Positions 1 to 54,990 of a DNA stretch of 54,990 bases are shown piece after piece. The stretch's first letter is position 1. Every line of letters starts with the position of its first letter. Below the pieces are notes generated by a model that was not told the origin of the DNA, did no database searches, and was given only the letters and a program-made list of their open reading frames with translations. Origin of the DNA: Pseudomonadota bacterium (lineage in GTDB: Bacteria > Pseudomonadota > Gammaproteobacteria > Burkholderiales > SG8-39). The position numbers and the translations under genes were made by a program. The DNA is taken from the NCBI GenBank assembly GCA_018241645.1, contig JAFEDL010000061.1, positions 1 through 54,990 on the forward strand, read 5' to 3'.

Positions 1-797
1 TCGGCCTGGGAAAAGAGGTCCATCGCGATCCAGTCGGCAGGGGTGCCCCCGTCGCATATGACCAGTATCTCGGACGGGCCGGCAATCATGTCGATCCCGA
101 CCGCACCAAACACCTGCCGCTTGGCGGTCGCCACATAGGCGTTTCCCGGCCCGACGATCTTGTCCACCTTCGGTATGCCCTGGGTTCCGTAAGCGAGCGC
201 GGCGACCGCCTGTGCGCCACCGATCGCAATTACGCGGTCAACGCCGGCAAGTGCGGCCGCGGCCAGCACGAGCGGATTGCGCTCGCCGCCAGGCGTCGGG
301 CTGACCATCACCAGTTCCCGCACGCCGGCAACCTTGGCCGGTATGGCGTTCATGAGGACTGACGACGGGTAGGCCGCCTTGCCTCCAGGCACGTACAGCC
401 CGACACGGTCCAGCGGGGTAACGCGCTGTCCAAGGCGGGTGCCGTCCGGATCGACGTACTCCCAGGATTCCGCATGCTGCCTCTCGTGAAACCGGCGCAC
501 TCTCTCTGCCGCGTCCCGCAGCGCCTGCGTCTGTTCCCCGGGAATCGAACTCAGCGCCCGTTCGAGCTCTCCCCGTCCGATTTCGAGATCGGCAAGGCTG
601 GCGGCTTCCACGCGGTCAAACCGCCTCGTGTACTCGAGCAATGCAGCGTCCCCGCGCGTGCGAATCTCGGAAATGATCGATCGCACCGTGGCTTCGACTC
701 TCTCGTCCTGCGACGCCTCGTGCCCGGTAAGGGCGGAAAGCCGCTGGTCGAAATTCGCGTCCCGGGTGTCGAGCCTGCTGATCGCCGCCGGGTTCAC
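1..797 (-). CDS. hisD: Histidinol dehydrogenase HisD, N-terminal part (cut by window edge)
   Basis: HisD catalyses the last two oxidations of histidine biosynthesis, histidinol to histidine with NAD, in the cytoplasm. The reading frame translates from a GTG at 797 and stays open to base 1, giving about 265 residues of a family that is usually about 430 long. Recognisable stretches include [27 protein letters not shown] and [12 protein letters not shown]. The zinc-binding and catalytic residues further downstream lie outside the window. The GTG start overlaps the hisG stop in a GTGA arrangement, so the two genes are probably translationally coupled. The missing C-terminus is due only to the window boundary. 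Confidence 0.95.
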
Positions 798-1447
798 TGC
801 CCGCCCCCGGCCGCCCGGGCAAAGGCGTCGATCATTGGCTGCAGCGATGCCCGCCGCGTCTTCAACGCGGCCTGGTTGACGATCAGGCGGGCCGAAACCG
901 GCATGATGTCCTCCACCGCAACCAGGTCGTTGGCCTTCAGGGTGCTGCCCGAACTGACCAGGTCGACGATAGCGTCTGCCAATCCGGTAATCGGGGCCAG
1001 CTCCATCGAGCCGTACAACCGGATCAGGTCCACGTGCACGCCCTTCTGGGCGAAATGCTCCCGGGCGGTCCGCACGTATTTCGTGGCGACCCGCAGGCGC
1101 GCCCCTCGCCGAACCGCGTCTTCGTAGTCGAAGCCGTTGCGAACGGCGACGATCATGCGGCAAGTAGCGATCCCGAGGTCGAGGGGCTGGTACAGGCCGG
1201 CACCGCCGTGCTCGTGGAGCACGTCGTGGCCGGCAATGCCGAGGTCCGCAGCCCCATGCTGCACGTACGTAGGGGTATCCGATGCGCGCACGATGATCAG
1301 GCGCACATCGGACCGGTTCGTGGCGATCACGAGCTTGCGCGAGGCTTCCGGGTCTTCAAGGGGCCGCAGGCCCGCGCGGGCAAGCAGGTGCGCCGTCTCT
1401 TCGAAGATGCGCCCCTTGGACAGCGCGATTGAAATGGAATCCTTCAT
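794..1447 (-). CDS. hisG: ATP phosphoribosyltransferase HisG, short form
   Basis: HisG condenses ATP and PRPP in the first, committed step of histidine biosynthesis. The frame is open upstream to 1543, but the family N-terminus ([14 protein letters not shown]) begins at the ATG at 1447, giving 217 residues. That is the short catalytic form, which lacks the C-terminal histidine-binding domain. Short HisG proteins need the HisRS-like subunit HisZ for activity and feedback control; hisZ is not in this window. The core PRPP-loop region is visible ([15 protein letters not shown]). It is followed by hisD with a 4-base overlap and preceded by murA on the same strand after a 128-base gap. Confidence 0.95.
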
Positions 1448-1575
1448 ATCCCGGTCAACTCTGAAATCCCCGCACAGGCTTGATTTTTCGCACGTTTGGC
1501 GAAGCAAGAGGGGCGTAATTCTACCCCACGCGGCGTCGGGCACGATCGGACCGCCCGGGACGCCGCCCGCTGGAA
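1448..1575. other. Intergenic gap between murA and hisG
   Basis: This 128-base gap separates murA from hisG, both on the minus strand. On the minus strand it contains a possible -10 hexamer TAGAAT (positions 1523 down to 1518) without a convincing -35. Just after the murA stop there is a GC-rich interrupted inverted repeat (CGGCGTC ... GACGCCG) with no T-tract. It may hold a separate his promoter or a weak attenuating hairpin; neither is proven by the sequence. Confidence 0.35.
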
Positions 1576-3065
<1,490 letters not shown>

Positions 3066-3105
3066 CGAGGATCCATAGATAGGGAATTCACGTTCCGAAA
3101 TTCGC

Positions 3106-3861
3106 TCAGTGCCTGAGTTTATACCCGGTACGCAGCATGGCCAGCGTTATCAGGGACAGGACGCCGAAGCTCACACCGACTACCGTCAGGCTGGTCGCCG
3201 GCGCCACGTCCGAGGCACCGAAGAAGCCATAGCGAAAGCCGTCGATCATGTAGAAGAACGGGTTGAGGTGGGACAGGGACTGCCAGAACGGCGGCAGGGA
3301 GTGTATCGAATAGAACACTCCTGACAGGAACGTGAGCGGCATGATTACGAAATTCTGGAACGCGGCCAGCTGGTCGAACTTGTCGGCCCAGATCCCGGCA
3401 ATCAGCCCCATGGCCCCGAGTATTGCGCTCCCGAGGAGCGCGAATGCCAGGACCCACACAGGCGCCCTCACGGGGAGGTCCACGAACCAGACTGTGACCG
3501 CAAGCACGCCCGCGCCGACGACCAGTCCGCGGGCAACAGCCGCAAGAACGTAGGCGCTGAAGAATTCGAGGTACGAAATCGGCGGCAGCAGCATGAACAC
3601 GACATTGCCGGTCACCTTCGACTGGATCAGGCTGGACGAGCTGTTGGCAAACGCGTTCTGGAGGACGCTCATCATGACGAGGCCGGGCACCAGAAACGCG
3701 CTGTACCCGACGTTCTCGTATACCGTCACGCGGCCCTCAAGCGCATGCGCGAATATCAGCAGGTACATGAGGGAGGTAAGTATCGGCGCCGCCACGGTCT
3801 GGAAGGCGACCTTCCAGAACCGCAGCAGTTCCTTGTAGAACAGGGTCAGGAAGCTGGTCAT
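3106..3861 (-). CDS. ABC-2 type transporter permease (YadH-like)
   Basis: A 251-residue inner-membrane permease of the ABC-2 exporter family, with about six hydrophobic segments and the typical LTFLSGVFYSIHSLPPFWQ region before the last helix pair, followed by LNPFFYMIDGFRYGFFG. It probably pairs with the ATPase directly upstream, whose stop overlaps its start by four bases (ATGA). YadG/YadH-type pairs are widespread in proteobacteria and their substrate is not established. Placement between mlaB and ibaG suggests co-expression with envelope-maintenance genes, but the cargo cannot be read from sequence. Confidence 0.9.
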   Translation of the reverse strand: MTSFLTLFYKELLRFWKVAFQTVAAPILTSLMYLLIFAHALEGRVTVYENVGYSAFLVPGLVMMSVLQNAFANSSSSLIQSKVTGNVVFMLLPPISYLEFFSAYVLAAVARGLVVGAGVLAVTVWFVDLPVRAPVWVLAFALLGSAILGAMGLIAGIWADKFDQLAAFQNFVIMPLTFLSGVFYSIHSLPPFWQSLSHLNPFFYMIDGFRYGFFGASDVAPATSLTVVGVSFGVLSLITLAMLRTGYKLRH

Positions 3862-4802
3862 TCGCTTCGGTTCATGATGCGCATGAACACTTCCTCGAGA
3901 TCGGGCGGCTGGACCTCGAATTCAATGATCGCGATCCCGCCTTCCCGCAAGCGCGCAAGCACGCCCTCCAGTTCGGCAAAATCCGCCAGCTTCAGGGTAT
4001 ACAGGTCGCCGTCCCTGGATACGATTTCGCGGAAGAAATCGACGGGCAGTTCCTGCCGGTCCAGCCGGAGCTTGAGATACAGGCCTGAAAAATTCTCGAG
4101 CAGGTTCTTCGTGGAGTCGAGCGCCACGACCCGGCCGGCCTTCAGCATGGCAATGCGGCTGCACAGCAGCTCCGCCTCTTCGAGGTAGTGCGTGGTCAGC
4201 ACTATGGTGTGGCCTTCCCGGTTGAGGCTGCGCACGAATTTCCACAGGCTCTGGCGCAATTCCACGTCCACGCCAGCGGTCGGTTCGTCCAGGACGATTA
4301 CCGGCGGCTTGTGGACCAGCGCCTGTGCGACCAGCACCCGGCGCTTCATCCCTCCGGACAGGGATCGCATGTTCGCATCGGCCTTCGTCGTCAGGTCGAG
4401 GTTGTGCATGATCTCGTCTATCCAACCGGCGTTCTTGCGGATGCCGAAATATCCGGACTGGAGCTCGAGCGCCTCGCGCACCGTGAAGAACGGATCGAAC
4501 ACGAGTTCCTGGGGGACTACGCCGAGCATCCGGCGGGCCCGGCGGTATTCACCAACCACATCGGCGCCCATGACCTCGACCGACCCCGAGTCCGCGCGGG
4601 CAAGGCCCGCGACCACGCTGATCAACGTGGTCTTGCCTGCGCCGTTGGGCCCGAGCAGGCCGAATATCTCCCCCGGCTCGATGGCAAGGCTGACGCCATC
4701 CAGCGCCTGGAGGGCGCCATAGCGCTTGCGTACGTCCCGGATTCGAATGGCGGATGGCATGACTGCCGGAGGAACGGCGCGACGCGCAATGCGCAGCGCC
4801 AT
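3858..4802 (-). CDS. ABC transporter ATPase (YadG-like)
   Basis: Cytoplasmic nucleotide-binding subunit for the adjacent ABC-2 permease. It shows Walker A ([14 protein letters not shown]), the Q-loop (VPQELVFDP), signature LSGGMKRR, Walker B VIVLDEPTAGVDVE and the H-loop TTHYLEEAE. The C-terminal tail after residue about 230 carries the extra domain common to ABC-2 exporter ATPases. The open frame starts at the ATG at 4802, 12 bases after mlaB; a second ATG at 4760 fits the family N-terminus slightly better, and neither has a clear ribosome site. It is transcribed with the mla genes. Confidence 0.92.
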   Translation of the reverse strand: MALRIARRAVPPAVMPSAIRIRDVRKRYGALQALDGVSLAIEPGEIFGLLGPNGAGKTTLISVVAGLARADSGSVEVMGADVVGEYRRARRMLGVVPQELVFDPFFTVREALELQSGYFGIRKNAGWIDEIMHNLDLTTKADANMRSLSGGMKRRVLVAQALVHKPPVIVLDEPTAGVDVELRQSLWKFVRSLNREGHTIVLTTHYLEEAELLCSRIAMLKAGRVVALDSTKNLLENFSGLYLKLRLDRQELPVDFFREIVSRDGDLYTLKLADFAELEGVLARLREGGIAIIEFEVQPPDLEEVFMRIMNRSE

Positions 4803-4814
4803 TGAGTATTCTGG

Positions 4815-5105
4815 TTAGTGGCCGGTGGTCAACGGCAAGAGCTCTTCCACGCCATAGAGTTGGGCCAGGGTCTGGAGCCCTGCAGGAAGATTTGCGACCG
4901 TCAGCGCGCGGTTCGCCAGGCGCCCTTCCCGTACCCAGGCAAACGTTGCGGCCAGGAGCGACGAGTCAAGCTCGGACACTTCCGCCATGTCGATTGTCGA
5001 CACGCCCGCCCTCACCTCGGTCAGCCCCTCTTCGAGAACGGCGGTGACATTCTTCAGGGTGACCGGCCCGACGATCATCATCCGGTCGCCTTCGCGCCGG
5101 ATCAC
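4815..5105 (-). CDS. mlaB: MlaB, STAS-domain subunit of the MlaFEDB lipid transporter
   Basis: A 96-residue single STAS domain. In the Mla system MlaB binds MlaF and stabilises the inner-membrane MlaFEDB complex that trafficks phospholipids between inner and outer membrane. The stretch IDMAEVSELDSSLLAATFAW is the conserved STAS helix-loop with its serine pair. The ATG overlaps the mlaC stop by four bases. STAS proteins are short and divergent, so the assignment rests on both the motif and the operon position. Confidence 0.9.
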   Translation of the reverse strand: MIRREGDRMMIVGPVTLKNVTAVLEEGLTEVRAGVSTIDMAEVSELDSSLLAATFAWVREGRLANRALTVANLPAGLQTLAQLYGVEELLPLTTGH

Positions 5106-5743
5106 TTCTTTTCAGCCTTTACCACTACCGGCCCCTTGTTCTTGGCCGCCAGCCCCTTGATAAGCCCGTCGATGCCCGAGGTACGGATCTCATTTGCGAA
5201 TTCCGTGCGGTAGTTGACCACCAGGCTCACCCCGGCGACCCGGACATCGTAGGCTTTCCACCCGGAAGGGGTCTTTTCCATGTCGTATTCGAGCATGACC
5301 GGCTCGCGTCCGCTCTGCGCGATCCGGACCTGGACCGTGACATCGGTATCGGTCGGCTTTGCCCGGAGGGGACGGAAGTCGAATTTCTGGTCGCGGTAGG
5401 TGGTCAACGCGCTCGAATAGGTGCGGACGAGCAGCGTCTTGAATTCCTCGGTCAGCTGCTTCTTCTGCTCGGCGGTGGATTTATCCCAGTTGGTGGCGAC
5501 CGCCAACCGGGTCATCGCGGTGAAGTTGAAGTGCGGCAAGACCTTGGCCTCGACGAGGTCCACGATCTTCTTCTGGTTGCCGGACTGGATATCCTTGTCC
5601 TTGCTGACGATGTCGATCACTTCAAGCGTAACGTTCTTCACCAGGACGTCCGGCGGCACGTCCTGCGCAATTGCGGCAAGCGCTACGAATAGCCCCGCAA
5701 TTGCCGAACCGAGCGCGAGGATGCCCTTACTTGCCTTCAACAT
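5102..5743 (-). CDS. mlaC: MlaC, periplasmic phospholipid-binding shuttle
   Basis: MlaC carries phospholipids across the periplasm between the outer-membrane MlaA complex and the inner-membrane MlaFEDB complex. I start it at the ATG at 5743, which has GGAGAG upstream; the open frame continues much further but that part is out of frame with mlaA and is spurious. The 213-residue product begins with a signal peptide (hydrophobic core ILALGSAIAGLFVALAAIA, likely cleavage before QDVPP) and has family features such as VLPHFNFTAMTRLAVATNW and YDVRVAGVSLVVNYR. Its start lies 17 bases inside the 3' end of mlaA. Confidence 0.94.
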   Translation of the reverse strand: MLKASKGILALGSAIAGLFVALAAIAQDVPPDVLVKNVTLEVIDIVSKDKDIQSGNQKKIVDLVEAKVLPHFNFTAMTRLAVATNWDKSTAEQKKQLTEEFKTLLVRTYSSALTTYRDQKFDFRPLRAKPTDTDVTVQVRIAQSGREPVMLEYDMEKTPSGWKAYDVRVAGVSLVVNYRTEFANEIRTSGIDGLIKGLAAKNKGPVVVKAEKK

Positions 5744-6554
5744 TCTGCAACTCTCCTTGGGCCGATGCGGACAGCACCGTTTCACGATTCCCCGGGACCT
5801 CAGCCGCGCCGGTCGGCCCGGGATTGGCCGCGCGCGGGAATTCACGCGGCGGACTTCCGTCGAAAATGAGGCTGCGGCGTCGCTGCAGATACGAGTCTCT
5901 CGTGAAGACATATTTGTCCAGGGCGGCCTCTTCAAGGATGCGGCTCGCGTCCAGGAGGTCGGCCCTCTTGCTGACGACGCGGGTAAGGTACATGGCGTTG
6001 CGTGCGACGATCGGTTCGTGATTGCGTACCGGATCAACCCGGATGTCGAACACCTCGCCAACCGAATCCCGAACGGTGCTGGAGCCAAGCAGCGGCCAGA
6101 CGATGTATGGGCCGTCACTGACGCCCCACCGGCCAAAAGTCTGTCCGAAGTCCTCGTTGTGCTTTTCAAGGCCCATTTCGGACGCCCAGTCGAGCACCCC
6201 GAGGCCGCCGATCGTCGTGTTCAGGGCAAACCGCATGCCGTCATTCGCGGCGTCGATCACCTTGCCTTGCAGCAGGTTGTTGACGCCGATGAAGATGTCC
6301 GCAAGGTTGGAGAAGAAATTGCGCACCCCGGTCTGCACCAGCTCCGGAAGCGCTTCCTTGTAGGCCTTGGAAACCGGCTTCACGACCGCTTCGTCAACCG
6401 CCTGGTTGAATCCGTACATGGTCCGGTTGAAACCCTCGAACGGGTCGCGGGAATCCCCATTGGTCGTCGCGCAGCCGGCAGAAAGCGCCATGCCTGCGGC
6501 AGCCAACAAAATCCCGCATTGCCTGCGGACGGACCTGGAATTCAACTGGTTCAC
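5727..6554 (-). CDS. mlaA: MlaA (VacJ), outer-membrane lipoprotein
   Basis: MlaA is the outer-membrane component that removes mislocalised phospholipids from the outer leaflet. The 275-residue precursor has a lipoprotein signal with lipobox LSAGC (lipidated Cys28). The VacJ core follows: DPFEGFNRTMYGFNQAVD, NFFSNLADIFIGVNNLLQGK and FGRWGVSDGPYIVWPLLG. In E. coli mlaA is unlinked; here it sits between mlaD and mlaC, an arrangement familiar from betaproteobacteria. The C-terminal 40 residues are polar and probably disordered. Its ATG overlaps the mlaD stop by four bases. Confidence 0.95.
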   Translation of the reverse strand: MNQLNSRSVRRQCGILLAAAGMALSAGCATTNGDSRDPFEGFNRTMYGFNQAVDEAVVKPVSKAYKEALPELVQTGVRNFFSNLADIFIGVNNLLQGKVIDAANDGMRFALNTTIGGLGVLDWASEMGLEKHNEDFGQTFGRWGVSDGPYIVWPLLGSSTVRDSVGEVFDIRVDPVRNHEPIVARNAMYLTRVVSKRADLLDASRILEEAALDKYVFTRDSYLQRRRSLIFDGSPPREFPRAANPGPTGAAEVPGNRETVLSASAQGELQNVEGK

Positions 6555-7033
6555 TTGGTTTCCTTGCTGTCTTTGCCGCCTTCCTGCGCCTTGCTGAACA
6601 TGAACTGGCTGATGAGGTTTTCGAGCACCACAGCCGACTGCGTGAGCTTCACCCTGTCCCCGCCCTTCAGCATCGTGGCATCCCCGCCTGCCTCCAGCCC
6701 CACATACTGCTCCCCGAGAAGACCCGAAGTCAGGATCTTTGCCGAGGTGTCCCGCGGAAACTTGAACCGGTCCTCAATGGACATCGTGACGACCGCCTCG
6801 TAACTTTCGTTGTCGAAACGGACCTCCGCCACCCTGCCGACGACGACCCCGGCGCTCTTGATCGGGGCGCGGACCTTCAGGCCGCCAATGTTAGCAAACT
6901 TGGCCTGTACCAGATACACCTCGGAAGTCGAAAAAGACGCGAGGTTCCCAACCTTCAGGGCGAGAAACAGGAGCGCCCCCAAACCCATGGCGACGAGTAC
7001 GCCGACCCACAGGTCGATCGCGGTGCGGTTCAT
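6551..7033 (-). CDS. mlaD: MlaD, MCE-domain periplasmic subunit
   Basis: MlaD is anchored in the inner membrane by one N-terminal helix (WVGVLVAMGLGALLFLALKV) and forms a hexameric periplasmic MCE ring through which phospholipids pass to MlaC. The 160-residue length is normal. The MCE core is visible: LVQAKFANIGGLKVRAPIKS and ILTSGLLGEQYVGLEAGGD. It overlaps mlaE by one base (TAATG) and mlaA by four, consistent with a tightly coupled operon. Confidence 0.95.
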   Translation of the reverse strand: MNRTAIDLWVGVLVAMGLGALLFLALKVGNLASFSTSEVYLVQAKFANIGGLKVRAPIKSAGVVVGRVAEVRFDNESYEAVVTMSIEDRFKFPRDTSAKILTSGLLGEQYVGLEAGGDATMLKGGDRVKLTQSAVVLENLISQFMFSKAQEGGKDSKETK

Positions 7034-7830
7034 TATCCGTTTCCTCCAGTAAACATGAGCGCAGTAAGGACAAAATCCAGCGCCAGGATTGCCAACGATG
7101 ACGTGACCACCGTACGCGTCGTCGCCCGCGAGACGCCCTCGGCGGTCGGCGGGGCGTCATACCCCTCGAAAACAGCGATCCAGGTCACGACAACACCGAA
7201 AACAACGCTCTTGATCACGCCATTCAGGATGTCTTCGCGCACATCGACGGCGGCCTGCATCTGCGACCAGAATGCCCCCTGGTCGACCCCGATGAGCTGC
7301 ACTCCCACGAGGTAGCCGCCAAAGATTCCCATGGCCGAAAAGAGGGCGGCCAGCAGCGGCATGGAAATCACACCTGCCCAGAATCGCGGGGCCACCACCC
7401 GCGCGATCGGGTCCACCGCCATCATTTCCATGGCGGATATCTGCTCGGTCGCCTTCATCAGCCCGATCTCGGCGGTAATCGCGCTGCCTGCCCGGCTGGC
7501 GAACAGGAGTCCGGCCACCACGGGTCCGAGTTCGCGCACGAGAGTAAGGGACACCAGCACCCCCAAGGCCGACGACGACCCGTACCTCTGGAGGGTATCG
7601 TAGCCTTGCAGCCCGAGGACCATCCCGACGAACAATCCCGACACCAGGATGATGATCAGGGACAAGACGCCGGTGAAGTAGATCTCCCTGACCGTCAGGC
7701 TGAAGCGCCGGAGCGCGGTACCCGAATGCAGGATCATGTAGACGAAGAAGCGGCACGCAAACCCAAGCCTCCAGAGCTTGTCGGTGACCGTGCGGCCAAG
7801 CGCCTGCAGCAGTGGGCCCAGATTTCGCAT
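7033..7830 (-). CDS. mlaE: MlaE, inner-membrane permease of the lipid transporter
   Basis: MlaE (YrbE family) is the membrane subunit of MlaFEDB. The 265-residue protein has about five membrane segments and the family stretches [38 protein letters not shown] and [17 protein letters not shown]. The ELGP...AGRAGSAI-type loop is the coupling region to MlaF. It lies immediately after mlaF, sharing one base with its stop, and before mlaD. Confidence 0.96.
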
Positions 7831-8696
7831 CAGGCGGCTGCGCTCCCGTCGAGCTCCGTCAGGTATTCCCGCGCCGGATAGTGGAAAGCCACGGGACCGT
7901 CCGGCTCGCCGTGCACGAACTGGCGCACGAAAGGCTGCCCGGAGCGGCGAACTTCCTCCGCGGTCCCTTCGGCCACAATGAGCCCTTCAGAAACAAAATA
8001 CACGTAGTCCACTATGTGCAGCGACTCCTGAACGTCGTGGGTGACGATGATCGAGGTTGCCCCGAGTGAATCGTTTAACTTCCGGATGAGCCGGGCAATG
8101 ACCCCAAGGGATATGGGGTCGAGTCCCGCGAACGGTTCGTCGTACATCATGAGTGTCGGGTCGAGAGCCACCGCCCGCGCCAGGGCCACCCGCCTTGCCA
8201 TGCCCCCGGACAACTCGGACGGCATCAGCTCCGCCGCACCGCGCAGGCCGACCGCATCCAGCTTCATCAGGACCAGGTCGCGGATCAGGCTTTCCGGCAA
8301 GTCGGTATGTTCGCGCATCTGAAACGCGACATTGTCGAATACCGACATGTCGGTGAACAAGGCGCCGAACTGGAACAGCATCCCCATCCGCCTGCGCTGG
8401 GCATACAGGGCGGCCTGGTCGAGCGAGTCCATGGCCTGTCCGAGCACCCGCACGGTTCCGCTCGTCCGCCGGAGCGCGCCGCCAATGATCCGCAGCAGGG
8501 TGGTCTTCCCGCAGCCCGAGCCCCCCATGATCGCCACGACCTGCCCGCGCCGGACCCGCAGGTTAATGCCCTGCAGCACCAAGCGGGAATCGTATGCAAA
8601 TGTCAGATCCTGGATCGCGACGATGTCGGGTTCTGCCAAAGGGGTGTCCGGGGAAGGGCAAAGGCGCGATTTTACTCGACCCCGGAGCTCTCGCAT
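7830..8696 (-). CDS. mlaF: MlaF, ATPase of the MlaFEDB lipid transporter
   Basis: Cytoplasmic ABC ATPase driving phospholipid trafficking. Walker [13 protein letters not shown]-loop LFQFGALF, signature [14 protein letters not shown], Walker [13 protein letters not shown] and H-loop VTHDVQES are intact. The C-terminal tail after about residue 250 is longer than a bare ATPase domain, as in MlaF. The start is uncertain: the first ATG is 8696, but a -10-like TAAAAT lies inside that extension (8674 to 8669 on the minus strand) and a TTG at 8639 would place the N-terminus ([13 protein letters not shown]) at the family position. It is the first gene of the minus-strand operon and is divergent from the pilus locus. 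Confidence 0.95.
8669..8674 (-). promoter_or_regulatory. Possible -10 element of the mla operon promoter
   Basis: On the minus strand this reads TAAAAT, five of six matches to the sigma-70 -10 hexamer, about 30 bases before an in-frame TTG at 8639. No good -35 is present. If used, mlaF would start at TTG 8639 instead of ATG 8696. Confidence 0.3.
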
Positions 8697-8763
8697 AACC
8701 CATCTGCGCGGCGGCGCGGCGGCCGGCGCTGCACCGGGAGAAGCTTTCCCCTATATTAACGGC

Positions 8764-9522
8764 ATGCTACAGACCCCCGATCCGCAGGGCGCAGCCGTTC
8801 GAACGTCCGGGCTTACGAAACGCTACGGGCGACTTGCGGCACTTTCGGGTATCGACCTGGAGGTCGCGTCGGGTTCCGCGTTCGGCCTGGTAGGGGCAAA
8901 CGGCGCGGGCAAGACAACCCTGATCAAGTGCATGCTCGATTTCTGTTCGGTCGACGGGGGAAGCATCCGGATTTTCGGCACATCGCATACCTCCCCCGGC
9001 GCGAGGTCCAGGCTGGCGTTTGTGCCCGAGCGCTTCGTGCCGCCGCACTACCTCACCTGCCGCGAATTCATCGAACTGAACACGTCGCTCGCCGGATGCA
9101 GTATCGAGCCTGGTCGCGTCGGACTGCTGTTCGACGAGCTGGCGCTCGACCGTGCGGCTCTTGACCGCCCGGTGCGCCAGCTGTCCAAGGGCATGACGCA
9201 GAAACTGGGCCTTGCGGGCTGCTTTCTGGTGGATCGCGACATGTACGTGCTGGACGAGCCGATGAGCGGCCTCGATCCGATCAGCCGCGTCGCCGTCAAG
9301 TCCGTGCTCGCCAGGCTCACCGGCGAGGGTCGGACACTGTTCTTCACCTCCCATGTCCTGACGGACGTGGAGGAGCTTTGCTCATCGATCGCCGTACTGG
9401 ACCGCGGGGCGATCCGGTTCCAGGGCCCGCCCGCAGGTCTGTGCGAGCGATATGGCGAAGCGCACCTTGAAAGCGCGTTCATACGATGCATTCACGGCCA
9501 TGAATCCGCAAACGTCACCTGA
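8764..9522 (+). CDS. ABC transporter ATPase at the left end of the pilus locus
   Basis: A 252-residue ABC-2-exporter-type ATPase with Walker A GANGAGKTTLIKC, signature LSKGMTQKLGLAG (an SKG variant of SGG), Walker B MYVLDEPMSGLDP and H-loop FTSHVLTDVEE. I start it at the ATG at 8764; the longer open frame runs antisense into mlaF. No permease is adjacent. The only unpaired ABC-2 permease in the window is at 27445, at the other end of the pilus locus, so I infer they form one transporter. That would resemble PilH/PilI of Myxococcus. The 3' end overlaps the response regulator gene by 23 bases. A TATATT at 8752-8757 ends only seven bases before the ATG and no ribosome site is evident, so a leaderless or very short-leader mRNA is possible. 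Confidence 0.88.
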   Translation: MLQTPDPQGAAVRTSGLTKRYGRLAALSGIDLEVASGSAFGLVGANGAGKTTLIKCMLDFCSVDGGSIRIFGTSHTSPGARSRLAFVPERFVPPHYLTCREFIELNTSLAGCSIEPGRVGLLFDELALDRAALDRPVRQLSKGMTQKLGLAGCFLVDRDMYVLDEPMSGLDPISRVAVKSVLARLTGEGRTLFFTSHVLTDVEELCSSIAVLDRGAIRFQGPPAGLCERYGEAHLESAFIRCIHGHESANVT

Positions 9523-10939
9523 CAAGAAGCCGGTACTGCTGATCGTTGACGACGATCCGTTGATAACCGACACGCTAGCGTTCGCGCTCGGGACCGACTA
9601 CGAAATCCACGCCTGCGAGTCTCGCCGCCATGCCATCGACCTCATGCGCCAGCTTCCTGAAGCCCCGCAGCTCGCCTTGGTCGACCTGGGCCTGCCCCCG
9701 CGCCCCCACACGCCCGAGGAAGGATTCGCGCTGATCGCAGACCTCCTCGCGCACTCTCCCAGCATGAAGATCTTCGTGCTCTCGGGACAGAATGACGCAG
9801 TCAATGCGCGGCATGCCCGCACCCTGGGGGCCGCGGAATTCATCGCCAAGCCCTGCGATCCGGAGACGCTCAAGCGTGCCTTGAGCAAGGCGCTGGCGTT
9901 TCGCGCAGCCGAGCTCCTGGATGCGGTTCCCGCGGCGGAGGGCATGGTCGGGTCGAGCCCGGCAATTGCACGCCTGAAGAACCAGGTCTCCCAGTATGCG
10001 GACTCGCCCTTTCCCGTCCTGATCGAAGGCGAATCCGGAAGCGGCAAGGAGCTCGTCGCACTTGGCCTTCATCGCCAGTCGTCCAGGGCGCCGCGTCCGT
10101 ACTTCGCCCTGAATTGCGCCGCGATCGCGCCGACGCTCGTGGAGCCGACCTTGTTCGGCTACGCGAAGGGCGCATTTACCGGGGCGACGGCGAACAAGGC
10201 CGGATATTTCGAGGACGCCCAGGATGGCACCCTCTTCCTCGACGAGATTGGCGAGCTGCCGCTGGAGTTGCAGGCGAAATTGCTGCGGGTGCTTGAAAAT
10301 GGCGAATATCAGCGCGTGGGCGAGACCCAGCTCCGCCACTCGCGCGCCCGGGTCATCACTGCGACCAACCGGGACTTGCGTCAGGAGGTGCGAAAAGGCA
10401 CGTTCCGGGCCGACTTGTATCATCGCCTTTCGGTATTCACGCTCGCCGTTCCGCCGCTCCGTGACATGGGGTACGACAAGCGGCTCCTCCTCGACCACTT
10501 CAGGGCCTTCTACGCCGAGCAGGCCGGCGTGCAACCGTTTGACCTCGACGAGAAAGCCATGGCGCGCTGGCTTGGCTATGCGTTTCCGGGGAACGTCCGC
10601 GAATTGCGCAACATCGTGATCCGGCTGACCACGAAGCACGCGGGCCAGCGGCTTTCGGTTGCAGAGCTCGAGCCGGAATTGGACCTGAGCCAGGATGACG
10701 GGGGCGTGCCCTCGGTGCAGTACGGGCTGGCCCTGGAGGGCCAGAGCGTAGTCGAGCAGGCAATACGCCACCTCGAGCGAGACAAGCAGTTCAATCTGGA
10801 CGACATGCTGCGCGCTTGGGAAAAAGGCTACATAGAAGCGGCGTTGCGTCTGGCCAAAGGCAACGTCAGCCAGGCGGCAAAGATCCTGGGCGTCAACCGG
10901 ACCACGCTCTACAGCCGCATGGGGGCAGATGACAAATGA
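9500..10939 (+). CDS. Sigma-54-dependent response regulator, PrsR-like
   Basis: A 479-residue NtrC-family activator. An N-terminal receiver domain (residues about 10-130) has acidic pocket DDD at 17-19, phospho-acceptor Asp62 in ALVDLGLP and Lys117. The AAA+ domain has Walker A GESGSGKE (177-184) and an intact sigma-54 contact loop GAFTGA (224-229). The C-terminus is a Fis-type helix-turn-helix ([20 protein letters not shown]). The architecture and the DLGLPP receiver signature resemble PrsR, the regulator of PEP-CTERM/exosortase systems, but no exosortase or PEP-CTERM gene is present here. The likely partner kinase is at 25574-27322. The best candidate target is the sigma-54 promoter at 29030. 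Confidence 0.93.
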
Positions 10940-10966
10940 GGCGCACGCAATGAACGGCGGCAGATC

Positions 10967-12496
10967 GTGCTTTACCTAGACCATTTCGGCCTCGACGAGC
11001 CGCCATTTCGCATCACCCCGCACACGGATTTCTTTTTCGACGGCGCGGACCGGGGCGCAACCCTTGACGCCCTGCTTTACGCGATCCTTCACGACGAAGG
11101 CATCGTCAAGGTGTCGGGAGAGGTCGGGAGCGGCAAGACCATGCTCTGCAGGGTGCTGATGGAGCGCCTCCCGGGGCACGTTGAGATCGTCTACCTCGCA
11201 AACCCTTCCCTGGCCCGCGATGAGATCCTGCATGCGATTTCGGACGACCTCAAGACGGAGTTTTCGAAGAGCCGGATCACCGTTGCGCTGCGCGAACTCG
11301 AAGAGCACCTGATCGGGCTGTACGCCGGCGGACGGCGAGTCGTGATCCTGATCGACGAAGCCCATGCCATGCCGGAGGAAACGCTCGAGCAGGTCCGGCT
11401 CCTTTCGAACCTCGAGTCCAACCGCCACAAGCTGCTGCAGATCGTCCTGTTCGGCCAGACGGAGCTCGACGTCGTACTCGACAAGATCTCGATGCGGCAG
11501 CTGAAGGATCGCATTACCCACAGCTTCCGGATGCGCCCCCTGTCCGAGGCGGAGGTCGGAAAATACCTTTCCTTCCGCATGCGGGCGGCTGGGTATCGCG
11601 GCCCCGACATTTTCAGCCCCAGAGCCGTAGCCATGATCGCAAAGGCGGCCAGCGGACTCACCCGCCGCGTCAACATACTGGCGGACAAGGCGTTGCTCGC
11701 CGCATTCACCGAGAACAAGCACGCAGTCACCGACAAGCAGGCGCGCGCCGCCATCCGCGACTCCGAGTTCGGCCGCCTGCTGCACGAGAGGCGCCGCAAT
11801 CCGGTCGTTTTTGCGGGGGTTGCACTCCTCGCCGGGCTCATTCTTGGCGCGGGCGTCCAGTGGTGGCTCGCGCGAGGGATCGACGCCACCGAACCGGCGC
11901 CAGTGGCGTCCAAGACACCAGCCGCTGTACCGGTTGCGAATCCCTCACAGCCGTCCGTCCCGCCACCGTCTGCCGAATCGCCTCCCACGCCCGCGGCGTT
12001 GCCCGCCGCACCATCTGGACCGGCGCCAGCGCCGGCGCCTCAACCAGCCGTCCCCCAGGGGTCAGCGACACCGGACACGAAAGCGCGGCCGGGCACCCTC
12101 GCCGAGGCCACTACATCGCTTGGCGCCGATGCCGTGCAACGGCTGGCGGGCTACAAGCCGGGACCCAATCCGCTCCTGAAAGAACGCATATCCGCGATGC
12201 GTGAGCGCCTTGAGCGGGAACCTGACGGGAGTTACAGTATTGAGTTATTCAGCACGGATAACAGCGATCCGGCACGCGTTGAGCGTTTCCTCGTTCGCGC
12301 CCGGGAGCTCGTACCATTGGACCAAGTTCTTGTGCTGCCGCAGCTCGTTGGCAACCGGTACAGGATCCGCGTAGCGTATGGTGCATATCCAGATCGCGCC
12401 GCGGCGGCCCAGGCCGCCGACCGCCTTCCGCCCAAGTACAAGCAGGCATTTCAGACCGAGTTGCGCAGCTACGCAGAATTGCGCGCCGGACTTTAG
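10967..12496 (+). CDS. mshM: MshM/ExeA-like AAA ATPase with C-terminal SPOR-like domain
   Basis: A 509-residue protein with a cytoplasmic ExeA-type AAA ATPase (residues 1-265), beginning LYLDHFGLDEPPFRITPHTD as in MshM, with Walker A GEVGSGKTMLC and Walker B VVILIDEAHAM. One membrane helix follows (about 282-302, VFAGVALLAGLILGAGVQWW), then a long Pro/Ala-rich linker and a C-terminal SPOR-like domain (about 425-505; YRIRVAYGAYPDRAAAAQAA). ExeA-like proteins help secretins pass the peptidoglycan, and SPOR domains bind denuded glycan, so it probably helps place the MshL secretin. The start is GTG at 10967. It is followed by the secretin gene. Confidence 0.88.
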   Translation: MLYLDHFGLDEPPFRITPHTDFFFDGADRGATLDALLYAILHDEGIVKVSGEVGSGKTMLCRVLMERLPGHVEIVYLANPSLARDEILHAISDDLKTEFSKSRITVALRELEEHLIGLYAGGRRVVILIDEAHAMPEETLEQVRLLSNLESNRHKLLQIVLFGQTELDVVLDKISMRQLKDRITHSFRMRPLSEAEVGKYLSFRMRAAGYRGPDIFSPRAVAMIAKAASGLTRRVNILADKALLAAFTENKHAVTDKQARAAIRDSEFGRLLHERRRNPVVFAGVALLAGLILGAGVQWWLARGIDATEPAPVASKTPAAVPVANPSQPSVPPPSAESPPTPAALPAAPSGPAPAPAPQPAVPQGSATPDTKARPGTLAEATTSLGADAVQRLAGYKPGPNPLLKERISAMRERLEREPDGSYSIELFSTDNSDPARVERFLVRARELVPLDQVLVLPQLVGNRYRIRVAYGAYPDRAAAAQAADRLPPKYKQAFQTELRSYAELRAGL

Positions 12497-12528
12497 GGGT
12501 TCCAGTTCTACTTTTTCGACAAAAAAAC

Positions 12529-12542
12529 CATTTTTGACAATT
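12529..12542 (+). promoter_or_regulatory. 14-base box upstream of secretin gene, repeated at 28980
   Basis: The sequence CATTTTTGACAATT here is identical to 28980-28993, upstream of the major prepilin. A related TTTTTCGACAA lies about 19 bases further upstream in the same gap. It overlaps the -35 region of the candidate mshL promoter. I infer a binding site for a locus regulator, possibly the PrsR-like activator. Confidence 0.5.
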
Positions 12543-12570
12543 GCTTAGGGCGGTTTCCTAAAGTTATAAC
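12541..12570 (+). promoter_or_regulatory. Candidate sigma-70 promoter of the secretin operon
   Basis: TTGCTT (12541-12546), an 18-base spacer and TATAAC (12565-12570) lie about 36 bases before the mshL ATG. The region is AT-rich against a GC-rich background. No GG-N10-GC sigma-54 motif was found here. Confidence 0.45.
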
Positions 12571-12606
12571 TATGGTATGCTTCGGCACCGGTTCAAGGAC
12601 GTGGGG

Positions 12607-14409
12607 ATGATGGCTTTCAGAAACCTGGCCGCAGGGGTAGTCACGACAGCACTGCTTGCCGGTTGCAGCGGCTTGCCGTCGACCCGGGTCCAGGATGCCC
12701 ATATCCAAGCCGAGACAACGGCTCCTGCAGACGGAAATATTCCCCCGGCCGTCCAGATTGCCCCCGTACTTCCCAAACCCAAGGCCACGTCCAAGCCTGA
12801 AACCTACAGCGTCGTAGTAAACAACGTGCGGGTTCAGGAACTCCTGTTTGCCCTCGCGCGCGACGCCAAACTGAACGTAGACGTCCATCCCGGCGTAACC
12901 GGCAACGTGACGCTCAATGCCATAGACCAGACCCTGCCGCAGTTGCTCACCCGGATTGCCCGTCAGGTCGACATGCGGTACGAAGTCGACGGCCCGAACC
13001 TCATCATCATGCGGGACACGCCCTACCTCCGGATCTACCGAATCGACTACCTGAATATCACGCGTACTTCCACCAGTCAGCTTGGTGTATCGAGCCAGGT
13101 GAGCGCAGCCGGTTCGTCGGGCGGATCCGGAGGAGTCGGGACGATCACAAATAATTCGACTTCGACGGTAAACAACATCTCGAACAACCGCTTTTGGGAC
13201 ACGCTGGTCGCCAACGTGAGGGACCTCCTGCGGGAAAGCGACAAGTTGATCCCGGGCCAGCCTATCGCCGCTGCATCAACCACGCCGCCCGCGCAACCGG
13301 GCGCGGCACCGCCTTCTGCGCCACCCTCCGCTCCGCCAGTCTCAGGCCTGCCTCCGAGCGGTACTCCGGCCACGACCGGAAGCCAGTCCATGGAATTCAG
13401 GGAGGCAGCCTCCGTCATTTCAAACCCGGAGGCCGGAATCCTTTCGATTCGGGCGACTTCGCGCCAGCACGAAAAGATCCAGGAGTTTCTCGACCAGGTG
13501 ATGACCAGCGTCAAGCGCCAGGTCCTGATTGAGGCTACGGTAGCGGAGGTCCAACTCAACAACCAGTACCAGCGCGGCATCGACTGGTCCAAGCTGCGCA
13601 CCGGCTCGGCCGGATTCCAGTTCCAGCAGTCCTCGGGTGCAACCCCGGCCGGAGTCAACACGAATTCCTTTGTGGTGGGATATGCCGCCGCGAACCAGAA
13701 TTTCAGCGCAGCCCTCAAGCTGCTCGAGTCGTTTGGCGATGTGAAGGTGCTCTCCAGCCCGAAGATCAGCGTGCTGAACAACCAGCCCGCCCTGCTCAAG
13801 GTCGTCGACAACCTCGTGTTCTTCACGATACAGGCCAGCACCGTATCGAACACCAACGCTCCGGCGGTCACAACCTTCACTACCACCCTGAATTCCGTTC
13901 CGGTCGGGTTTGTCATGAGCGTGACGCCGCAGATCAGCGAATCGGACACCGTCCTGCTGAATCTGCGCCCCACCATATCGCGCAAGATCGGCGATGTCGC
14001 CGACCCCAACCCCTCGCTCAGCAATCCCTGCGGCGTCGGGGTGCAGAATTGTGCGACCCCAGCGATCCAGAGCCTTATCCCGGTCATCCAGACCCGGGAG
14101 ATGGAATCGCTGCTTCGGGTACAGAGCGGCCAGGTCGCCGTGCTTGGCGGCTTGATCCAGGACCAGATCACCAACATCGAGGACGGCATTCCGGGTGTAA
14201 ACAGGACGGCGCTCGGCGACCTCTTCCGCCAGCGCAAGGACACGGCGACAAAGACCGAACTCGTAATTTTCCTGCGCCCGGTCGTCATCCGCGACCCGAG
14301 CATAGAGGGGGACTATCACCAGTTTCGCAACATGGTGCCAGACGCGGATTATTTGCGGCGCCCCAATCCGGCCAAGGCGGAGGCGTACGGCGGACAGCCG
14401 GCGCGGTGA
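12607..14409 (+). CDS. mshL: MshL-like outer-membrane secretin (lipoprotein)
   Basis: Forms the outer-membrane ring through which the pilus leaves the cell. I start it at the ATG at 12607, preceded by AAGGA; this gives 600 residues with a lipoprotein signal (LLAGC, lipidated Cys20). An STN/secretin N-domain occupies about 60-140 (VVNNVRVQELLFALARDAKL), followed by Ser/Gly- and Pro-rich linkers, then an N1-like domain and the secretin barrel domain (about 300-580; VKVLSSPKISVLNNQPALLK and VAVLGGLIQDQITNIEDGIPG). It is the first gene of a run of tightly spaced pilus genes. Confidence 0.93.
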   Translation: MMAFRNLAAGVVTTALLAGCSGLPSTRVQDAHIQAETTAPADGNIPPAVQIAPVLPKPKATSKPETYSVVVNNVRVQELLFALARDAKLNVDVHPGVTGNVTLNAIDQTLPQLLTRIARQVDMRYEVDGPNLIIMRDTPYLRIYRIDYLNITRTSTSQLGVSSQVSAAGSSGGSGGVGTITNNSTSTVNNISNNRFWDTLVANVRDLLRESDKLIPGQPIAAASTTPPAQPGAAPPSAPPSAPPVSGLPPSGTPATTGSQSMEFREAASVISNPEAGILSIRATSRQHEKIQEFLDQVMTSVKRQVLIEATVAEVQLNNQYQRGIDWSKLRTGSAGFQFQQSSGATPAGVNTNSFVVGYAAANQNFSAALKLLESFGDVKVLSSPKISVLNNQPALLKVVDNLVFFTIQASTVSNTNAPAVTTFTTTLNSVPVGFVMSVTPQISESDTVLLNLRPTISRKIGDVADPNPSLSNPCGVGVQNCATPAIQSLIPVIQTREMESLLRVQSGQVAVLGGLIQDQITNIEDGIPGVNRTALGDLFRQRKDTATKTELVIFLRPVVIRDPSIEGDYHQFRNMVPDADYLRRPNPAKAEAYGGQPAR

Positions 14410-14413
14410 GACC

Positions 14414-15853
14414 ATGAGCCTGTTGCTCGACGCACTCAAGAAAGCGGAAAAGGCCAAGGACGAGGCCAAGCGTCGCGCCCAGGGAACCGGTCCGGCCCCG
14501 GACGAGGATGAGACGCTTCTGCATGTCCGGACAAGAAACGAACTCCCGGACATTTCGCGGCCGATGGAAATTCACTCCGAGGACATTCCCGGCGGGTTGC
14601 AGATAGTTGGTGCCGACACTCCGGCATCCGACGCCTTGCGCTCGGAGCAGACCGGCCCGCAGGCGGTGGACGCGTCCGCCGCCGCGGACGTACGGAACGA
14701 GATGCGCGTCGAGCCCGAGATCGTCCGACGGCCGGCCTCAGCCCGGGCACCGGAACCCGCTGCGGATCCGCAGGCGAGCCAGCGCGCGGCGGCCAAAAAT
14801 GTGTTCGAGGCAAAATTCAGGGAGCCCAACCCCAAGCTGCCCTTCTACATAACAATGGCGGTCCTAAGCCTGTTCGCTGTCGGAACGGTGGTTTACTTCT
14901 GGTACCAGTTGCGCCCGCCCCCCGCACTCGTAAACACCGATCCGAAGCCCCCTGCGGACGAGAAGAAGATCGACGTGGTCGACACCCGGCCGGCCGCGGG
15001 AAACCAGCCGGCGCCGCAATCGCCGGTTCAGCCGCCTGCCATTCCGGGTTTGCCTGCGCAAGCTGCGGTCACGCCTGCCACAGCCCCGACTCCCGCGGCG
15101 GCCGCCCCGGCCCAGGCTGCGCCCCAAGCACCAATCGCGGCCCCGAAGGCTGCAGCCCCCCAAGGGTCAGCGGCGACGCCGCCGCCGCGGGGACCACGGT
15201 CCAATGCACGTGCGGGCACCGGTTCCCAGCCAGGACGCCCCGCGGACGACCCGTCCAAGCTCAGCATCAACAGAGCCGCACCCGAGGTCAACCCCAAGGT
15301 CGAGGCCGCCTGGCGCGCATACAACCAAGGCGACCTGCAGACAGCACACTCAAATTATCTGGAGGCGCTGCGCGAAGAACCTTCGAACCGGGATGCCCTT
15401 CTGGGAATGGCCGCGCTCGAAGTCCGCGCAAATCGCCCGGAGCTGGCCGCACCCTATTATCAGAAGCTACTCGAGGCAAACCCCCGGGACCCGTATGCGC
15501 AGGCGGGGCTGCTCGCACTGCGTGGCCAGGTCGCGGACCCCGTGCAAACCGAGTCGCGCGTTAAGACCCTGCTGGCGAATGATCCGGAATCAAGCGTCCT
15601 GTATTTCACCCTTGGCAACCAGTATGCCCAGCAAGGGCGCTGGCCGGAGGCGCAGCAAGCCTATTTCAAGGCATTTTCGGCGGACCCGGAGAACCCGGAC
15701 TTCGCATACAACCTGGCCGTCAGCCTCGACCAGGTAAGGCAGCCGAAACTGGCCCTCGAATACTACCGTCGGGCGATCGCACTGGCTCAGCAGCGCGCCA
15801 GCAGCTTTGATCAAGCCCTTGCCCGGAACCGAGTCCAGGAACTGGCGCGTTAG
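14414..15853 (+). CDS. mshN: MshN-like TPR protein
   Basis: A 479-residue bitopic inner-membrane protein. The cytoplasmic N-terminus starts MSLLLDALKKAEKAK, a signature shared with MshN/GspB-type proteins. One membrane helix (about 138-158, FYITMAVLSLFAVGTVVYFW) is followed by a Pro/Ala-rich periplasmic linker and tetratricopeptide repeats (about 290-470; AWRAYNQGDLQTAHSNYLEA and YFTLGNQYAQQGRWPEAQQA). TPR proteins of this kind act as scaffolds for secretin and inner-membrane assembly. It begins four bases after mshL ends. Confidence 0.88.
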   Translation: MSLLLDALKKAEKAKDEAKRRAQGTGPAPDEDETLLHVRTRNELPDISRPMEIHSEDIPGGLQIVGADTPASDALRSEQTGPQAVDASAAADVRNEMRVEPEIVRRPASARAPEPAADPQASQRAAAKNVFEAKFREPNPKLPFYITMAVLSLFAVGTVVYFWYQLRPPPALVNTDPKPPADEKKIDVVDTRPAAGNQPAPQSPVQPPAIPGLPAQAAVTPATAPTPAAAAPAQAAPQAPIAAPKAAAPQGSAATPPPRGPRSNARAGTGSQPGRPADDPSKLSINRAAPEVNPKVEAAWRAYNQGDLQTAHSNYLEALREEPSNRDALLGMAALEVRANRPELAAPYYQKLLEANPRDPYAQAGLLALRGQVADPVQTESRVKTLLANDPESSVLYFTLGNQYAQQGRWPEAQQAYFKAFSADPENPDFAYNLAVSLDQVRQPKLALEYYRRAIALAQQRASSFDQALARNRVQELAR

Positions 15854-15933
15854 GGCCGCGGGGCACGCGGCCCGATGCCCTGACACACTCTGACTTCGGC
15901 CCGTCCCGAATGGCGGGGTATCATGTTAACCGT
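15853..15933 (+). other. Short gap with GC-rich hairpin between mshN and mshE
   Basis: An inverted repeat GGGCCGCG / CGCGGCCC directly follows the mshN stop, without a T-run. It could stabilise the upstream mRNA end. No convincing promoter is visible, so mshE is probably co-transcribed. Confidence 0.35.
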
Positions 15934-17643
15934 ATGAATTCGCCCACCAATCCTCAGGCCAAGCGGCATATCGGGCAGATCCTCATTGACCAGGGGATCC
16001 TGACCGAGGACCAGTTGCGAATCGCGCTCCTCGAGCAGATGAAATCGCATCTGCCGGTCGGCCGCCTGCTGGTGCAACTCGGCTTCGTATCCGAAGCCAC
16101 GCTGCGCGACGCCCTGTCCGAGAAGCTCGGCCTGCAGTCCGTCGACCTTGCGCACATCATCGTCGATCCGGCCGCGCTCAAGATGGTGCCGCGTGACATG
16201 GCCCGCCGCTACCGCGTCTTCCCGGTTGCGCTCGACCGCCAGTCGAAGAAGTTCATCGTCGCCCTGGCCGACACCAACAATATCGTCGCAATCGACCAGC
16301 TCCGCGCCCACCTCAAGGGCGAGTTTGATATCGAATTGCGACTGGCCGGCGATTCCGAAGTGGATCGCGCAATCGAACAGTATTACGGCCACGAATTTTC
16401 GATCGACGGGATCCTGCGGGAAATCGAGACAGGCGAGGTCGACTACGCCACGATCACCGAAGGGGATGAATACAGCCAGCCGGTCGTCAGGCTGATCTCC
16501 GCGCTGCTCGCCGACGCCGTGGAACGCGGCGCCTCGGACATTCATTTCGAGCCGGAACAGAACTTCCTGCGCATACGCTATCGCATAGACGGCGTGCTCC
16601 GCCAGATCCGCTCGCTGCACAAGACCTATTGGCCCGCAATGGCCGTGCGTCTCAAGGTAATGTCGAAAATGAACATCGCCGAAACCCGGGCGCCGCAGGA
16701 CGGGCGCATCTCGGCGACGATGTCGGGACGGGTCGTCGATTTCCGCGTGTCGAGCCTGCCGACCACTCACGGCGAGAACGTCGTTCTGCGGATCCTGGAC
16801 CGGCAGAAGGGAATTGTCCCGCTGGACAAGCTCGGCCTGGACGAGACACAGCTGGACCTGCTAAAGCGAATGATCGCGCGCCCGGAAGGCATCATCCTGG
16901 TGACCGGCCCCACGGGCAGCGGCAAGACCACCACCCTCTACTCGATCCTGAATCACATCAACTCCGACGGGATCAACATCATGACCCTTGAGGACCCGGT
17001 TGAGTATCCGATGACCCTCATCCGGCAGACATCTGTGGCGGAAGCTGCCAAGCTCGATTTCGCCAACGGCATACGAGCCCTGATGCGCCAGGACCCGGAT
17101 GCAATCCTGGTCGGCGAAATCCGGGACGAGGACACTGCCGAAATGGCGTTCCGCGCCTCGATGACCGGCCACCAGGTGTACTCGACGCTGCACACCAACT
17201 CTGCAGTCGGCGCGATCCCGCGCCTTCTGGACATCGGCATCGTTCCGGACATCATGGCCGGGAACATTATCGGCATAGTCGCGCAGCGGCTGGTCCGCAA
17301 GCTGTGCCGCACTTGCCGCCAGGCCTACGATCCCGATGCGGGCGAGCGAAGGCTACTGGGCCTTGCCCCGGCAGAGCCGGCGTCGATCTACAGGGCGGTG
17401 GGCTGCGAACAGTGCGATTACCAGGGCTACAAGGGCCGGCAGGGGATCCTCGAAATCCTGAAACTGGACGGTGGCATCGACGAACTGATCGCACGCCGCG
17501 CAACCACCCGTGAAATCCTTTCGGCGGCCCTCGCCAAGGGATTCCGCACGCTTGCCGAAGACGGCTTGCGCCTTGTGCGCAGCGGAGTGACGAGCGTGGA
17601 CGAATTGTCCCGCGTCGTGGATCTCACCGATCGCATGGCCTGA
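15934..17643 (+). CDS. mshE: MshE-like pilus assembly ATPase
   Basis: Cytoplasmic hexameric GspE/PilB-family ATPase that powers pilus extension. The start is ATG 15934 (569 residues); an upstream ATG at 15910 would add eight non-conserved residues. An N-terminal MshEN-type domain holds two repeats, HIGQILIDQGILTEDQLRIA and PVGRLLVQLGFVSEATLRDA, which in this family bind c-di-GMP; the arginine of the RLG core is replaced in both (HIG, PVG). The ATPase domain has Walker A GPTGSGKTTT (about 325), the Asp box EDPVEYP, Walker B LMRQDPDAILVGEIRD and the zinc tetracysteine CRTC...CEQC (about 457-493). MshG follows 51 bases later. Confidence 0.95.
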   Translation: MNSPTNPQAKRHIGQILIDQGILTEDQLRIALLEQMKSHLPVGRLLVQLGFVSEATLRDALSEKLGLQSVDLAHIIVDPAALKMVPRDMARRYRVFPVALDRQSKKFIVALADTNNIVAIDQLRAHLKGEFDIELRLAGDSEVDRAIEQYYGHEFSIDGILREIETGEVDYATITEGDEYSQPVVRLISALLADAVERGASDIHFEPEQNFLRIRYRIDGVLRQIRSLHKTYWPAMAVRLKVMSKMNIAETRAPQDGRISATMSGRVVDFRVSSLPTTHGENVVLRILDRQKGIVPLDKLGLDETQLDLLKRMIARPEGIILVTGPTGSGKTTTLYSILNHINSDGINIMTLEDPVEYPMTLIRQTSVAEAAKLDFANGIRALMRQDPDAILVGEIRDEDTAEMAFRASMTGHQVYSTLHTNSAVGAIPRLLDIGIVPDIMAGNIIGIVAQRLVRKLCRTCRQAYDPDAGERRLLGLAPAEPASIYRAVGCEQCDYQGYKGRQGILEILKLDGGIDELIARRATTREILSAALAKGFRTLAEDGLRLVRSGVTSVDELSRVVDLTDRMA

Positions 17644-17694
17644 CGGCCGGCCCGCTCCCCGCACAGCAGCCAGCGCGAAAAGAGCCAGTCGCAC

Positions 17695-18900
17695 ATGCCC
17701 CTCTACACGTACAAGGCGATCGACTCGATCGGGAAGTCGGTTCTGGGCCGCGTGGATGCGGCCAACCTGTTCGACCTGGAACAACGCCTGTCAAGGATGG
17801 GGCTCGACCTGGTCACCGGCGCGCCGACGCGGCAGACGAGTCGCATCGTCGGCGGCGGGAAGATCACCCGCCAGGACCTCATCAACTTCTGTTTCCACCT
17901 GGAGCAACTCGCCGGGGCCGGCGTGCCGATCGTGGAAGGACTGATCGACCTGCGCGACAGCGTCGAGAATCCCCGTTTCAAGGAAGTCGTCGGCGGCCTT
18001 GTCGAATCGATCCAGGGTGGGCGCACCCTGTCTCAGGCGCTCGCCGACTACCCGGAAGTGTTCGGTCGCGTGTTCAGCTCGCTCGTGCGCTCAGGCGAGC
18101 AGACCGGAAAGCTCCCCGAAGTCCTCAAGAGCCTGTCGGAGTCCATCAAGTGGGAGGACGAACTCGCGGCGCAGACGAAGAAGATGCTCATGTACCCCCT
18201 CTTCGTCGGGAGCATAGTCCTGCTCGTCACCTTCTTCCTGATGATCTATCTGGTGCCGCAGATGACCGCGTTCATCAAGAACATGGGGCAGGACCTGCCC
18301 CTGCAGACGGTCCTGCTGATCCACGTTTCGAATTTTTGCGTGAACTACTGGTGGCTGATCCTGGCAACGCCGCCCGTGGTCTATTTCGGGGTGCGCTTTG
18401 CGGCGCGCACGAACCCGTCGGTCGAATTCAAGCTGGACAAGTACAAGCTTCAGATTCCCGTCGTCGGCCCGGTTCTGCGCAAGATCATACTGTCGCGCTT
18501 TACCTCGAGCTTCGCGATGATGTACGCCTCGGGCATTACGGTACTGGATGCGATCCGGAGCGCCGAGGAAATTCTGGGCAACCGCCCGCTTGAAGAGGCG
18601 CTGCGCAGCGCCGGCCAGCAGATCGCCGACGGCAAGGGGATGACATCCGCGTTCCAGGACGCCGGCCTGTTCCCGCCGCTGGTGATTCGAATGCTCAAGA
18701 TCGGCGAAAACACCGGCGGCCTCGATACCGCGCTGCTGAACGTCAGTTACTTCTACAACAGGGAAGTCAAGGAATCGATCGGCAAGATGCAGGCGATGAT
18801 CGAGCCGCTGCTTACCGTGGTTCTTGGCGCGCTGCTTGGCTGGGTGATGGTTTCGGTGCTCGGCCCGGTGTACGACACCATCAGCAAGATGAAGTTCTGA
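17695..18900 (+). CDS. mshG: MshG-like inner-membrane platform protein (GspF/PilC family)
   Basis: A 401-residue polytopic platform protein that couples the MshE ATPase to pilin assembly. It has the family N-terminus MPLYTYKAIDSIGKSVLGRV, two homologous GspF domains (about 65-190 and 270-395) and three membrane segments (about 168-190, 215-240, 370-393). The second domain carries MLKIGENTGGLDTALLNVSY and ends ALLGWVMVSVLGPVYDTISK, both typical. Length is normal. Confidence 0.95.
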   Translation: MPLYTYKAIDSIGKSVLGRVDAANLFDLEQRLSRMGLDLVTGAPTRQTSRIVGGGKITRQDLINFCFHLEQLAGAGVPIVEGLIDLRDSVENPRFKEVVGGLVESIQGGRTLSQALADYPEVFGRVFSSLVRSGEQTGKLPEVLKSLSESIKWEDELAAQTKKMLMYPLFVGSIVLLVTFFLMIYLVPQMTAFIKNMGQDLPLQTVLLIHVSNFCVNYWWLILATPPVVYFGVRFAARTNPSVEFKLDKYKLQIPVVGPVLRKIILSRFTSSFAMMYASGITVLDAIRSAEEILGNRPLEEALRSAGQQIADGKGMTSAFQDAGLFPPLVIRMLKIGENTGGLDTALLNVSYFYNREVKESIGKMQAMIEPLLTVVLGALLGWVMVSVLGPVYDTISKMKF

Positions 18901-18912
18901 GGCGCTCGGGCA

Positions 18913-20508
18913 ATGTCGGATCGACGCCTTCTGTACTTCACCGCCGGCTCGCACCAGGTCTACCTCTGGCGCGCAGGCAGGCTTGAGCATGAGGCCACCT
19001 ACGCGCCGGACGACGCCGGCGTCGCGGCGTTCAGGGACTTTGCCAAATTGCATGCAAAGTCGCTCTACTACGTTCTTGCAGACCTCGCGGGAGAGGACTT
19101 CCACGACGAGATGATTCCCTGGCTGCGCGGGGGAGACCGCCAGGCGGTGATTGAAAGACGCCTGGCCCAGCGCTATCGGGACACCCGCCTTGCCGCGACG
19201 ATCTCGCTGGGTTCGGTTGCATTGGCGGGTGAGCGTCGCAACGAGCGCCTGTTGCTTGCCTCTTTCACCAACACCCAGCAGTTCTCCCCGTGGCTTGACG
19301 CCCTGTCGGAAGCCGGCGCCAAGCTCGCCGGCGTCTATTCGGTGCCTCTGCTGGCCCCGGCGCTGGCATCGCGGATAGCGGGCAAGATTGGCCTGAAGAG
19401 CAGCCACGTGTTCGTCGTCTCGCTGAACAGCGCCGGGTTGCGCCAAAGCTATGTAGAGGACGGGAAGCTCCGATTTGCCCGACTGGAGCGTACCGTTGAA
19501 ATGGGCGCGGAGGCCCTTGCCGCTTTTGTCAGGTCGGAGACTCTGAGGCTCATGCAATACCTTTCGAGCCTGCGGGTGCTCCCCCGCGACGGCCCCCCGA
19601 TCACTGCAATCATCATTGCACCACGGGGACAGCGGGAGGTCTTCGAAAGATCCCTGCCATCCGACGCCAGACTCAATTTCCGCACGGTCGATCTTGGCGA
19701 AGCCGCAAAATTTGCGGGAGTCAAGGACGCCGGTGGAATCGGGGCAGAGCAGCTTTATCTGCATCTGGCCGCGAAGCGGGCACCCAAGGAGCAGTTTGCG
19801 CGCAGCGAGGATCGCCGAGGCTATCTCTTCTGGCAGTTGCAACGCGGGGTTGTAGCCGCGGGGGCCTTCGGGCTGGCCGGCTGCCTGGCCTTCGCCGGTT
19901 ACAAATGGCTCGACGTGGTGACCGTGCGCGACCGGACCGATCTTCAGCAACGCGAAGCGCAAAGCGCGGAGCAGGAATACCGGCGGATCACCTCCACGTT
20001 TCCGGTAACCCAGACGACCACCGAGAACCTGAAGGCCACGGTGAACGAATTTCGCGCGATGGCGGCACGTTCGGCCGAGCCCGGCCCTTCGTTCGTACAC
20101 CTTTCCAAGGCGCTCGAGCAGTTTCCCCAGATCGAACTGGACCAGCTCATTTGGCAAGTTGATCGCCCCGGCGTCCTCGGGAAAAAGGCTGCGAGCGCGC
20201 CGGCGACGCCGGTTCCTTCGAATGCGCCCGCCCCTCCCACTGCAGCCGGTGCCGCATCGACCGACCTGGTGCAGGTATTGGAGATTTCCGGGCACGTTAG
20301 CGCGACCCAGAGATCGGACTATCGCGCCGTGACCGCGCAGGTCCAGCGCTTTGCGGACGCCCTGGTCAGCCAATCCTATGAAGTCCTGCGGACGCAACTC
20401 CCGTTTGACACGACCTCGGAAGGCACGCTTTCGGGAGACATCGGCTCCTCCGAGGACGGCGAAAATCCCCGCTTTACCATCACGGTCGCGAGAAGGCTGG
20501 GAAAGTGA
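18913..20508 (+). CDS. Fused PilM-PilN-like pilus assembly protein (MshI-like)
   Basis: A 531-residue protein that appears to join two proteins usually encoded separately. The N-terminal 300 residues resemble an actin-like PilM/GspL cytoplasmic domain, although the nucleotide-binding motifs are poorly conserved. One membrane helix follows (about 318-337, AAGAFGLAGCLAFAGYKWL), then a periplasmic coiled-coil and a PilN/GspL-like ferredoxin-type domain with a Pro/Ala-rich insert at about residue 425-445. It therefore has GspL-like topology in the place of MshI. The start at 18913 lies 12 bases after mshG, and the stop overlaps the next gene (GTGA). Confidence 0.75.
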   Translation: MSDRRLLYFTAGSHQVYLWRAGRLEHEATYAPDDAGVAAFRDFAKLHAKSLYYVLADLAGEDFHDEMIPWLRGGDRQAVIERRLAQRYRDTRLAATISLGSVALAGERRNERLLLASFTNTQQFSPWLDALSEAGAKLAGVYSVPLLAPALASRIAGKIGLKSSHVFVVSLNSAGLRQSYVEDGKLRFARLERTVEMGAEALAAFVRSETLRLMQYLSSLRVLPRDGPPITAIIIAPRGQREVFERSLPSDARLNFRTVDLGEAAKFAGVKDAGGIGAEQLYLHLAAKRAPKEQFARSEDRRGYLFWQLQRGVVAAGAFGLAGCLAFAGYKWLDVVTVRDRTDLQQREAQSAEQEYRRITSTFPVTQTTTENLKATVNEFRAMAARSAEPGPSFVHLSKALEQFPQIELDQLIWQVDRPGVLGKKAASAPATPVPSNAPAPPTAAGAASTDLVQVLEISGHVSATQRSDYRAVTAQVQRFADALVSQSYEVLRTQLPFDTTSEGTLSGDIGSSEDGENPRFTITVARRLGK

Positions 20509-21122
20509 ACCTGACCGCCGCCGACTTCAAGAAGCTGGTGCTGCCATTCGTAATGGCCGCCGCGCTGATCGCCGCGGGAGTCGCGCTGATCTGGTACGTC
20601 GACCGGCAACTGGCCGAGGCGAACGCCCGATTCACCGCCGTGAAGTCCGATCGTGTGCAGGCGAGGGAGCGCCTCGAGCGGATCAGCGAGGAGGAGCGCG
20701 AGGTCAAGGAACGGATAGAGGTGTACCGCCGGTTGCGCGCCCTCCGGATCATCGGGAAGGAACGCCGGCTCGATTGGGTCGATGCGATTCAGCGCATCCG
20801 CACTTCTCGCGAAATGCTGGACGTGCGGTACAAGATTGATCCACAGAGGGTGCTGGTTTCGCTCCCCGGAAAGCCAGGAACTGTCGACTTCAACGTGAGC
20901 AGCATGCGACTGGAACTCGCATTGCTGCATGAGGGCGACCTGCTCGGCTTTCTCGACGACCTTCGCGACGCCGGTGGCGCGTACGTATCGGTCAAGAGGT
21001 GCGTCGTCACGAGGTCCGGCACGGCGGGCCAGCCGCCAGGCGCGGCAACGCTTACCCCCCGCTTGCGCGCCGAATGCCAGATCGACCTCATCACCGTGCT
21101 CGATGCGGGAGCGAAGACATGA
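20505..21122 (+). CDS. PilO/MshJ-like inner-membrane assembly protein
   Basis: A 205-residue bitopic protein: one N-terminal membrane helix (about 10-30, LVLPFVMAAALIAAGVALIW), a periplasmic coiled coil (about 35-75) and a small C-terminal domain (about 100-200). This matches PilO/GspM/MshJ architecture, and such proteins pair with PilN-like partners. The GTG start overlaps the stop of the PilM-PilN fusion, and the stop overlaps the next gene by four bases. Sequence similarity in this family is low, so the call relies on topology and position. Confidence 0.72.
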   Translation: MNLTAADFKKLVLPFVMAAALIAAGVALIWYVDRQLAEANARFTAVKSDRVQARERLERISEEEREVKERIEVYRRLRALRIIGKERRLDWVDAIQRIRTSREMLDVRYKIDPQRVLVSLPGKPGTVDFNVSSMRLELALLHEGDLLGFLDDLRDAGGAYVSVKRCVVTRSGTAGQPPGAATLTPRLRAECQIDLITVLDAGAKT

Positions 21123-21568
21123 GGATCCGCGCGTTATTGTTGTCTTTGGCAGCGAGCGGCCTGCTTTCGTCGCCGGCGTTGGGCGAAGATCTCGGCCGCC
21201 TGTTCTTCACGCCGGAGCAGCGCAGTGCTCTTGATGCAAGGCGCAAAGCCCGGATACCGGACAAACCTTCAGCGGTCGTGGTCGAATCGCCCGTTACCCG
21301 CGTCGACGGTTTCGTTTCCCGACGGGGGGGAAAATCCACTACCTGGGTCAATGGCGAGGCGGTTCCGGAAGGCACGCAGCCGGAGGGACTGCGAGTCCGG
21401 CCCAAGCGAAACGATACCGGCCGGGTCATTGTGAATATCGGCGAATCGGAGACCCCGGTGGACCTCAAGATCGGGCAGTCCTTTGACCGCGGCACCGGCG
21501 AGGTTCGCGATTCGCTGGAAGGAGGCGACATAAAAATAAATCGCCGCGGACCTGGCGGGGGCAAGTAA
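21119..21568 (+). CDS. PilP/MshK-like periplasmic protein
   Basis: A 149-residue secreted protein with a signal peptide (IRALLLSLAASGLLSSPALG, cleavage likely before EDLGR). The mature part starts LGRLFFTPEQRSALDARRKA, the stretch that marks MshK/PilP-like proteins in pilus loci, then a small beta domain (FVSRRGGKSTTWVNGEAVPE). It probably links the PilO-like subunit to the secretin. The open frame extends upstream to 20999, but the ATG at 21119 provides the signal peptide and overlaps the previous stop (ATGA). Confidence 0.75.
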   Translation: MRIRALLLSLAASGLLSSPALGEDLGRLFFTPEQRSALDARRKARIPDKPSAVVVESPVTRVDGFVSRRGGKSTTWVNGEAVPEGTQPEGLRVRPKRNDTGRVIVNIGESETPVDLKIGQSFDRGTGEVRDSLEGGDIKINRRGPGGGK

Positions 21569-23469
21569 TGCGAACTGTGCCGTTGGCGCGACGGCAAAGC
21601 GGCGCCGCATTGCTTATATTCGCACTGATACTGGTGCTCGGCACTTCCTGGATGCTTGTCTCTGCGCTAAATAGGGCGAGCTCCGAAAAAGCCGCCGCAT
21701 CGCGTACACAAAATGGCGAACTTCTCAGACAGGCAAAGGATGCGCTCATCGGATATGTCGTGACTCATGCGGCAACTACCAATCCCTCCGACCTCGATTA
21801 CAAGCATCCTGGCCGGTTTCCATGTCCGGAAGCCACCGCCGACGCGGGCACCACAAACGAAGGATACGCCGCGGCCAATTGCACACTGCCGGCCATCGGG
21901 CGATTGCCTTGGCGCACGCTCGGGATGTCCAAACCCCTCGACAATTCAGGAGAGCCCCTTTGGTATGTGCTGTCCACAGGATGGACCGGCACGGCAGGCA
22001 CCTTCAAAATCAACAGCGACACGCCGGGAAATCTGACCCTAGACGGCACTGCAAATTGGGCCATCGCCCTCATTGTCGCGCCCGGGCCGGCGATCACGCT
22101 GAGCCCGAACAGCAGCCAAATCTCTGCCGGGTGCGAGGCACGCAGCCAGACCCGGAGCGGCGCCTTGGACTATAGGAACTATCTCGAATGCGAAAATGCA
22201 TCGTCTCCGGTTGATTCAAATTTTGTTACAAGTGTCACGGGCAATGCGACAAATGAAGTATTTAACGACCAAGTCGTTGCCGTCCGAACAACCGATCTTA
22301 TGCCGGGACTGGATGGCGTCATAGCGACCCGGATAGCAAGAGACCAGGACTTGACCTCTGCGCTGGCGGGCGTGTACGCGACTGCGGACTGGAACGCATC
22401 GAGCGGGACGCGGTGGCTGCCATTTGCTGCAACTCTTGGCGACGCGAGTGCCGCCGGAGCGGCCGGGACCAGGGCCGGTATTTTGCCAATGACCTATTCA
22501 AAGCAATCTAACGGGTCGGACTGCGTGGTCAGCGCATCCGACCCGCGTTGCAACCCGACATTTGTCTCGTGGAAGTCGGGCACAGGCCTCACATTCACAG
22601 CGCCCCTTCCTATTACGACAACGGCGCGGTATTCGGTCTACGGCGCCTATCCGTCCATGAGCGTGCCCGCATCCAGTCCCTTCATTACGGTAACCGAGGT
22701 TGCCAACAGCAATACCACTCGGGGCACTCTCGCCAAACTCGATTGCAGTGCGACTACTTCTACACGGATTTCATGCGCCATAACGTACGGGCGATCGTGC
22801 GGTTCCTACCCGTCGCCATGCACCAGTCAGACGGTGCAGCCACGTATACGTCTCACGGTGCGCGCGCAGAATGTCGCAAAGGCATTCAAGGCATTTGAGA
22901 TCGACTATGTAACACTGTTCGGGGCAACCGTTGCAACAAACTACTTTAAAAGCCGATCAACGGCGACTTCATATGGAGCATCACCGCTCGGTGTGCTCAG
23001 GAGCGACGGAGACGCGGACATCACCACTGAATGGCTACTGCCCAGCAGGTCATGCACTGTTTCCCAGTGCTACACGTACACGGTAAATATTCCGATTGCG
23101 CTGCTGGTGGACCATTCGGTGGTTAACAGTGCGGACACTGTCAATGGCTGGTTCGTGATGAATGACTGGCACCGGGTCACGTACTACGCTGTCGGAAGCG
23201 GATACGCGCCGGGAGGTCCCGGAAACTGTTCGACCTCCACCTGTATCAAGATCACGGGGGGCACAATCTCCCCGGATTACCGTGGAGCGATCCTCGTTTA
23301 CGCAGGCCGTGACCTGATGACCCCTGCACCAAGCCCGGCACGGCGCCCCAGTTCCACTATTACGCACTATCTTGAAGGTGCGAATGCAGTTGTCGACGAC
23401 ACATACGAGACTAAATCCGCAAGTACGACTTTTAACGACCGGCTGATAAACCTCTATCCTTATCCATGA
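21568..23469 (+). CDS. Large PilX-like pilus protein, possible tip adhesin
   Basis: A 633-residue exported protein. Its N-terminus (RRQSGAALLIFALILVLGTS) resembles PilX/GspK-like minor pilins: a hydrophobic helix after a glycine but no glutamate at position 5. The body contains GRFPCPEA and then a long, Ser/Thr-rich, beta-like domain with 14 cysteines, an even number that suits disulfides. It is far longer than PilX or GspK proteins (usually 150-350), so I infer a pilus-tip or adhesive role, comparable in position to MshP/MshQ. Base composition in 22.2-23.5 kb is visibly more AT-rich than neighbours, typical of a fast-evolving or acquired surface protein. It overlaps both neighbours. Confidence 0.7.
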   Translation: MRTVPLARRQSGAALLIFALILVLGTSWMLVSALNRASSEKAAASRTQNGELLRQAKDALIGYVVTHAATTNPSDLDYKHPGRFPCPEATADAGTTNEGYAAANCTLPAIGRLPWRTLGMSKPLDNSGEPLWYVLSTGWTGTAGTFKINSDTPGNLTLDGTANWAIALIVAPGPAITLSPNSSQISAGCEARSQTRSGALDYRNYLECENASSPVDSNFVTSVTGNATNEVFNDQVVAVRTTDLMPGLDGVIATRIARDQDLTSALAGVYATADWNASSGTRWLPFAATLGDASAAGAAGTRAGILPMTYSKQSNGSDCVVSASDPRCNPTFVSWKSGTGLTFTAPLPITTTARYSVYGAYPSMSVPASSPFITVTEVANSNTTRGTLAKLDCSATTSTRISCAITYGRSCGSYPSPCTSQTVQPRIRLTVRAQNVAKAFKAFEIDYVTLFGATVATNYFKSRSTATSYGASPLGVLRSDGDADITTEWLLPSRSCTVSQCYTYTVNIPIALLVDHSVVNSADTVNGWFVMNDWHRVTYYAVGSGYAPGGPGNCSTSTCIKITGGTISPDYRGAILVYAGRDLMTPAPSPARRPSSTITHYLEGANAVVDDTYETKSASTTFNDRLINLYPYP

Positions 23470-24239
23470 CCGCGCGTCCGATCTATACCAAAAGTGACGC
23501 GCATCCCAGCCAGATGGGGTTTTCGCTGGTCGAGATGGCGATTGTCCTGGCCATTGTCGGCGTCCTTGTCGGCACCATGATGATGACGCTCTCCGCGCAG
23601 GTGGACCAACGCAATTTTAACGAAACCCAGCGCCGCCTCGAGTCCGCAAGGGAGGCGCTCCTTGCTTTCGCCATCTTGAATGGCAGGCTCCCCTGCCCTG
23701 CTGCGCCTGCGACTGGCGGCGCGAGCGACGGGCAGGAATCTCCAACTGGCGGCGGATCGTGCACCAACTATCTGAATGGTTACCTGCCCGCACGCACGCT
23801 TGCAATTCAGCCTTCGGATTCCTCGGGCTACGCGGTAGATGCCTGGGGAAACAGGATCCGCTATGTCGTATCCAACGGATCGAGTCCGCATTTCACCGAC
23901 TCCACAACACTGCGGACCAATGGCATCACTACGCAACCCACAACGCTCAAGATTTGCACCACGTCGACCGGTATTTCGTCTTCCACTTGCGCGTCTACGG
24001 CAACATACGAAGTCGATTCAAGCACATCCATTGCAGCCATAATATACTCCGTCGGTAAGAACGGCGCTCTTACTGCAACGGGCGCCGATGAACTGGCCAA
24101 CCTGAACAATGACGCGGTTTTTGTCGACCATACTCCGACGCCGTCCACCGCGACAAACGGAGAGTTCGACGACATGTTCGTCTGGATCACCACAGGAGCA
24201 CTGTACGGGCGCTTGATCGCCGCCGGACTGTTGCCCTGA
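23466..24239 (+). CDS. Minor prepilin with type III (class III) signal
   Basis: A 257-residue prepilin. The cleavage site is MG|FSLVEMAIVLAIVG, with Glu5 present; the leader is long at about 18 residues because translation starts at the ATG overlapping the previous stop (ATGA). Residues about 70-75 contain GRLPCPAA, a motif shared with the preceding large PilX-like protein, and later WGNRIRYVVSN, typical of this minor-pilin group. The pair probably assembles together at the pilus tip. No prepilin peptidase gene is in the window. Confidence 0.85.
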   Translation: MTARPIYTKSDAHPSQMGFSLVEMAIVLAIVGVLVGTMMMTLSAQVDQRNFNETQRRLESAREALLAFAILNGRLPCPAAPATGGASDGQESPTGGGSCTNYLNGYLPARTLAIQPSDSSGYAVDAWGNRIRYVVSNGSSPHFTDSTTLRTNGITTQPTTLKICTTSTGISSSTCASTATYEVDSSTSIAAIIYSVGKNGALTATGADELANLNNDAVFVDHTPTPSTATNGEFDDMFVWITTGALYGRLIAAGLLP

Positions 24240-24241
24240 CC

Positions 24242-24257
24242 TGCATTCAAGAATGCA
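24242..24257. promoter_or_regulatory. Perfect palindrome overlapping the adenylate cyclase start codon
   Basis: TGCATTC and GAATGCA form a perfect 7-base inverted repeat with a 2-base spacer; the right arm contains the ATG at 24253. It could be an operator or restrict ribosome access, but dyads of this size also occur by chance. Confidence 0.3.
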
Positions 24258-25554
24258 CGCGCTATCCAGGCTTTATACCCGTCTTCGAACAGCAGGCATC
24301 GAGCCCGGGGATTCAGAGGAACTGCGCCTCAAGAAGGTCGTCCTGCTATTTGCCTGCGGCCTGATGATCGCCGCGGCCGCGATCTGGCTCGCGCTGTACC
24401 AGGCGCTCGGCCTGCCGGTTTCCTCCTCATGGCCGCTGGCGTTTCAAGTCGCATCCATGGTGACGCTCATCTACTACCTGGTCACGCTAAATTTCGACGT
24501 CTTTCGCGCGGTACAACTGGGAATGTTCCTGTTTGTGCCGTTCGCAGTGCAGTGGTCCATCGGGAATTTCGTCTCGGCGAGCGGGATGATCCTCTGGGGG
24601 CTGCTTGCCCCGGTGGGTGCGGTGCTGCTGTACTCGGCGCGCGAATCCATTCCGTGGATCGCGGCGTATATCGTGCTGACCCTCGCGAGCGGTTACGTCG
24701 ACTACCAGCTGGCCTGGCTGCCGCCCAAGGCGCCGAAGGTCCCCCTTGCGACCAGCGTGGTGTTCTTCGCCCTGAATTTCGCCGCCATGTCGACCCTCGT
24801 ATACGCATTGCTGCGATTCGCGTTTGTCGAGCGCGAGAAGTCCCGCGTCCGGCTCGAGGAGGCGCACGCGCGGCTCGGCGAAGAACAGGCACGTTCCGAG
24901 CGCCTCCTGCTGAACGTTCTCCCCGAACCGATTGCCGTCCGGCTCAAACGCATGGAATCTCCGATTGCGGACGGCTTCCCGGAGGTGACGGTCATGTTTG
25001 CGGACATCGTGAATTTCACCCGGATGGCCGGCGTACTCGAGCCCGCGCAGATATTTTCGCTGCTCAATCGACTGTTCTCCGCATTTGACGCGGCAGCCGA
25101 AAAGCTCGGGCTGGAGAAGATCAAGACCATAGGCGATGCGTATATGGTGGCCGGCGGCCTGGTCCCGGGTCAGACCGGGCGCGAAGCGGCGATCGCCGAG
25201 CTCGCGTTCGCCATGCGCGAGATAACGGGACGGGAGTTCGCCCTGGAAGGCCAGCCTTTGAAGTTGCGGATCGGCATCGCATCTGGACCGGTCGTCGCCG
25301 GCGTGGTCGGCACCAAGAAATTTATCTACGACCTGTGGGGCGATACCGTGAACATCGCCAGCCGGCTCACCAGCGAGAGCGAGCCCGGGCGAATCCAGGT
25401 GGACGAAAGGACCCATGGGCTTCTGGCCGGGAAGTATGTGTTCACGGCGCCGCGCACCCTCAACCTGAAAGGCAAGGGATATACCACGGTATACGAGCTT
25501 GCCGGACGGGCGGATGAAGGATCCGCACCTGTCGATGGAAGTGCATCGGCCTGA
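24253..25554 (+). CDS. Membrane-bound class III adenylate cyclase
   Basis: A 433-residue protein with about six N-terminal membrane segments (residues 28-200), a short linker, and a C-terminal class III cyclase domain (about 235-420). Metal aspartates are present in MFADIVNFT and in KTIGDAYMV. The adenine-selecting pair is Lys in EKIKTIGDAY and Asp in DLWGDTVNIASR, and the transition-state Asn/Arg are in VNIASR, so I predict cAMP rather than cGMP synthesis. It lies 13 bases after the minor prepilin on the same strand, so it is probably expressed with the pilus genes. The ribosome site is weak. Confidence 0.92.
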   Translation: MHALSRLYTRLRTAGIEPGDSEELRLKKVVLLFACGLMIAAAAIWLALYQALGLPVSSSWPLAFQVASMVTLIYYLVTLNFDVFRAVQLGMFLFVPFAVQWSIGNFVSASGMILWGLLAPVGAVLLYSARESIPWIAAYIVLTLASGYVDYQLAWLPPKAPKVPLATSVVFFALNFAAMSTLVYALLRFAFVEREKSRVRLEEAHARLGEEQARSERLLLNVLPEPIAVRLKRMESPIADGFPEVTVMFADIVNFTRMAGVLEPAQIFSLLNRLFSAFDAAAEKLGLEKIKTIGDAYMVAGGLVPGQTGREAAIAELAFAMREITGREFALEGQPLKLRIGIASGPVVAGVVGTKKFIYDLWGDTVNIASRLTSESEPGRIQVDERTHGLLAGKYVFTAPRTLNLKGKGYTTVYELAGRADEGSAPVDGSASA

Positions 25555-25573
25555 GAGTCGGGCCGTACCGAAC

Positions 25574-27322
25574 TCAGGGGCCGGGGTTGAGCTTGATCGC
25601 CCCGGCCAGCGCGAAGCAGACTTCTCCGTCGCTATTGCGCGCCAGGGAAAGGGTGTATCCGTTGGCTTCCGCATGGCGCGCCGCCTGGAACAGGCCGATG
25701 CCCAAGCCCGAATTGGATCGCACCGGTGCACGAAAGATCAGCTTTTCCAGCTCAGGCGGGACAGCGCGTCCCGAATCGCAGACCCGGAAATCCAGGGACT
25801 CTCCGCAGTCGAGGCTTACGCGGATCTTGATGTCCGGGTCGGAACTCCTTTTGTTGAGCGCGTTCTGGATCAGGTTGTCGGCGATGCTGTCAGCCAGGGA
25901 ACGCAGCAACGTCACTCCGGGACGGGGCGCATATTTCTCAAATTCGACGCCGTGCGCCGAGTATTGGCGCCTGAGGCTATCCCACCAAGCGTCTGCGGTT
26001 ATAAATTGCTCGCTTTCGCTCTGGGGGCGCTGAAGCTTTTCGAGCGTGGCGGACAATCGTTGCGCGATTACGGGCAGTTGCCTCCGGATGAGCGCCTGCA
26101 ATTCCGGGGAGTAGTCGCGTCCTGTTTCCTGCCTTGCGACCGATACGAGGACATTCAGCGACTGCAGGAGATTCTTGACGTCATGTGTCATGCGCGCACC
26201 GGTCTCGTGCACCGCCTGCATGTAGCTCTGCTGCTGCAATTTTTGTTCTCGCTGCTTGGCGAGGTAGAACTCCCCGAGCAGCTGGCCGAGCAAGTGCAGG
26301 TGCCATTGCAGGGCCGGGCTGGTCCGGTGGCGCGAATATATCGTCAACGAGAGTTCGCTGTTCTCATATTCGACCCTGAATGGTGTCTTCTGGCCGTGTT
26401 CACCACGATCATTCGACACGCGCCATTCCGCCCCCGATACCCAGGACAGCCGGGCAAGGCTGGCGATGCTTTCCGCCAGGAAGCGGTCCGGACGGGACTC
26501 CACGCTGGAGAGTTCCGCAAGGAAGTACAGCCACTTTTCGACCGGCAATCCGATGGAAAAGAGGTATCTGGAAAAGAATACGTTCAGCCCGGCGAAGCCC
26601 GTGTGAGGATTCCACGCCAAACCGATGATGAAAACGGTGCCTGCGATGAGGAATACCGTATAGGTGAGCGCCTCAAGGTAATTCGTACGGCCAAGGGTCA
26701 TGAAAGTGAAACTTCCCAGAATCACTACCCCGAGAACGAGCATCAGGAAGATGCTGTAGAAGAAATCGATGACTTGCGGCGCCTCCGCCGGATCAGGTTC
26801 TGCAGGCAGCAACGCCATGACCACGAACAATATTGGCAGGAGGTATTGCGCGGCCATCCGCAGCTCGGGGGTGATCTCCTTTTGGGGTGCGATTTCAGGC
26901 AGGATCACAATCGCCAGGAGCGCCAGCAGGTAGAACAGCACCAAAAGATAGAAACGCCGCTGCCAGCGCGCCTGGTGCAGGAACACCTTGCCGCCGACCA
27001 GTCCGGCCAGCACGCACACCCAGAACACCAGCAACCAGGCGTTCAGCCAGAGCATCACGGCCACTGCGCCGAGGGAAATGAACCCGAGTTGTGTCGCCGA
27101 GACCTGATACTGGCCGCGCAGAAAGGGCTGCCATATCAGCAGCAGGCCGAGGTGCGCCAGCAGGAGGGATCGCGCCCAGTTGTCCGCCACCCCGCGCAGC
27201 GCCGCGATGTGAAGCAGCACGAGCATCGCGATGACCACGAACCTGCCGTAATTCTGGGAGAATCCGAGTGCGGAATTGGCCAGCCGGGTGAACAACGGTG
27301 GTGGAAAAGAGTCTGCTTGCAT
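25574..27322 (-). CDS. Membrane sensor histidine kinase, PrsK-like
   Basis: A 582-residue kinase (from ATG 27322; the open frame reaches 27403). The N-terminal 250 residues hold about eight membrane helices, followed by a GAF-like region (about 265-350) and the kinase core: H-box THDVKNLLQSLN with His at about 380, N-box DNLIQNALNKRS, G1 VCDSGRAVP and G2 GLGIGLFQAARHAEANG. The HDxKN H-box and multi-helix plus GAF layout match PrsK of the PEP-CTERM regulatory pair. The only response regulator in the window is the PrsR-like gene at 9500, so I infer they form a pair. It is convergent with the cyclase (19-base gap) and divergent from the ABC permease. Confidence 0.9.
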   Translation of the reverse strand: MQADSFPPPLFTRLANSALGFSQNYGRFVVIAMLVLLHIAALRGVADNWARSLLLAHLGLLLIWQPFLRGQYQVSATQLGFISLGAVAVMLWLNAWLLVFWVCVLAGLVGGKVFLHQARWQRRFYLLVLFYLLALLAIVILPEIAPQKEITPELRMAAQYLLPILFVVMALLPAEPDPAEAPQVIDFFYSIFLMLVLGVVILGSFTFMTLGRTNYLEALTYTVFLIAGTVFIIGLAWNPHTGFAGLNVFFSRYLFSIGLPVEKWLYFLAELSSVESRPDRFLAESIASLARLSWVSGAEWRVSNDRGEHGQKTPFRVEYENSELSLTIYSRHRTSPALQWHLHLLGQLLGEFYLAKQREQKLQQQSYMQAVHETGARMTHDVKNLLQSLNVLVSVARQETGRDYSPELQALIRRQLPVIAQRLSATLEKLQRPQSESEQFITADAWWDSLRRQYSAHGVEFEKYAPRPGVTLLRSLADSIADNLIQNALNKRSSDPDIKIRVSLDCGESLDFRVCDSGRAVPPELEKLIFRAPVRSNSGLGIGLFQAARHAEANGYTLSLARNSDGEVCFALAGAIKLNPGP

Positions 27323-27444
27323 CCTCGGCACGCCGCGATTAGGGTTCCGGTACTGCGCTGCCTCGACCCCGAGGGGCGCTCGTCGGTGCTTCAACCAGCT
27401 CAACGTTTCTTGCGAATGTTATATGCAGTTGCCCGACTGACGCC

Positions 27445-28212
27445 ATGCGCGCCGTACTGATCCTCGGCCGCTTCGTGGTGCTCGAGGCGCGCCGCACCGG
27501 TATGCCGTGGCTGTTCGCATGCGCGGCAGGCGCAGGCTTGGCCCTTGCAGGCTTTCTTTCCCAGCTTGCCCTGACCGAAAGCGTCGCGCTCCAGGCGAGC
27601 GTGCTCGGAGCGTTCTTTCGCCTTTGCGCCGTCTTCCTGATGACCGCTTTCGTCATTACAAGCATGGTACGGGAGTCCAACGACAAGGGCGTGGAATTGC
27701 TGCTTTCCATGCCGATCTCCCGGAGCCAGTATTACCTAGGGAAGCTTTCGGGATTTGTGGCTTGCGGCGCAGCGATCGCCGGTGCATTTTCGGCGCTGAT
27801 GCTTGTCTGGAGTCCGCCCCTCGCCGTTGCCGCTTGGTTCGTGTCGCTCACTTTCGAGCTTGCGCTAATGGCGGCCGTGGGCCTGTTCTTCGTGCTCACC
27901 CTGTCGCAGGTTGTGCCCGCTCTTGCAGCGTCTGCAAGCCTGTACTTGCTGGGCCGGGTGATTGCGTCGGTACAGGCAGTCTCGTCGGGACCCCTGCTCG
28001 ATGAGGACAGCATCCTCCAGAAGCTGGCGACTTGGGGCGTTGACGCTGTGGCCCTCCTGCTGCCACCGCTTGACCAGGCAACGCAGACAGTGTGGCTCCT
28101 CTACGGGGCTCCATCCGCAGGCGAAATGCTGCGCGTAGTCGGGACGTTGCTTCTGTACGGCGCCTTGGTTTCCGCGGCCGGGCTGTTTGACTTTCACCGG
28201 CGCAACCTTTGA
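27445..28212 (+). CDS. ABC-2 type permease of the pilus locus
   Basis: A 255-residue inner-membrane protein with six hydrophobic segments and the ABC-2 signature region MVRESNDKGVELLLSMPISRSQYYLGKLSG. There is no neighbouring ATPase. The orphan ATPase at 8764, at the opposite end of the locus, is the obvious partner. In Myxococcus, PilH (ATPase) and PilI (permease) are needed for type IV pili, and this could be an equivalent. Its stop overlaps the TTG start of the next gene (TTGA), so the two are translationally coupled. Confidence 0.85.
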   Translation: MRAVLILGRFVVLEARRTGMPWLFACAAGAGLALAGFLSQLALTESVALQASVLGAFFRLCAVFLMTAFVITSMVRESNDKGVELLLSMPISRSQYYLGKLSGFVACGAAIAGAFSALMLVWSPPLAVAAWFVSLTFELALMAAVGLFFVLTLSQVVPALAASASLYLLGRVIASVQAVSSGPLLDEDSILQKLATWGVDAVALLLPPLDQATQTVWLLYGAPSAGEMLRVVGTLLLYGALVSAAGLFDFHRRNL

Positions 28213-28949
28213 CAAGGTCGGAGCGTCCCGTAGGGCAGGTTCCGCGCTGGGTCTTGGTGGTCCTGGCGCTGTGCCTCCTAGCCCAGATCAGCCTGAAGGC
28301 CGGAATGCGGCCCGGCATCCCGGAAGCCGACGACCTTCCCCCTCCGCCACGTCCCGAGATGCTTCGCATAGCGGGGCTTGGGGAGCCCGCAACGCTTGCC
28401 CGTATGGCGCTACTTTATCTGCAGACGTTTGACTATCACGGCACCAACGCCCTGCCATACAGAAAGCTCGACTATCACAAGCTCATCGGTTGGCTGGACG
28501 CGATTCAGCAGCTGGATCCTTTAAGTGAGTATCCACTTTTCATTTCTACCAGGGTTTACGCGGACGTTCAAGACCCGAACCGGCAAAGAATGATGCTGGA
28601 GTTCATCTATGAGCAATTTCTGCTTGATCCCAACCGGCGCTGGCAGTGGGCTGCTCATGCCGCTCTGGTGGCCAAGCACCGGCTGAAAGACTTGCCCCTG
28701 GCCCTGAAATACGCCAAAGCTGTCGATAAGCTTACAACTGTGCCCGATGTGCCGCTGTGGGCAAAGCAAATGGAAATATTCATCCTCGAGGACATGAACG
28801 AACTCGAAGCAGCCAGAATCATGTTGGGAGGTTTGCTCGAAGCGGGTCCCATCAACGATCCTGGCGAACGGAGGTTTCTCGAAAATCGGCTCAGGGAGAT
28901 GGAGCAACGCCTTCGATCGGAACCCTCCTCGAACGGGAAAGCACGTTGA
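28209..28949 (+). CDS. Membrane-anchored TPR-like protein next to the ABC permease
   Basis: A 246-residue protein of no family I can name with confidence. It starts with TTG at 28209, overlapping the permease stop. One membrane helix lies near residues 13-30 (WVLVVLALCLLAQISLKAG), followed by a Pro-rich stretch and an alpha-helical, TPR-like periplasmic part (LARMALLYLQTFDYHGTNAL; ALKYAKAVDKLTTVPDVPLW). The placement beside an ABC permease recalls PilG in the pilGHI cluster of Myxococcus. The role is inferred from context only. Confidence 0.65.
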   Translation: MTRSERPVGQVPRWVLVVLALCLLAQISLKAGMRPGIPEADDLPPPPRPEMLRIAGLGEPATLARMALLYLQTFDYHGTNALPYRKLDYHKLIGWLDAIQQLDPLSEYPLFISTRVYADVQDPNRQRMMLEFIYEQFLLDPNRRWQWAAHAALVAKHRLKDLPLALKYAKAVDKLTTVPDVPLWAKQMEIFILEDMNELEAARIMLGGLLEAGPINDPGERRFLENRLREMEQRLRSEPSSNGKAR

Positions 28950-28979
28950 ACACTCGACGGCGCTGACGGAAAATCGTCA

Positions 28980-28993
28980 CATTTTTGACAATT
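28980..28993 (+). promoter_or_regulatory. 14-base box upstream of the prepilin promoter, copy of 12529
   Basis: CATTTTTGACAATT, identical to 12529-12542, ends 37 bases before the -24 element of the sigma-54 promoter. The box is embedded in GTCA/TGAC half-sites at 28976, 28986, 28996 and 29008. No -10 sequence follows at a usable distance, so it is not simply a sigma-70 -35. Candidate upstream activating site. Confidence 0.55.
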
Positions 28994-29029
28994 TCTGACC
29001 ATTTCGCGTCATTCCAGGCCCATATCGAT

Positions 29030-29045
29030 GGGCACGGAAGTTGCA
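29030..29045 (+). promoter_or_regulatory. Sigma-54 (-24/-12) promoter of the major prepilin gene
   Basis: The sequence GGGCAC, five bases, TTGCA gives GG at 29031-29032 and GC at 29043-29044 with exactly ten bases between, a near-consensus RpoN promoter. Expected transcription start is about 29056, leaving a leader of about 28 bases with ribosome site GGAGGAG (29070-29076) before the ATG at 29084. Such a promoter requires an NtrC-type activator; the PrsR-like gene at 9500 has the needed GAFTGA loop. Confidence 0.88.
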
Positions 29046-29083
29046 ATAACTGAGGCATCGAGTAATTTCGGAGGAGCAAGTTC

Positions 29084-29728
29084 ATGAAAAGTCGCCAAAA
29101 AGGCTTTACCTTGGTCGAGATCGCAATCGTTCTGGTCATCATTGGCCTGCTGCTCGGCGGGATCCTGAAGGGCCAGGAGATGATCGTTCAGGCCAAGATC
29201 AAGAACGCCATGGCCGATTTCTCCGGAATCTCGGCGGCCTACCACGGGTACCAGGACCGCTACCGCGCAATCCCAGGCGACGACGCCAATGCGGCGACAC
29301 GCTGGGCGGGTGCCTCGATTTCTCCGACCGCGGGCCAAGCCGGGAACGGCGTCGTTCAGGGTCTGTATAACAGTACGACTGCCACTGACGAATCACGCCT
29401 ATGGTGGGATCACTTGCGCCGCGCGGGGTTTGTAGCAGGGAATGGCTCACAGCAGCCAACCAACGCATTTACGGGCATGCTGGGGGTGCAGACTGGGGAC
29501 GGCGCCGGCGCATCGGTACTCGGCGGCATTTCTAGTCTTATGATCTGCTCAGCCAACATCCCGGACAAGGTTGCGATCGCCATCGACACCTCGATGGACG
29601 ATGGCGTCATGATGACCGGCGGCGTGCGCGGCCAACTGCAGTCAGCACCCAATCCGGCCATTGGCGTTGCGAGCGGTACATACGCTGAAACCGGGACGAA
29701 TATATACACGCTCTGCCGCCAGATCTAA
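29084..29728 (+). CDS. Major type IV prepilin of the MSHA-like pilus
   Basis: A 214-residue prepilin with a short classical leader, MKSRQKG|FTLVEIAIVLVIIG, cleaved after glycine with Glu5 present. A conserved region follows (YHGYQDRYRAIPGDDANAAT). Two cysteines, in LMICSAN and near the end in YTLCRQI, can form the C-terminal disulfide loop. Strong ribosome site, own sigma-54 promoter and own terminator show it is a separately controlled, probably highly expressed unit, which is why I call it the major pilin. At 214 residues it is longer than typical pilins (about 150-180). The adjacent PglL-type enzyme suggests it may be O-glycosylated. Confidence 0.92.
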   Translation: MKSRQKGFTLVEIAIVLVIIGLLLGGILKGQEMIVQAKIKNAMADFSGISAAYHGYQDRYRAIPGDDANAATRWAGASISPTAGQAGNGVVQGLYNSTTATDESRLWWDHLRRAGFVAGNGSQQPTNAFTGMLGVQTGDGAGASVLGGISSLMICSANIPDKVAIAIDTSMDDGVMMTGGVRGQLQSAPNPAIGVASGTYAETGTNIYTLCRQI

Positions 29729-29749
29729 CTGAAGGCAAGGCTAGTGTTG

Positions 29750-29777
29750 AAAGGCCAGCCGCAAGGCTGGCCTTTTT
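29750..29777 (+). terminator. Intrinsic terminator after the major prepilin gene
   Basis: An 11-base-pair perfect stem (AAAGGCCAGCC / GGCTGGCCTTT) with a GCAA tetraloop, followed by further Ts. It lies 22 bases after the prepilin stop and separates it from the glycosyltransferase gene. Confidence 0.93.
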
Positions 29778-29812
29778 CATTCAGACTCGGGTTTGGCCAA
29801 CCGCATGCCGAA

Positions 29813-31579
29813 ATGACCGGTACGAATTCACCCCGCTGGAATCCGCGAGCCGCAAGCCTGCTGCTCGTGTCGGCCATGTGCCTGCTTCCATTCCTGCTGC
29901 CAAGGCACTTTCCGCCGCTGCGGACCTTCTACGACGAATGGATTGCATTCGCCCTCGGAACGGGCGCCATAGGCTTCGCGGCGTTTGCGCGACGCAACCG
30001 GGGCGTTATCGTCCCCCATATTTCAGCCTGGATGGGCGCATTCGCAGTGCTTTTATGCGCGCGCGCTTTCTCCGGGTTGCCGGCCTATCCGCAAGGGCCG
30101 CTTCTATGGGCGACCTACATCACCTTCGCTGCCTTACTCGTCATCCTCGGCCACGAGCTGGCGGCGCATTTTGGGCGGGAGCGCGTATGCGACATGCTCG
30201 CATCGTTCCTGCTGCTCGGCGCGTTGTTGAACTCGATCTCCGGCGTGCTTCAGGTCGTGGGCATACCGCGTCAGATAGATGCCTTTTTTTCTTATCTGAG
30301 CGGCACTCGCGCCATCGGAAACATCGGACAGGCAAACCTATACGCAAACTATCTTGCAGTGGGAGCGGCGTCGCTGGCCTATCTTTTTGCGCGCGGCAAG
30401 GTCGGCCGCAGGACCGGGTTTGCAGCGGGATTCCTGCTGCTGACCGGCGCAGCGCTGGCGGCCTCGCGCTCTTCCGCGCTTTATTCAGCCCTCTTCGCGA
30501 TCCTGGGATACGTCGCCATGCGCGATACGCGGGGTGCAGCAGGAAAGCGCATCGGGATGGTCGCCATTTCTATGGCCGTCGCGGGCGTGCTGATGCAGTG
30601 GATCATCCCCATGCTGTTAAAGGCTGTCGGCTTTTCAATTGAAGGTGGTTTTGACAGAGATTCAGTGGAATGGGAGTCTGGTAGGGATGAATCTACGCAT
30701 TTGCGCATACTCGGGTGGCAGCTAGCTTGGCGCCTGTTCGCGACCTCTTCTTGGTTGGGGGTGGGTCCAGGAGAGTTTGCGGGAGCGGGGTTCATCTACG
30801 GACTTCCTCTGGAATTAGCGGCAAACGAACTTTGGACTTCGCCCCACAACCTGGTGCTGCAACTCCTCTCCGAAACCGGCCTTGCAGGCACCGCCATGGT
30901 CGGGTTCGGAGTCTGGACCTGGATGCGCCGCGCAATTCCGCAGTACTTCCACGCGCCGACACCGGCCGGATGGTGGTTGCTGTCCTGTGCGGGCGTGGAA
31001 GGCGTGCATGCGCTCCTCGAATATCCTTTTTGGTACGCGCATTTCCTTGCGTTGACGGCACTGCTGCTGGGCGTGGGGTCGAGCGGTACATACGTTGTGC
31101 GCCCGCTGCCAGCGCGGACAGCTCTTGCGTCCATTGCGCTCATCGGTGCGATCCTGCTGGGCGTCAACCTGCGCGACTACTTCCGGTTCGAGCTCGCAAG
31201 CCCCGCGTACGCGGGGCGATCACTTGCCTCGAACGCCGATCTGCAGCGCGATCTTGACGTTCTGGCGCGGTTGAACGGCGGTCTGCTGGCCCCGCGGGCA
31301 GAGCTCTTCCTGTTCCTGTCCGTGCCCGTCGACGCCGACGGGCTGGCCGAGAAGATCGAGATCGGCAATCGCGTCATGCGCACCTGGCCGCTGCGTGAGG
31401 TGGTATTTCGCCAATGCATCTTCCTCGCACTTGCCGGGCGCGATGCCGAGGCCCAGTCCCTGCTCAGGCAGGCCAGAATCACTTTCGCAAACCGCGCAAA
31501 GGCAATTCGCGAGCTCGTCCATTCAGCGCCGGAAAAAGCCCGCAGGGCGCTGGAGCCTGCGCTCCTGGATCCGCGATAG
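29813..31579 (+). CDS. PglL-type protein O-oligosaccharyltransferase (Wzy_C family)
   Basis: A 588-residue polytopic inner-membrane protein with about twelve hydrophobic segments. It has the O-OTase features IGNIGQANLYANYLAVGAAS and, in the large periplasmic loop, SPHNLVLQLLSETGLAG with the conserved histidine. These enzymes transfer lipid-linked glycans to periplasmic proteins such as pilins; the related O-antigen ligases use lipid A, but the motifs and the pilin neighbour favour PglL/PilO. I start it at ATG 29813 because the open frame before it reads through the terminator hairpin. The ribosome site is weak. No glycan-synthesis genes are nearby. Confidence 0.87.
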   Translation: MTGTNSPRWNPRAASLLLVSAMCLLPFLLPRHFPPLRTFYDEWIAFALGTGAIGFAAFARRNRGVIVPHISAWMGAFAVLLCARAFSGLPAYPQGPLLWATYITFAALLVILGHELAAHFGRERVCDMLASFLLLGALLNSISGVLQVVGIPRQIDAFFSYLSGTRAIGNIGQANLYANYLAVGAASLAYLFARGKVGRRTGFAAGFLLLTGAALAASRSSALYSALFAILGYVAMRDTRGAAGKRIGMVAISMAVAGVLMQWIIPMLLKAVGFSIEGGFDRDSVEWESGRDESTHLRILGWQLAWRLFATSSWLGVGPGEFAGAGFIYGLPLELAANELWTSPHNLVLQLLSETGLAGTAMVGFGVWTWMRRAIPQYFHAPTPAGWWLLSCAGVEGVHALLEYPFWYAHFLALTALLLGVGSSGTYVVRPLPARTALASIALIGAILLGVNLRDYFRFELASPAYAGRSLASNADLQRDLDVLARLNGGLLAPRAELFLFLSVPVDADGLAEKIEIGNRVMRTWPLREVVFRQCIFLALAGRDAEAQSLLRQARITFANRAKAIRELVHSAPEKARRALEPALLDPR

Positions 31580-31604
31580 GGAGCGACGCGACCGTCCGCC
31601 CTTC

Positions 31605-33581
31605 TCAGCCCTGCAATAGGCGGATCTCTGCAGCGGCGAGGGCTTCGGGGACGCCGAGCAGCACCACCACATCGTTGGCCTCGAGCCGGAGCTCGGCCGC
31701 CGCCGCGAGTTTCCCTTCACCGGCGCGCCTGACAGCCTTGATCTGCGCGCCGCTCTCCTCCAGCCTGAGTTCGGCTATGGACATGCCTACCGCATGCGCG
31801 GATGCCGCCAGCGTTACCGAGTGAAGCCGCGGCTGCGCGGAATCTCCGGTTTCGCTTTCATCGCCCGCGCCATGGAAAAGACCCCGCATCAGCCCGTAGT
31901 GTTCGTCGCGCACCAGGCGCAGCCGGCGCATGACGCGCGACAAAGGCACCCCGATCCAGACCAGAGTATGGGATGCCAGCATCAGGCCGGATTCGAGCGC
32001 TTCCGGCACCACCTCCGATGCGCCTGCAGCATGCAACTTCTCGATCTCGTCTTCCTCCCTGGCGCGCACGATTACCGGAATTGAGGGATTCAGGGCGTGG
32101 ATGTTCGCCAGCACGCGAACCGAAGCGTCCGCATCGGCAAACGTGATCACCACGGCGGCCGCCCTCGACAGACCGGCGGCGGTAAGTGCCTCGCGCCTCG
32201 AGCAATCCGCAAACACCACCGTATCCCCGGCGAGGGCCGCCTCGCGCACACGCTCCGGATCCAGGTCGAGCGCCACATACCGGATTCCCTCGGCGTCGAG
32301 CATGCGCGCCAGCCGTTGCCCGTTGCGTCCATACCCGAGGATCACGACGTGGCGCTCCGATTCGATCGACTGCACTGCGATTCGATGGAGTTCCAGCGAA
32401 CGCAGCATCCATTCCGACGCCGAGAAGCGCATCACGATCCTGTCGCTGGCGGCAATGATGAACGGACTTGCCAGCATCGAAAGGATCATCGCCGCCAGCA
32501 ACGCCTGCGTCATCCCTGGCGACACAAAGCCCGCACCGCCTGCGTTCGCCAGCAGCACAAAGCCGAACTCCCCCGCCTGCGCGAGGCATAGCGCCGTGCG
32601 CAATGCCGTGCCCTGGGCGCCACCGAGGGCGCGCGCAAGCAGTACGATCAGCCCGAACTTCAGCAGCACGATGAGCAGCACCCCGAGTCCGACGGCCCAC
32701 CATCTTTCGGCCACCGTAGGCAGGTCCAGCATCATGCCGACGGTGACGAAGAACAGTCCCAGCAGGATGTCGCGAAACGGCTTGATGTCCTCTTCGACCT
32801 GGTAGCGATATTCGGTTTCGGAGATCAGCATGCCGGCCAGGAACGCGCCCAGCGCCAGCGAAAGGCCCGCGAGGGAGGTGAGGTACGCGAGCCCCAGCGT
32901 GATGAACAGCACGTTCAGGACGAACAGTTCATTCGAACGCCGTCGCGCAACGATGTTGAACCAGAACCGCATCAGGCGGGGGCCGGCGAGGATCAAGGCG
33001 CCGAGCACCACTGCCGCCTTGACGAGCGCGAGTGCAACTGCCGTGCCGATTTCCTCGGGCGGCCGCCCGAGCGCCGGAATGACGATCAGCAGCGGCACCA
33101 CCGCCAGGTCCTGGAACAGGAGCACGCCAATGATCTCGCGCCCGTGCGGGGTGTCCAGCTCCAGCCGCTCGGCCAGAAGCTTCGAGACGATCGCCGTGGA
33201 CGACATGGCTATGGCCCCGCCAAAAACGAGGCTTGCCTGCCACGAGGCGCCCAGCGAGATGCCTAGCGCCATCCCCACCAACATCGTGGCCAGGACCTGC
33301 GCCAGTCCCAGGCCGAAGACCACTTTTCGCATCGCCATCAGTTTCGGCAGGCTGAACTCCAGGCCGATGGAAAACATCAGGAAGACGATGCCGAATTCGG
33401 CCAGGTGCCGCGTTTCGCTGGTATCCGGTATCAGGCCAAGCGCGTGCGGACCGAGCACCACACCCGTGACCAGGTAACCGAGCATGGGTGGCAAGTGCAG
33501 GCTGCGGAATCCGACGACCGCAAACACTGCGCAGGCGAGCAGGGCCAGGACCGGCTGAAGTGAGATGCCTGCTGCTTCCAT
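31605..33581 (-). CDS. Kef-type monovalent cation:proton antiporter (CPA2 family)
   Basis: A 658-residue inner-membrane antiporter. Residues 1-385 form the membrane domain with about twelve helices (GYLVTGVVLGPHALGLIPD; FGGAIAMSSTAIVSKLLAE). A TrkA-N/RCK nucleotide-binding domain (about 412-530; VVILGYGRNGQRLARMLDAE) and a TrkA-C domain (about 570-650) follow. The layout fits YbaL/KefB-like potassium:proton exchangers. In E. coli the gene before kdsD is a different cation antiporter (yrbG), transcribed with kdsD; here the Kef-type gene is divergent from kdsD. Confidence 0.9.
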   Translation of the reverse strand: MEAAGISLQPVLALLACAVFAVVGFRSLHLPPMLGYLVTGVVLGPHALGLIPDTSETRHLAEFGIVFLMFSIGLEFSLPKLMAMRKVVFGLGLAQVLATMLVGMALGISLGASWQASLVFGGAIAMSSTAIVSKLLAERLELDTPHGREIIGVLLFQDLAVVPLLIVIPALGRPPEEIGTAVALALVKAAVVLGALILAGPRLMRFWFNIVARRRSNELFVLNVLFITLGLAYLTSLAGLSLALGAFLAGMLISETEYRYQVEEDIKPFRDILLGLFFVTVGMMLDLPTVAERWWAVGLGVLLIVLLKFGLIVLLARALGGAQGTALRTALCLAQAGEFGFVLLANAGGAGFVSPGMTQALLAAMILSMLASPFIIAASDRIVMRFSASEWMLRSLELHRIAVQSIESERHVVILGYGRNGQRLARMLDAEGIRYVALDLDPERVREAALAGDTVVFADCSRREALTAAGLSRAAAVVITFADADASVRVLANIHALNPSIPVIVRAREEDEIEKLHAAGASEVVPEALESGLMLASHTLVWIGVPLSRVMRRLRLVRDEHYGLMRGLFHGAGDESETGDSAQPRLHSVTLAASAHAVGMSIAELRLEESGAQIKAVRRAGEGKLAAAAELRLEANDVVVLLGVPEALAAAEIRLLQG

Positions 33582-33641
33582 AGGGGGAACCGGGTCCTTG
33601 GGCTATGCCTCGGGCCGCGCGGTGGGCTACACTTCGCGGCT

Positions 33642-34643
33642 ATGGCAAGTGTTCTCCCCGAGTCTACCCAAAGTTCCGGCGAAAGGTCTCTCGCCCTCGC
33701 CCGGAGCGTGCTCGAAATCGAGGCTGACGCCGTGCGCGCCCTGATCAGCCGCATCGACAAGAGCTTCCTGAAGGCGCTGCAGCTGATCCTGGCCTGCCAT
33801 GGCAGGGTGGTGGTGAGCGGCATCGGCAAGTCGGGGCACATTGCCCGCAAGATCGCCTCGACCATGGCGAGCACCGGCACGCCGGCATTTTTCGTCCACG
33901 CCGCCGAGGCCGGCCACGGGGACCTGGGCATGGTCAGACCCGAGGACGTATTCATCTGCATTTCGCATTCGGGGGAGTCCGCCGAGCTCGTTGCGATCGT
34001 TCCTCTGGTCAAGCGCCAGGGGGCGAAGCTGATCGCAATCACCGGGCAGGCGGGATCCACGCTGGCGCGCGAGGCCGACATCCATCTCGACGCCGGGGTG
34101 GCGCAGGAAGCCTGCCCGCTCAATCTCGCCCCCACCGCGAGCACTACCGCAACACTCGCCCTCGGCGACGCCCTCGCGGTTGCGCTGCTTGATGCGCGCG
34201 GGTTCTCGGAAGCGGATTTTGCGCGATCGCATCCGGGCGGAGCACTCGGCCGAAGACTGCTAACGCACGTGTCGGATGTGATGCGCATGGGCGATGCGGT
34301 CCCGAGCGTGCCGCTGGAGGCGTCGCTTTCGGCCGCCGTACTCGAAATATCGCGCAAAAGGATGGGCATGACCGCGGTCGTGGACGTCTCGGGCCGCATC
34401 GCCGGAATTTTCACTGACGGGGACCTGCGCCGGACCGTGGAGAAGGTGGCCGACTTGAAGGCGGCGCGGGTCGCCGACGTGATGAGCACGGCGCCCCGCC
34501 TCATCGGACCCCAGGCCCTGGCGGTGGAAGCAGTGGAGCTCATGGAACGCCACAAGATCAACCAGCTCCTCGTTGCCGGTGACGATGGCCTGCTGGTTGG
34601 CGCCCTGGATATGCACGACCTGTTTCGCGCCAAGGTGGTCTGA
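33642..34643 (+). CDS. kdsD: Arabinose-5-phosphate isomerase KdsD (KpsF/GutQ family)
   Basis: Converts ribulose-5-phosphate to arabinose-5-phosphate, the first step toward Kdo for lipopolysaccharide. The 333-residue protein has an N-terminal SIS domain (about 35-175; VVSGIGKSGHIARKIASTMA; FVHAAEAGHGDLGMV; ISHSGESAEL) and two CBS domains (about 210-330). Length and motifs are normal. A TACACT hexamer about ten bases upstream of the ATG (33628-33633) may be a -10, without a clear -35. It is followed directly by kdsC. Confidence 0.96.
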   Translation: MASVLPESTQSSGERSLALARSVLEIEADAVRALISRIDKSFLKALQLILACHGRVVVSGIGKSGHIARKIASTMASTGTPAFFVHAAEAGHGDLGMVRPEDVFICISHSGESAELVAIVPLVKRQGAKLIAITGQAGSTLAREADIHLDAGVAQEACPLNLAPTASTTATLALGDALAVALLDARGFSEADFARSHPGGALGRRLLTHVSDVMRMGDAVPSVPLEASLSAAVLEISRKRMGMTAVVDVSGRIAGIFTDGDLRRTVEKVADLKAARVADVMSTAPRLIGPQALAVEAVELMERHKINQLLVAGDDGLLVGALDMHDLFRAKVV

Positions 34644-35168
34644 GTGGAAGATGTGCTCCGGCGGGCGCGCGGTGTCCGGCTGATGATCTTCGACGTCGAC
34701 GGCGTCCTCACGGACGGGCGGTTGTACTACAGCGACTCCGGCGAAGAGATGAAGGCCTTCAGCACGCTCGACGGCCACGGCATCCGGATGCTGATGGGGA
34801 GCGGGGTCGCAACCGCCATCCTCACTGGCCGGCGCTCGAAGGTCGTCGCCCACCGCGCGAAGAACCTCGGAATCGCCCATGTCCTGCAAGGGGTCGACGA
34901 CAAGCGCTCCGCATTCCTCGGTCTGGCGGCCTCCGTCGGCCTCGGTGCGGCGGATTGCGGTTACATGGGCGACGACGTGGTCGATCTGCCCGTCCTCACA
35001 CGCTGCGGCTTTGCCGCGTCGACGCACGAAGCTCCCGAAATTGTCCGGCGCCACGCCCATTTCGTCGCCGCCCGGCCGGCGGGCGCGGGTGCGGTGCGCG
35101 AGGTCTGCGAAGCGCTCATGCAGGCACAGGGAACGCTCGACGCCGCCTTGGCGCCGTACCTCTCCTGA
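34644..35168 (+). CDS. kdsC: Kdo-8-phosphate phosphatase KdsC
   Basis: Dephosphorylates Kdo-8-phosphate in lipopolysaccharide inner-core synthesis. A 174-residue HAD C0-type phosphatase with motif I MIFDVDGVLTDGRLYY (nucleophile and acid Asp pair), motif II TGRRS and motif IV YMGDDVVDLPVL. The start is GTG at 34644, immediately after the kdsD stop, so translation is probably coupled. No unusual features. Confidence 0.96.
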   Translation: MEDVLRRARGVRLMIFDVDGVLTDGRLYYSDSGEEMKAFSTLDGHGIRMLMGSGVATAILTGRRSKVVAHRAKNLGIAHVLQGVDDKRSAFLGLAASVGLGAADCGYMGDDVVDLPVLTRCGFAASTHEAPEIVRRHAHFVAARPAGAGAVREVCEALMQAQGTLDAALAPYLS

Positions 35169-35174
35169 ACGGCC

Positions 35175-35750
35175 ATGCAACTGTCCAACGCCCGCCTGTT
35201 TCCTCTGACGCTGATGCTTTCGCTGGCGCTGCTGACGTTCTGGCTTGAGCGGACAGTGCGAGTCGAAGAGAACCACCCGTCCCTCCGCAGGCACGATCCC
35301 GACTACATCGTCAGCAATTTCAGGATCATCGGGTACGGACCGGGAGGCGTCCTCGAATCAACGCTCTCCGCCCGCAAGATGGTACATTACCCTGACGATG
35401 ACTCGACCGACCTGGACGCGCCCCGCGTGCTGAGCACCAAGGCGGGCGAGGCGCCGATGACGCTCACGGCGGATCGCGGTGCGCTCAGCCAGGATGGCGA
35501 GGATACTTTCCTGTACGACAACGTGCTGCTGGTCCGCAAGGAAATCCCGCTGCAGCCTGAGATGCGGATGCGAACGAGCTTCCTGCACATCGTCCGCGGC
35601 CGGTCCCTGGTGCTGACGGACCGCGACGTCGCCATAGACGAAGCGGGCCGCTCCCTCACCGGGCGCGGCATGGAATACGACAATGGCGCGCGGCTGCTGC
35701 ACTTGCGTGAGCGGGTGCGAGGCCGGTTCGAGGAAAGGAAGAAGCAGTGA
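35175..35750 (+). CDS. lptC: LptC, lipopolysaccharide transport protein
   Basis: LptC is a bitopic inner-membrane protein that passes lipopolysaccharide from LptB2FG to LptA. The 191-residue product has one N-terminal helix (LFPLTLMLSLALLTFWLE) and an LptC/OstA-like beta-jellyroll (NFRIIGYGPGGVLESTLSAR; MTLTADRGALSQDGEDTFLY). It overlaps lptA by four bases (ATGA). Gene position between kdsC and lptA confirms the call, as LptC sequences are weakly conserved. Confidence 0.94.
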   Translation: MQLSNARLFPLTLMLSLALLTFWLERTVRVEENHPSLRRHDPDYIVSNFRIIGYGPGGVLESTLSARKMVHYPDDDSTDLDAPRVLSTKAGEAPMTLTADRGALSQDGEDTFLYDNVLLVRKEIPLQPEMRMRTSFLHIVRGRSLVLTDRDVAIDEAGRSLTGRGMEYDNGARLLHLRERVRGRFEERKKQ

Positions 35751-36385
35751 ATTCGATATTCCCGGCATTGCGGACCCCCCGGACGGCGAGCGCCGCCTTT
35801 GCGCTGGCAGTCGCCATGGCCGCGTCGCCGGCGGCGCAGGCCGAAAAAGCGGACAAGGACAAGCCGACCAACATCGAGGCGAACCGCATGAGCTCCGACG
35901 ATGCCCGGCGAATCAGCATCTTCGAGGGCAACGTCGTGCTGACCAAGGGAACGATCCTGGTGCGCGCGGACCGAATCACCGTTCGCCAGGATCCGGAAGG
36001 GTTCCAGATCTCGGTCGCGACCGGCAATCCGGCGCGCTTTCGCCAGAAGCGCGACGGCAAGGACGAGTGGATCGACGGTGACGCGCTGACCATCGAGATC
36101 GACGACAAGCGGGAGAGAATCGATTTGCGCGAGCAGGCGCACCTGATGCGCGACAAGGACGAGGTTCGCGGCGACGCAATATCCATCGACCAGCGTTCGG
36201 AGTTCTTCTCGGTCCTGAGCGGCAAGAGCGTGACCTCGGCAAGCAACCCGGAGGGCCGCGTGCATGCGGTGATCCAGCCGAAGAAGCCCGACGAGCCGGG
36301 CGCGGCGCCGGCGGGCGCGGGATCGGGTTCCGCGGCCCCGTCCTCTATCCCGCCGTCCGCGGCCCCGAAGAAACAGGCTCGATGA
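35747..36385 (+). CDS. lptA: LptA, periplasmic lipopolysaccharide bridge protein
   Basis: LptA forms the periplasmic bridge for lipopolysaccharide transport. The 212-residue precursor has a signal peptide (hydrophobic core [17 protein letters not shown]) and an OstA domain (about 38-165; [40 protein letters not shown]). The last 35 residues are Pro/Ala/Ser-rich and probably disordered. It overlaps both lptC and lptB by four bases. Confidence 0.95.
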
Positions 36386-37104
36386 GCATCCTCTCCGCGG
36401 AAAGCCTGCGCAAGCGCTACAAGTCCCGCACCGTAGTCCAGGACGTCTCGCTGTCGGTGTCCAGCGGCGAAGTCGTCGGCCTCCTCGGCCCGAACGGGGC
36501 GGGGAAAACGACTTGCTTCTACATGATCGTCGGCCTGGTTGCGGCTGACGCCGGCCGCATCCACCTGGATGGCCGGGAGCTCACCCACCTGCCGATCCAC
36601 AAGCGCGCCCGCCTGGGAATTTCGTATCTCCCGCAGGAGAATTCGGTATTCCGCAAGCTTTCAGTCGAGGAAAACGTCCAGGCGGTGCTCGAACTCCAGG
36701 GGCTTGCGGGCGAGGAGATCGAGGCGCGGCTGGTCGAACTCCTCACCGATCTGAGCATCGCCCATCTGCGCAAGCACCCTGCGCTGGCGCTCTCGGGCGG
36801 GGAACGCAGGCGGCTCGAGATCGCCCGCGCGCTCGGCACCCGCCCCGCATTCATTCTGCTGGACGAACCGTTCGCGGGCGTCGATCCGATTGCGGTGCTG
36901 GACATCCAGCGGATCATCCGGTTCCTGAAGGAGCGCTCGATCGGCGTGCTGATCACGGACCACAACGTGCGCGAAACGCTCGGGATATGCGACCGTGCAT
37001 ACATCATGAATGACGGGGCCGTCCTGGCGTCCGGGCATCCGGACGAAATTGTCTATAATGACAGCGTGCGCCGCGTTTACCTGGGCGAGAATTTCCGCAT
37101 GTAG
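36382..37104 (+). CDS. lptB: LptB, ATPase of the lipopolysaccharide exporter
   Basis: Cytoplasmic ATPase of LptB2FG. All ABC motifs are intact: Walker [16 protein letters not shown]-loop [14 protein letters not shown], signature [15 protein letters not shown], Walker [14 protein letters not shown] and H-loop [10 protein letters not shown]. Length (240) is normal. LptF and LptG are not in the window, as is usual. A TATAAT at 37054-37059 near the 3' end may be part of a promoter for rpoN. Confidence 0.97.
37054..37059 (+). promoter_or_regulatory. Possible -10 of an internal rpoN promoter
   Basis: A perfect TATAAT hexamer lies inside the end of lptB, 127 bases before the rpoN ATG. No good -35 stands at the right spacing, so the assignment is weak. 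Confidence 0.25.
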
Positions 37105-37122
37105 GCCGGCCCCCGGGCCGGC
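37105..37122 (+). repeat. GC-rich hairpin after lptB
   Basis: GCCGGCC and GGCCGGC around a four-base loop follow the lptB stop directly. There is no T-tract, so it may modulate transcript stability or give partial termination between lptB and rpoN rather than act as a full terminator. Confidence 0.4.
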
Positions 37123-37185
37123 TCTCCGCCTCGACCCGCCGGCGGACAACGAACCCCAACCCTTGCGCCCCATCACCGCGTCCTG

Positions 37186-38628
37186 ATGAAGCCGACACTC
37201 CAGTTCCGGCTCTCCCAGCACCTAACGCTGACCCCGCAGCTGCAGCAGTCGATACGACTGCTGCAGTTGTCGACGGTCGAGCTGAACCAGGAGATCGAGC
37301 GGATGCTGATGGAAAACCCGGTCCTGGAGCGGGAGGACGCGGAGGATGGGCTGACGCCGCCGGGCACATATGCGGCGCAGGACACTCCTGCGCCGGGCAC
37401 TGCCGAGTCCGCACCCGCGCCTTCCAGCGACGCGCCCGAACCCGGCGGGGACGAGTGGCAGCCCGATTTCTCCGCATCACCACGCACCGGCAGCGACGAC
37501 GACGAGGATGGGGACAGGACCTTCGTCGCACCCGATACCCTGTCCCTACGCCAGCACCTCAACGAACAGCTTTCGCTCACCAACCTCCCGCGTCGCGACC
37601 GGGCCCTGATCGGCATGCTGATCGACGCCCTCGACGACGACGGCTACCTGACCCAGCCGCTCGAGGAGATCGCGCAGCTGCTGCCTCCGGAGGCGGATGC
37701 CGACATCGAGGACCTCGGCATCGCGCTGCGCCACCTGCAGAACATGGAGCCGGCCGGCGTGGGCGCGCGCTCGCCGAGCGAATGCCTGTTGCTGCAGATC
37801 CGCGCGCTGGTGCCGGAATCCGAGGCGGAAGCACAGGTCGCGAAACTCGCAGCAACGATCGCCGAACGCCACCTCGAATTGCTCGCGCAACGCGATTATC
37901 CGCGCCTCCGGCAACTCACCGGCGCGGGCGACGATGCCCTGCGCGCGGCGCAGCGCCTGATCCTGAGGCTGAACCCGCATCCCGGGGCGGCATTCTCGAA
38001 TGTCGAAACACGGTATGTCGTGCCGGACGTGATCGTACGCCGGGTCAAGGGGGTATGGCGTGCAAGCCTCAACCCGGAGGCGATGCCGAAACTGCGCATC
38101 AACCGCCTGTACGCGTCGCTCCTTTCCGGGAACCGCAACAGCACGGGCTCGATGTCGGGGCAGCTGCAGGAAGCCCGCTGGCTGATCAAGAACGTGCAGC
38201 AGCGGTTCGACACCATCCTCCGCGTCTCCCAGGCGATCATCGACCGCCAGCGCCATTTCTTCGAGCACGGCGAAGTCGCAATGCGCCCGATGGTCCTGCG
38301 CGAAATTGCCGAAACCCTCGGCCTGCACGAAAGCACCATTTCGCGGGTCACGACGCAGAAATACATGGCAACGCCCCGCGGGACCTACGAACTGAAGTAT
38401 TTTTTCGGCAGCCATGTCGCGACCGAGACCGGCGGAGCATGCTCGGCCACGGCCATTCGCGCCCTGATCAAGCAGCTTGTCGCGTCCGAGGACACGAAAA
38501 CGCCCCTGTCCGACTCCCGCATCTCGAAAATCCTCGGCCAACAGGGTATCGTGGTGGCACGGCGGACCATCGCGAAGTACCGCGAGGCCCTGCAGATTCC
38601 GCCGGTCAATCTGCGCAAGTCGTTGTAG
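37186..38628 (+). CDS. rpoN: RNA polymerase sigma-54 factor RpoN
   Basis: Sigma-54 directs RNA polymerase to -24/-12 promoters in partnership with AAA+ activators. The 480-residue protein has the Gln/Leu-rich region I (LQFRLSQHLTLTPQLQQSIR), an acidic region II (about 55-110), the core-binding and DNA-binding domains (VLREIAETLGLHESTISRVT) and the RpoN box in VARRTIAKYREAL. It is intact. In this window its clearest target is the prepilin promoter at 29030, and the activator is encoded at 9500. Confidence 0.97.
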   Translation: MKPTLQFRLSQHLTLTPQLQQSIRLLQLSTVELNQEIERMLMENPVLEREDAEDGLTPPGTYAAQDTPAPGTAESAPAPSSDAPEPGGDEWQPDFSASPRTGSDDDEDGDRTFVAPDTLSLRQHLNEQLSLTNLPRRDRALIGMLIDALDDDGYLTQPLEEIAQLLPPEADADIEDLGIALRHLQNMEPAGVGARSPSECLLLQIRALVPESEAEAQVAKLAATIAERHLELLAQRDYPRLRQLTGAGDDALRAAQRLILRLNPHPGAAFSNVETRYVVPDVIVRRVKGVWRASLNPEAMPKLRINRLYASLLSGNRNSTGSMSGQLQEARWLIKNVQQRFDTILRVSQAIIDRQRHFFEHGEVAMRPMVLREIAETLGLHESTISRVTTQKYMATPRGTYELKYFFGSHVATETGGACSATAIRALIKQLVASEDTKTPLSDSRISKILGQQGIVVARRTIAKYREALQIPPVNLRKSL

Positions 38629-38657
38629 ACCCGAAACCCCAAAGCCCGGAGGCGCCA

Positions 38658-38984
38658 ATGAACCTGAACGTCAGCGGCCATCATCTCGACGTAACCCCGG
38701 CAATCCGCGCGTACATCAGTGAAAAGCTGGGCCGGGTCCGCCGGCATTTCGATCACGTGATCGACGTACACGTGATCCTCTCGGTGGACAAACTCCTCCA
38801 TAAGGCCGAAGTTACGCTGCGCGTTAGGGGCAAGGACATCCATGCCGAATGCGCCAACGCCGACCTGTACGCGGCGATAGACCTGCTGGTCGACAAGCTC
38901 GACCGCCAGGTTATCAAGCAAAAGGACAAGGCGAACGCCAAGCCGCACGACGCGCTGAAGCACCAGCCCGGAGTCGAACCCTGA
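38658..38984 (+). CDS. hpf: Ribosome hibernation promoting factor HPF (short form)
   Basis: Binds the ribosomal decoding region and promotes inactive dimers in resting cells. The 108-residue product starts MNLNVSGHHLDVTPAIRAYI at ATG 38658, preceded by a GGAGG ribosome site; a longer open frame in the same phase runs antithetically through rpoN and is spurious. The S30AE fold is recognisable (LHKAEVTLRVRGKDIHAECA; LYAAIDLLVDKLDRQVIKQK). Absence of a C-terminal extension marks the short form. Located directly after rpoN, as in many proteobacteria. Confidence 0.95.
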   Translation: MNLNVSGHHLDVTPAIRAYISEKLGRVRRHFDHVIDVHVILSVDKLLHKAEVTLRVRGKDIHAECANADLYAAIDLLVDKLDRQVIKQKDKANAKPHDALKHQPGVEP

Positions 38985-39060
38985 TCCTGTCCGTTTGCGG
39001 CTCACCCGCGGCCCGGTGGACGGGTTTCTGACGCTGGAATGCCTGCCTGCGGGCTTGGGC

Positions 39061-39066
39061 TATAAT
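39061..39066 (+). promoter_or_regulatory. -10 element of a candidate ptsN promoter
   Basis: A perfect TATAAT in the 138-base hpf-ptsN gap, 57 bases before the ptsN ATG, in the context GGGCTATAATGCG. The -35 is poor. This gap contains nothing else I recognise. Confidence 0.45.
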
Positions 39067-39122
39067 GCGCCGCCTCGCAGCCCGCCCCCAGCCAGGACGG
39101 CATCTTTCTGCGGCCCCGACCA

Positions 39123-39608
39123 ATGAACCTCGTCGCCAAGCTCCTTCCGCCCGCCAACGTCGCAGTCGACATTTCGGTGTCGAGCAAGAAGCGCCTGTTC
39201 GAGCACGTCGGCCTGCTGTTCGAGAACAACCACGGCATCGCCCGCAGCGTGGTGTTCGACAGCCTGTTCGCCCGCGAGCGGCTGGGCTCCACGGGCCTAG
39301 GCCAGGGCGTAGCCATTCCACACGGCCGAATCAAGGGGCTGAAGGACGCCCTCGGCGCCTTTTTGCGCCTCGCGGCGCCGGTCCCCTTCGACGCCCCGGA
39401 CGGCAAGCCTGTGAGCCTCGTGTTCGCGCTGCTGGTGCCCGAGCAAGCCACGGAGCGGCACCTGCAGATCCTGTCCGAACTTGCGCAGATGTTCAGCGAC
39501 CGCGCTTTGCGTGATTCGATGCTTGCAGCCGCGGACGCCCCCGCGCTCCACCAACTCATTTCAATATGGCAACCGGATGCTGCAGGTCAACGTCACGCGG
39601 TTGCATGA
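39123..39608 (+). CDS. ptsN: PTS IIA-Ntr protein PtsN
   Basis: Regulatory phosphocarrier of the nitrogen-related PTS, which affects potassium uptake, nitrogen control and envelope functions. The 161-residue protein has the EIIA fold with phospho-acceptor His67 in GVAIPHGRIKGL. It lies after hpf, as is common in proteobacteria, and its 3' end overlaps hprK by 32 bases. The phosphate donors (PtsP or EI, and HPr/NPr) are not in this window. Confidence 0.96.
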   Translation: MNLVAKLLPPANVAVDISVSSKKRLFEHVGLLFENNHGIARSVVFDSLFARERLGSTGLGQGVAIPHGRIKGLKDALGAFLRLAAPVPFDAPDGKPVSLVFALLVPEQATERHLQILSELAQMFSDRALRDSMLAAADAPALHQLISIWQPDAAGQRHAVA

Positions 39609-40521
39609 CGACAACCGCGAGCCGCTGGAACTGTCCTGGATTGCAGGCCAGGACGGCAGCACCGCGGTCCGGCGTGAAGCTGCGGCTTCGGCCGCGCTGA
39701 TCGGGCACCTGAACCTCACGCACCCGAACAGCATCCAGGTGCTAGGCAGCTACGAGGCGTCAATGTTCGGCGCCTTTGGCGCCGAAGCGAGGTCGGACTT
39801 TGTCGCAAAGCTCTTTACCGGCCCGCTCACGGCGGTCATCGTGGCCGACGGGGTGGCCTCCCCTGCGGAGATCCTGGCCGGCGCGCGCGAGTCGCATACC
39901 CCGCTCTTCGCCACCCCGCTTGCGGCGCCCCGCGTCATCGAGACGCTCGCGCGATACCTTGCCAAGGCGCTCGCCGAAAAGACCACCCGCCATGGCGTAT
40001 TCATGGACGTCCTCGGGCTGGGCGTCCTCGTCACCGGGGAGTCTGGCGTCGGCAAGAGCGAACTCGGCCTCGAACTGATCAGCCGCGGGCACGGCCTCGT
40101 TGCCGACGATGTGGTCGAAATCTCGCGGGTCGCGCCCAAGATCCTGGAGGGACGCTGCCCGCCGGTGCTGAAGGATTTCATCGAGGTCCGGGGCCTCGGC
40201 CTGCTCAACGTGCGCACGATCTTCGGCGAAACCGCGGTCCGGCCGAAAATGCGGCTCAAGCTGATCGTGCATCTGGCCAAGCCCACGCCGGGCGGCGCGG
40301 AAATCGAAAGGCTGCCGCTGGCCGAGCAGTCCGAGGAAATCCTTGGCCAGACGGTGCGCAAGGTCGTGATCCCGGTCGCAGCCGGGCGCAACCTGGCGGT
40401 GCTCCTGGAAGCCGCCGTCCGCAACTACATCCTCCATCTGCGCGGCATCGACAGCACGGCGGAGTTCGTTTCGCGGCAGAGGCAGGCCATCGAGTACGAC
40501 GGGCACGGCGACGAAGACTAG
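39577..40521 (+). CDS. hprK: HPr kinase/phosphorylase HprK
   Basis: Bifunctional enzyme that phosphorylates and dephosphorylates a serine of HPr. The 314-residue protein (from ATG 39577; the frame reaches 39481) has an N-terminal domain (1-130), Walker A GESGVGKSELG (about 150-160), the catalytic HGLVADDVVE region and the HprK signature IEVRGLGLLNVRTIFG. In proteobacteria HprK typically occurs with ptsN and rapZ, as here. No ptsH follows, so its substrate must be encoded elsewhere. Confidence 0.95.
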   Translation: MLQVNVTRLHDDNREPLELSWIAGQDGSTAVRREAAASAALIGHLNLTHPNSIQVLGSYEASMFGAFGAEARSDFVAKLFTGPLTAVIVADGVASPAEILAGARESHTPLFATPLAAPRVIETLARYLAKALAEKTTRHGVFMDVLGLGVLVTGESGVGKSELGLELISRGHGLVADDVVEISRVAPKILEGRCPPVLKDFIEVRGLGLLNVRTIFGETAVRPKMRLKLIVHLAKPTPGGAEIERLPLAEQSEEILGQTVRKVVIPVAAGRNLAVLLEAAVRNYILHLRGIDSTAEFVSRQRQAIEYDGHGDED

Positions 40522-40574
40522 GGCCCCGCCCCGGTGAAGGGGCGCCGCGTCCGGTTTCGTTATAAGCTTTCCGC

Positions 40575-41432
40575 ATGGCCATGCAACTCGTCCTCGTCAG
40601 CGGACTCTCCGGCTCGGGCAAGAGCATTGCGCTCACCGTGCTCGAGGATGCCGGGTACTACTGCGTCGACAACCTGCCTGCACCGCTGCTTACCGACGTC
40701 GTGCGCATGCTTTCCGAGGCCGGGCAGGATCATGTGGCCGTGAGCGTCGACGCGCGCAGCGTCGCCCTTTCCGCGCTGCCCGAGCGCCTCGCCGAACTGC
40801 GCAGCAGGGGCATCGATTCGCGCCTGCTGTACCTGGAGGCCAGCCAGCAGTCCCTGCTGCGCCGATTCTCCGAGACGCGCCGCAGGCATCCGCTCGCCGG
40901 CCAGGGCCTTACCGTGGCGGAAGCCATCGAGCGCGAGCGCGAGCTGCTCGGCGGCGTCTCGGAGCTGGGTCACAGGATAGACACCAGCGACCTGCAGCCC
41001 AAGGCCCTGCGCCACTGGATCAAGGACCTCCTCGGCCTGCACTCCGGATCGATGATGCTGCTGTTCGAATCCTTCGGCTTCAAGGAGGGCATCCCGCTGG
41101 ACGCAAACTGGGTGATCGACGTGCGCATGCTGCCGAACCCCTACTACGAGCCCCACCTGCGCGCGCTCACGGGACGTGACGCGCCAGTGGTCGAATTCCT
41201 GGAGCAGCAGGAAGCCGTCGGCCGCCTTTACGAGGACGTGCGGGGATTCCTTGCCCGCTGGCTCCCGGACATGGTTCGCGACAACCGATATCACGTGACC
41301 GTCGCGATCGGATGCACCGGGGGGCAGCATCGCTCGGTTTACCTCGCGGAGAAGCTTGCCGCCGAGTTCGGCAAGACCTGGCCGGTGCTGGTGCGGCATC
41401 GCGGACTCGCCAACAAGGGAATGGCGGATTGA
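40575..41432 (+). CDS. rapZ: RNase adapter protein RapZ (YvcJ family)
   Basis: RapZ binds nucleotides and, in enterics, directs RNase E to the GlmZ/GlmY small RNAs controlling glucosamine-6-phosphate synthesis. The 285-residue protein shows Walker A SGLSGSGKSIAL, the YYCVDNLPAPLL stretch and the C-terminal VAIGCTGGQHRSVYLAEKL region. In betaproteobacteria the RNA partners are less clear. It is transcribed with hprK; the stop overlaps the TTG start of the next gene (TTGA). Confidence 0.95.
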   Translation: MAMQLVLVSGLSGSGKSIALTVLEDAGYYCVDNLPAPLLTDVVRMLSEAGQDHVAVSVDARSVALSALPERLAELRSRGIDSRLLYLEASQQSLLRRFSETRRRHPLAGQGLTVAEAIERERELLGGVSELGHRIDTSDLQPKALRHWIKDLLGLHSGSMMLLFESFGFKEGIPLDANWVIDVRMLPNPYYEPHLRALTGRDAPVVEFLEQQEAVGRLYEDVRGFLARWLPDMVRDNRYHVTVAIGCTGGQHRSVYLAEKLAAEFGKTWPVLVRHRGLANKGMAD

Positions 41433-42025
41433 GCCCCACGCAGGTGGAACTTGCGATCTTCCCGCTGAACGCCGTCCTGTTTCCCGGGGGGCTGCTGCCC
41501 CTGCGCATATTCGAGCAGCGCTACATGGAAATGGCCAAAACCTGCCTCAGGGACGACAAGCCCTTCGGGGTATGCCTCATACGCAGCGGACGCGAGGTCG
41601 GCGCGCCCGCAGAACCGGAACCGGTGGGATGCACCGCCAGGATCATCGAATGGGACATGCAACAGCTTGGCGTACTGTCGGTGAAGACGCTTGGCGGACA
41701 GCGTTTCCGGATCGTTGAATCGCACGTCACCGACGCCGGACTCACGCACGCCAGCGTCGAGATGCTGCCGCAGGATTGCGACGAGGACCTGCCGGAAGCA
41801 TTCGAGGCGTGTGCGAACGTGCTCAGGGCGGTGATCAGGGAACACGGCGCCAAAATGATGGCCGAGCCCCTCCGGTTCGATTCGAGCTCCTGGGTAAGTT
41901 CGCGGCTGGCCGAGCTCCTGCCGGTACCGCTCGTCGCCAAACAGAAGCTCCTGGAACTCCAGGACGCGGCTCAGCGCATCGAAATCCTCAACAAGTTCCT
42001 GCTGCAGCACAGGATCGCCGGTTAA
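41429..42025 (+). CDS. Lon N-terminal (LON substrate-binding) domain protein
   Basis: A 198-residue stand-alone LON domain, related to the substrate-recognition N-terminus of Lon protease but lacking ATPase and protease parts. It begins VELAIFPLNAVLFPGGLLPL, then IFEQRYMEM and GVCLIRSGREVG, typical of the LON family. I place the start at TTG 41429 because it overlaps the rapZ stop and matches the family N-terminus; the longer frame overlapping rapZ by more than 100 bases is unlikely. Function of such proteins in bacteria is unknown. It converges on mutY with a 4-base overlap. Confidence 0.9.
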   Translation: MSPTQVELAIFPLNAVLFPGGLLPLRIFEQRYMEMAKTCLRDDKPFGVCLIRSGREVGAPAEPEPVGCTARIIEWDMQQLGVLSVKTLGGQRFRIVESHVTDAGLTHASVEMLPQDCDEDLPEAFEACANVLRAVIREHGAKMMAEPLRFDSSSWVSSRLAELLPVPLVAKQKLLELQDAAQRIEILNKFLLQHRIAG

Positions 42026-43074
42026 AGCAGGCGCAGCAGTTTCCTGACCGGGACCGGAACGGCGGCTGCGACGGCATCGCCCTCAACAATCCACGACCTG
42101 CCGGGTGATTCTGCACGCCGCTCGCGCCGCGCGACCTCGCACACGATCGGCAGGATTTCGAGGCGGAAATGGGTAAAGCCGTGCGCCAGTACCGGCAAGG
42201 ACCTCTGTCCGGAAAGGGTGCATCCAAATTCGGCAAGGCAATGCCGCGCAGGGTTCTTCCCGCCAAACTCCGGAAATACCCACAGCCCCCCCCAGATCCC
42301 GGACGAAGGGCGCTTTTCAAGCAGGACCCGCCCGCGATCCCGAAGCACCAGCCAGGTCGCCTTCCGGGTCGGATGAGCCGTCTTCGGCCGCGGCGCGGGC
42401 AGGTCAGCGGTCCGCCCGGTCCGGCGCGCAGCACAACCGGAAGAAACGGGACAACTCCCGCATTGAGGCGCGGTGCGTGTGCATAGGGTAGCGCCAAGAT
42501 CCATCAAACCCTGGGTATACGCCTCGATGTCAGCGGGTCGGGACGCCTTCGGCAAGAGGCGTTCGGCGAGTTCCCAAAGCACCGCCTCCACCTTAGGCGC
42601 GCCAGGGTACCCCTCCACACCAAAACAACGCGCCAGCACGCGCTTTACGTTGCCGTCGAGGATGGCCGCGCGCTCCCCGAAAGCGAACGCCGCGATTGCC
42701 GCCGCCGTGGAACGGCCAATACCGGGCAGCGACTCGATCTCCCTGGCGGTCCGGGGAAACTGCCCGCGGTGGGCCTGCACGACCGCTTGTGCGGCCTTGT
42801 GCAGGTTGCGGGCCCTGGCGTAATACCCGAGCCCGCTCCAAAGCTGCAGCACCTCGTCCTCGCTCGCCCGCGCAAGGGCGGCAAGGTCCGGAAACCGTTT
42901 CATGAACCGCTGGAAATACCCGACAACCGCACCGACCTGGGTCTGCTGCAACATTACTTCCGATACCCAGATCCGGTACGGGTCCCTGGTCCCCTGCCAG
43001 GGGAGGTCATGGCGCCCGTGATGGCGCTGCCAATCGGTCAGCTTTCGGGCGAAATCGGTAGTGGTTGCAGGCAC
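42022..43074 (-). CDS. mutY: A/G-specific adenine DNA glycosylase MutY
   Basis: Removes adenine paired with 8-oxoguanine in base excision repair. The 350-residue protein has the catalytic Glu in WVSEVMLQQTQV, the helix-hairpin-helix LPGIGRSTAAAIAAFAFG, the catalytic Asp in AILDGNVKRVLAR and the 4Fe-4S cysteines CTRTAPQCGSCPVSSGC with the expected x6-x2-x5 spacing. A NUDIX-like C-terminal domain that recognises 8-oxoG begins near residue 235. The 3' end overlaps the LON-domain gene on the other strand by four bases. Confidence 0.96.
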   Translation of the reverse strand: MPATTTDFARKLTDWQRHHGRHDLPWQGTRDPYRIWVSEVMLQQTQVGAVVGYFQRFMKRFPDLAALARASEDEVLQLWSGLGYYARARNLHKAAQAVVQAHRGQFPRTAREIESLPGIGRSTAAAIAAFAFGERAAILDGNVKRVLARCFGVEGYPGAPKVEAVLWELAERLLPKASRPADIEAYTQGLMDLGATLCTRTAPQCGSCPVSSGCAARRTGRTADLPAPRPKTAHPTRKATWLVLRDRGRVLLEKRPSSGIWGGLWVFPEFGGKNPARHCLAEFGCTLSGQRSLPVLAHGFTHFRLEILPIVCEVARRERRAESPGRSWIVEGDAVAAAVPVPVRKLLRLL

Positions 43075-43167
43075 ACCCGGATTCTAAGGGCTGGTTTGAC
43101 TCTGTTCCGCGATTTCGGCACCATGAACCGGCGCCCACCCTGCGGCGCAACCGGGTTCCCATCGAGA

Positions 43168-44151
43168 ATGCTTGCCTTCGTTCTGCGCCGCATTGCACAG
43201 GCCGTACTGGTAATGCTGGCGGTCGGCCTGATCGCGTTCTCGCTGTTTACTTTCGTGGGGGACCCGGTGCTGTTCATGCTCGGGCAGGACGCGACCCCGG
43301 AAGACCGCATCCGGATCACGCACCTGCTTGGCCTCGACCAGCCGTTCTACGTCCAGTACGCCCATTTCGTCGCTCGCGCCGTGCAGGGCGACTTCGGCCT
43401 GAGCCTGCGCCAGGTCCAGCCGGTGTCGCGCCTGTTCGTCGAAAGGCTGCCGGCGACGCTCGAATTGTCGTTTGTCGCGGCGCTGCTGGCGATTGCGGTC
43501 GGCATCCCGATGGGCGTCTACGCGGCGCTCAAGCGCAACTCCTGGCTGTCGCAGGTGTTCCTTGCGGTATCGCTGATCGGCGTATCGCTCCCGACGTTCC
43601 TGATCGGGATCCTGCTGATCCTCGTATTCGCGGTGCTGCTCGGCTGGCTGCCATCGTTCGGGCGGGGCGACACGGTGGCCATTGGCTGGTGGACGACCGG
43701 GTTCCTGACGGTCTCCGGCCTGAAGTCGCTGATCCTGCCTTCGATCACGCTCGGCCTGTTCCAGATGACCCTGATCATGCGCCTGGTGCGCTCCGAGATG
43801 CTCGAAGTGCTGCGCACCGACTACATCAAGTTCGCGCGCGCGCGCGGATTGCCCGACCGCTCGGTGCATTTCCGGCATGCCCTGAAAAACACCCTCGTAC
43901 CCGTGATCACCATCGCGGGGCTGCAGCTGGGATCGATCATCGCCTTCGCGATCATCACCGAGACGGTGTTCCAGTGGCCGGGCATGGGGCTCCTCTTCAT
44001 CCAGTCCGTGACCGTGGCCGACATCCCGGTGATGGCCGCCTACCTGTGCCTGATTGCCCTGATTTTCGTCGTGATCAACCTCGTCGTCGATCTGCTTTAC
44101 TATGCCGTTGATCCACGCCTGCGCCTCGACCGCGCGGCGGCGGCACACTAG
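43168..44151 (+). CDS. Oligopeptide-type ABC transporter permease (DppB-like)
   Basis: First permease of a peptide/nickel-class importer. The 327-residue protein begins MLAFVLRRIAQAVLVMLAVG at ATG 43168; an ATG at 43123 would add fifteen polar residues that do not fit the family. It has six membrane helices and the coupling EAA loop (YIKFARARGLPDRSVHFRHA). It differs from classical DppB operons in being placed before, not after, the binding-protein gene and separated from it by an amidohydrolase. The 93-base gap to divergent mutY should contain the promoter, but I see only a weak candidate. Confidence 0.93.
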   Translation: MLAFVLRRIAQAVLVMLAVGLIAFSLFTFVGDPVLFMLGQDATPEDRIRITHLLGLDQPFYVQYAHFVARAVQGDFGLSLRQVQPVSRLFVERLPATLELSFVAALLAIAVGIPMGVYAALKRNSWLSQVFLAVSLIGVSLPTFLIGILLILVFAVLLGWLPSFGRGDTVAIGWWTTGFLTVSGLKSLILPSITLGLFQMTLIMRLVRSEMLEVLRTDYIKFARARGLPDRSVHFRHALKNTLVPVITIAGLQLGSIIAFAIITETVFQWPGMGLLFIQSVTVADIPVMAAYLCLIALIFVVINLVVDLLYYAVDPRLRLDRAAAAH

Positions 44152-44160
44152 GAGATGCCC

Positions 44161-45363
44161 ATGAACGCGCCCCTCAAGCTCGATACGCCGGTGGAACGCA
44201 TCCGCGCCTTCCACGCCGAACTGACCGGCATCCGTCACGACATCCACGCCCATCCCGAACTCGGATTCACGGAGCAGCGCACGTCCGACCTTGTGGCGGC
44301 AAAGCTCGAGGGGTGGGGGGTGGAGGTTCACCGCGGGTTGGCCAAGACCGGCCTTGTCGGCGTGATCAAGGGCCGCAAGTCCTCCAGCGGCCGGGCTGTG
44401 GGCCTGCGCGCCGACATGGACTGCCTGCCGATGCATGAACTGAACTCGATGCCGTACAAGTCGGTCAATCCCGGCTGCATGCACGCCTGCGGCCATGACG
44501 GCCACACCACGATGCTGCTTGGCGCGGGCCGCTACCTGGCCGAAACCCGCAATTTCGACGGCACCGCGTATCTGATTTTCCAGCCCGCCGAAGAGGGCGG
44601 TGGCGGCGGCAAGGTGATGATCGACGACGGCCTGTTCGAGCGCTTCCCCGCCAACGAGATTTACGCGCTGCACAACTGGCCGAGCCTGCCGCCCGGCAAG
44701 ATCGCCGTGCGGCCCGGTCCGGTAATGGCGGCTACCGACGACATCAAGATCACGGTCCGCGGCAAGGGCGGGCATGGCGCCATGCCGCACCAGGGCGTGG
44801 ATCCGGTGGTTGCCGCCGCGCACATCATCACTGCGCTGCAGACCGTGGCGAGCCGCAACGTCAGCCCGGTGGATGCCGTGGTGGTGAGCATGTGCTCGAT
44901 GCAGACCAGCCAGCTTGGCGCGAACAACGTGATCCCGGACGCGGTGATGCTGCGCGGAACCGTCCGCAGTTTCCGGCCCGAGACGCGCGATCTTGCCGAG
45001 AGGCGCGTCCGGGAGATCGTATCCGGCATCGCCGGCGCCATGGGCGGGTCGTCCGAGATCGAATACCACCGCAACTACCCGGCGACGATCAACACCGAAC
45101 GCGAAGCGCGGTTCGCGGCCCAGGTCGGCGCAAGGATCTTCGGCGCGGAAAATGTGGTTACCGACGCCGACCCGACAATGGGCGGCGAGGACTTTTCCTA
45201 CATGCTGCAGGTCCGTCCCGGCGCGTACGTGTTCCTCGGCCAGGGCGGCGGCCCGATGAGCTGCTTCCTGCACAACCCGAATTACGACTTCAACGACGAC
45301 GTCATCCCGATGGGCGCGGGCTATCTCGCTGCGCTGGTCGAGGAATCACTGCCGATCAAGTAG
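44161..45363 (+). CDS. M20-family amidohydrolase (hippurate/N-acyl-amino-acid hydrolase type)
   Basis: A 400-residue cytoplasmic metallohydrolase of the M20D group. Metal ligands are recognisable in RADMDCLPMHE, MHACGHDGHTTMLLGAG and QPAEEGGGGGK, with the dimerisation domain GGHGAMPHQGVDPVVAAAHI and a C-terminal His in SCFLHNPNYDFNDD. Family members cleave N-acyl or N-aroyl amino acids and some peptides. I use ATG 44161 because AGGAG (44150-44154) is correctly spaced; an ATG at 44155 is too close. It lies inside a peptide-type ABC importer operon, so it probably processes the imported substrate. Confidence 0.93.
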   Translation: MNAPLKLDTPVERIRAFHAELTGIRHDIHAHPELGFTEQRTSDLVAAKLEGWGVEVHRGLAKTGLVGVIKGRKSSSGRAVGLRADMDCLPMHELNSMPYKSVNPGCMHACGHDGHTTMLLGAGRYLAETRNFDGTAYLIFQPAEEGGGGGKVMIDDGLFERFPANEIYALHNWPSLPPGKIAVRPGPVMAATDDIKITVRGKGGHGAMPHQGVDPVVAAAHIITALQTVASRNVSPVDAVVVSMCSMQTSQLGANNVIPDAVMLRGTVRSFRPETRDLAERRVREIVSGIAGAMGGSSEIEYHRNYPATINTEREARFAAQVGARIFGAENVVTDADPTMGGEDFSYMLQVRPGAYVFLGQGGGPMSCFLHNPNYDFNDDVIPMGAGYLAALVEESLPIK

Positions 45364-45376
45364 GGACCAAGGGGAG

Positions 45377-46957
45377 ATGAACATGAAGATTTCACGCTTG
45401 CTCGCCGCCGCCGTTGCGGCGCTTTCGGTGGCCGCATTTTCAGCCCAGGCCGCGACCCTCAAGTGGGCCGCGCAGAACGACATACTCACGCTGGACCCGC
45501 ACTCCCAGAACCACTCCACGACGCACAGCCTCCTGCAGCACGCGTACGAGGGCCTCGTTCGCTACACGAAGGACTTCCAGGTGGAGCCCTGCCTCGCCAC
45601 GAGCTGGCAGCAGGTTTCCCCGACGCAGTGGCGGTTCACGCTGCGCAAAGGCGTGAAGTTCCACGACGGCTCCCCGTTCACGGCCGACGACGTGGTGTTT
45701 TCCTACGGCCGCATCATCCAGCCGCAGGGCACCAACCAGATCTACGTGACCGGCGTGAAGGAGGTGAAGAAGGTCGACGACTACACCGTGGACATGATCC
45801 TGTCCGGGCCCAACCCCGTCCTGCTCCGCCTGCTCGTGGATTTCCGCATCATGAGCAAGGCCTGGTCGGTGAAGAACAAGTCCGAGAACATCCAGGATTA
45901 CAAGGCGCGCGAGGAAACCTACGCCTCCCGCAATGCGAACGGCACCGGGCCCTACATCGTCAAGCTCTGGGAACCCGACAAGCGGCTGGTATTGGCGGCC
46001 AACCCGGCCTGGTGGGACAAGATCCAGGGCAACGTTACCGACGTGATCTACACGCCCATCAAGGCGGACGCCACCCGCGTCGCCGCGCTCCTGGCCGGCG
46101 ACGTCGACCTGGTCACTGACCTGCCGACCCAGGACGTGACCCGCCTGCGCGGCGACCAGAAGCTGAAGGTCCTCGACGGCGTCGAGGTGCGCACAATCTT
46201 CATCGGGATGGACCAGTTCAGCCCGGAACTCCTCTACTCCAACATCAAGGGCAAGAACCCGTTCAAGGACATCCGGGTGCGCAAGGCTCTGAACATTTCC
46301 GTCGATCGCGACGCGATCAAGCGCGTGACCATGCGCGGCCTGTCCATCCCGGCGGCTATCATGGTCGCGCCCGGCGTGCACGGCCACACCGCCGAGCTGG
46401 ACAAGGTGACGCCGGTCGACGTCGAAGGCGCAAAGAAGCTGCTGGCCGAGGCCGGGTATCCGAACGGTTTCGAATTCGGCCTGGACTGCCCGAACAACCG
46501 GTACGTGAACGACGAGGAGATCTGCCAGGCACTGGTCGGCATGTGGGGAAGGGTCGGGCTCAAGGTCAAGCTGAACGCGCAGCCCATGGCCAGCTTCATC
46601 GCCAAGGTGCAGAACTTCGACCACAGCGCCTACATGCTGGGCTGGGGCGTGGCCACTTTCGATGCCCACTACACCCTCCAGTCCCTCGTGCACACCAAGA
46701 CCAAGGGGGCCGACGGCAGCTTCAACCTGGGCCGCTTCAGCGACGCCAAGCTCGACGCGCTGATCGACGGCGCCGCGGTAGAGATGGACGTGAAGAAGCG
46801 CGACGCCATGCTGAAGGAAGGGCTCACCATGACCCGCGACAACTACTACTACGTGCCGCTGCACCACCAGCTGCGCCCGTGGGCGATGAAGAAGAACGTG
46901 ACCACGATCTACAAGTCCGACGACCGGCAGGAATCGCGCTACGCACGCGTGGAGTGA
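45377..46957 (+). CDS. Periplasmic substrate-binding protein, SBP family 5 (DppA/OppA type)
   Basis: A 526-residue exported binding protein of the dipeptide/oligopeptide class. It has a signal peptide (ISRLLAAAVAALSVAAFSAQA, cleaved before ATLKW) and the family stretches LTLDPHSQNHSTTHSLLQHA, WRFTLRKGVKFHDGSPFTAD and VRKALNISVDRDAIKRVTM. Either ATG 45377 or 45383 could be used; AAGGGGA upstream is better spaced for the second. The ligand cannot be deduced from sequence; the neighbouring amidohydrolase suggests an acylated amino acid or peptide. Confidence 0.95.
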   Translation: MNMKISRLLAAAVAALSVAAFSAQAATLKWAAQNDILTLDPHSQNHSTTHSLLQHAYEGLVRYTKDFQVEPCLATSWQQVSPTQWRFTLRKGVKFHDGSPFTADDVVFSYGRIIQPQGTNQIYVTGVKEVKKVDDYTVDMILSGPNPVLLRLLVDFRIMSKAWSVKNKSENIQDYKAREETYASRNANGTGPYIVKLWEPDKRLVLAANPAWWDKIQGNVTDVIYTPIKADATRVAALLAGDVDLVTDLPTQDVTRLRGDQKLKVLDGVEVRTIFIGMDQFSPELLYSNIKGKNPFKDIRVRKALNISVDRDAIKRVTMRGLSIPAAIMVAPGVHGHTAELDKVTPVDVEGAKKLLAEAGYPNGFEFGLDCPNNRYVNDEEICQALVGMWGRVGLKVKLNAQPMASFIAKVQNFDHSAYMLGWGVATFDAHYTLQSLVHTKTKGADGSFNLGRFSDAKLDALIDGAAVEMDVKKRDAMLKEGLTMTRDNYYYVPLHHQLRPWAMKKNVTTIYKSDDRQESRYARVE

Positions 46958-46994
46958 AGCGCCCCGCACAGGAACCGAGAGAGCTCCGCGCTGA

Positions 46995-47921
46995 ATGAAG
47001 GCAAAGGCCGGCGCGTGGCTGCGGCGCACCTGGGAACATGACCTCGCCTGGGGGTTCCGCCGCTCGCCGGTCACCGTCGCAGCCGCGTTCCTGACGCTGG
47101 TGTGCGTGGGGGGCGCGGTATTCGCGCCCTGGATTGCCCCGCACAACCCGTTCGACAGTGCGAGCCTCGTCCTGACCGACGGCTTTACCCCGCCGGCCTG
47201 GGTCGCGGGCGGGCGCATGGAATACCTGCTCGGCACGGATGACCAGGGGCGGGACATGCTTTCGACGATCATGTACGGCTCGCGGGTTTCCCTTGCGGTC
47301 GGCCTCGCATCGGTACTGTTTTCCATGGTGCTGGGCGTCGGGCTCGGGCTCGTCTCGGGCTACGTGGGCGGCCGGTTGGACGCATTCATCATGCGGGTGG
47401 CGGACATCCAGCTGTCCTTCCCCGCGATCCTGATCGCGCTGCTGATCGACGGCGTTGCGCGCGTTGCCCTGCCGCGCGACACGCATGACCAGATCGCGAT
47501 CTACGTGCTGATCCTCGCGATCGGCGTTTCCGGCTGGGTGCAGTACGCGCGCACCGTGCGCGGCTCGACCCTCGTGGAACGCAGCAAGGAGTACGTCCAG
47601 GCGGCCCGCGTGATCGGACGCAGCCAGGCGTCGATAATGCTCCGCCATGTGCTGCCCAACGTCATGGGACCGGTGCTGGTGATCGCGACCATCCATATTG
47701 CCACCGCGATCATCACCGAGGCGACCCTGTCCTACCTTGGCGTGGGCGTGCCGGCGACGCAACCGTCGCTGGGGACCCTGATACGCGTCGGCAACGATTT
47801 TCTGCTGTCGGGCGAATGGTGGATCACCGTGTTCCCCGGCCTCGCGCTGATCGTGCTGGTGCTGTCGGTGAACCTGCTGGGGGACTGGCTGCGCGATGCG
47901 CTCAACCCGAAACTGCGCTGA
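46995..47921 (+). CDS. Oligopeptide-type ABC transporter permease (DppC-like)
   Basis: Second permease of the importer, 308 residues. It has the DppC/OppC N-terminal extension and helix (VTVAAAFLTLVCVGGAVFAP), LLGTDDQGRDMLSTIMYGSR, six membrane segments in total and the EAA loop (EYVQAARVIGRSQASIMLRH). It is followed after 11 bases by the first ATPase. Confidence 0.95.
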   Translation: MKAKAGAWLRRTWEHDLAWGFRRSPVTVAAAFLTLVCVGGAVFAPWIAPHNPFDSASLVLTDGFTPPAWVAGGRMEYLLGTDDQGRDMLSTIMYGSRVSLAVGLASVLFSMVLGVGLGLVSGYVGGRLDAFIMRVADIQLSFPAILIALLIDGVARVALPRDTHDQIAIYVLILAIGVSGWVQYARTVRGSTLVERSKEYVQAARVIGRSQASIMLRHVLPNVMGPVLVIATIHIATAIITEATLSYLGVGVPATQPSLGTLIRVGNDFLLSGEWWITVFPGLALIVLVLSVNLLGDWLRDALNPKLR

Positions 47922-47932
47922 ACCCCCGGCCA

Positions 47933-48898
47933 ATGGCTGAACCGCTGCTATCGGTGCGCAACCTGCGCGTCGAATTCCCGACGCGCCACGGAACCCTCAT
48001 CGCCGTGGATGACCTGTCATTCGACATCGCGCCCGGCGAAATCCTCGGCGTGGTCGGCGAGTCCGGCGCCGGAAAGTCGCTGACCGGCATGGCCATCATC
48101 GGACTGCTGGAACCCCCGGGGCGGATAGCAGCAGGCGAAATCCGGCTCGAGGGCGAGAGGATCGACGCCCTGCCTGCCGAGGCCATGCGCCGGATCCGGG
48201 GCAAGCGCATCGGCGCAATCTTCCAGGACCCGCTGACCTCGCTCAACCCGCTCTTCACGATCGGCGAGCAGCTGGTAGAGACCATCCTTACCCACCTGGA
48301 CATGAGCGAGCGGCAGGCGCGCGATCGCGCAATCGAGCTGCTCGCCGAGGTTGGAATTCCGGCTCCCGAGCTGCGCATCGACAACTACCCGCACCACTTC
48401 TCGGGCGGCATGCGGCAGCGGGTGGTGATCGCGCTTGCCCTGTGCGCGCGGCCCCGGCTGATCGTCGCCGACGAGCCGACCACGGCGCTCGACGTATCCA
48501 TCCAGGCCCAGATCATCGAACTGCTCCGCAAGCTCGCACGCGAGAACGGCGCCGCCGTCATGCTGATTACCCACGACATGGGCGTGATCGCCGAGACCGC
48601 CGACCGGGTGGCGGTCATGTACGCGGGGCGCCTGGCGGAGATCGGCCCGGTCAAGGAGGTGATCCACGCCCCGCACCACCCCTATACGAGCGGGTTGATG
48701 AGTTCGATCCCGAAGCTCGGCGAAGGGCGCGAGACCCTCGCGCAGATCGACGGCGCAATGCCGCGGCTCACGGCCATTCCTCCGGGATGCGCCTTCAACC
48801 CGCGATGCCCGAAGCGCTTCGACAGGTGCACTGCGGAACGGCCCTCGCCCCTGCCGGCGGGCACCACTGAAGCGGCGTGCTGGCTGTATGCGCGCTGA
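47933..48898 (+). CDS. Oligopeptide-type ABC transporter ATPase (DppD-like)
   Basis: A 321-residue ATPase from ATG 47933; the longer open frame overlaps the permease and is not conserved. It shows Walker [12 protein letters not shown], signature [15 protein letters not shown], Walker [14 protein letters not shown] and H-loop [10 protein letters not shown]. The C-terminal oligopeptide-transporter extension with cysteines is present ([20 protein letters not shown]). This extension in related DppD proteins binds an Fe-S cluster. The gene overlaps the next by 11 bases. Confidence 0.95.
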
Positions 48899-49886
48899 TA
48901 CGCTGCTGGAGCTGGCGGACGTCGATCGGGAGTTCGACGTGTCGCGCCCCTGGCTCAATCGCCTGCTCGAGGGCGAGCCGCGCCGCAGCCTGCGCGCCGT
49001 CGATGGCGTTTCCTTCTCGATCCGCCGCGGCGAGACCCTGGCCCTGGTGGGCGAATCCGGCTGCGGCAAGTCGACGGTCGCGCGCATGATCGTGGGCCTG
49101 TATGCGCCCTCGCGCGGGCGCATCGTGTTCGAAGGCGCCGACCTGGCGGACCCGGCCTCGGCACCCCTGCGGCGGCGCATGCAGATGATCTTCCAGGATC
49201 CCTATGCCAGCCTCAACCCGCGCTGGCGCGTCCGGGACATCGTCGCCGAACCGATCGTGGCCCACGGGATGGCCCCGGATGCGCACGCACTGGCCGCCCG
49301 CGTGGCCGAACTGCTTACCCAGGTAGGCCTCGCCCCGGAAGACGGGGGCAAATTTCCGCATGAATTCTCCGGCGGCCAGCGGCAGCGGATCTCGATCGCG
49401 CGCGCACTGTCCTCGAATCCGGAGTTCCTCGTGTGCGACGAGCCGACCTCGGCGCTCGACGTCTCGGTGCAGGCGCAGATCCTCAACCTGATGAAGGACC
49501 TCCAGCAGCGCCTGGGGCTGACCTACCTGTTCATTTCGCACAACCTGGCGGTAGTGGCCCACGTCGCCACGCGCGTGGGCGTCATGTACCTGGGCAGGCT
49601 GGTCGAGGTGGCGGACGCGAAGGACCTGTTCGAGCGGCCGCGCCACCCGTACACACGCATGTTGATCGATGCCATTCCCGACATTGAGATGAGCGGCCGG
49701 CCGCGCACGCCCGTGGCCGGGGAGGTCCCGAGCCCGCTGGCCCCGCCTTCGGGATGCGCATTCAATCCGCGCTGCCCCCACGCCAACGACCGCTGTCGTG
49801 CCGAGCGTCCCGCTTCGCACGCACTGCCCGGGGGCCGGTCGGTGGCCTGCCACGCCGTAGAGGAAGACCGGATCCCGGATCTCTGA
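48888..49886 (+). CDS. Oligopeptide-type ABC transporter ATPase (DppF-like)
   Basis: Second ATPase of the importer, 332 residues. Walker A GESGCGKSTVAR, signature FSGGQRQRISIARAL, Walker B FLVCDEPTSALDV and H-loop ISHNLAVVAH are intact, and the C-terminus again has [20 protein letters not shown]. The N-terminal VDREFDVSRPWLNRLLEG matches DppF/OppF proteins, which have an extended first loop. It ends the operon and converges on the AsmA-like gene after 35 bases. Confidence 0.95.
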   Translation: MRADTLLELADVDREFDVSRPWLNRLLEGEPRRSLRAVDGVSFSIRRGETLALVGESGCGKSTVARMIVGLYAPSRGRIVFEGADLADPASAPLRRRMQMIFQDPYASLNPRWRVRDIVAEPIVAHGMAPDAHALAARVAELLTQVGLAPEDGGKFPHEFSGGQRQRISIARALSSNPEFLVCDEPTSALDVSVQAQILNLMKDLQQRLGLTYLFISHNLAVVAHVATRVGVMYLGRLVEVADAKDLFERPRHPYTRMLIDAIPDIEMSGRPRTPVAGEVPSPLAPPSGCAFNPRCPHANDRCRAERPASHALPGGRSVACHAVEEDRIPDL

Positions 49887-49921
49887 GGCAAGGCGGCGCC
49901 CCGCAGACTAGCAACTGCGCA

Positions 49922-52048
49922 TCACTTCCCGAACAGGCCCTTGAGCTTGTCCTTCACGCCCCCGGTGGCCGACTTGAGCGTGTCGGTAACCGTTCCCGCC
50001 GCCCCCCCGACGGCGCCGCCCAGGCTGCCCAGCACTCCGGAAAAATCGATGTGCCAGCTCGGCCTGTCGAACGTGCCGGACAGCTTTACGGGGACCGTGA
50101 TACCCGCAACGTTGGCCGCGCCGCCTTGGCCCTTGCCAGTTGCCGCAAGGGTCGCCTTGGCGGTGTAGTCGAGCGTCGAGTTGCCGATGTCTATGTTCCC
50201 CGCCCCGCTGAGGCGCAGGAACGGCGAGGCCGCTTTCAGGTCGTCATTGTGCGCAATGCCATTCCTGATCGAAAAGCTGGCGCTCATTTCGGTGAAGTCG
50301 GTCTGCTTCGTGCTGTCGCCCGCCGCCTGGGAGGACTTGGAGCCCAGGTTCGCCTTGAAATTGCGCACGCTTTCGGCGAGGTTGATGCCCTTGATCGCCC
50401 CATCCTTGACCTCCAACCGTGCGCTGCCGGCCAGCGCCTTCTTCAGCGCGGTCACCGTCGTCCCGGTCGCGGAAACGTCCAGCTTGAGGTTGCCGCGGCC
50501 GTCGAGCACGTCCTTCTTCGCCACGTCACGCAGCAAGGGGCCGAGCGTGACGCCCGTCACCGTATCCTTGGTCTCGAAGCGATAGGAATTCGCGTCCACC
50601 GACAAGCTGCCGGCGAGCCTGCCGCCATACAGGTCGGCGGAATAGGGCGACACGTCCAGCTTGCCGCCGGCCAGCTTGATCTCCGCCTTCACATTTCCGA
50701 CCGATGCGCCGTTCGCCTTCAGCGCGCCGACCTGCACCTTGCCGGAAAGCGCAGGGCCTTTGAGCCCCGCAAGGTCTATCCGGGCCTCGGGCCTGGTTTC
50801 ACCCGCAGGTTTAGGGGCGATGTAGCGATCCAGGTTGAGCTTGTCGACATCCAGGTCGAAGGTGGCGTGCAGCGGAGCCAGCTTCGACGCCGCAAATTTC
50901 GCATGGATGCTCGATTCGTCGAACTTCGTCTTTACGTCCGCCGACGCCGATTGCTTCGCCAGGTTCGCCTTGAATTCGGCCGATATCGGCAGGGTTACCG
51001 ACTTCTGCGGGATCGCGGGCCCCGCAAACGTCAGGTTGGCGACGAACTTCGGCAATGCCCATGTCCTATCGGAAAGGCTCGCACTGACCGGCGTCTCGAT
51101 CCGGCCCCTGACGGAATTGCCTTCGGCGGCGGCGTCGATATCGAGGATGATCGAAGCGATCGAAAAAGCCGATCCGGATCCTTCGAGCCCGGCGATCCTG
51201 AGCTTCGCGTCCACGTTGCGCCGCGGCCCCTTCATGGCCAGTTCACCATTGACGGCGGAGCCGGATGCCTTTGCAGGCGTGATGCTCACTTGCGGGGCGG
51301 ACAACGTCGCGGACAGTGCGTCCTTGTCCACAGTGCCTTTCGCTTGGAATGCGAGCCCCGCAACTTCGAAGGTTTCCTTGGCGAGGTTCACGCCCAGGCG
51401 GCCCGCAAGGCTTGCCCTGACGTCGAGCAAGGGATTGCTTCCTTTCACGTGGGCCGAAAAGGAGACGGGCGAGGGTTCCGCGTCGGCCAGCCGCCCGGTC
51501 TTCAGGTTCATATCGGCGAGCATTGCGGTCCGGCCGGTCGCCTCATCACGGAAGGAAACGTTCACCCGCTCGATGTCGATCGCCGCGATGCGCACCGATG
51601 GCCGGCGGTGGCGCCCTTCGGCCTGCGACTCGCCGGGACCAGCCCCGCCGGCCTTGCCGGACAGGTCGTCGGAATTCATGCGCCCGTCCTTCGCGCGTAC
51701 CAGGTTCAGCCTGAACCCGGCGACCGACAAGGCCTCCACCTCTATCGCCCCCGCCAGCAGCGGCATCACCCTTACCGCCACCCTTGCCGACTCGAGCGAC
51801 AGGAACTCCTTGTCGCTCGCCTTCTCCGACAGGCGCACCTTTCCCAGTTCGATTCCGGCCACGGGAAACAGCGTCAACTTCGGCGTTCCTTCGATGGACA
51901 GCGTCCGCTGGTGTTCGTCCTGCATCAACCGCTCGGCGCGCTGCTTTACGAACGCTCCGTCTACAAACACGCCCGCTGCAATCGCGCCGAGCACCGCAAG
52001 CAGCAGCACCCCGCCTGCGGTGTAGAGAAGAATCCGGACTGCCTTCAT
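49922..52048 (-). CDS. AsmA-family protein
   Basis: A 708-residue protein with one N-terminal membrane helix (ILLYTAGGVLLLAVLGAIAAG) and a very long periplasmic beta-rich part. The N-terminal AsmA domain starts TLSIEGTPKLTLFPVAGIELG, and the C-terminal AsmA-2-like region includes GRGNLKLDVSATGTTVTALK and LRLSGAGNIDIGNSTLDYTA. AsmA-like proteins belong to the bridge-like lipid-transfer superfamily and affect outer-membrane lipid balance, which would complement the mla and lpt genes in this window. The last 30 residues are Gly-rich. It is 21 bases downstream of the nucleotidase on the same strand. Confidence 0.92.
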   Translation of the reverse strand: MKAVRILLYTAGGVLLLAVLGAIAAGVFVDGAFVKQRAERLMQDEHQRTLSIEGTPKLTLFPVAGIELGKVRLSEKASDKEFLSLESARVAVRVMPLLAGAIEVEALSVAGFRLNLVRAKDGRMNSDDLSGKAGGAGPGESQAEGRHRRPSVRIAAIDIERVNVSFRDEATGRTAMLADMNLKTGRLADAEPSPVSFSAHVKGSNPLLDVRASLAGRLGVNLAKETFEVAGLAFQAKGTVDKDALSATLSAPQVSITPAKASGSAVNGELAMKGPRRNVDAKLRIAGLEGSGSAFSIASIILDIDAAAEGNSVRGRIETPVSASLSDRTWALPKFVANLTFAGPAIPQKSVTLPISAEFKANLAKQSASADVKTKFDESSIHAKFAASKLAPLHATFDLDVDKLNLDRYIAPKPAGETRPEARIDLAGLKGPALSGKVQVGALKANGASVGNVKAEIKLAGGKLDVSPYSADLYGGRLAGSLSVDANSYRFETKDTVTGVTLGPLLRDVAKKDVLDGRGNLKLDVSATGTTVTALKKALAGSARLEVKDGAIKGINLAESVRNFKANLGSKSSQAAGDSTKQTDFTEMSASFSIRNGIAHNDDLKAASPFLRLSGAGNIDIGNSTLDYTAKATLAATGKGQGGAANVAGITVPVKLSGTFDRPSWHIDFSGVLGSLGGAVGGAAGTVTDTLKSATGGVKDKLKGLFGK

Positions 52049-52069
52049 GGGGATGCTCCCTTGCTGTGC

Positions 52070-52981
52070 TCAGCTCTTTCTTCTTCGGTTGGAGACCCCG
52101 AACGGCACATGGCCCGTGGCCACGTGCCGTTGCGCGGATTCCACATGCCCGCGCTGGTCGTCGAAATAGATGTCGGGCTGGAACGCCGACAGGAAGGCGC
52201 TCTTGTCGAGGCCCCCCAGGAACATGGCCTCGTCCACGCCCACGTTCCAGTTCATGAGGGTTCGCACTGCACGCTCGTGGGCCGGCGCGCTGCGCGCGGT
52301 CACCAGCGCGGTGCGGATGCGCATCGGCACGGATGCGCCGGCGTTCTGTAGCCGGTGCAGTGCCTCCAGGAGCGGCTTGAACGGGCCGGGAGGGAGCGGC
52401 TTGAGCGCGTGCTCCGTTTCGTGCCGCTGGAACGCATCGAGCCCTTCGCTCTGGTACACCCGCTCCGCCTCGTCCGAGAAGAGCACCGCGTCCCCGTCAA
52501 ACGCGATTCGCACTTCGTCGCGATGCCGCTCATCCGGCTGCGCCGACTCGGGGATCACCCGGGCCGCCGGGAAATGCGCTTCGAGGGCCCCGCGCACGTC
52601 CTCCTCATTGGCGGACAGGAACAGGTTGGCGTGCAGGGCCTCGAGGTAGCGGTAGGCGTTGCGGCCCCGGGTAAACACGCCGCGCTCCAGTTTCAGCCCG
52701 GCGTGCTTGGCCGAGCGGAACACGCGCAGGCCGGAGACCGGGTCGTTCTTGGACAGGATCACCACTTCCACCCGCTGGGCATCGGCAGTGTTGAACGCCA
52801 GGAGCTTGCGCACCAGCGGGAACGCCACCCCGTGCTTGGCAGCCGCCTCCAGCCGTTCGAGCTGGAGTTCCATGTAGGCGCGGTCGCCGCTCCTTTCGAA
52901 GACCTTGTTCTCCTCCTCGAAGTCGAACAGGGCGCGCGAGGAGATGGCCACCACCAGCTTGCCGTCGAAGGATACCGCCAT
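52070..52981 (-). CDS. 5'-nucleotidase, cytosolic cN-I type (NT5C1 family)
   Basis: A 303-residue protein resembling cytosolic 5'-nucleotidase 1, which hydrolyses nucleoside monophosphates such as AMP. Supporting stretches are VAISSRALFDFEEENKVFE, VEVVILSKNDPVSGLRVFRS, RIAFDGDAVLFSDEAERVYQ and FLGGLDKSAFLSAFQPDIYF; the nucleophile is probably in the FDFEEEN or FDGDAVLFSD segment. Bacterial members are little studied. It could be co-transcribed with the AsmA-like gene, but no functional link is evident. Confidence 0.88.
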   Translation of the reverse strand: MAVSFDGKLVVAISSRALFDFEEENKVFERSGDRAYMELQLERLEAAAKHGVAFPLVRKLLAFNTADAQRVEVVILSKNDPVSGLRVFRSAKHAGLKLERGVFTRGRNAYRYLEALHANLFLSANEEDVRGALEAHFPAARVIPESAQPDERHRDEVRIAFDGDAVLFSDEAERVYQSEGLDAFQRHETEHALKPLPPGPFKPLLEALHRLQNAGASVPMRIRTALVTARSAPAHERAVRTLMNWNVGVDEAMFLGGLDKSAFLSAFQPDIYFDDQRGHVESAQRHVATGHVPFGVSNRRRKS

Positions 52982-53047
52982 CGGTTGGTCCGCCGCGCCG
53001 GGGAAGTGGCGCCTCAGGGCCGGATTGTACTGCGCCGGTGGATCGGC

Positions 53048-54136
53048 CTATTGCCGGGCGCCCTGCGCAACCGGGCCGGCGGAGGCCCGCCACTGCGCCA
53101 GGGTGCGCAGCCCGCTTGCAGGCGTCACGCCGCCGCGCAATGCGCCTGCCGCGGTCGCCCCCCAAAGGACTTCGTAGCCGGCAGGCAGTTCCCGGCTGTC
53201 CGGCGTGGAAAGCCAGAGGCGGTACACGAGGCGCTTCTTCTCCGGCTCGTCGAAGTCGACGATCGCAGTGCGCGAGTGGTACGTGACGTGATTGTTGAGC
53301 AGCTGGATGTCGCCGGGCTCCATGCGCGTCTGCAGGCACAGTTCCTCCGCGAGCGCGGCCAGCATGTCGAGGGCCTCGTCCTGCTCCTTGCGCAGCCGGG
53401 GCGTACCGTTGAATTTCTGCGCGGACTCGACATACGAGCGGGAGTACTGGCTGGTAAACCGGCCCTTGTGGTAGCCGAACACCGGGTTCACGTAGTACGG
53501 GAGTTCCCCCGCCACCTGTTCGTTCTGCCGGCTGTGGTAATAGTTTCCGAACAGCTCTTCGAGCAGGTCCGGCCGCCTTTCGAGCATGGCATTGTGGATC
53601 GCGGGCGTGCTGACGATCCGGCTCTCGCCGCCCTCCTTGCACTGGCGCGCGCACAACAGCGCGACCACGTCGCACCGGTCGGTGTGGAACCGCAGCGAAG
53701 AAGCCGTGCGATAGCCGCGGGAGTCGGGCCGACCGAGCTGCTCGCCATAGTCGCGCACCTCGGCGAAATACTCGCCCATCTTGTTCTGCGACACCGCCGT
53801 GCCCAGGTGCGCGCCTATGCCCCAGAGCACCCAGCGCAGGTCTTCCATGGAGAACGTGTCGGTCGGGATGCCGCGGATGTTTGCGATGCCGCAGCCGTAT
53901 TCAAGCGCATCCGAGATCGCGGCAAAGCGGCGCGACAGCACCGGGAGCGGGAAGTTCTCCGCGGTTACCGAGTACATGTCGGCCTGTGCCTCGCGCACCG
54001 CGCGGATGGCGCGCTGCAGGTCGGCGATCTCGTCCGCGGTGAGCACGTGGATCCAGTCGGTACGCTTGGCAAGGTCCGCACCAACCCAGACATCCGGGCC
54101 CGCCAGGGCCGTCCGGGCCGCTCCAGTTCCAGTCAT
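53048..54136 (-). CDS. TauD/TfdA-family Fe(II)/2-oxoglutarate dioxygenase
   Basis: A 362-residue dioxygenase (ATG 54136 with AGGAG ten bases upstream; a GTG at 54160 is an alternative). The iron-binding HxD is in SLRFHTDRCDVVAL, the distal His in LLNNHVTYHSR and the 2-oxoglutarate Arg probably in KKRLVYRLWLS. TauD-like enzymes hydroxylate small acids, amines and sulfonates; the substrate is unknown. It sits downstream of a RidA-family gene and an HpaB-like monooxygenase on the same strand, so the three may form a small catabolic unit. Confidence 0.88.
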   Translation of the reverse strand: MTGTGAARTALAGPDVWVGADLAKRTDWIHVLTADEIADLQRAIRAVREAQADMYSVTAENFPLPVLSRRFAAISDALEYGCGIANIRGIPTDTFSMEDLRWVLWGIGAHLGTAVSQNKMGEYFAEVRDYGEQLGRPDSRGYRTASSLRFHTDRCDVVALLCARQCKEGGESRIVSTPAIHNAMLERRPDLLEELFGNYYHSRQNEQVAGELPYYVNPVFGYHKGRFTSQYSRSYVESAQKFNGTPRLRKEQDEALDMLAALAEELCLQTRMEPGDIQLLNNHVTYHSRTAIVDFDEPEKKRLVYRLWLSTPDSRELPAGYEVLWGATAAGALRGGVTPASGLRTLAQWRASAGPVAQGARQ

Positions 54137-54187
54137 GGCAAATTGGCTCCTGTCATGCACTGCGTCCCTTCAGCCAGCCTGCGGCAC

Positions 54188-54655
54188 TCACTTTGCGCCG
54201 CGCTTGGCTTTCGTCGCGCGCTTCGCCTTCTTCGCGGCCGGGACGCGCTCTTCGGGGATCACGGCAAACACGTCGATTTCCATCAACAGCTCCGGGCGCG
54301 CCAACCCCTGCACGATGATTCCTGTCGAGACCGGGTGCACTCCCTTGAGCCATTTCCCCACCACCCGGTACACGGCCTCGCGATACGCCCGGTCTGTCAC
54401 GTAAATGACGATCTTGCAGACGTCCTCGAGCCTGGAGCCGGCCTCCTCGAGCAGGATCTTGAGGCAGCGCATCGCGTTCTCGGTCTGCGCGGCCGGGTCG
54501 TTGATGCCGTGGATCCTGCCCTTGAGGTCCATGCCGGTCTGGCCGCGCACGAACACCATGTTGCCTGCGCGCACCGCCATGCACAGGTCGTTGTCGATGT
54601 CCTGGCCCTTCCAGACATTGCGCGTATTGAACTTGCGGATTCTCGTGTGAACCAT
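54188..54655 (-). CDS. RidA (YjgF/YER057c/UK114) family protein
   Basis: A 155-residue RidA-family protein, starting MVHTRIRKFNTRNVWKGQDI at ATG 54655. It has the family features MVFVRGQTGMDLKGRIHG, AMRCLKILLEEAGSRLEDVC and the conserved Arg in ARPELLMEIDVFAVIPE. RidA enzymes hydrolyse reactive enamine/imine intermediates; some catabolic paralogs act as deaminases. A lysine-rich tail of about 20 residues (AAKKAKRATKAKRGAK) is unusual. Position beside a monooxygenase suggests a pathway-specific paralog rather than housekeeping RidA. Confidence 0.88.
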   Translation of the reverse strand: MVHTRIRKFNTRNVWKGQDIDNDLCMAVRAGNMVFVRGQTGMDLKGRIHGINDPAAQTENAMRCLKILLEEAGSRLEDVCKIVIYVTDRAYREAVYRVVGKWLKGVHPVSTGIIVQGLARPELLMEIDVFAVIPEERVPAAKKAKRATKAKRGAK

Positions 54656-54675
54656 GGTCCGTACTCCGGATGCGG

Positions 54676-54990
54676 TTATGCGGCGGACTTCATGCCGGCC
54701 GGGCGCGCCTGCGCGGGGGCGTCCACCCTGTCCGAAAGCCCGGCACATTTCTTGACCAGGTCGAGCGGGCCGGAAAAATCGAAGGACCCGTACAGCGCGG
54801 CCAGGTGGTTGAAGTGCGGCGCCTGGGCGAACTGCACGAAAGTGAGGCGGTGGCCCGCATAGTCGGAGTTCAGCAGGTCGCGCGCGAAGGCGAGCAGCTT
54901 GCGGCGGTCGTCCGCCACCCAGTTTTCGTTGAGCGAGTAGAACTTGTCCATCCACGACTTGGTGTCGTCCGACACGAAGGTGGAGTAGTT
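54676..54990 (-). CDS. HpaB-type flavin-dependent monooxygenase, C-terminal part (cut by window edge)
   Basis: The frame is open from the right window edge and ends at 54676, giving about 104 residues. The sequence NSDYAGHRLTFVQFAQAPHF and LYGSFDFSGPLDLVKKCAGL match the C-terminal helices of the 4-hydroxyphenylacetate 3-monooxygenase large-component family, which use reduced flavin to hydroxylate aromatic or heteroaromatic rings. Most of the protein, including the flavin site, lies beyond the window. The true start is outside, and the GTG at 54975 is only an internal codon. Confidence 0.85.
   Translation of the reverse strand, partial: NYSTFVSDDTKSWMDKFYSLNENWVADDRRKLLAFARDLLNSDYAGHRLTFVQFAQAPHFNHLAALYGSFDFSGPLDLVKKCAGLSDRVDAPAQARPAGMKSAA

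Follow-up and report, generated by a model that had tools for sequence, protein, structure and literature searches.

Putative sigma-54 control of the probable major pilin gene of an MSHA-like locus by a locus-encoded kinase and regulator

With which sigma factor is the pilin gene of an MSHA-like pilus locus transcribed in a Pseudomonadota bacterium (Gammaproteobacteria, Burkholderiales, SG8-39), and is the activator encoded in the same locus? That sigma-54 and a two-component system control the major subunit of T4aP is textbook knowledge. For mshA of Vibrio and Shewanella we know of no description of either kind of control, and our search of open-access papers on sigma-54 control of mshA or MSHA-type pili returned nothing on point. 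The window analysed here comprises 54,990 nucleotides (assembly GCA_018241645.1, contig JAFEDL010000061.1); the source genome is a fragmented assembly with a completeness of 91%. The relevant features are as follows.

9500-10939, plus strand: NtrC-type response regulator with REC domain, AAA+ domain with GAFTGA and Fis-type HTH; proposed activator
10967-24239, plus strand: MSHA-like assembly genes (Msh names beyond MshL given by position and resemblance)
25574-27403, minus strand: membrane histidine kinase, proposed partner of the regulator; start codon possibly the ATG near 27322
27445-28212, plus strand: ABC-2 permease, travels with the pilin
28209-28949, plus strand: TPR-like protein, travels with the pilin; no Pfam or NCBIfam match
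28944-28959, plus strand: distal palindrome of the enhancer, CGTTGAACACTCGACG, matching the consensus at 7 of 10 positions and centred about -105 from the predicted start
28964-28979, plus strand: proximal palindrome of the enhancer, TGACGGAAAATCGTCA, matching the consensus at 10 of 10 positions and centred at about -85
29030-29045, plus strand: sigma-54 -24/-12 promoter GGGCACGGAAGTTGCA, read directly from the sequence
29056, plus strand: predicted transcription start, 12 nt past the -12 C, inferred from sigma-54 geometry
29070-29075, plus strand: ribosome-binding site GGAGGA, read directly from the sequence
29084-29728, plus strand: probable major prepilin of the MSHA-like pilus, 214 aa, ATG at 29084
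29750-29777, plus strand: strong intrinsic terminator
37186-38628, plus strand: rpoN; no other sigma-54 gene was found in the assembly

The pilin transcription unit

The original prediction described a promoter with GG-N10-GC spacing, a ribosome site, a prepilin gene and a terminator, and all four were found in place. Direct reading of the promoter sequence locates the GG at 29031-29032 and, after ten nucleotides, the GC at 29043-29044, embedded in a TGGCAC/TTGC context; the site reaches a matrix score of 16.8 (maximum 18.7) and is separated from the prepilin ATG by 39 bp. The gene product carries the GFxxxE-type N-terminal cleavage/methylation motif of type IV prepilins and an N_methyl domain (PF07963, 34.1 bits; TIGR02532, 26.8 bits; both above cut-off). 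Judging from its position, its own promoter, the terminator and the tandem duplication it is probably the major pilin. An AlphaFold model computed from single-sequence input was set aside as useless (pLDDT 41.6). Downstream of the gene the perfect stem AAAGGCCAGCC-GCAA-GGCTGGCCTTT (29750-29775) is followed by T's, and the RNA fold of 29740-29790 amounts to -25.6 kcal/mol with a z-score of -4.1.

The unit had furthermore been called isolated. This description is good for its downstream end and holds in part only, because the scan found no terminator in the stretch that separates the pilin from the upstream gene (28209-28949), so that read-through from that gene may occur. The sole terminator-like match upstream of the pilin, 28964-28979, is itself an enhancer palindrome. 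A short, terminated pilin message is supported by the terminators present after many single or last pilins of relatives, while none was found between the tandem copies of the two loci checked, L002 and L003. No sigma-70-like site was found in a scan of 27300-30200.

The same assembly contains a second pilin copy (L074; G000:C120:29879-30520, minus strand) with 92% amino acid and 80% nucleotide identity. This copy is located beside dnaE2-type genes and has its own terminator, no sigma-54 site or enhancer and a TTGCTA-N17-TACTAT pair upstream; it may be a pilin that does not need RpoN, or else an artefact of binning. Three relatives have similar unlinked pilin copies without the sites (L094 in G008, L110 in G041 and L111 in G051).

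Conservation of the promoter and a tandem enhancer

Taken by itself the promoter string is not evidence, because the pattern TGGCACGN4TTGC with at most one mismatch has 70 matches in the genome versus 75 for the same pattern read backwards, and because an equal matrix score (16.8) is obtained inside the kefB coding sequence (33033-33048, minus strand). Being at chance level, a genome-wide pattern match was ruled out as evidence for the promoter. To judge from the comparison of homologous loci, it is the conservation of the predicted promoter and its place before the prepilin ATG, not the string, that make it significant.

For this comparison the loci of the pilin homologues of 61 genomes were fetched and the 300 bp upstream were scored with a sigma-54 matrix, built from the published consensus with weights of our own. 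Nearly every first pilin of the set is preceded by a GG-N10-GC site, mostly 38–45 bp before the ATG. Our tally covered those relatives, non-independent samples, that have the kinase and in which the region upstream of the first pilin is readable; the site is present in 32 of 32, at 37–96 bp (mostly about 40 bp) before the first pilin ATG; the weakest is that of G032 with a score of 9.3. Second tandem pilins almost always lack a sigma-54 site, G059 having one before each of its two copies. In other orders most pilins adjoining the kinase are likewise preceded by a site; none was in range before the minor prepilins of these loci, and some distant genomes with the kinase (L266, L272 and L273) showed no clear sigma-54 site. 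The promoter keeps a fixed place before the first pilin across homologous loci.

Alignment of the promoters unveiled two palindromes of the consensus TGWCG-N6-CGWCA, 20 bp apart from start to start, which represent a conserved candidate enhancer for an AAA+ activator. This element was newly found here, having been missed in the original prediction, and is the strongest evidence for the pilin circuit. With spacings of 15–26 allowed and a threshold of at least 15 of 20 matches per pair, the tandem palindrome was detected in 34 of 37 promoters versus 1 of 37 controls, for which the same DNA was read backwards. The spacing is exactly 20 in 29 of these 34 promoters, and 24 of the 34 enhancers begin 83–88 bp before position -26. 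In the window the distal palindrome is degenerate and the proximal one perfect, and a search of the genome with three mismatches allowed gives a single tandem site, the one at 28944-28979. Two helix turns between sites place two dimers on one face of the DNA, which is an ordinary layout for NtrC-type activators. Further tandem sites were noticed in relatives (e.g. G051 C4:194049) and discarded, no pilin/sigma-54 unit lying beside the one inspected.

These results bear directly on the possibility that the -24/-12 string is a product of chance and that the pilin is transcribed from a sigma-70 promoter or by read-through from the upstream operon. The chance-level count in the genome, the absence of a terminator before the pilin and two pilins without sigma-54 sites (the unlinked second copy and that of G049, see below) would fit such an explanation, but it accounts neither for position-specific conservation in dozens of genomes nor for a site that is absent at minor pilins and second tandem copies and linked to the enhancer. 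Taking also the lack of a sigma-70-like site in 27300-30200 into account, we regard it as very improbable and retain the sigma-54 promoter.

The local kinase and regulator

An NtrC-type regulator with an intact GAFTGA loop at 9500 had been named as the likely activator, and it is present. The gene follows an ABC ATPase as the first pilus gene of the assembly operon, and the loop is intact in 28 of 30 orthologues, the exceptions being L144, which reads GSFTGA, and L140 without the loop, whose genome also lacks the kinase. The proposed partner kinase is composed of about seven hydrophobic segments, a soluble sensory stretch and the kinase part, and about 15 kb separate the kinase gene from the regulator gene, one at either end of the pilus genes. 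Among 232 class-wide genomes 30 contain both, two the regulator only, none the kinase only and 200 neither; of the 61 relatives, those that have the kinase or the regulator nearly always have the partner too. Linkage alone does not explain this co-occurrence, because in several genomes kinase and regulator are unlinked, being located on different contigs or about 90–180 kb apart.

The relatives without the pair agree with this. Pair and site are jointly absent from G002, G005, G029, G040 and G049. G029 (L183) has kept the pilin, the TPR-like gene, the permease and a minor prepilin and lacks kinase, regulator and promoter, and in G002 and G005 the pilin follows a minor prepilin with neither the pair nor a sigma-54 site. 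In G049 (L105, 7666-9376) a soluble kinase with no evident membrane part and a REC-HTH regulator without the AAA+ domain that activation of sigma-54 requires are located between the TPR-like gene and the pilin; the pilin has no sigma-54 site and, as read by eye, a sigma-70-like one upstream instead. G049 is by all appearances a case of non-orthologous replacement of the kinase-regulator pair together with loss of the sigma-54 site. Two genomes are exceptions, G015 (L184) and G031 (L185), in which the site is kept with kinase and regulator gone and most pilus genes deleted; what is left of these eroded loci is the ABC ATPase, the pilin, still preceded by its sigma-54 site, and a fragment that is either a receiver domain or a TPR-like end. 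Overall, the site occurs in two of seven genomes without the kinase versus 32 of 32 with it, for which a simple hypergeometric estimate, uncorrected for kinship, yields about 4e-5. The predicted sigma-54 switch has been retained together with the kinase-regulator pair across dozens of bacterial families.

The sigma-54 promoter could be real and the palindromes nevertheless bound by an activator encoded elsewhere, the local pair having another job. The genome does hold more NtrC-family regulators, and in several genomes the regulator is not beside the pilin; against this, across the relatives and the class-wide set the regulator goes with both the kinase and the pilin site, pair and site disappear together in the five genomes named above, and the other regulators of the genome are of unrelated types. 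An activator from elsewhere is therefore unlikely in our view, and the local regulator remains the preferred candidate.

The presence of rpoN at 37186 in the same window, which had been noted together with the regulator, was confirmed as to position, and a special meaning of it was rejected. The gene belongs to the usual kdsD-lptCAB-rpoN-ptsN cluster, found beside the pilus locus in many families, and kefB-kdsD-lptCAB-rpoN-ptsN adjoins the pilin in most relatives read. Because G002 and G049 share this neighbourhood without a sigma-54 pilin promoter, the nearness of rpoN is generic, old synteny and not the sign of a self-contained circuit.

Conservation, co-occurrence, the enhancer and the relatives lacking both pair and site together argue for the central part of the original prediction, namely sigma-54 control of the pilin with a likely activator encoded in the locus. 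Very probably, the pilin is transcribed with sigma-54 and activated via the tandem palindromes by the local regulator, phosphorylated by the local kinase. RNA polymerase with sigma-54 would transcribe the pilin from the site at 29030-29045, being held there as a closed complex until the regulator acts. A signal at the membrane kinase would lead to phosphoryl transfer to the regulator, which would then bind, in the form of two dimers on the same side of the helix, to the palindromes at -105 and -85, assemble into an AAA+ ring and remodel sigma-54 through the GAFTGA loop, thereby opening the closed complex; the output would be the short, terminated pilin message. Two of these steps, binding of the regulator to the palindromes and its phosphorylation by the kinase, we infer from sequence. 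Since the top matches include no strong sigma-54-like site ahead of the assembly operon, the switch would act on subunit supply only, with the assembly genes not under this promoter type.

Relation to known pilus and sigma-54 circuits

The pair had been described as PrsK/PrsR-like. Haft et al. 2006 (PMC1569441) reported PrsK and PrsR along with sigma-54 sites that precede PEP-CTERM genes, the layout comprising a membrane kinase, a Fis-type regulator, a sigma-54 site, an enhancer about 63 nt upstream and single-gene units, with a PrsR motif ending in TTTACA; an RpoN-dependent PEP-CTERM gene was shown later (PMC9850573). The present circuit shares the membrane kinase, the Fis-type regulator and a sigma-54 site with enhancer before single genes, and both circuits were found by co-occurrence logic, but the target here is a pilin. 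A divergent PrsK/PrsR serving genes of the exosortase/PEP-CTERM type, with the pilin as a borrowed target, would agree with this architecture and with the alignment of the kinase to PrsK profiles, which at 98.3% probability spans the C-terminal two thirds with TM, sensory and kinase parts. The curated cut-offs of TIGR02915 and TIGR02916 were, however, missed by a wide margin (345.8 versus 502.6 bits and 59.4 versus 300), the kinase is only the 13th-best match to the PrsK model in its own genome, and no PrsR was found there. In the tree the regulator clade stands apart from 18 true PrsRs (100/100 split); its recognition helix reads NRTTLYSR versus SRPTLYD of PrsR, and the enhancer consists of TGTCG palindromes without the TTTACA-ended motif. 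Moreover, G051, G055 and G056 contain a true PrsR and the pilus-locus regulator as separate genes. The missed cut-offs, the separate clade and the different DNA site rule out PrsK/PrsR identity, leave a distant resemblance of the proposed likeness and reduce the divergent form to an explanation to which we attach next to no credence.

The pair described here has its functional analogue, as far as the comparison carries, in PilS/PilR. As in the PilS/PilR-RpoN-pilA circuits of the Pseudomonas aeruginosa and Myxococcus xanthus T4aP, the major pilin would be controlled by sigma-54 and a two-component system whose regulator is of the NtrC type, and the assembly genes are separate from the pilin. 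PilR sites contain TGT/GTCT elements (PMC6058289), to which the TGTC half-sites found here are not unlike. Unlike PilS/PilR, the present pair belongs to an MSHA-type locus and not to T4aP, its genes lie at two locus ends and not in tandem as pilS-pilR, and the palindromes are arranged in tandem with 20-bp spacing. A search of the kinase for a PAS domain gave no Pfam match, HATPase_c being the only one, and a divergent domain could escape Pfam. On the comparisons presented, the system is a real and widespread pilin circuit of the PilSR/RpoN sort. Two other candidates were dismissed: a response regulator at C66 considered as PilR, whose kinase-lipoprotein-regulator order resembles GlrK/GlrR, and the C166 regulator, which has no receiver context and adjoins a transporter.

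The genes at 10967-24239 (AAA ATPase, MshL-like secretin, MshN-like TPR protein, MshE-like ATPase, MshG-like and MshI/J-like proteins and minor prepilins) liken the locus to the MSHA loci of Vibrio and Shewanella, the secretin being closest to MshL among all secretin models with 237.4 bits for TIGR02519, below the cut-off of 250.2. Unlike in those loci, ABC transporter genes and a cyclase are woven in. In the M. xanthus pil cluster (pilGHI, PilSR) a pilin is likewise accompanied by a two-component pair and an ABC transporter within a single pilus locus; between PilG/H/I and the ABC and TPR-like genes here there is resemblance only.

PilS reportedly reads PilA. As a tentative proposal, which we consider possible and somewhat less than probable, the locus may represent an undescribed, ancient module for MSHA-type pili in much of the beta/gamma-proteobacteria, in which a split pair, the kinase by the pilin and the regulator by the assembly operon, would set pilin supply via the tandem-palindrome sigma-54 enhancer, the kinase possibly sensing either the linked ABC transporter or the pool of pilin.

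In the circuit described here the control logic known from T4aP recurs, to all appearances in many families, with a different kinase, another regulator clade and a defined DNA site. One short DNA site and one regulator offer a ready test of surface-pilus switching, and the site provides a computable signature for picking the true major pilin among the many prepilins of MSHA-like loci.

Several neighbouring genes may be mentioned in addition. The ABC ATPase (8760-9522), the ABC-2 permease and the TPR-like protein are interspersed among the pilus genes, and in many families they accompany the pilin. Between a minor prepilin and the kinase lies the gene of a membrane-anchored adenylate/guanylate cyclase (24253-25554), which many relatives have retained; it may connect the pilus with cyclic nucleotide signalling. 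Directly past the pilin terminator lies a Wzy_C/PglL-type O-oligosaccharyltransferase (about 29813-31579), which is present in part of the relatives only and may glycosylate the pilin.
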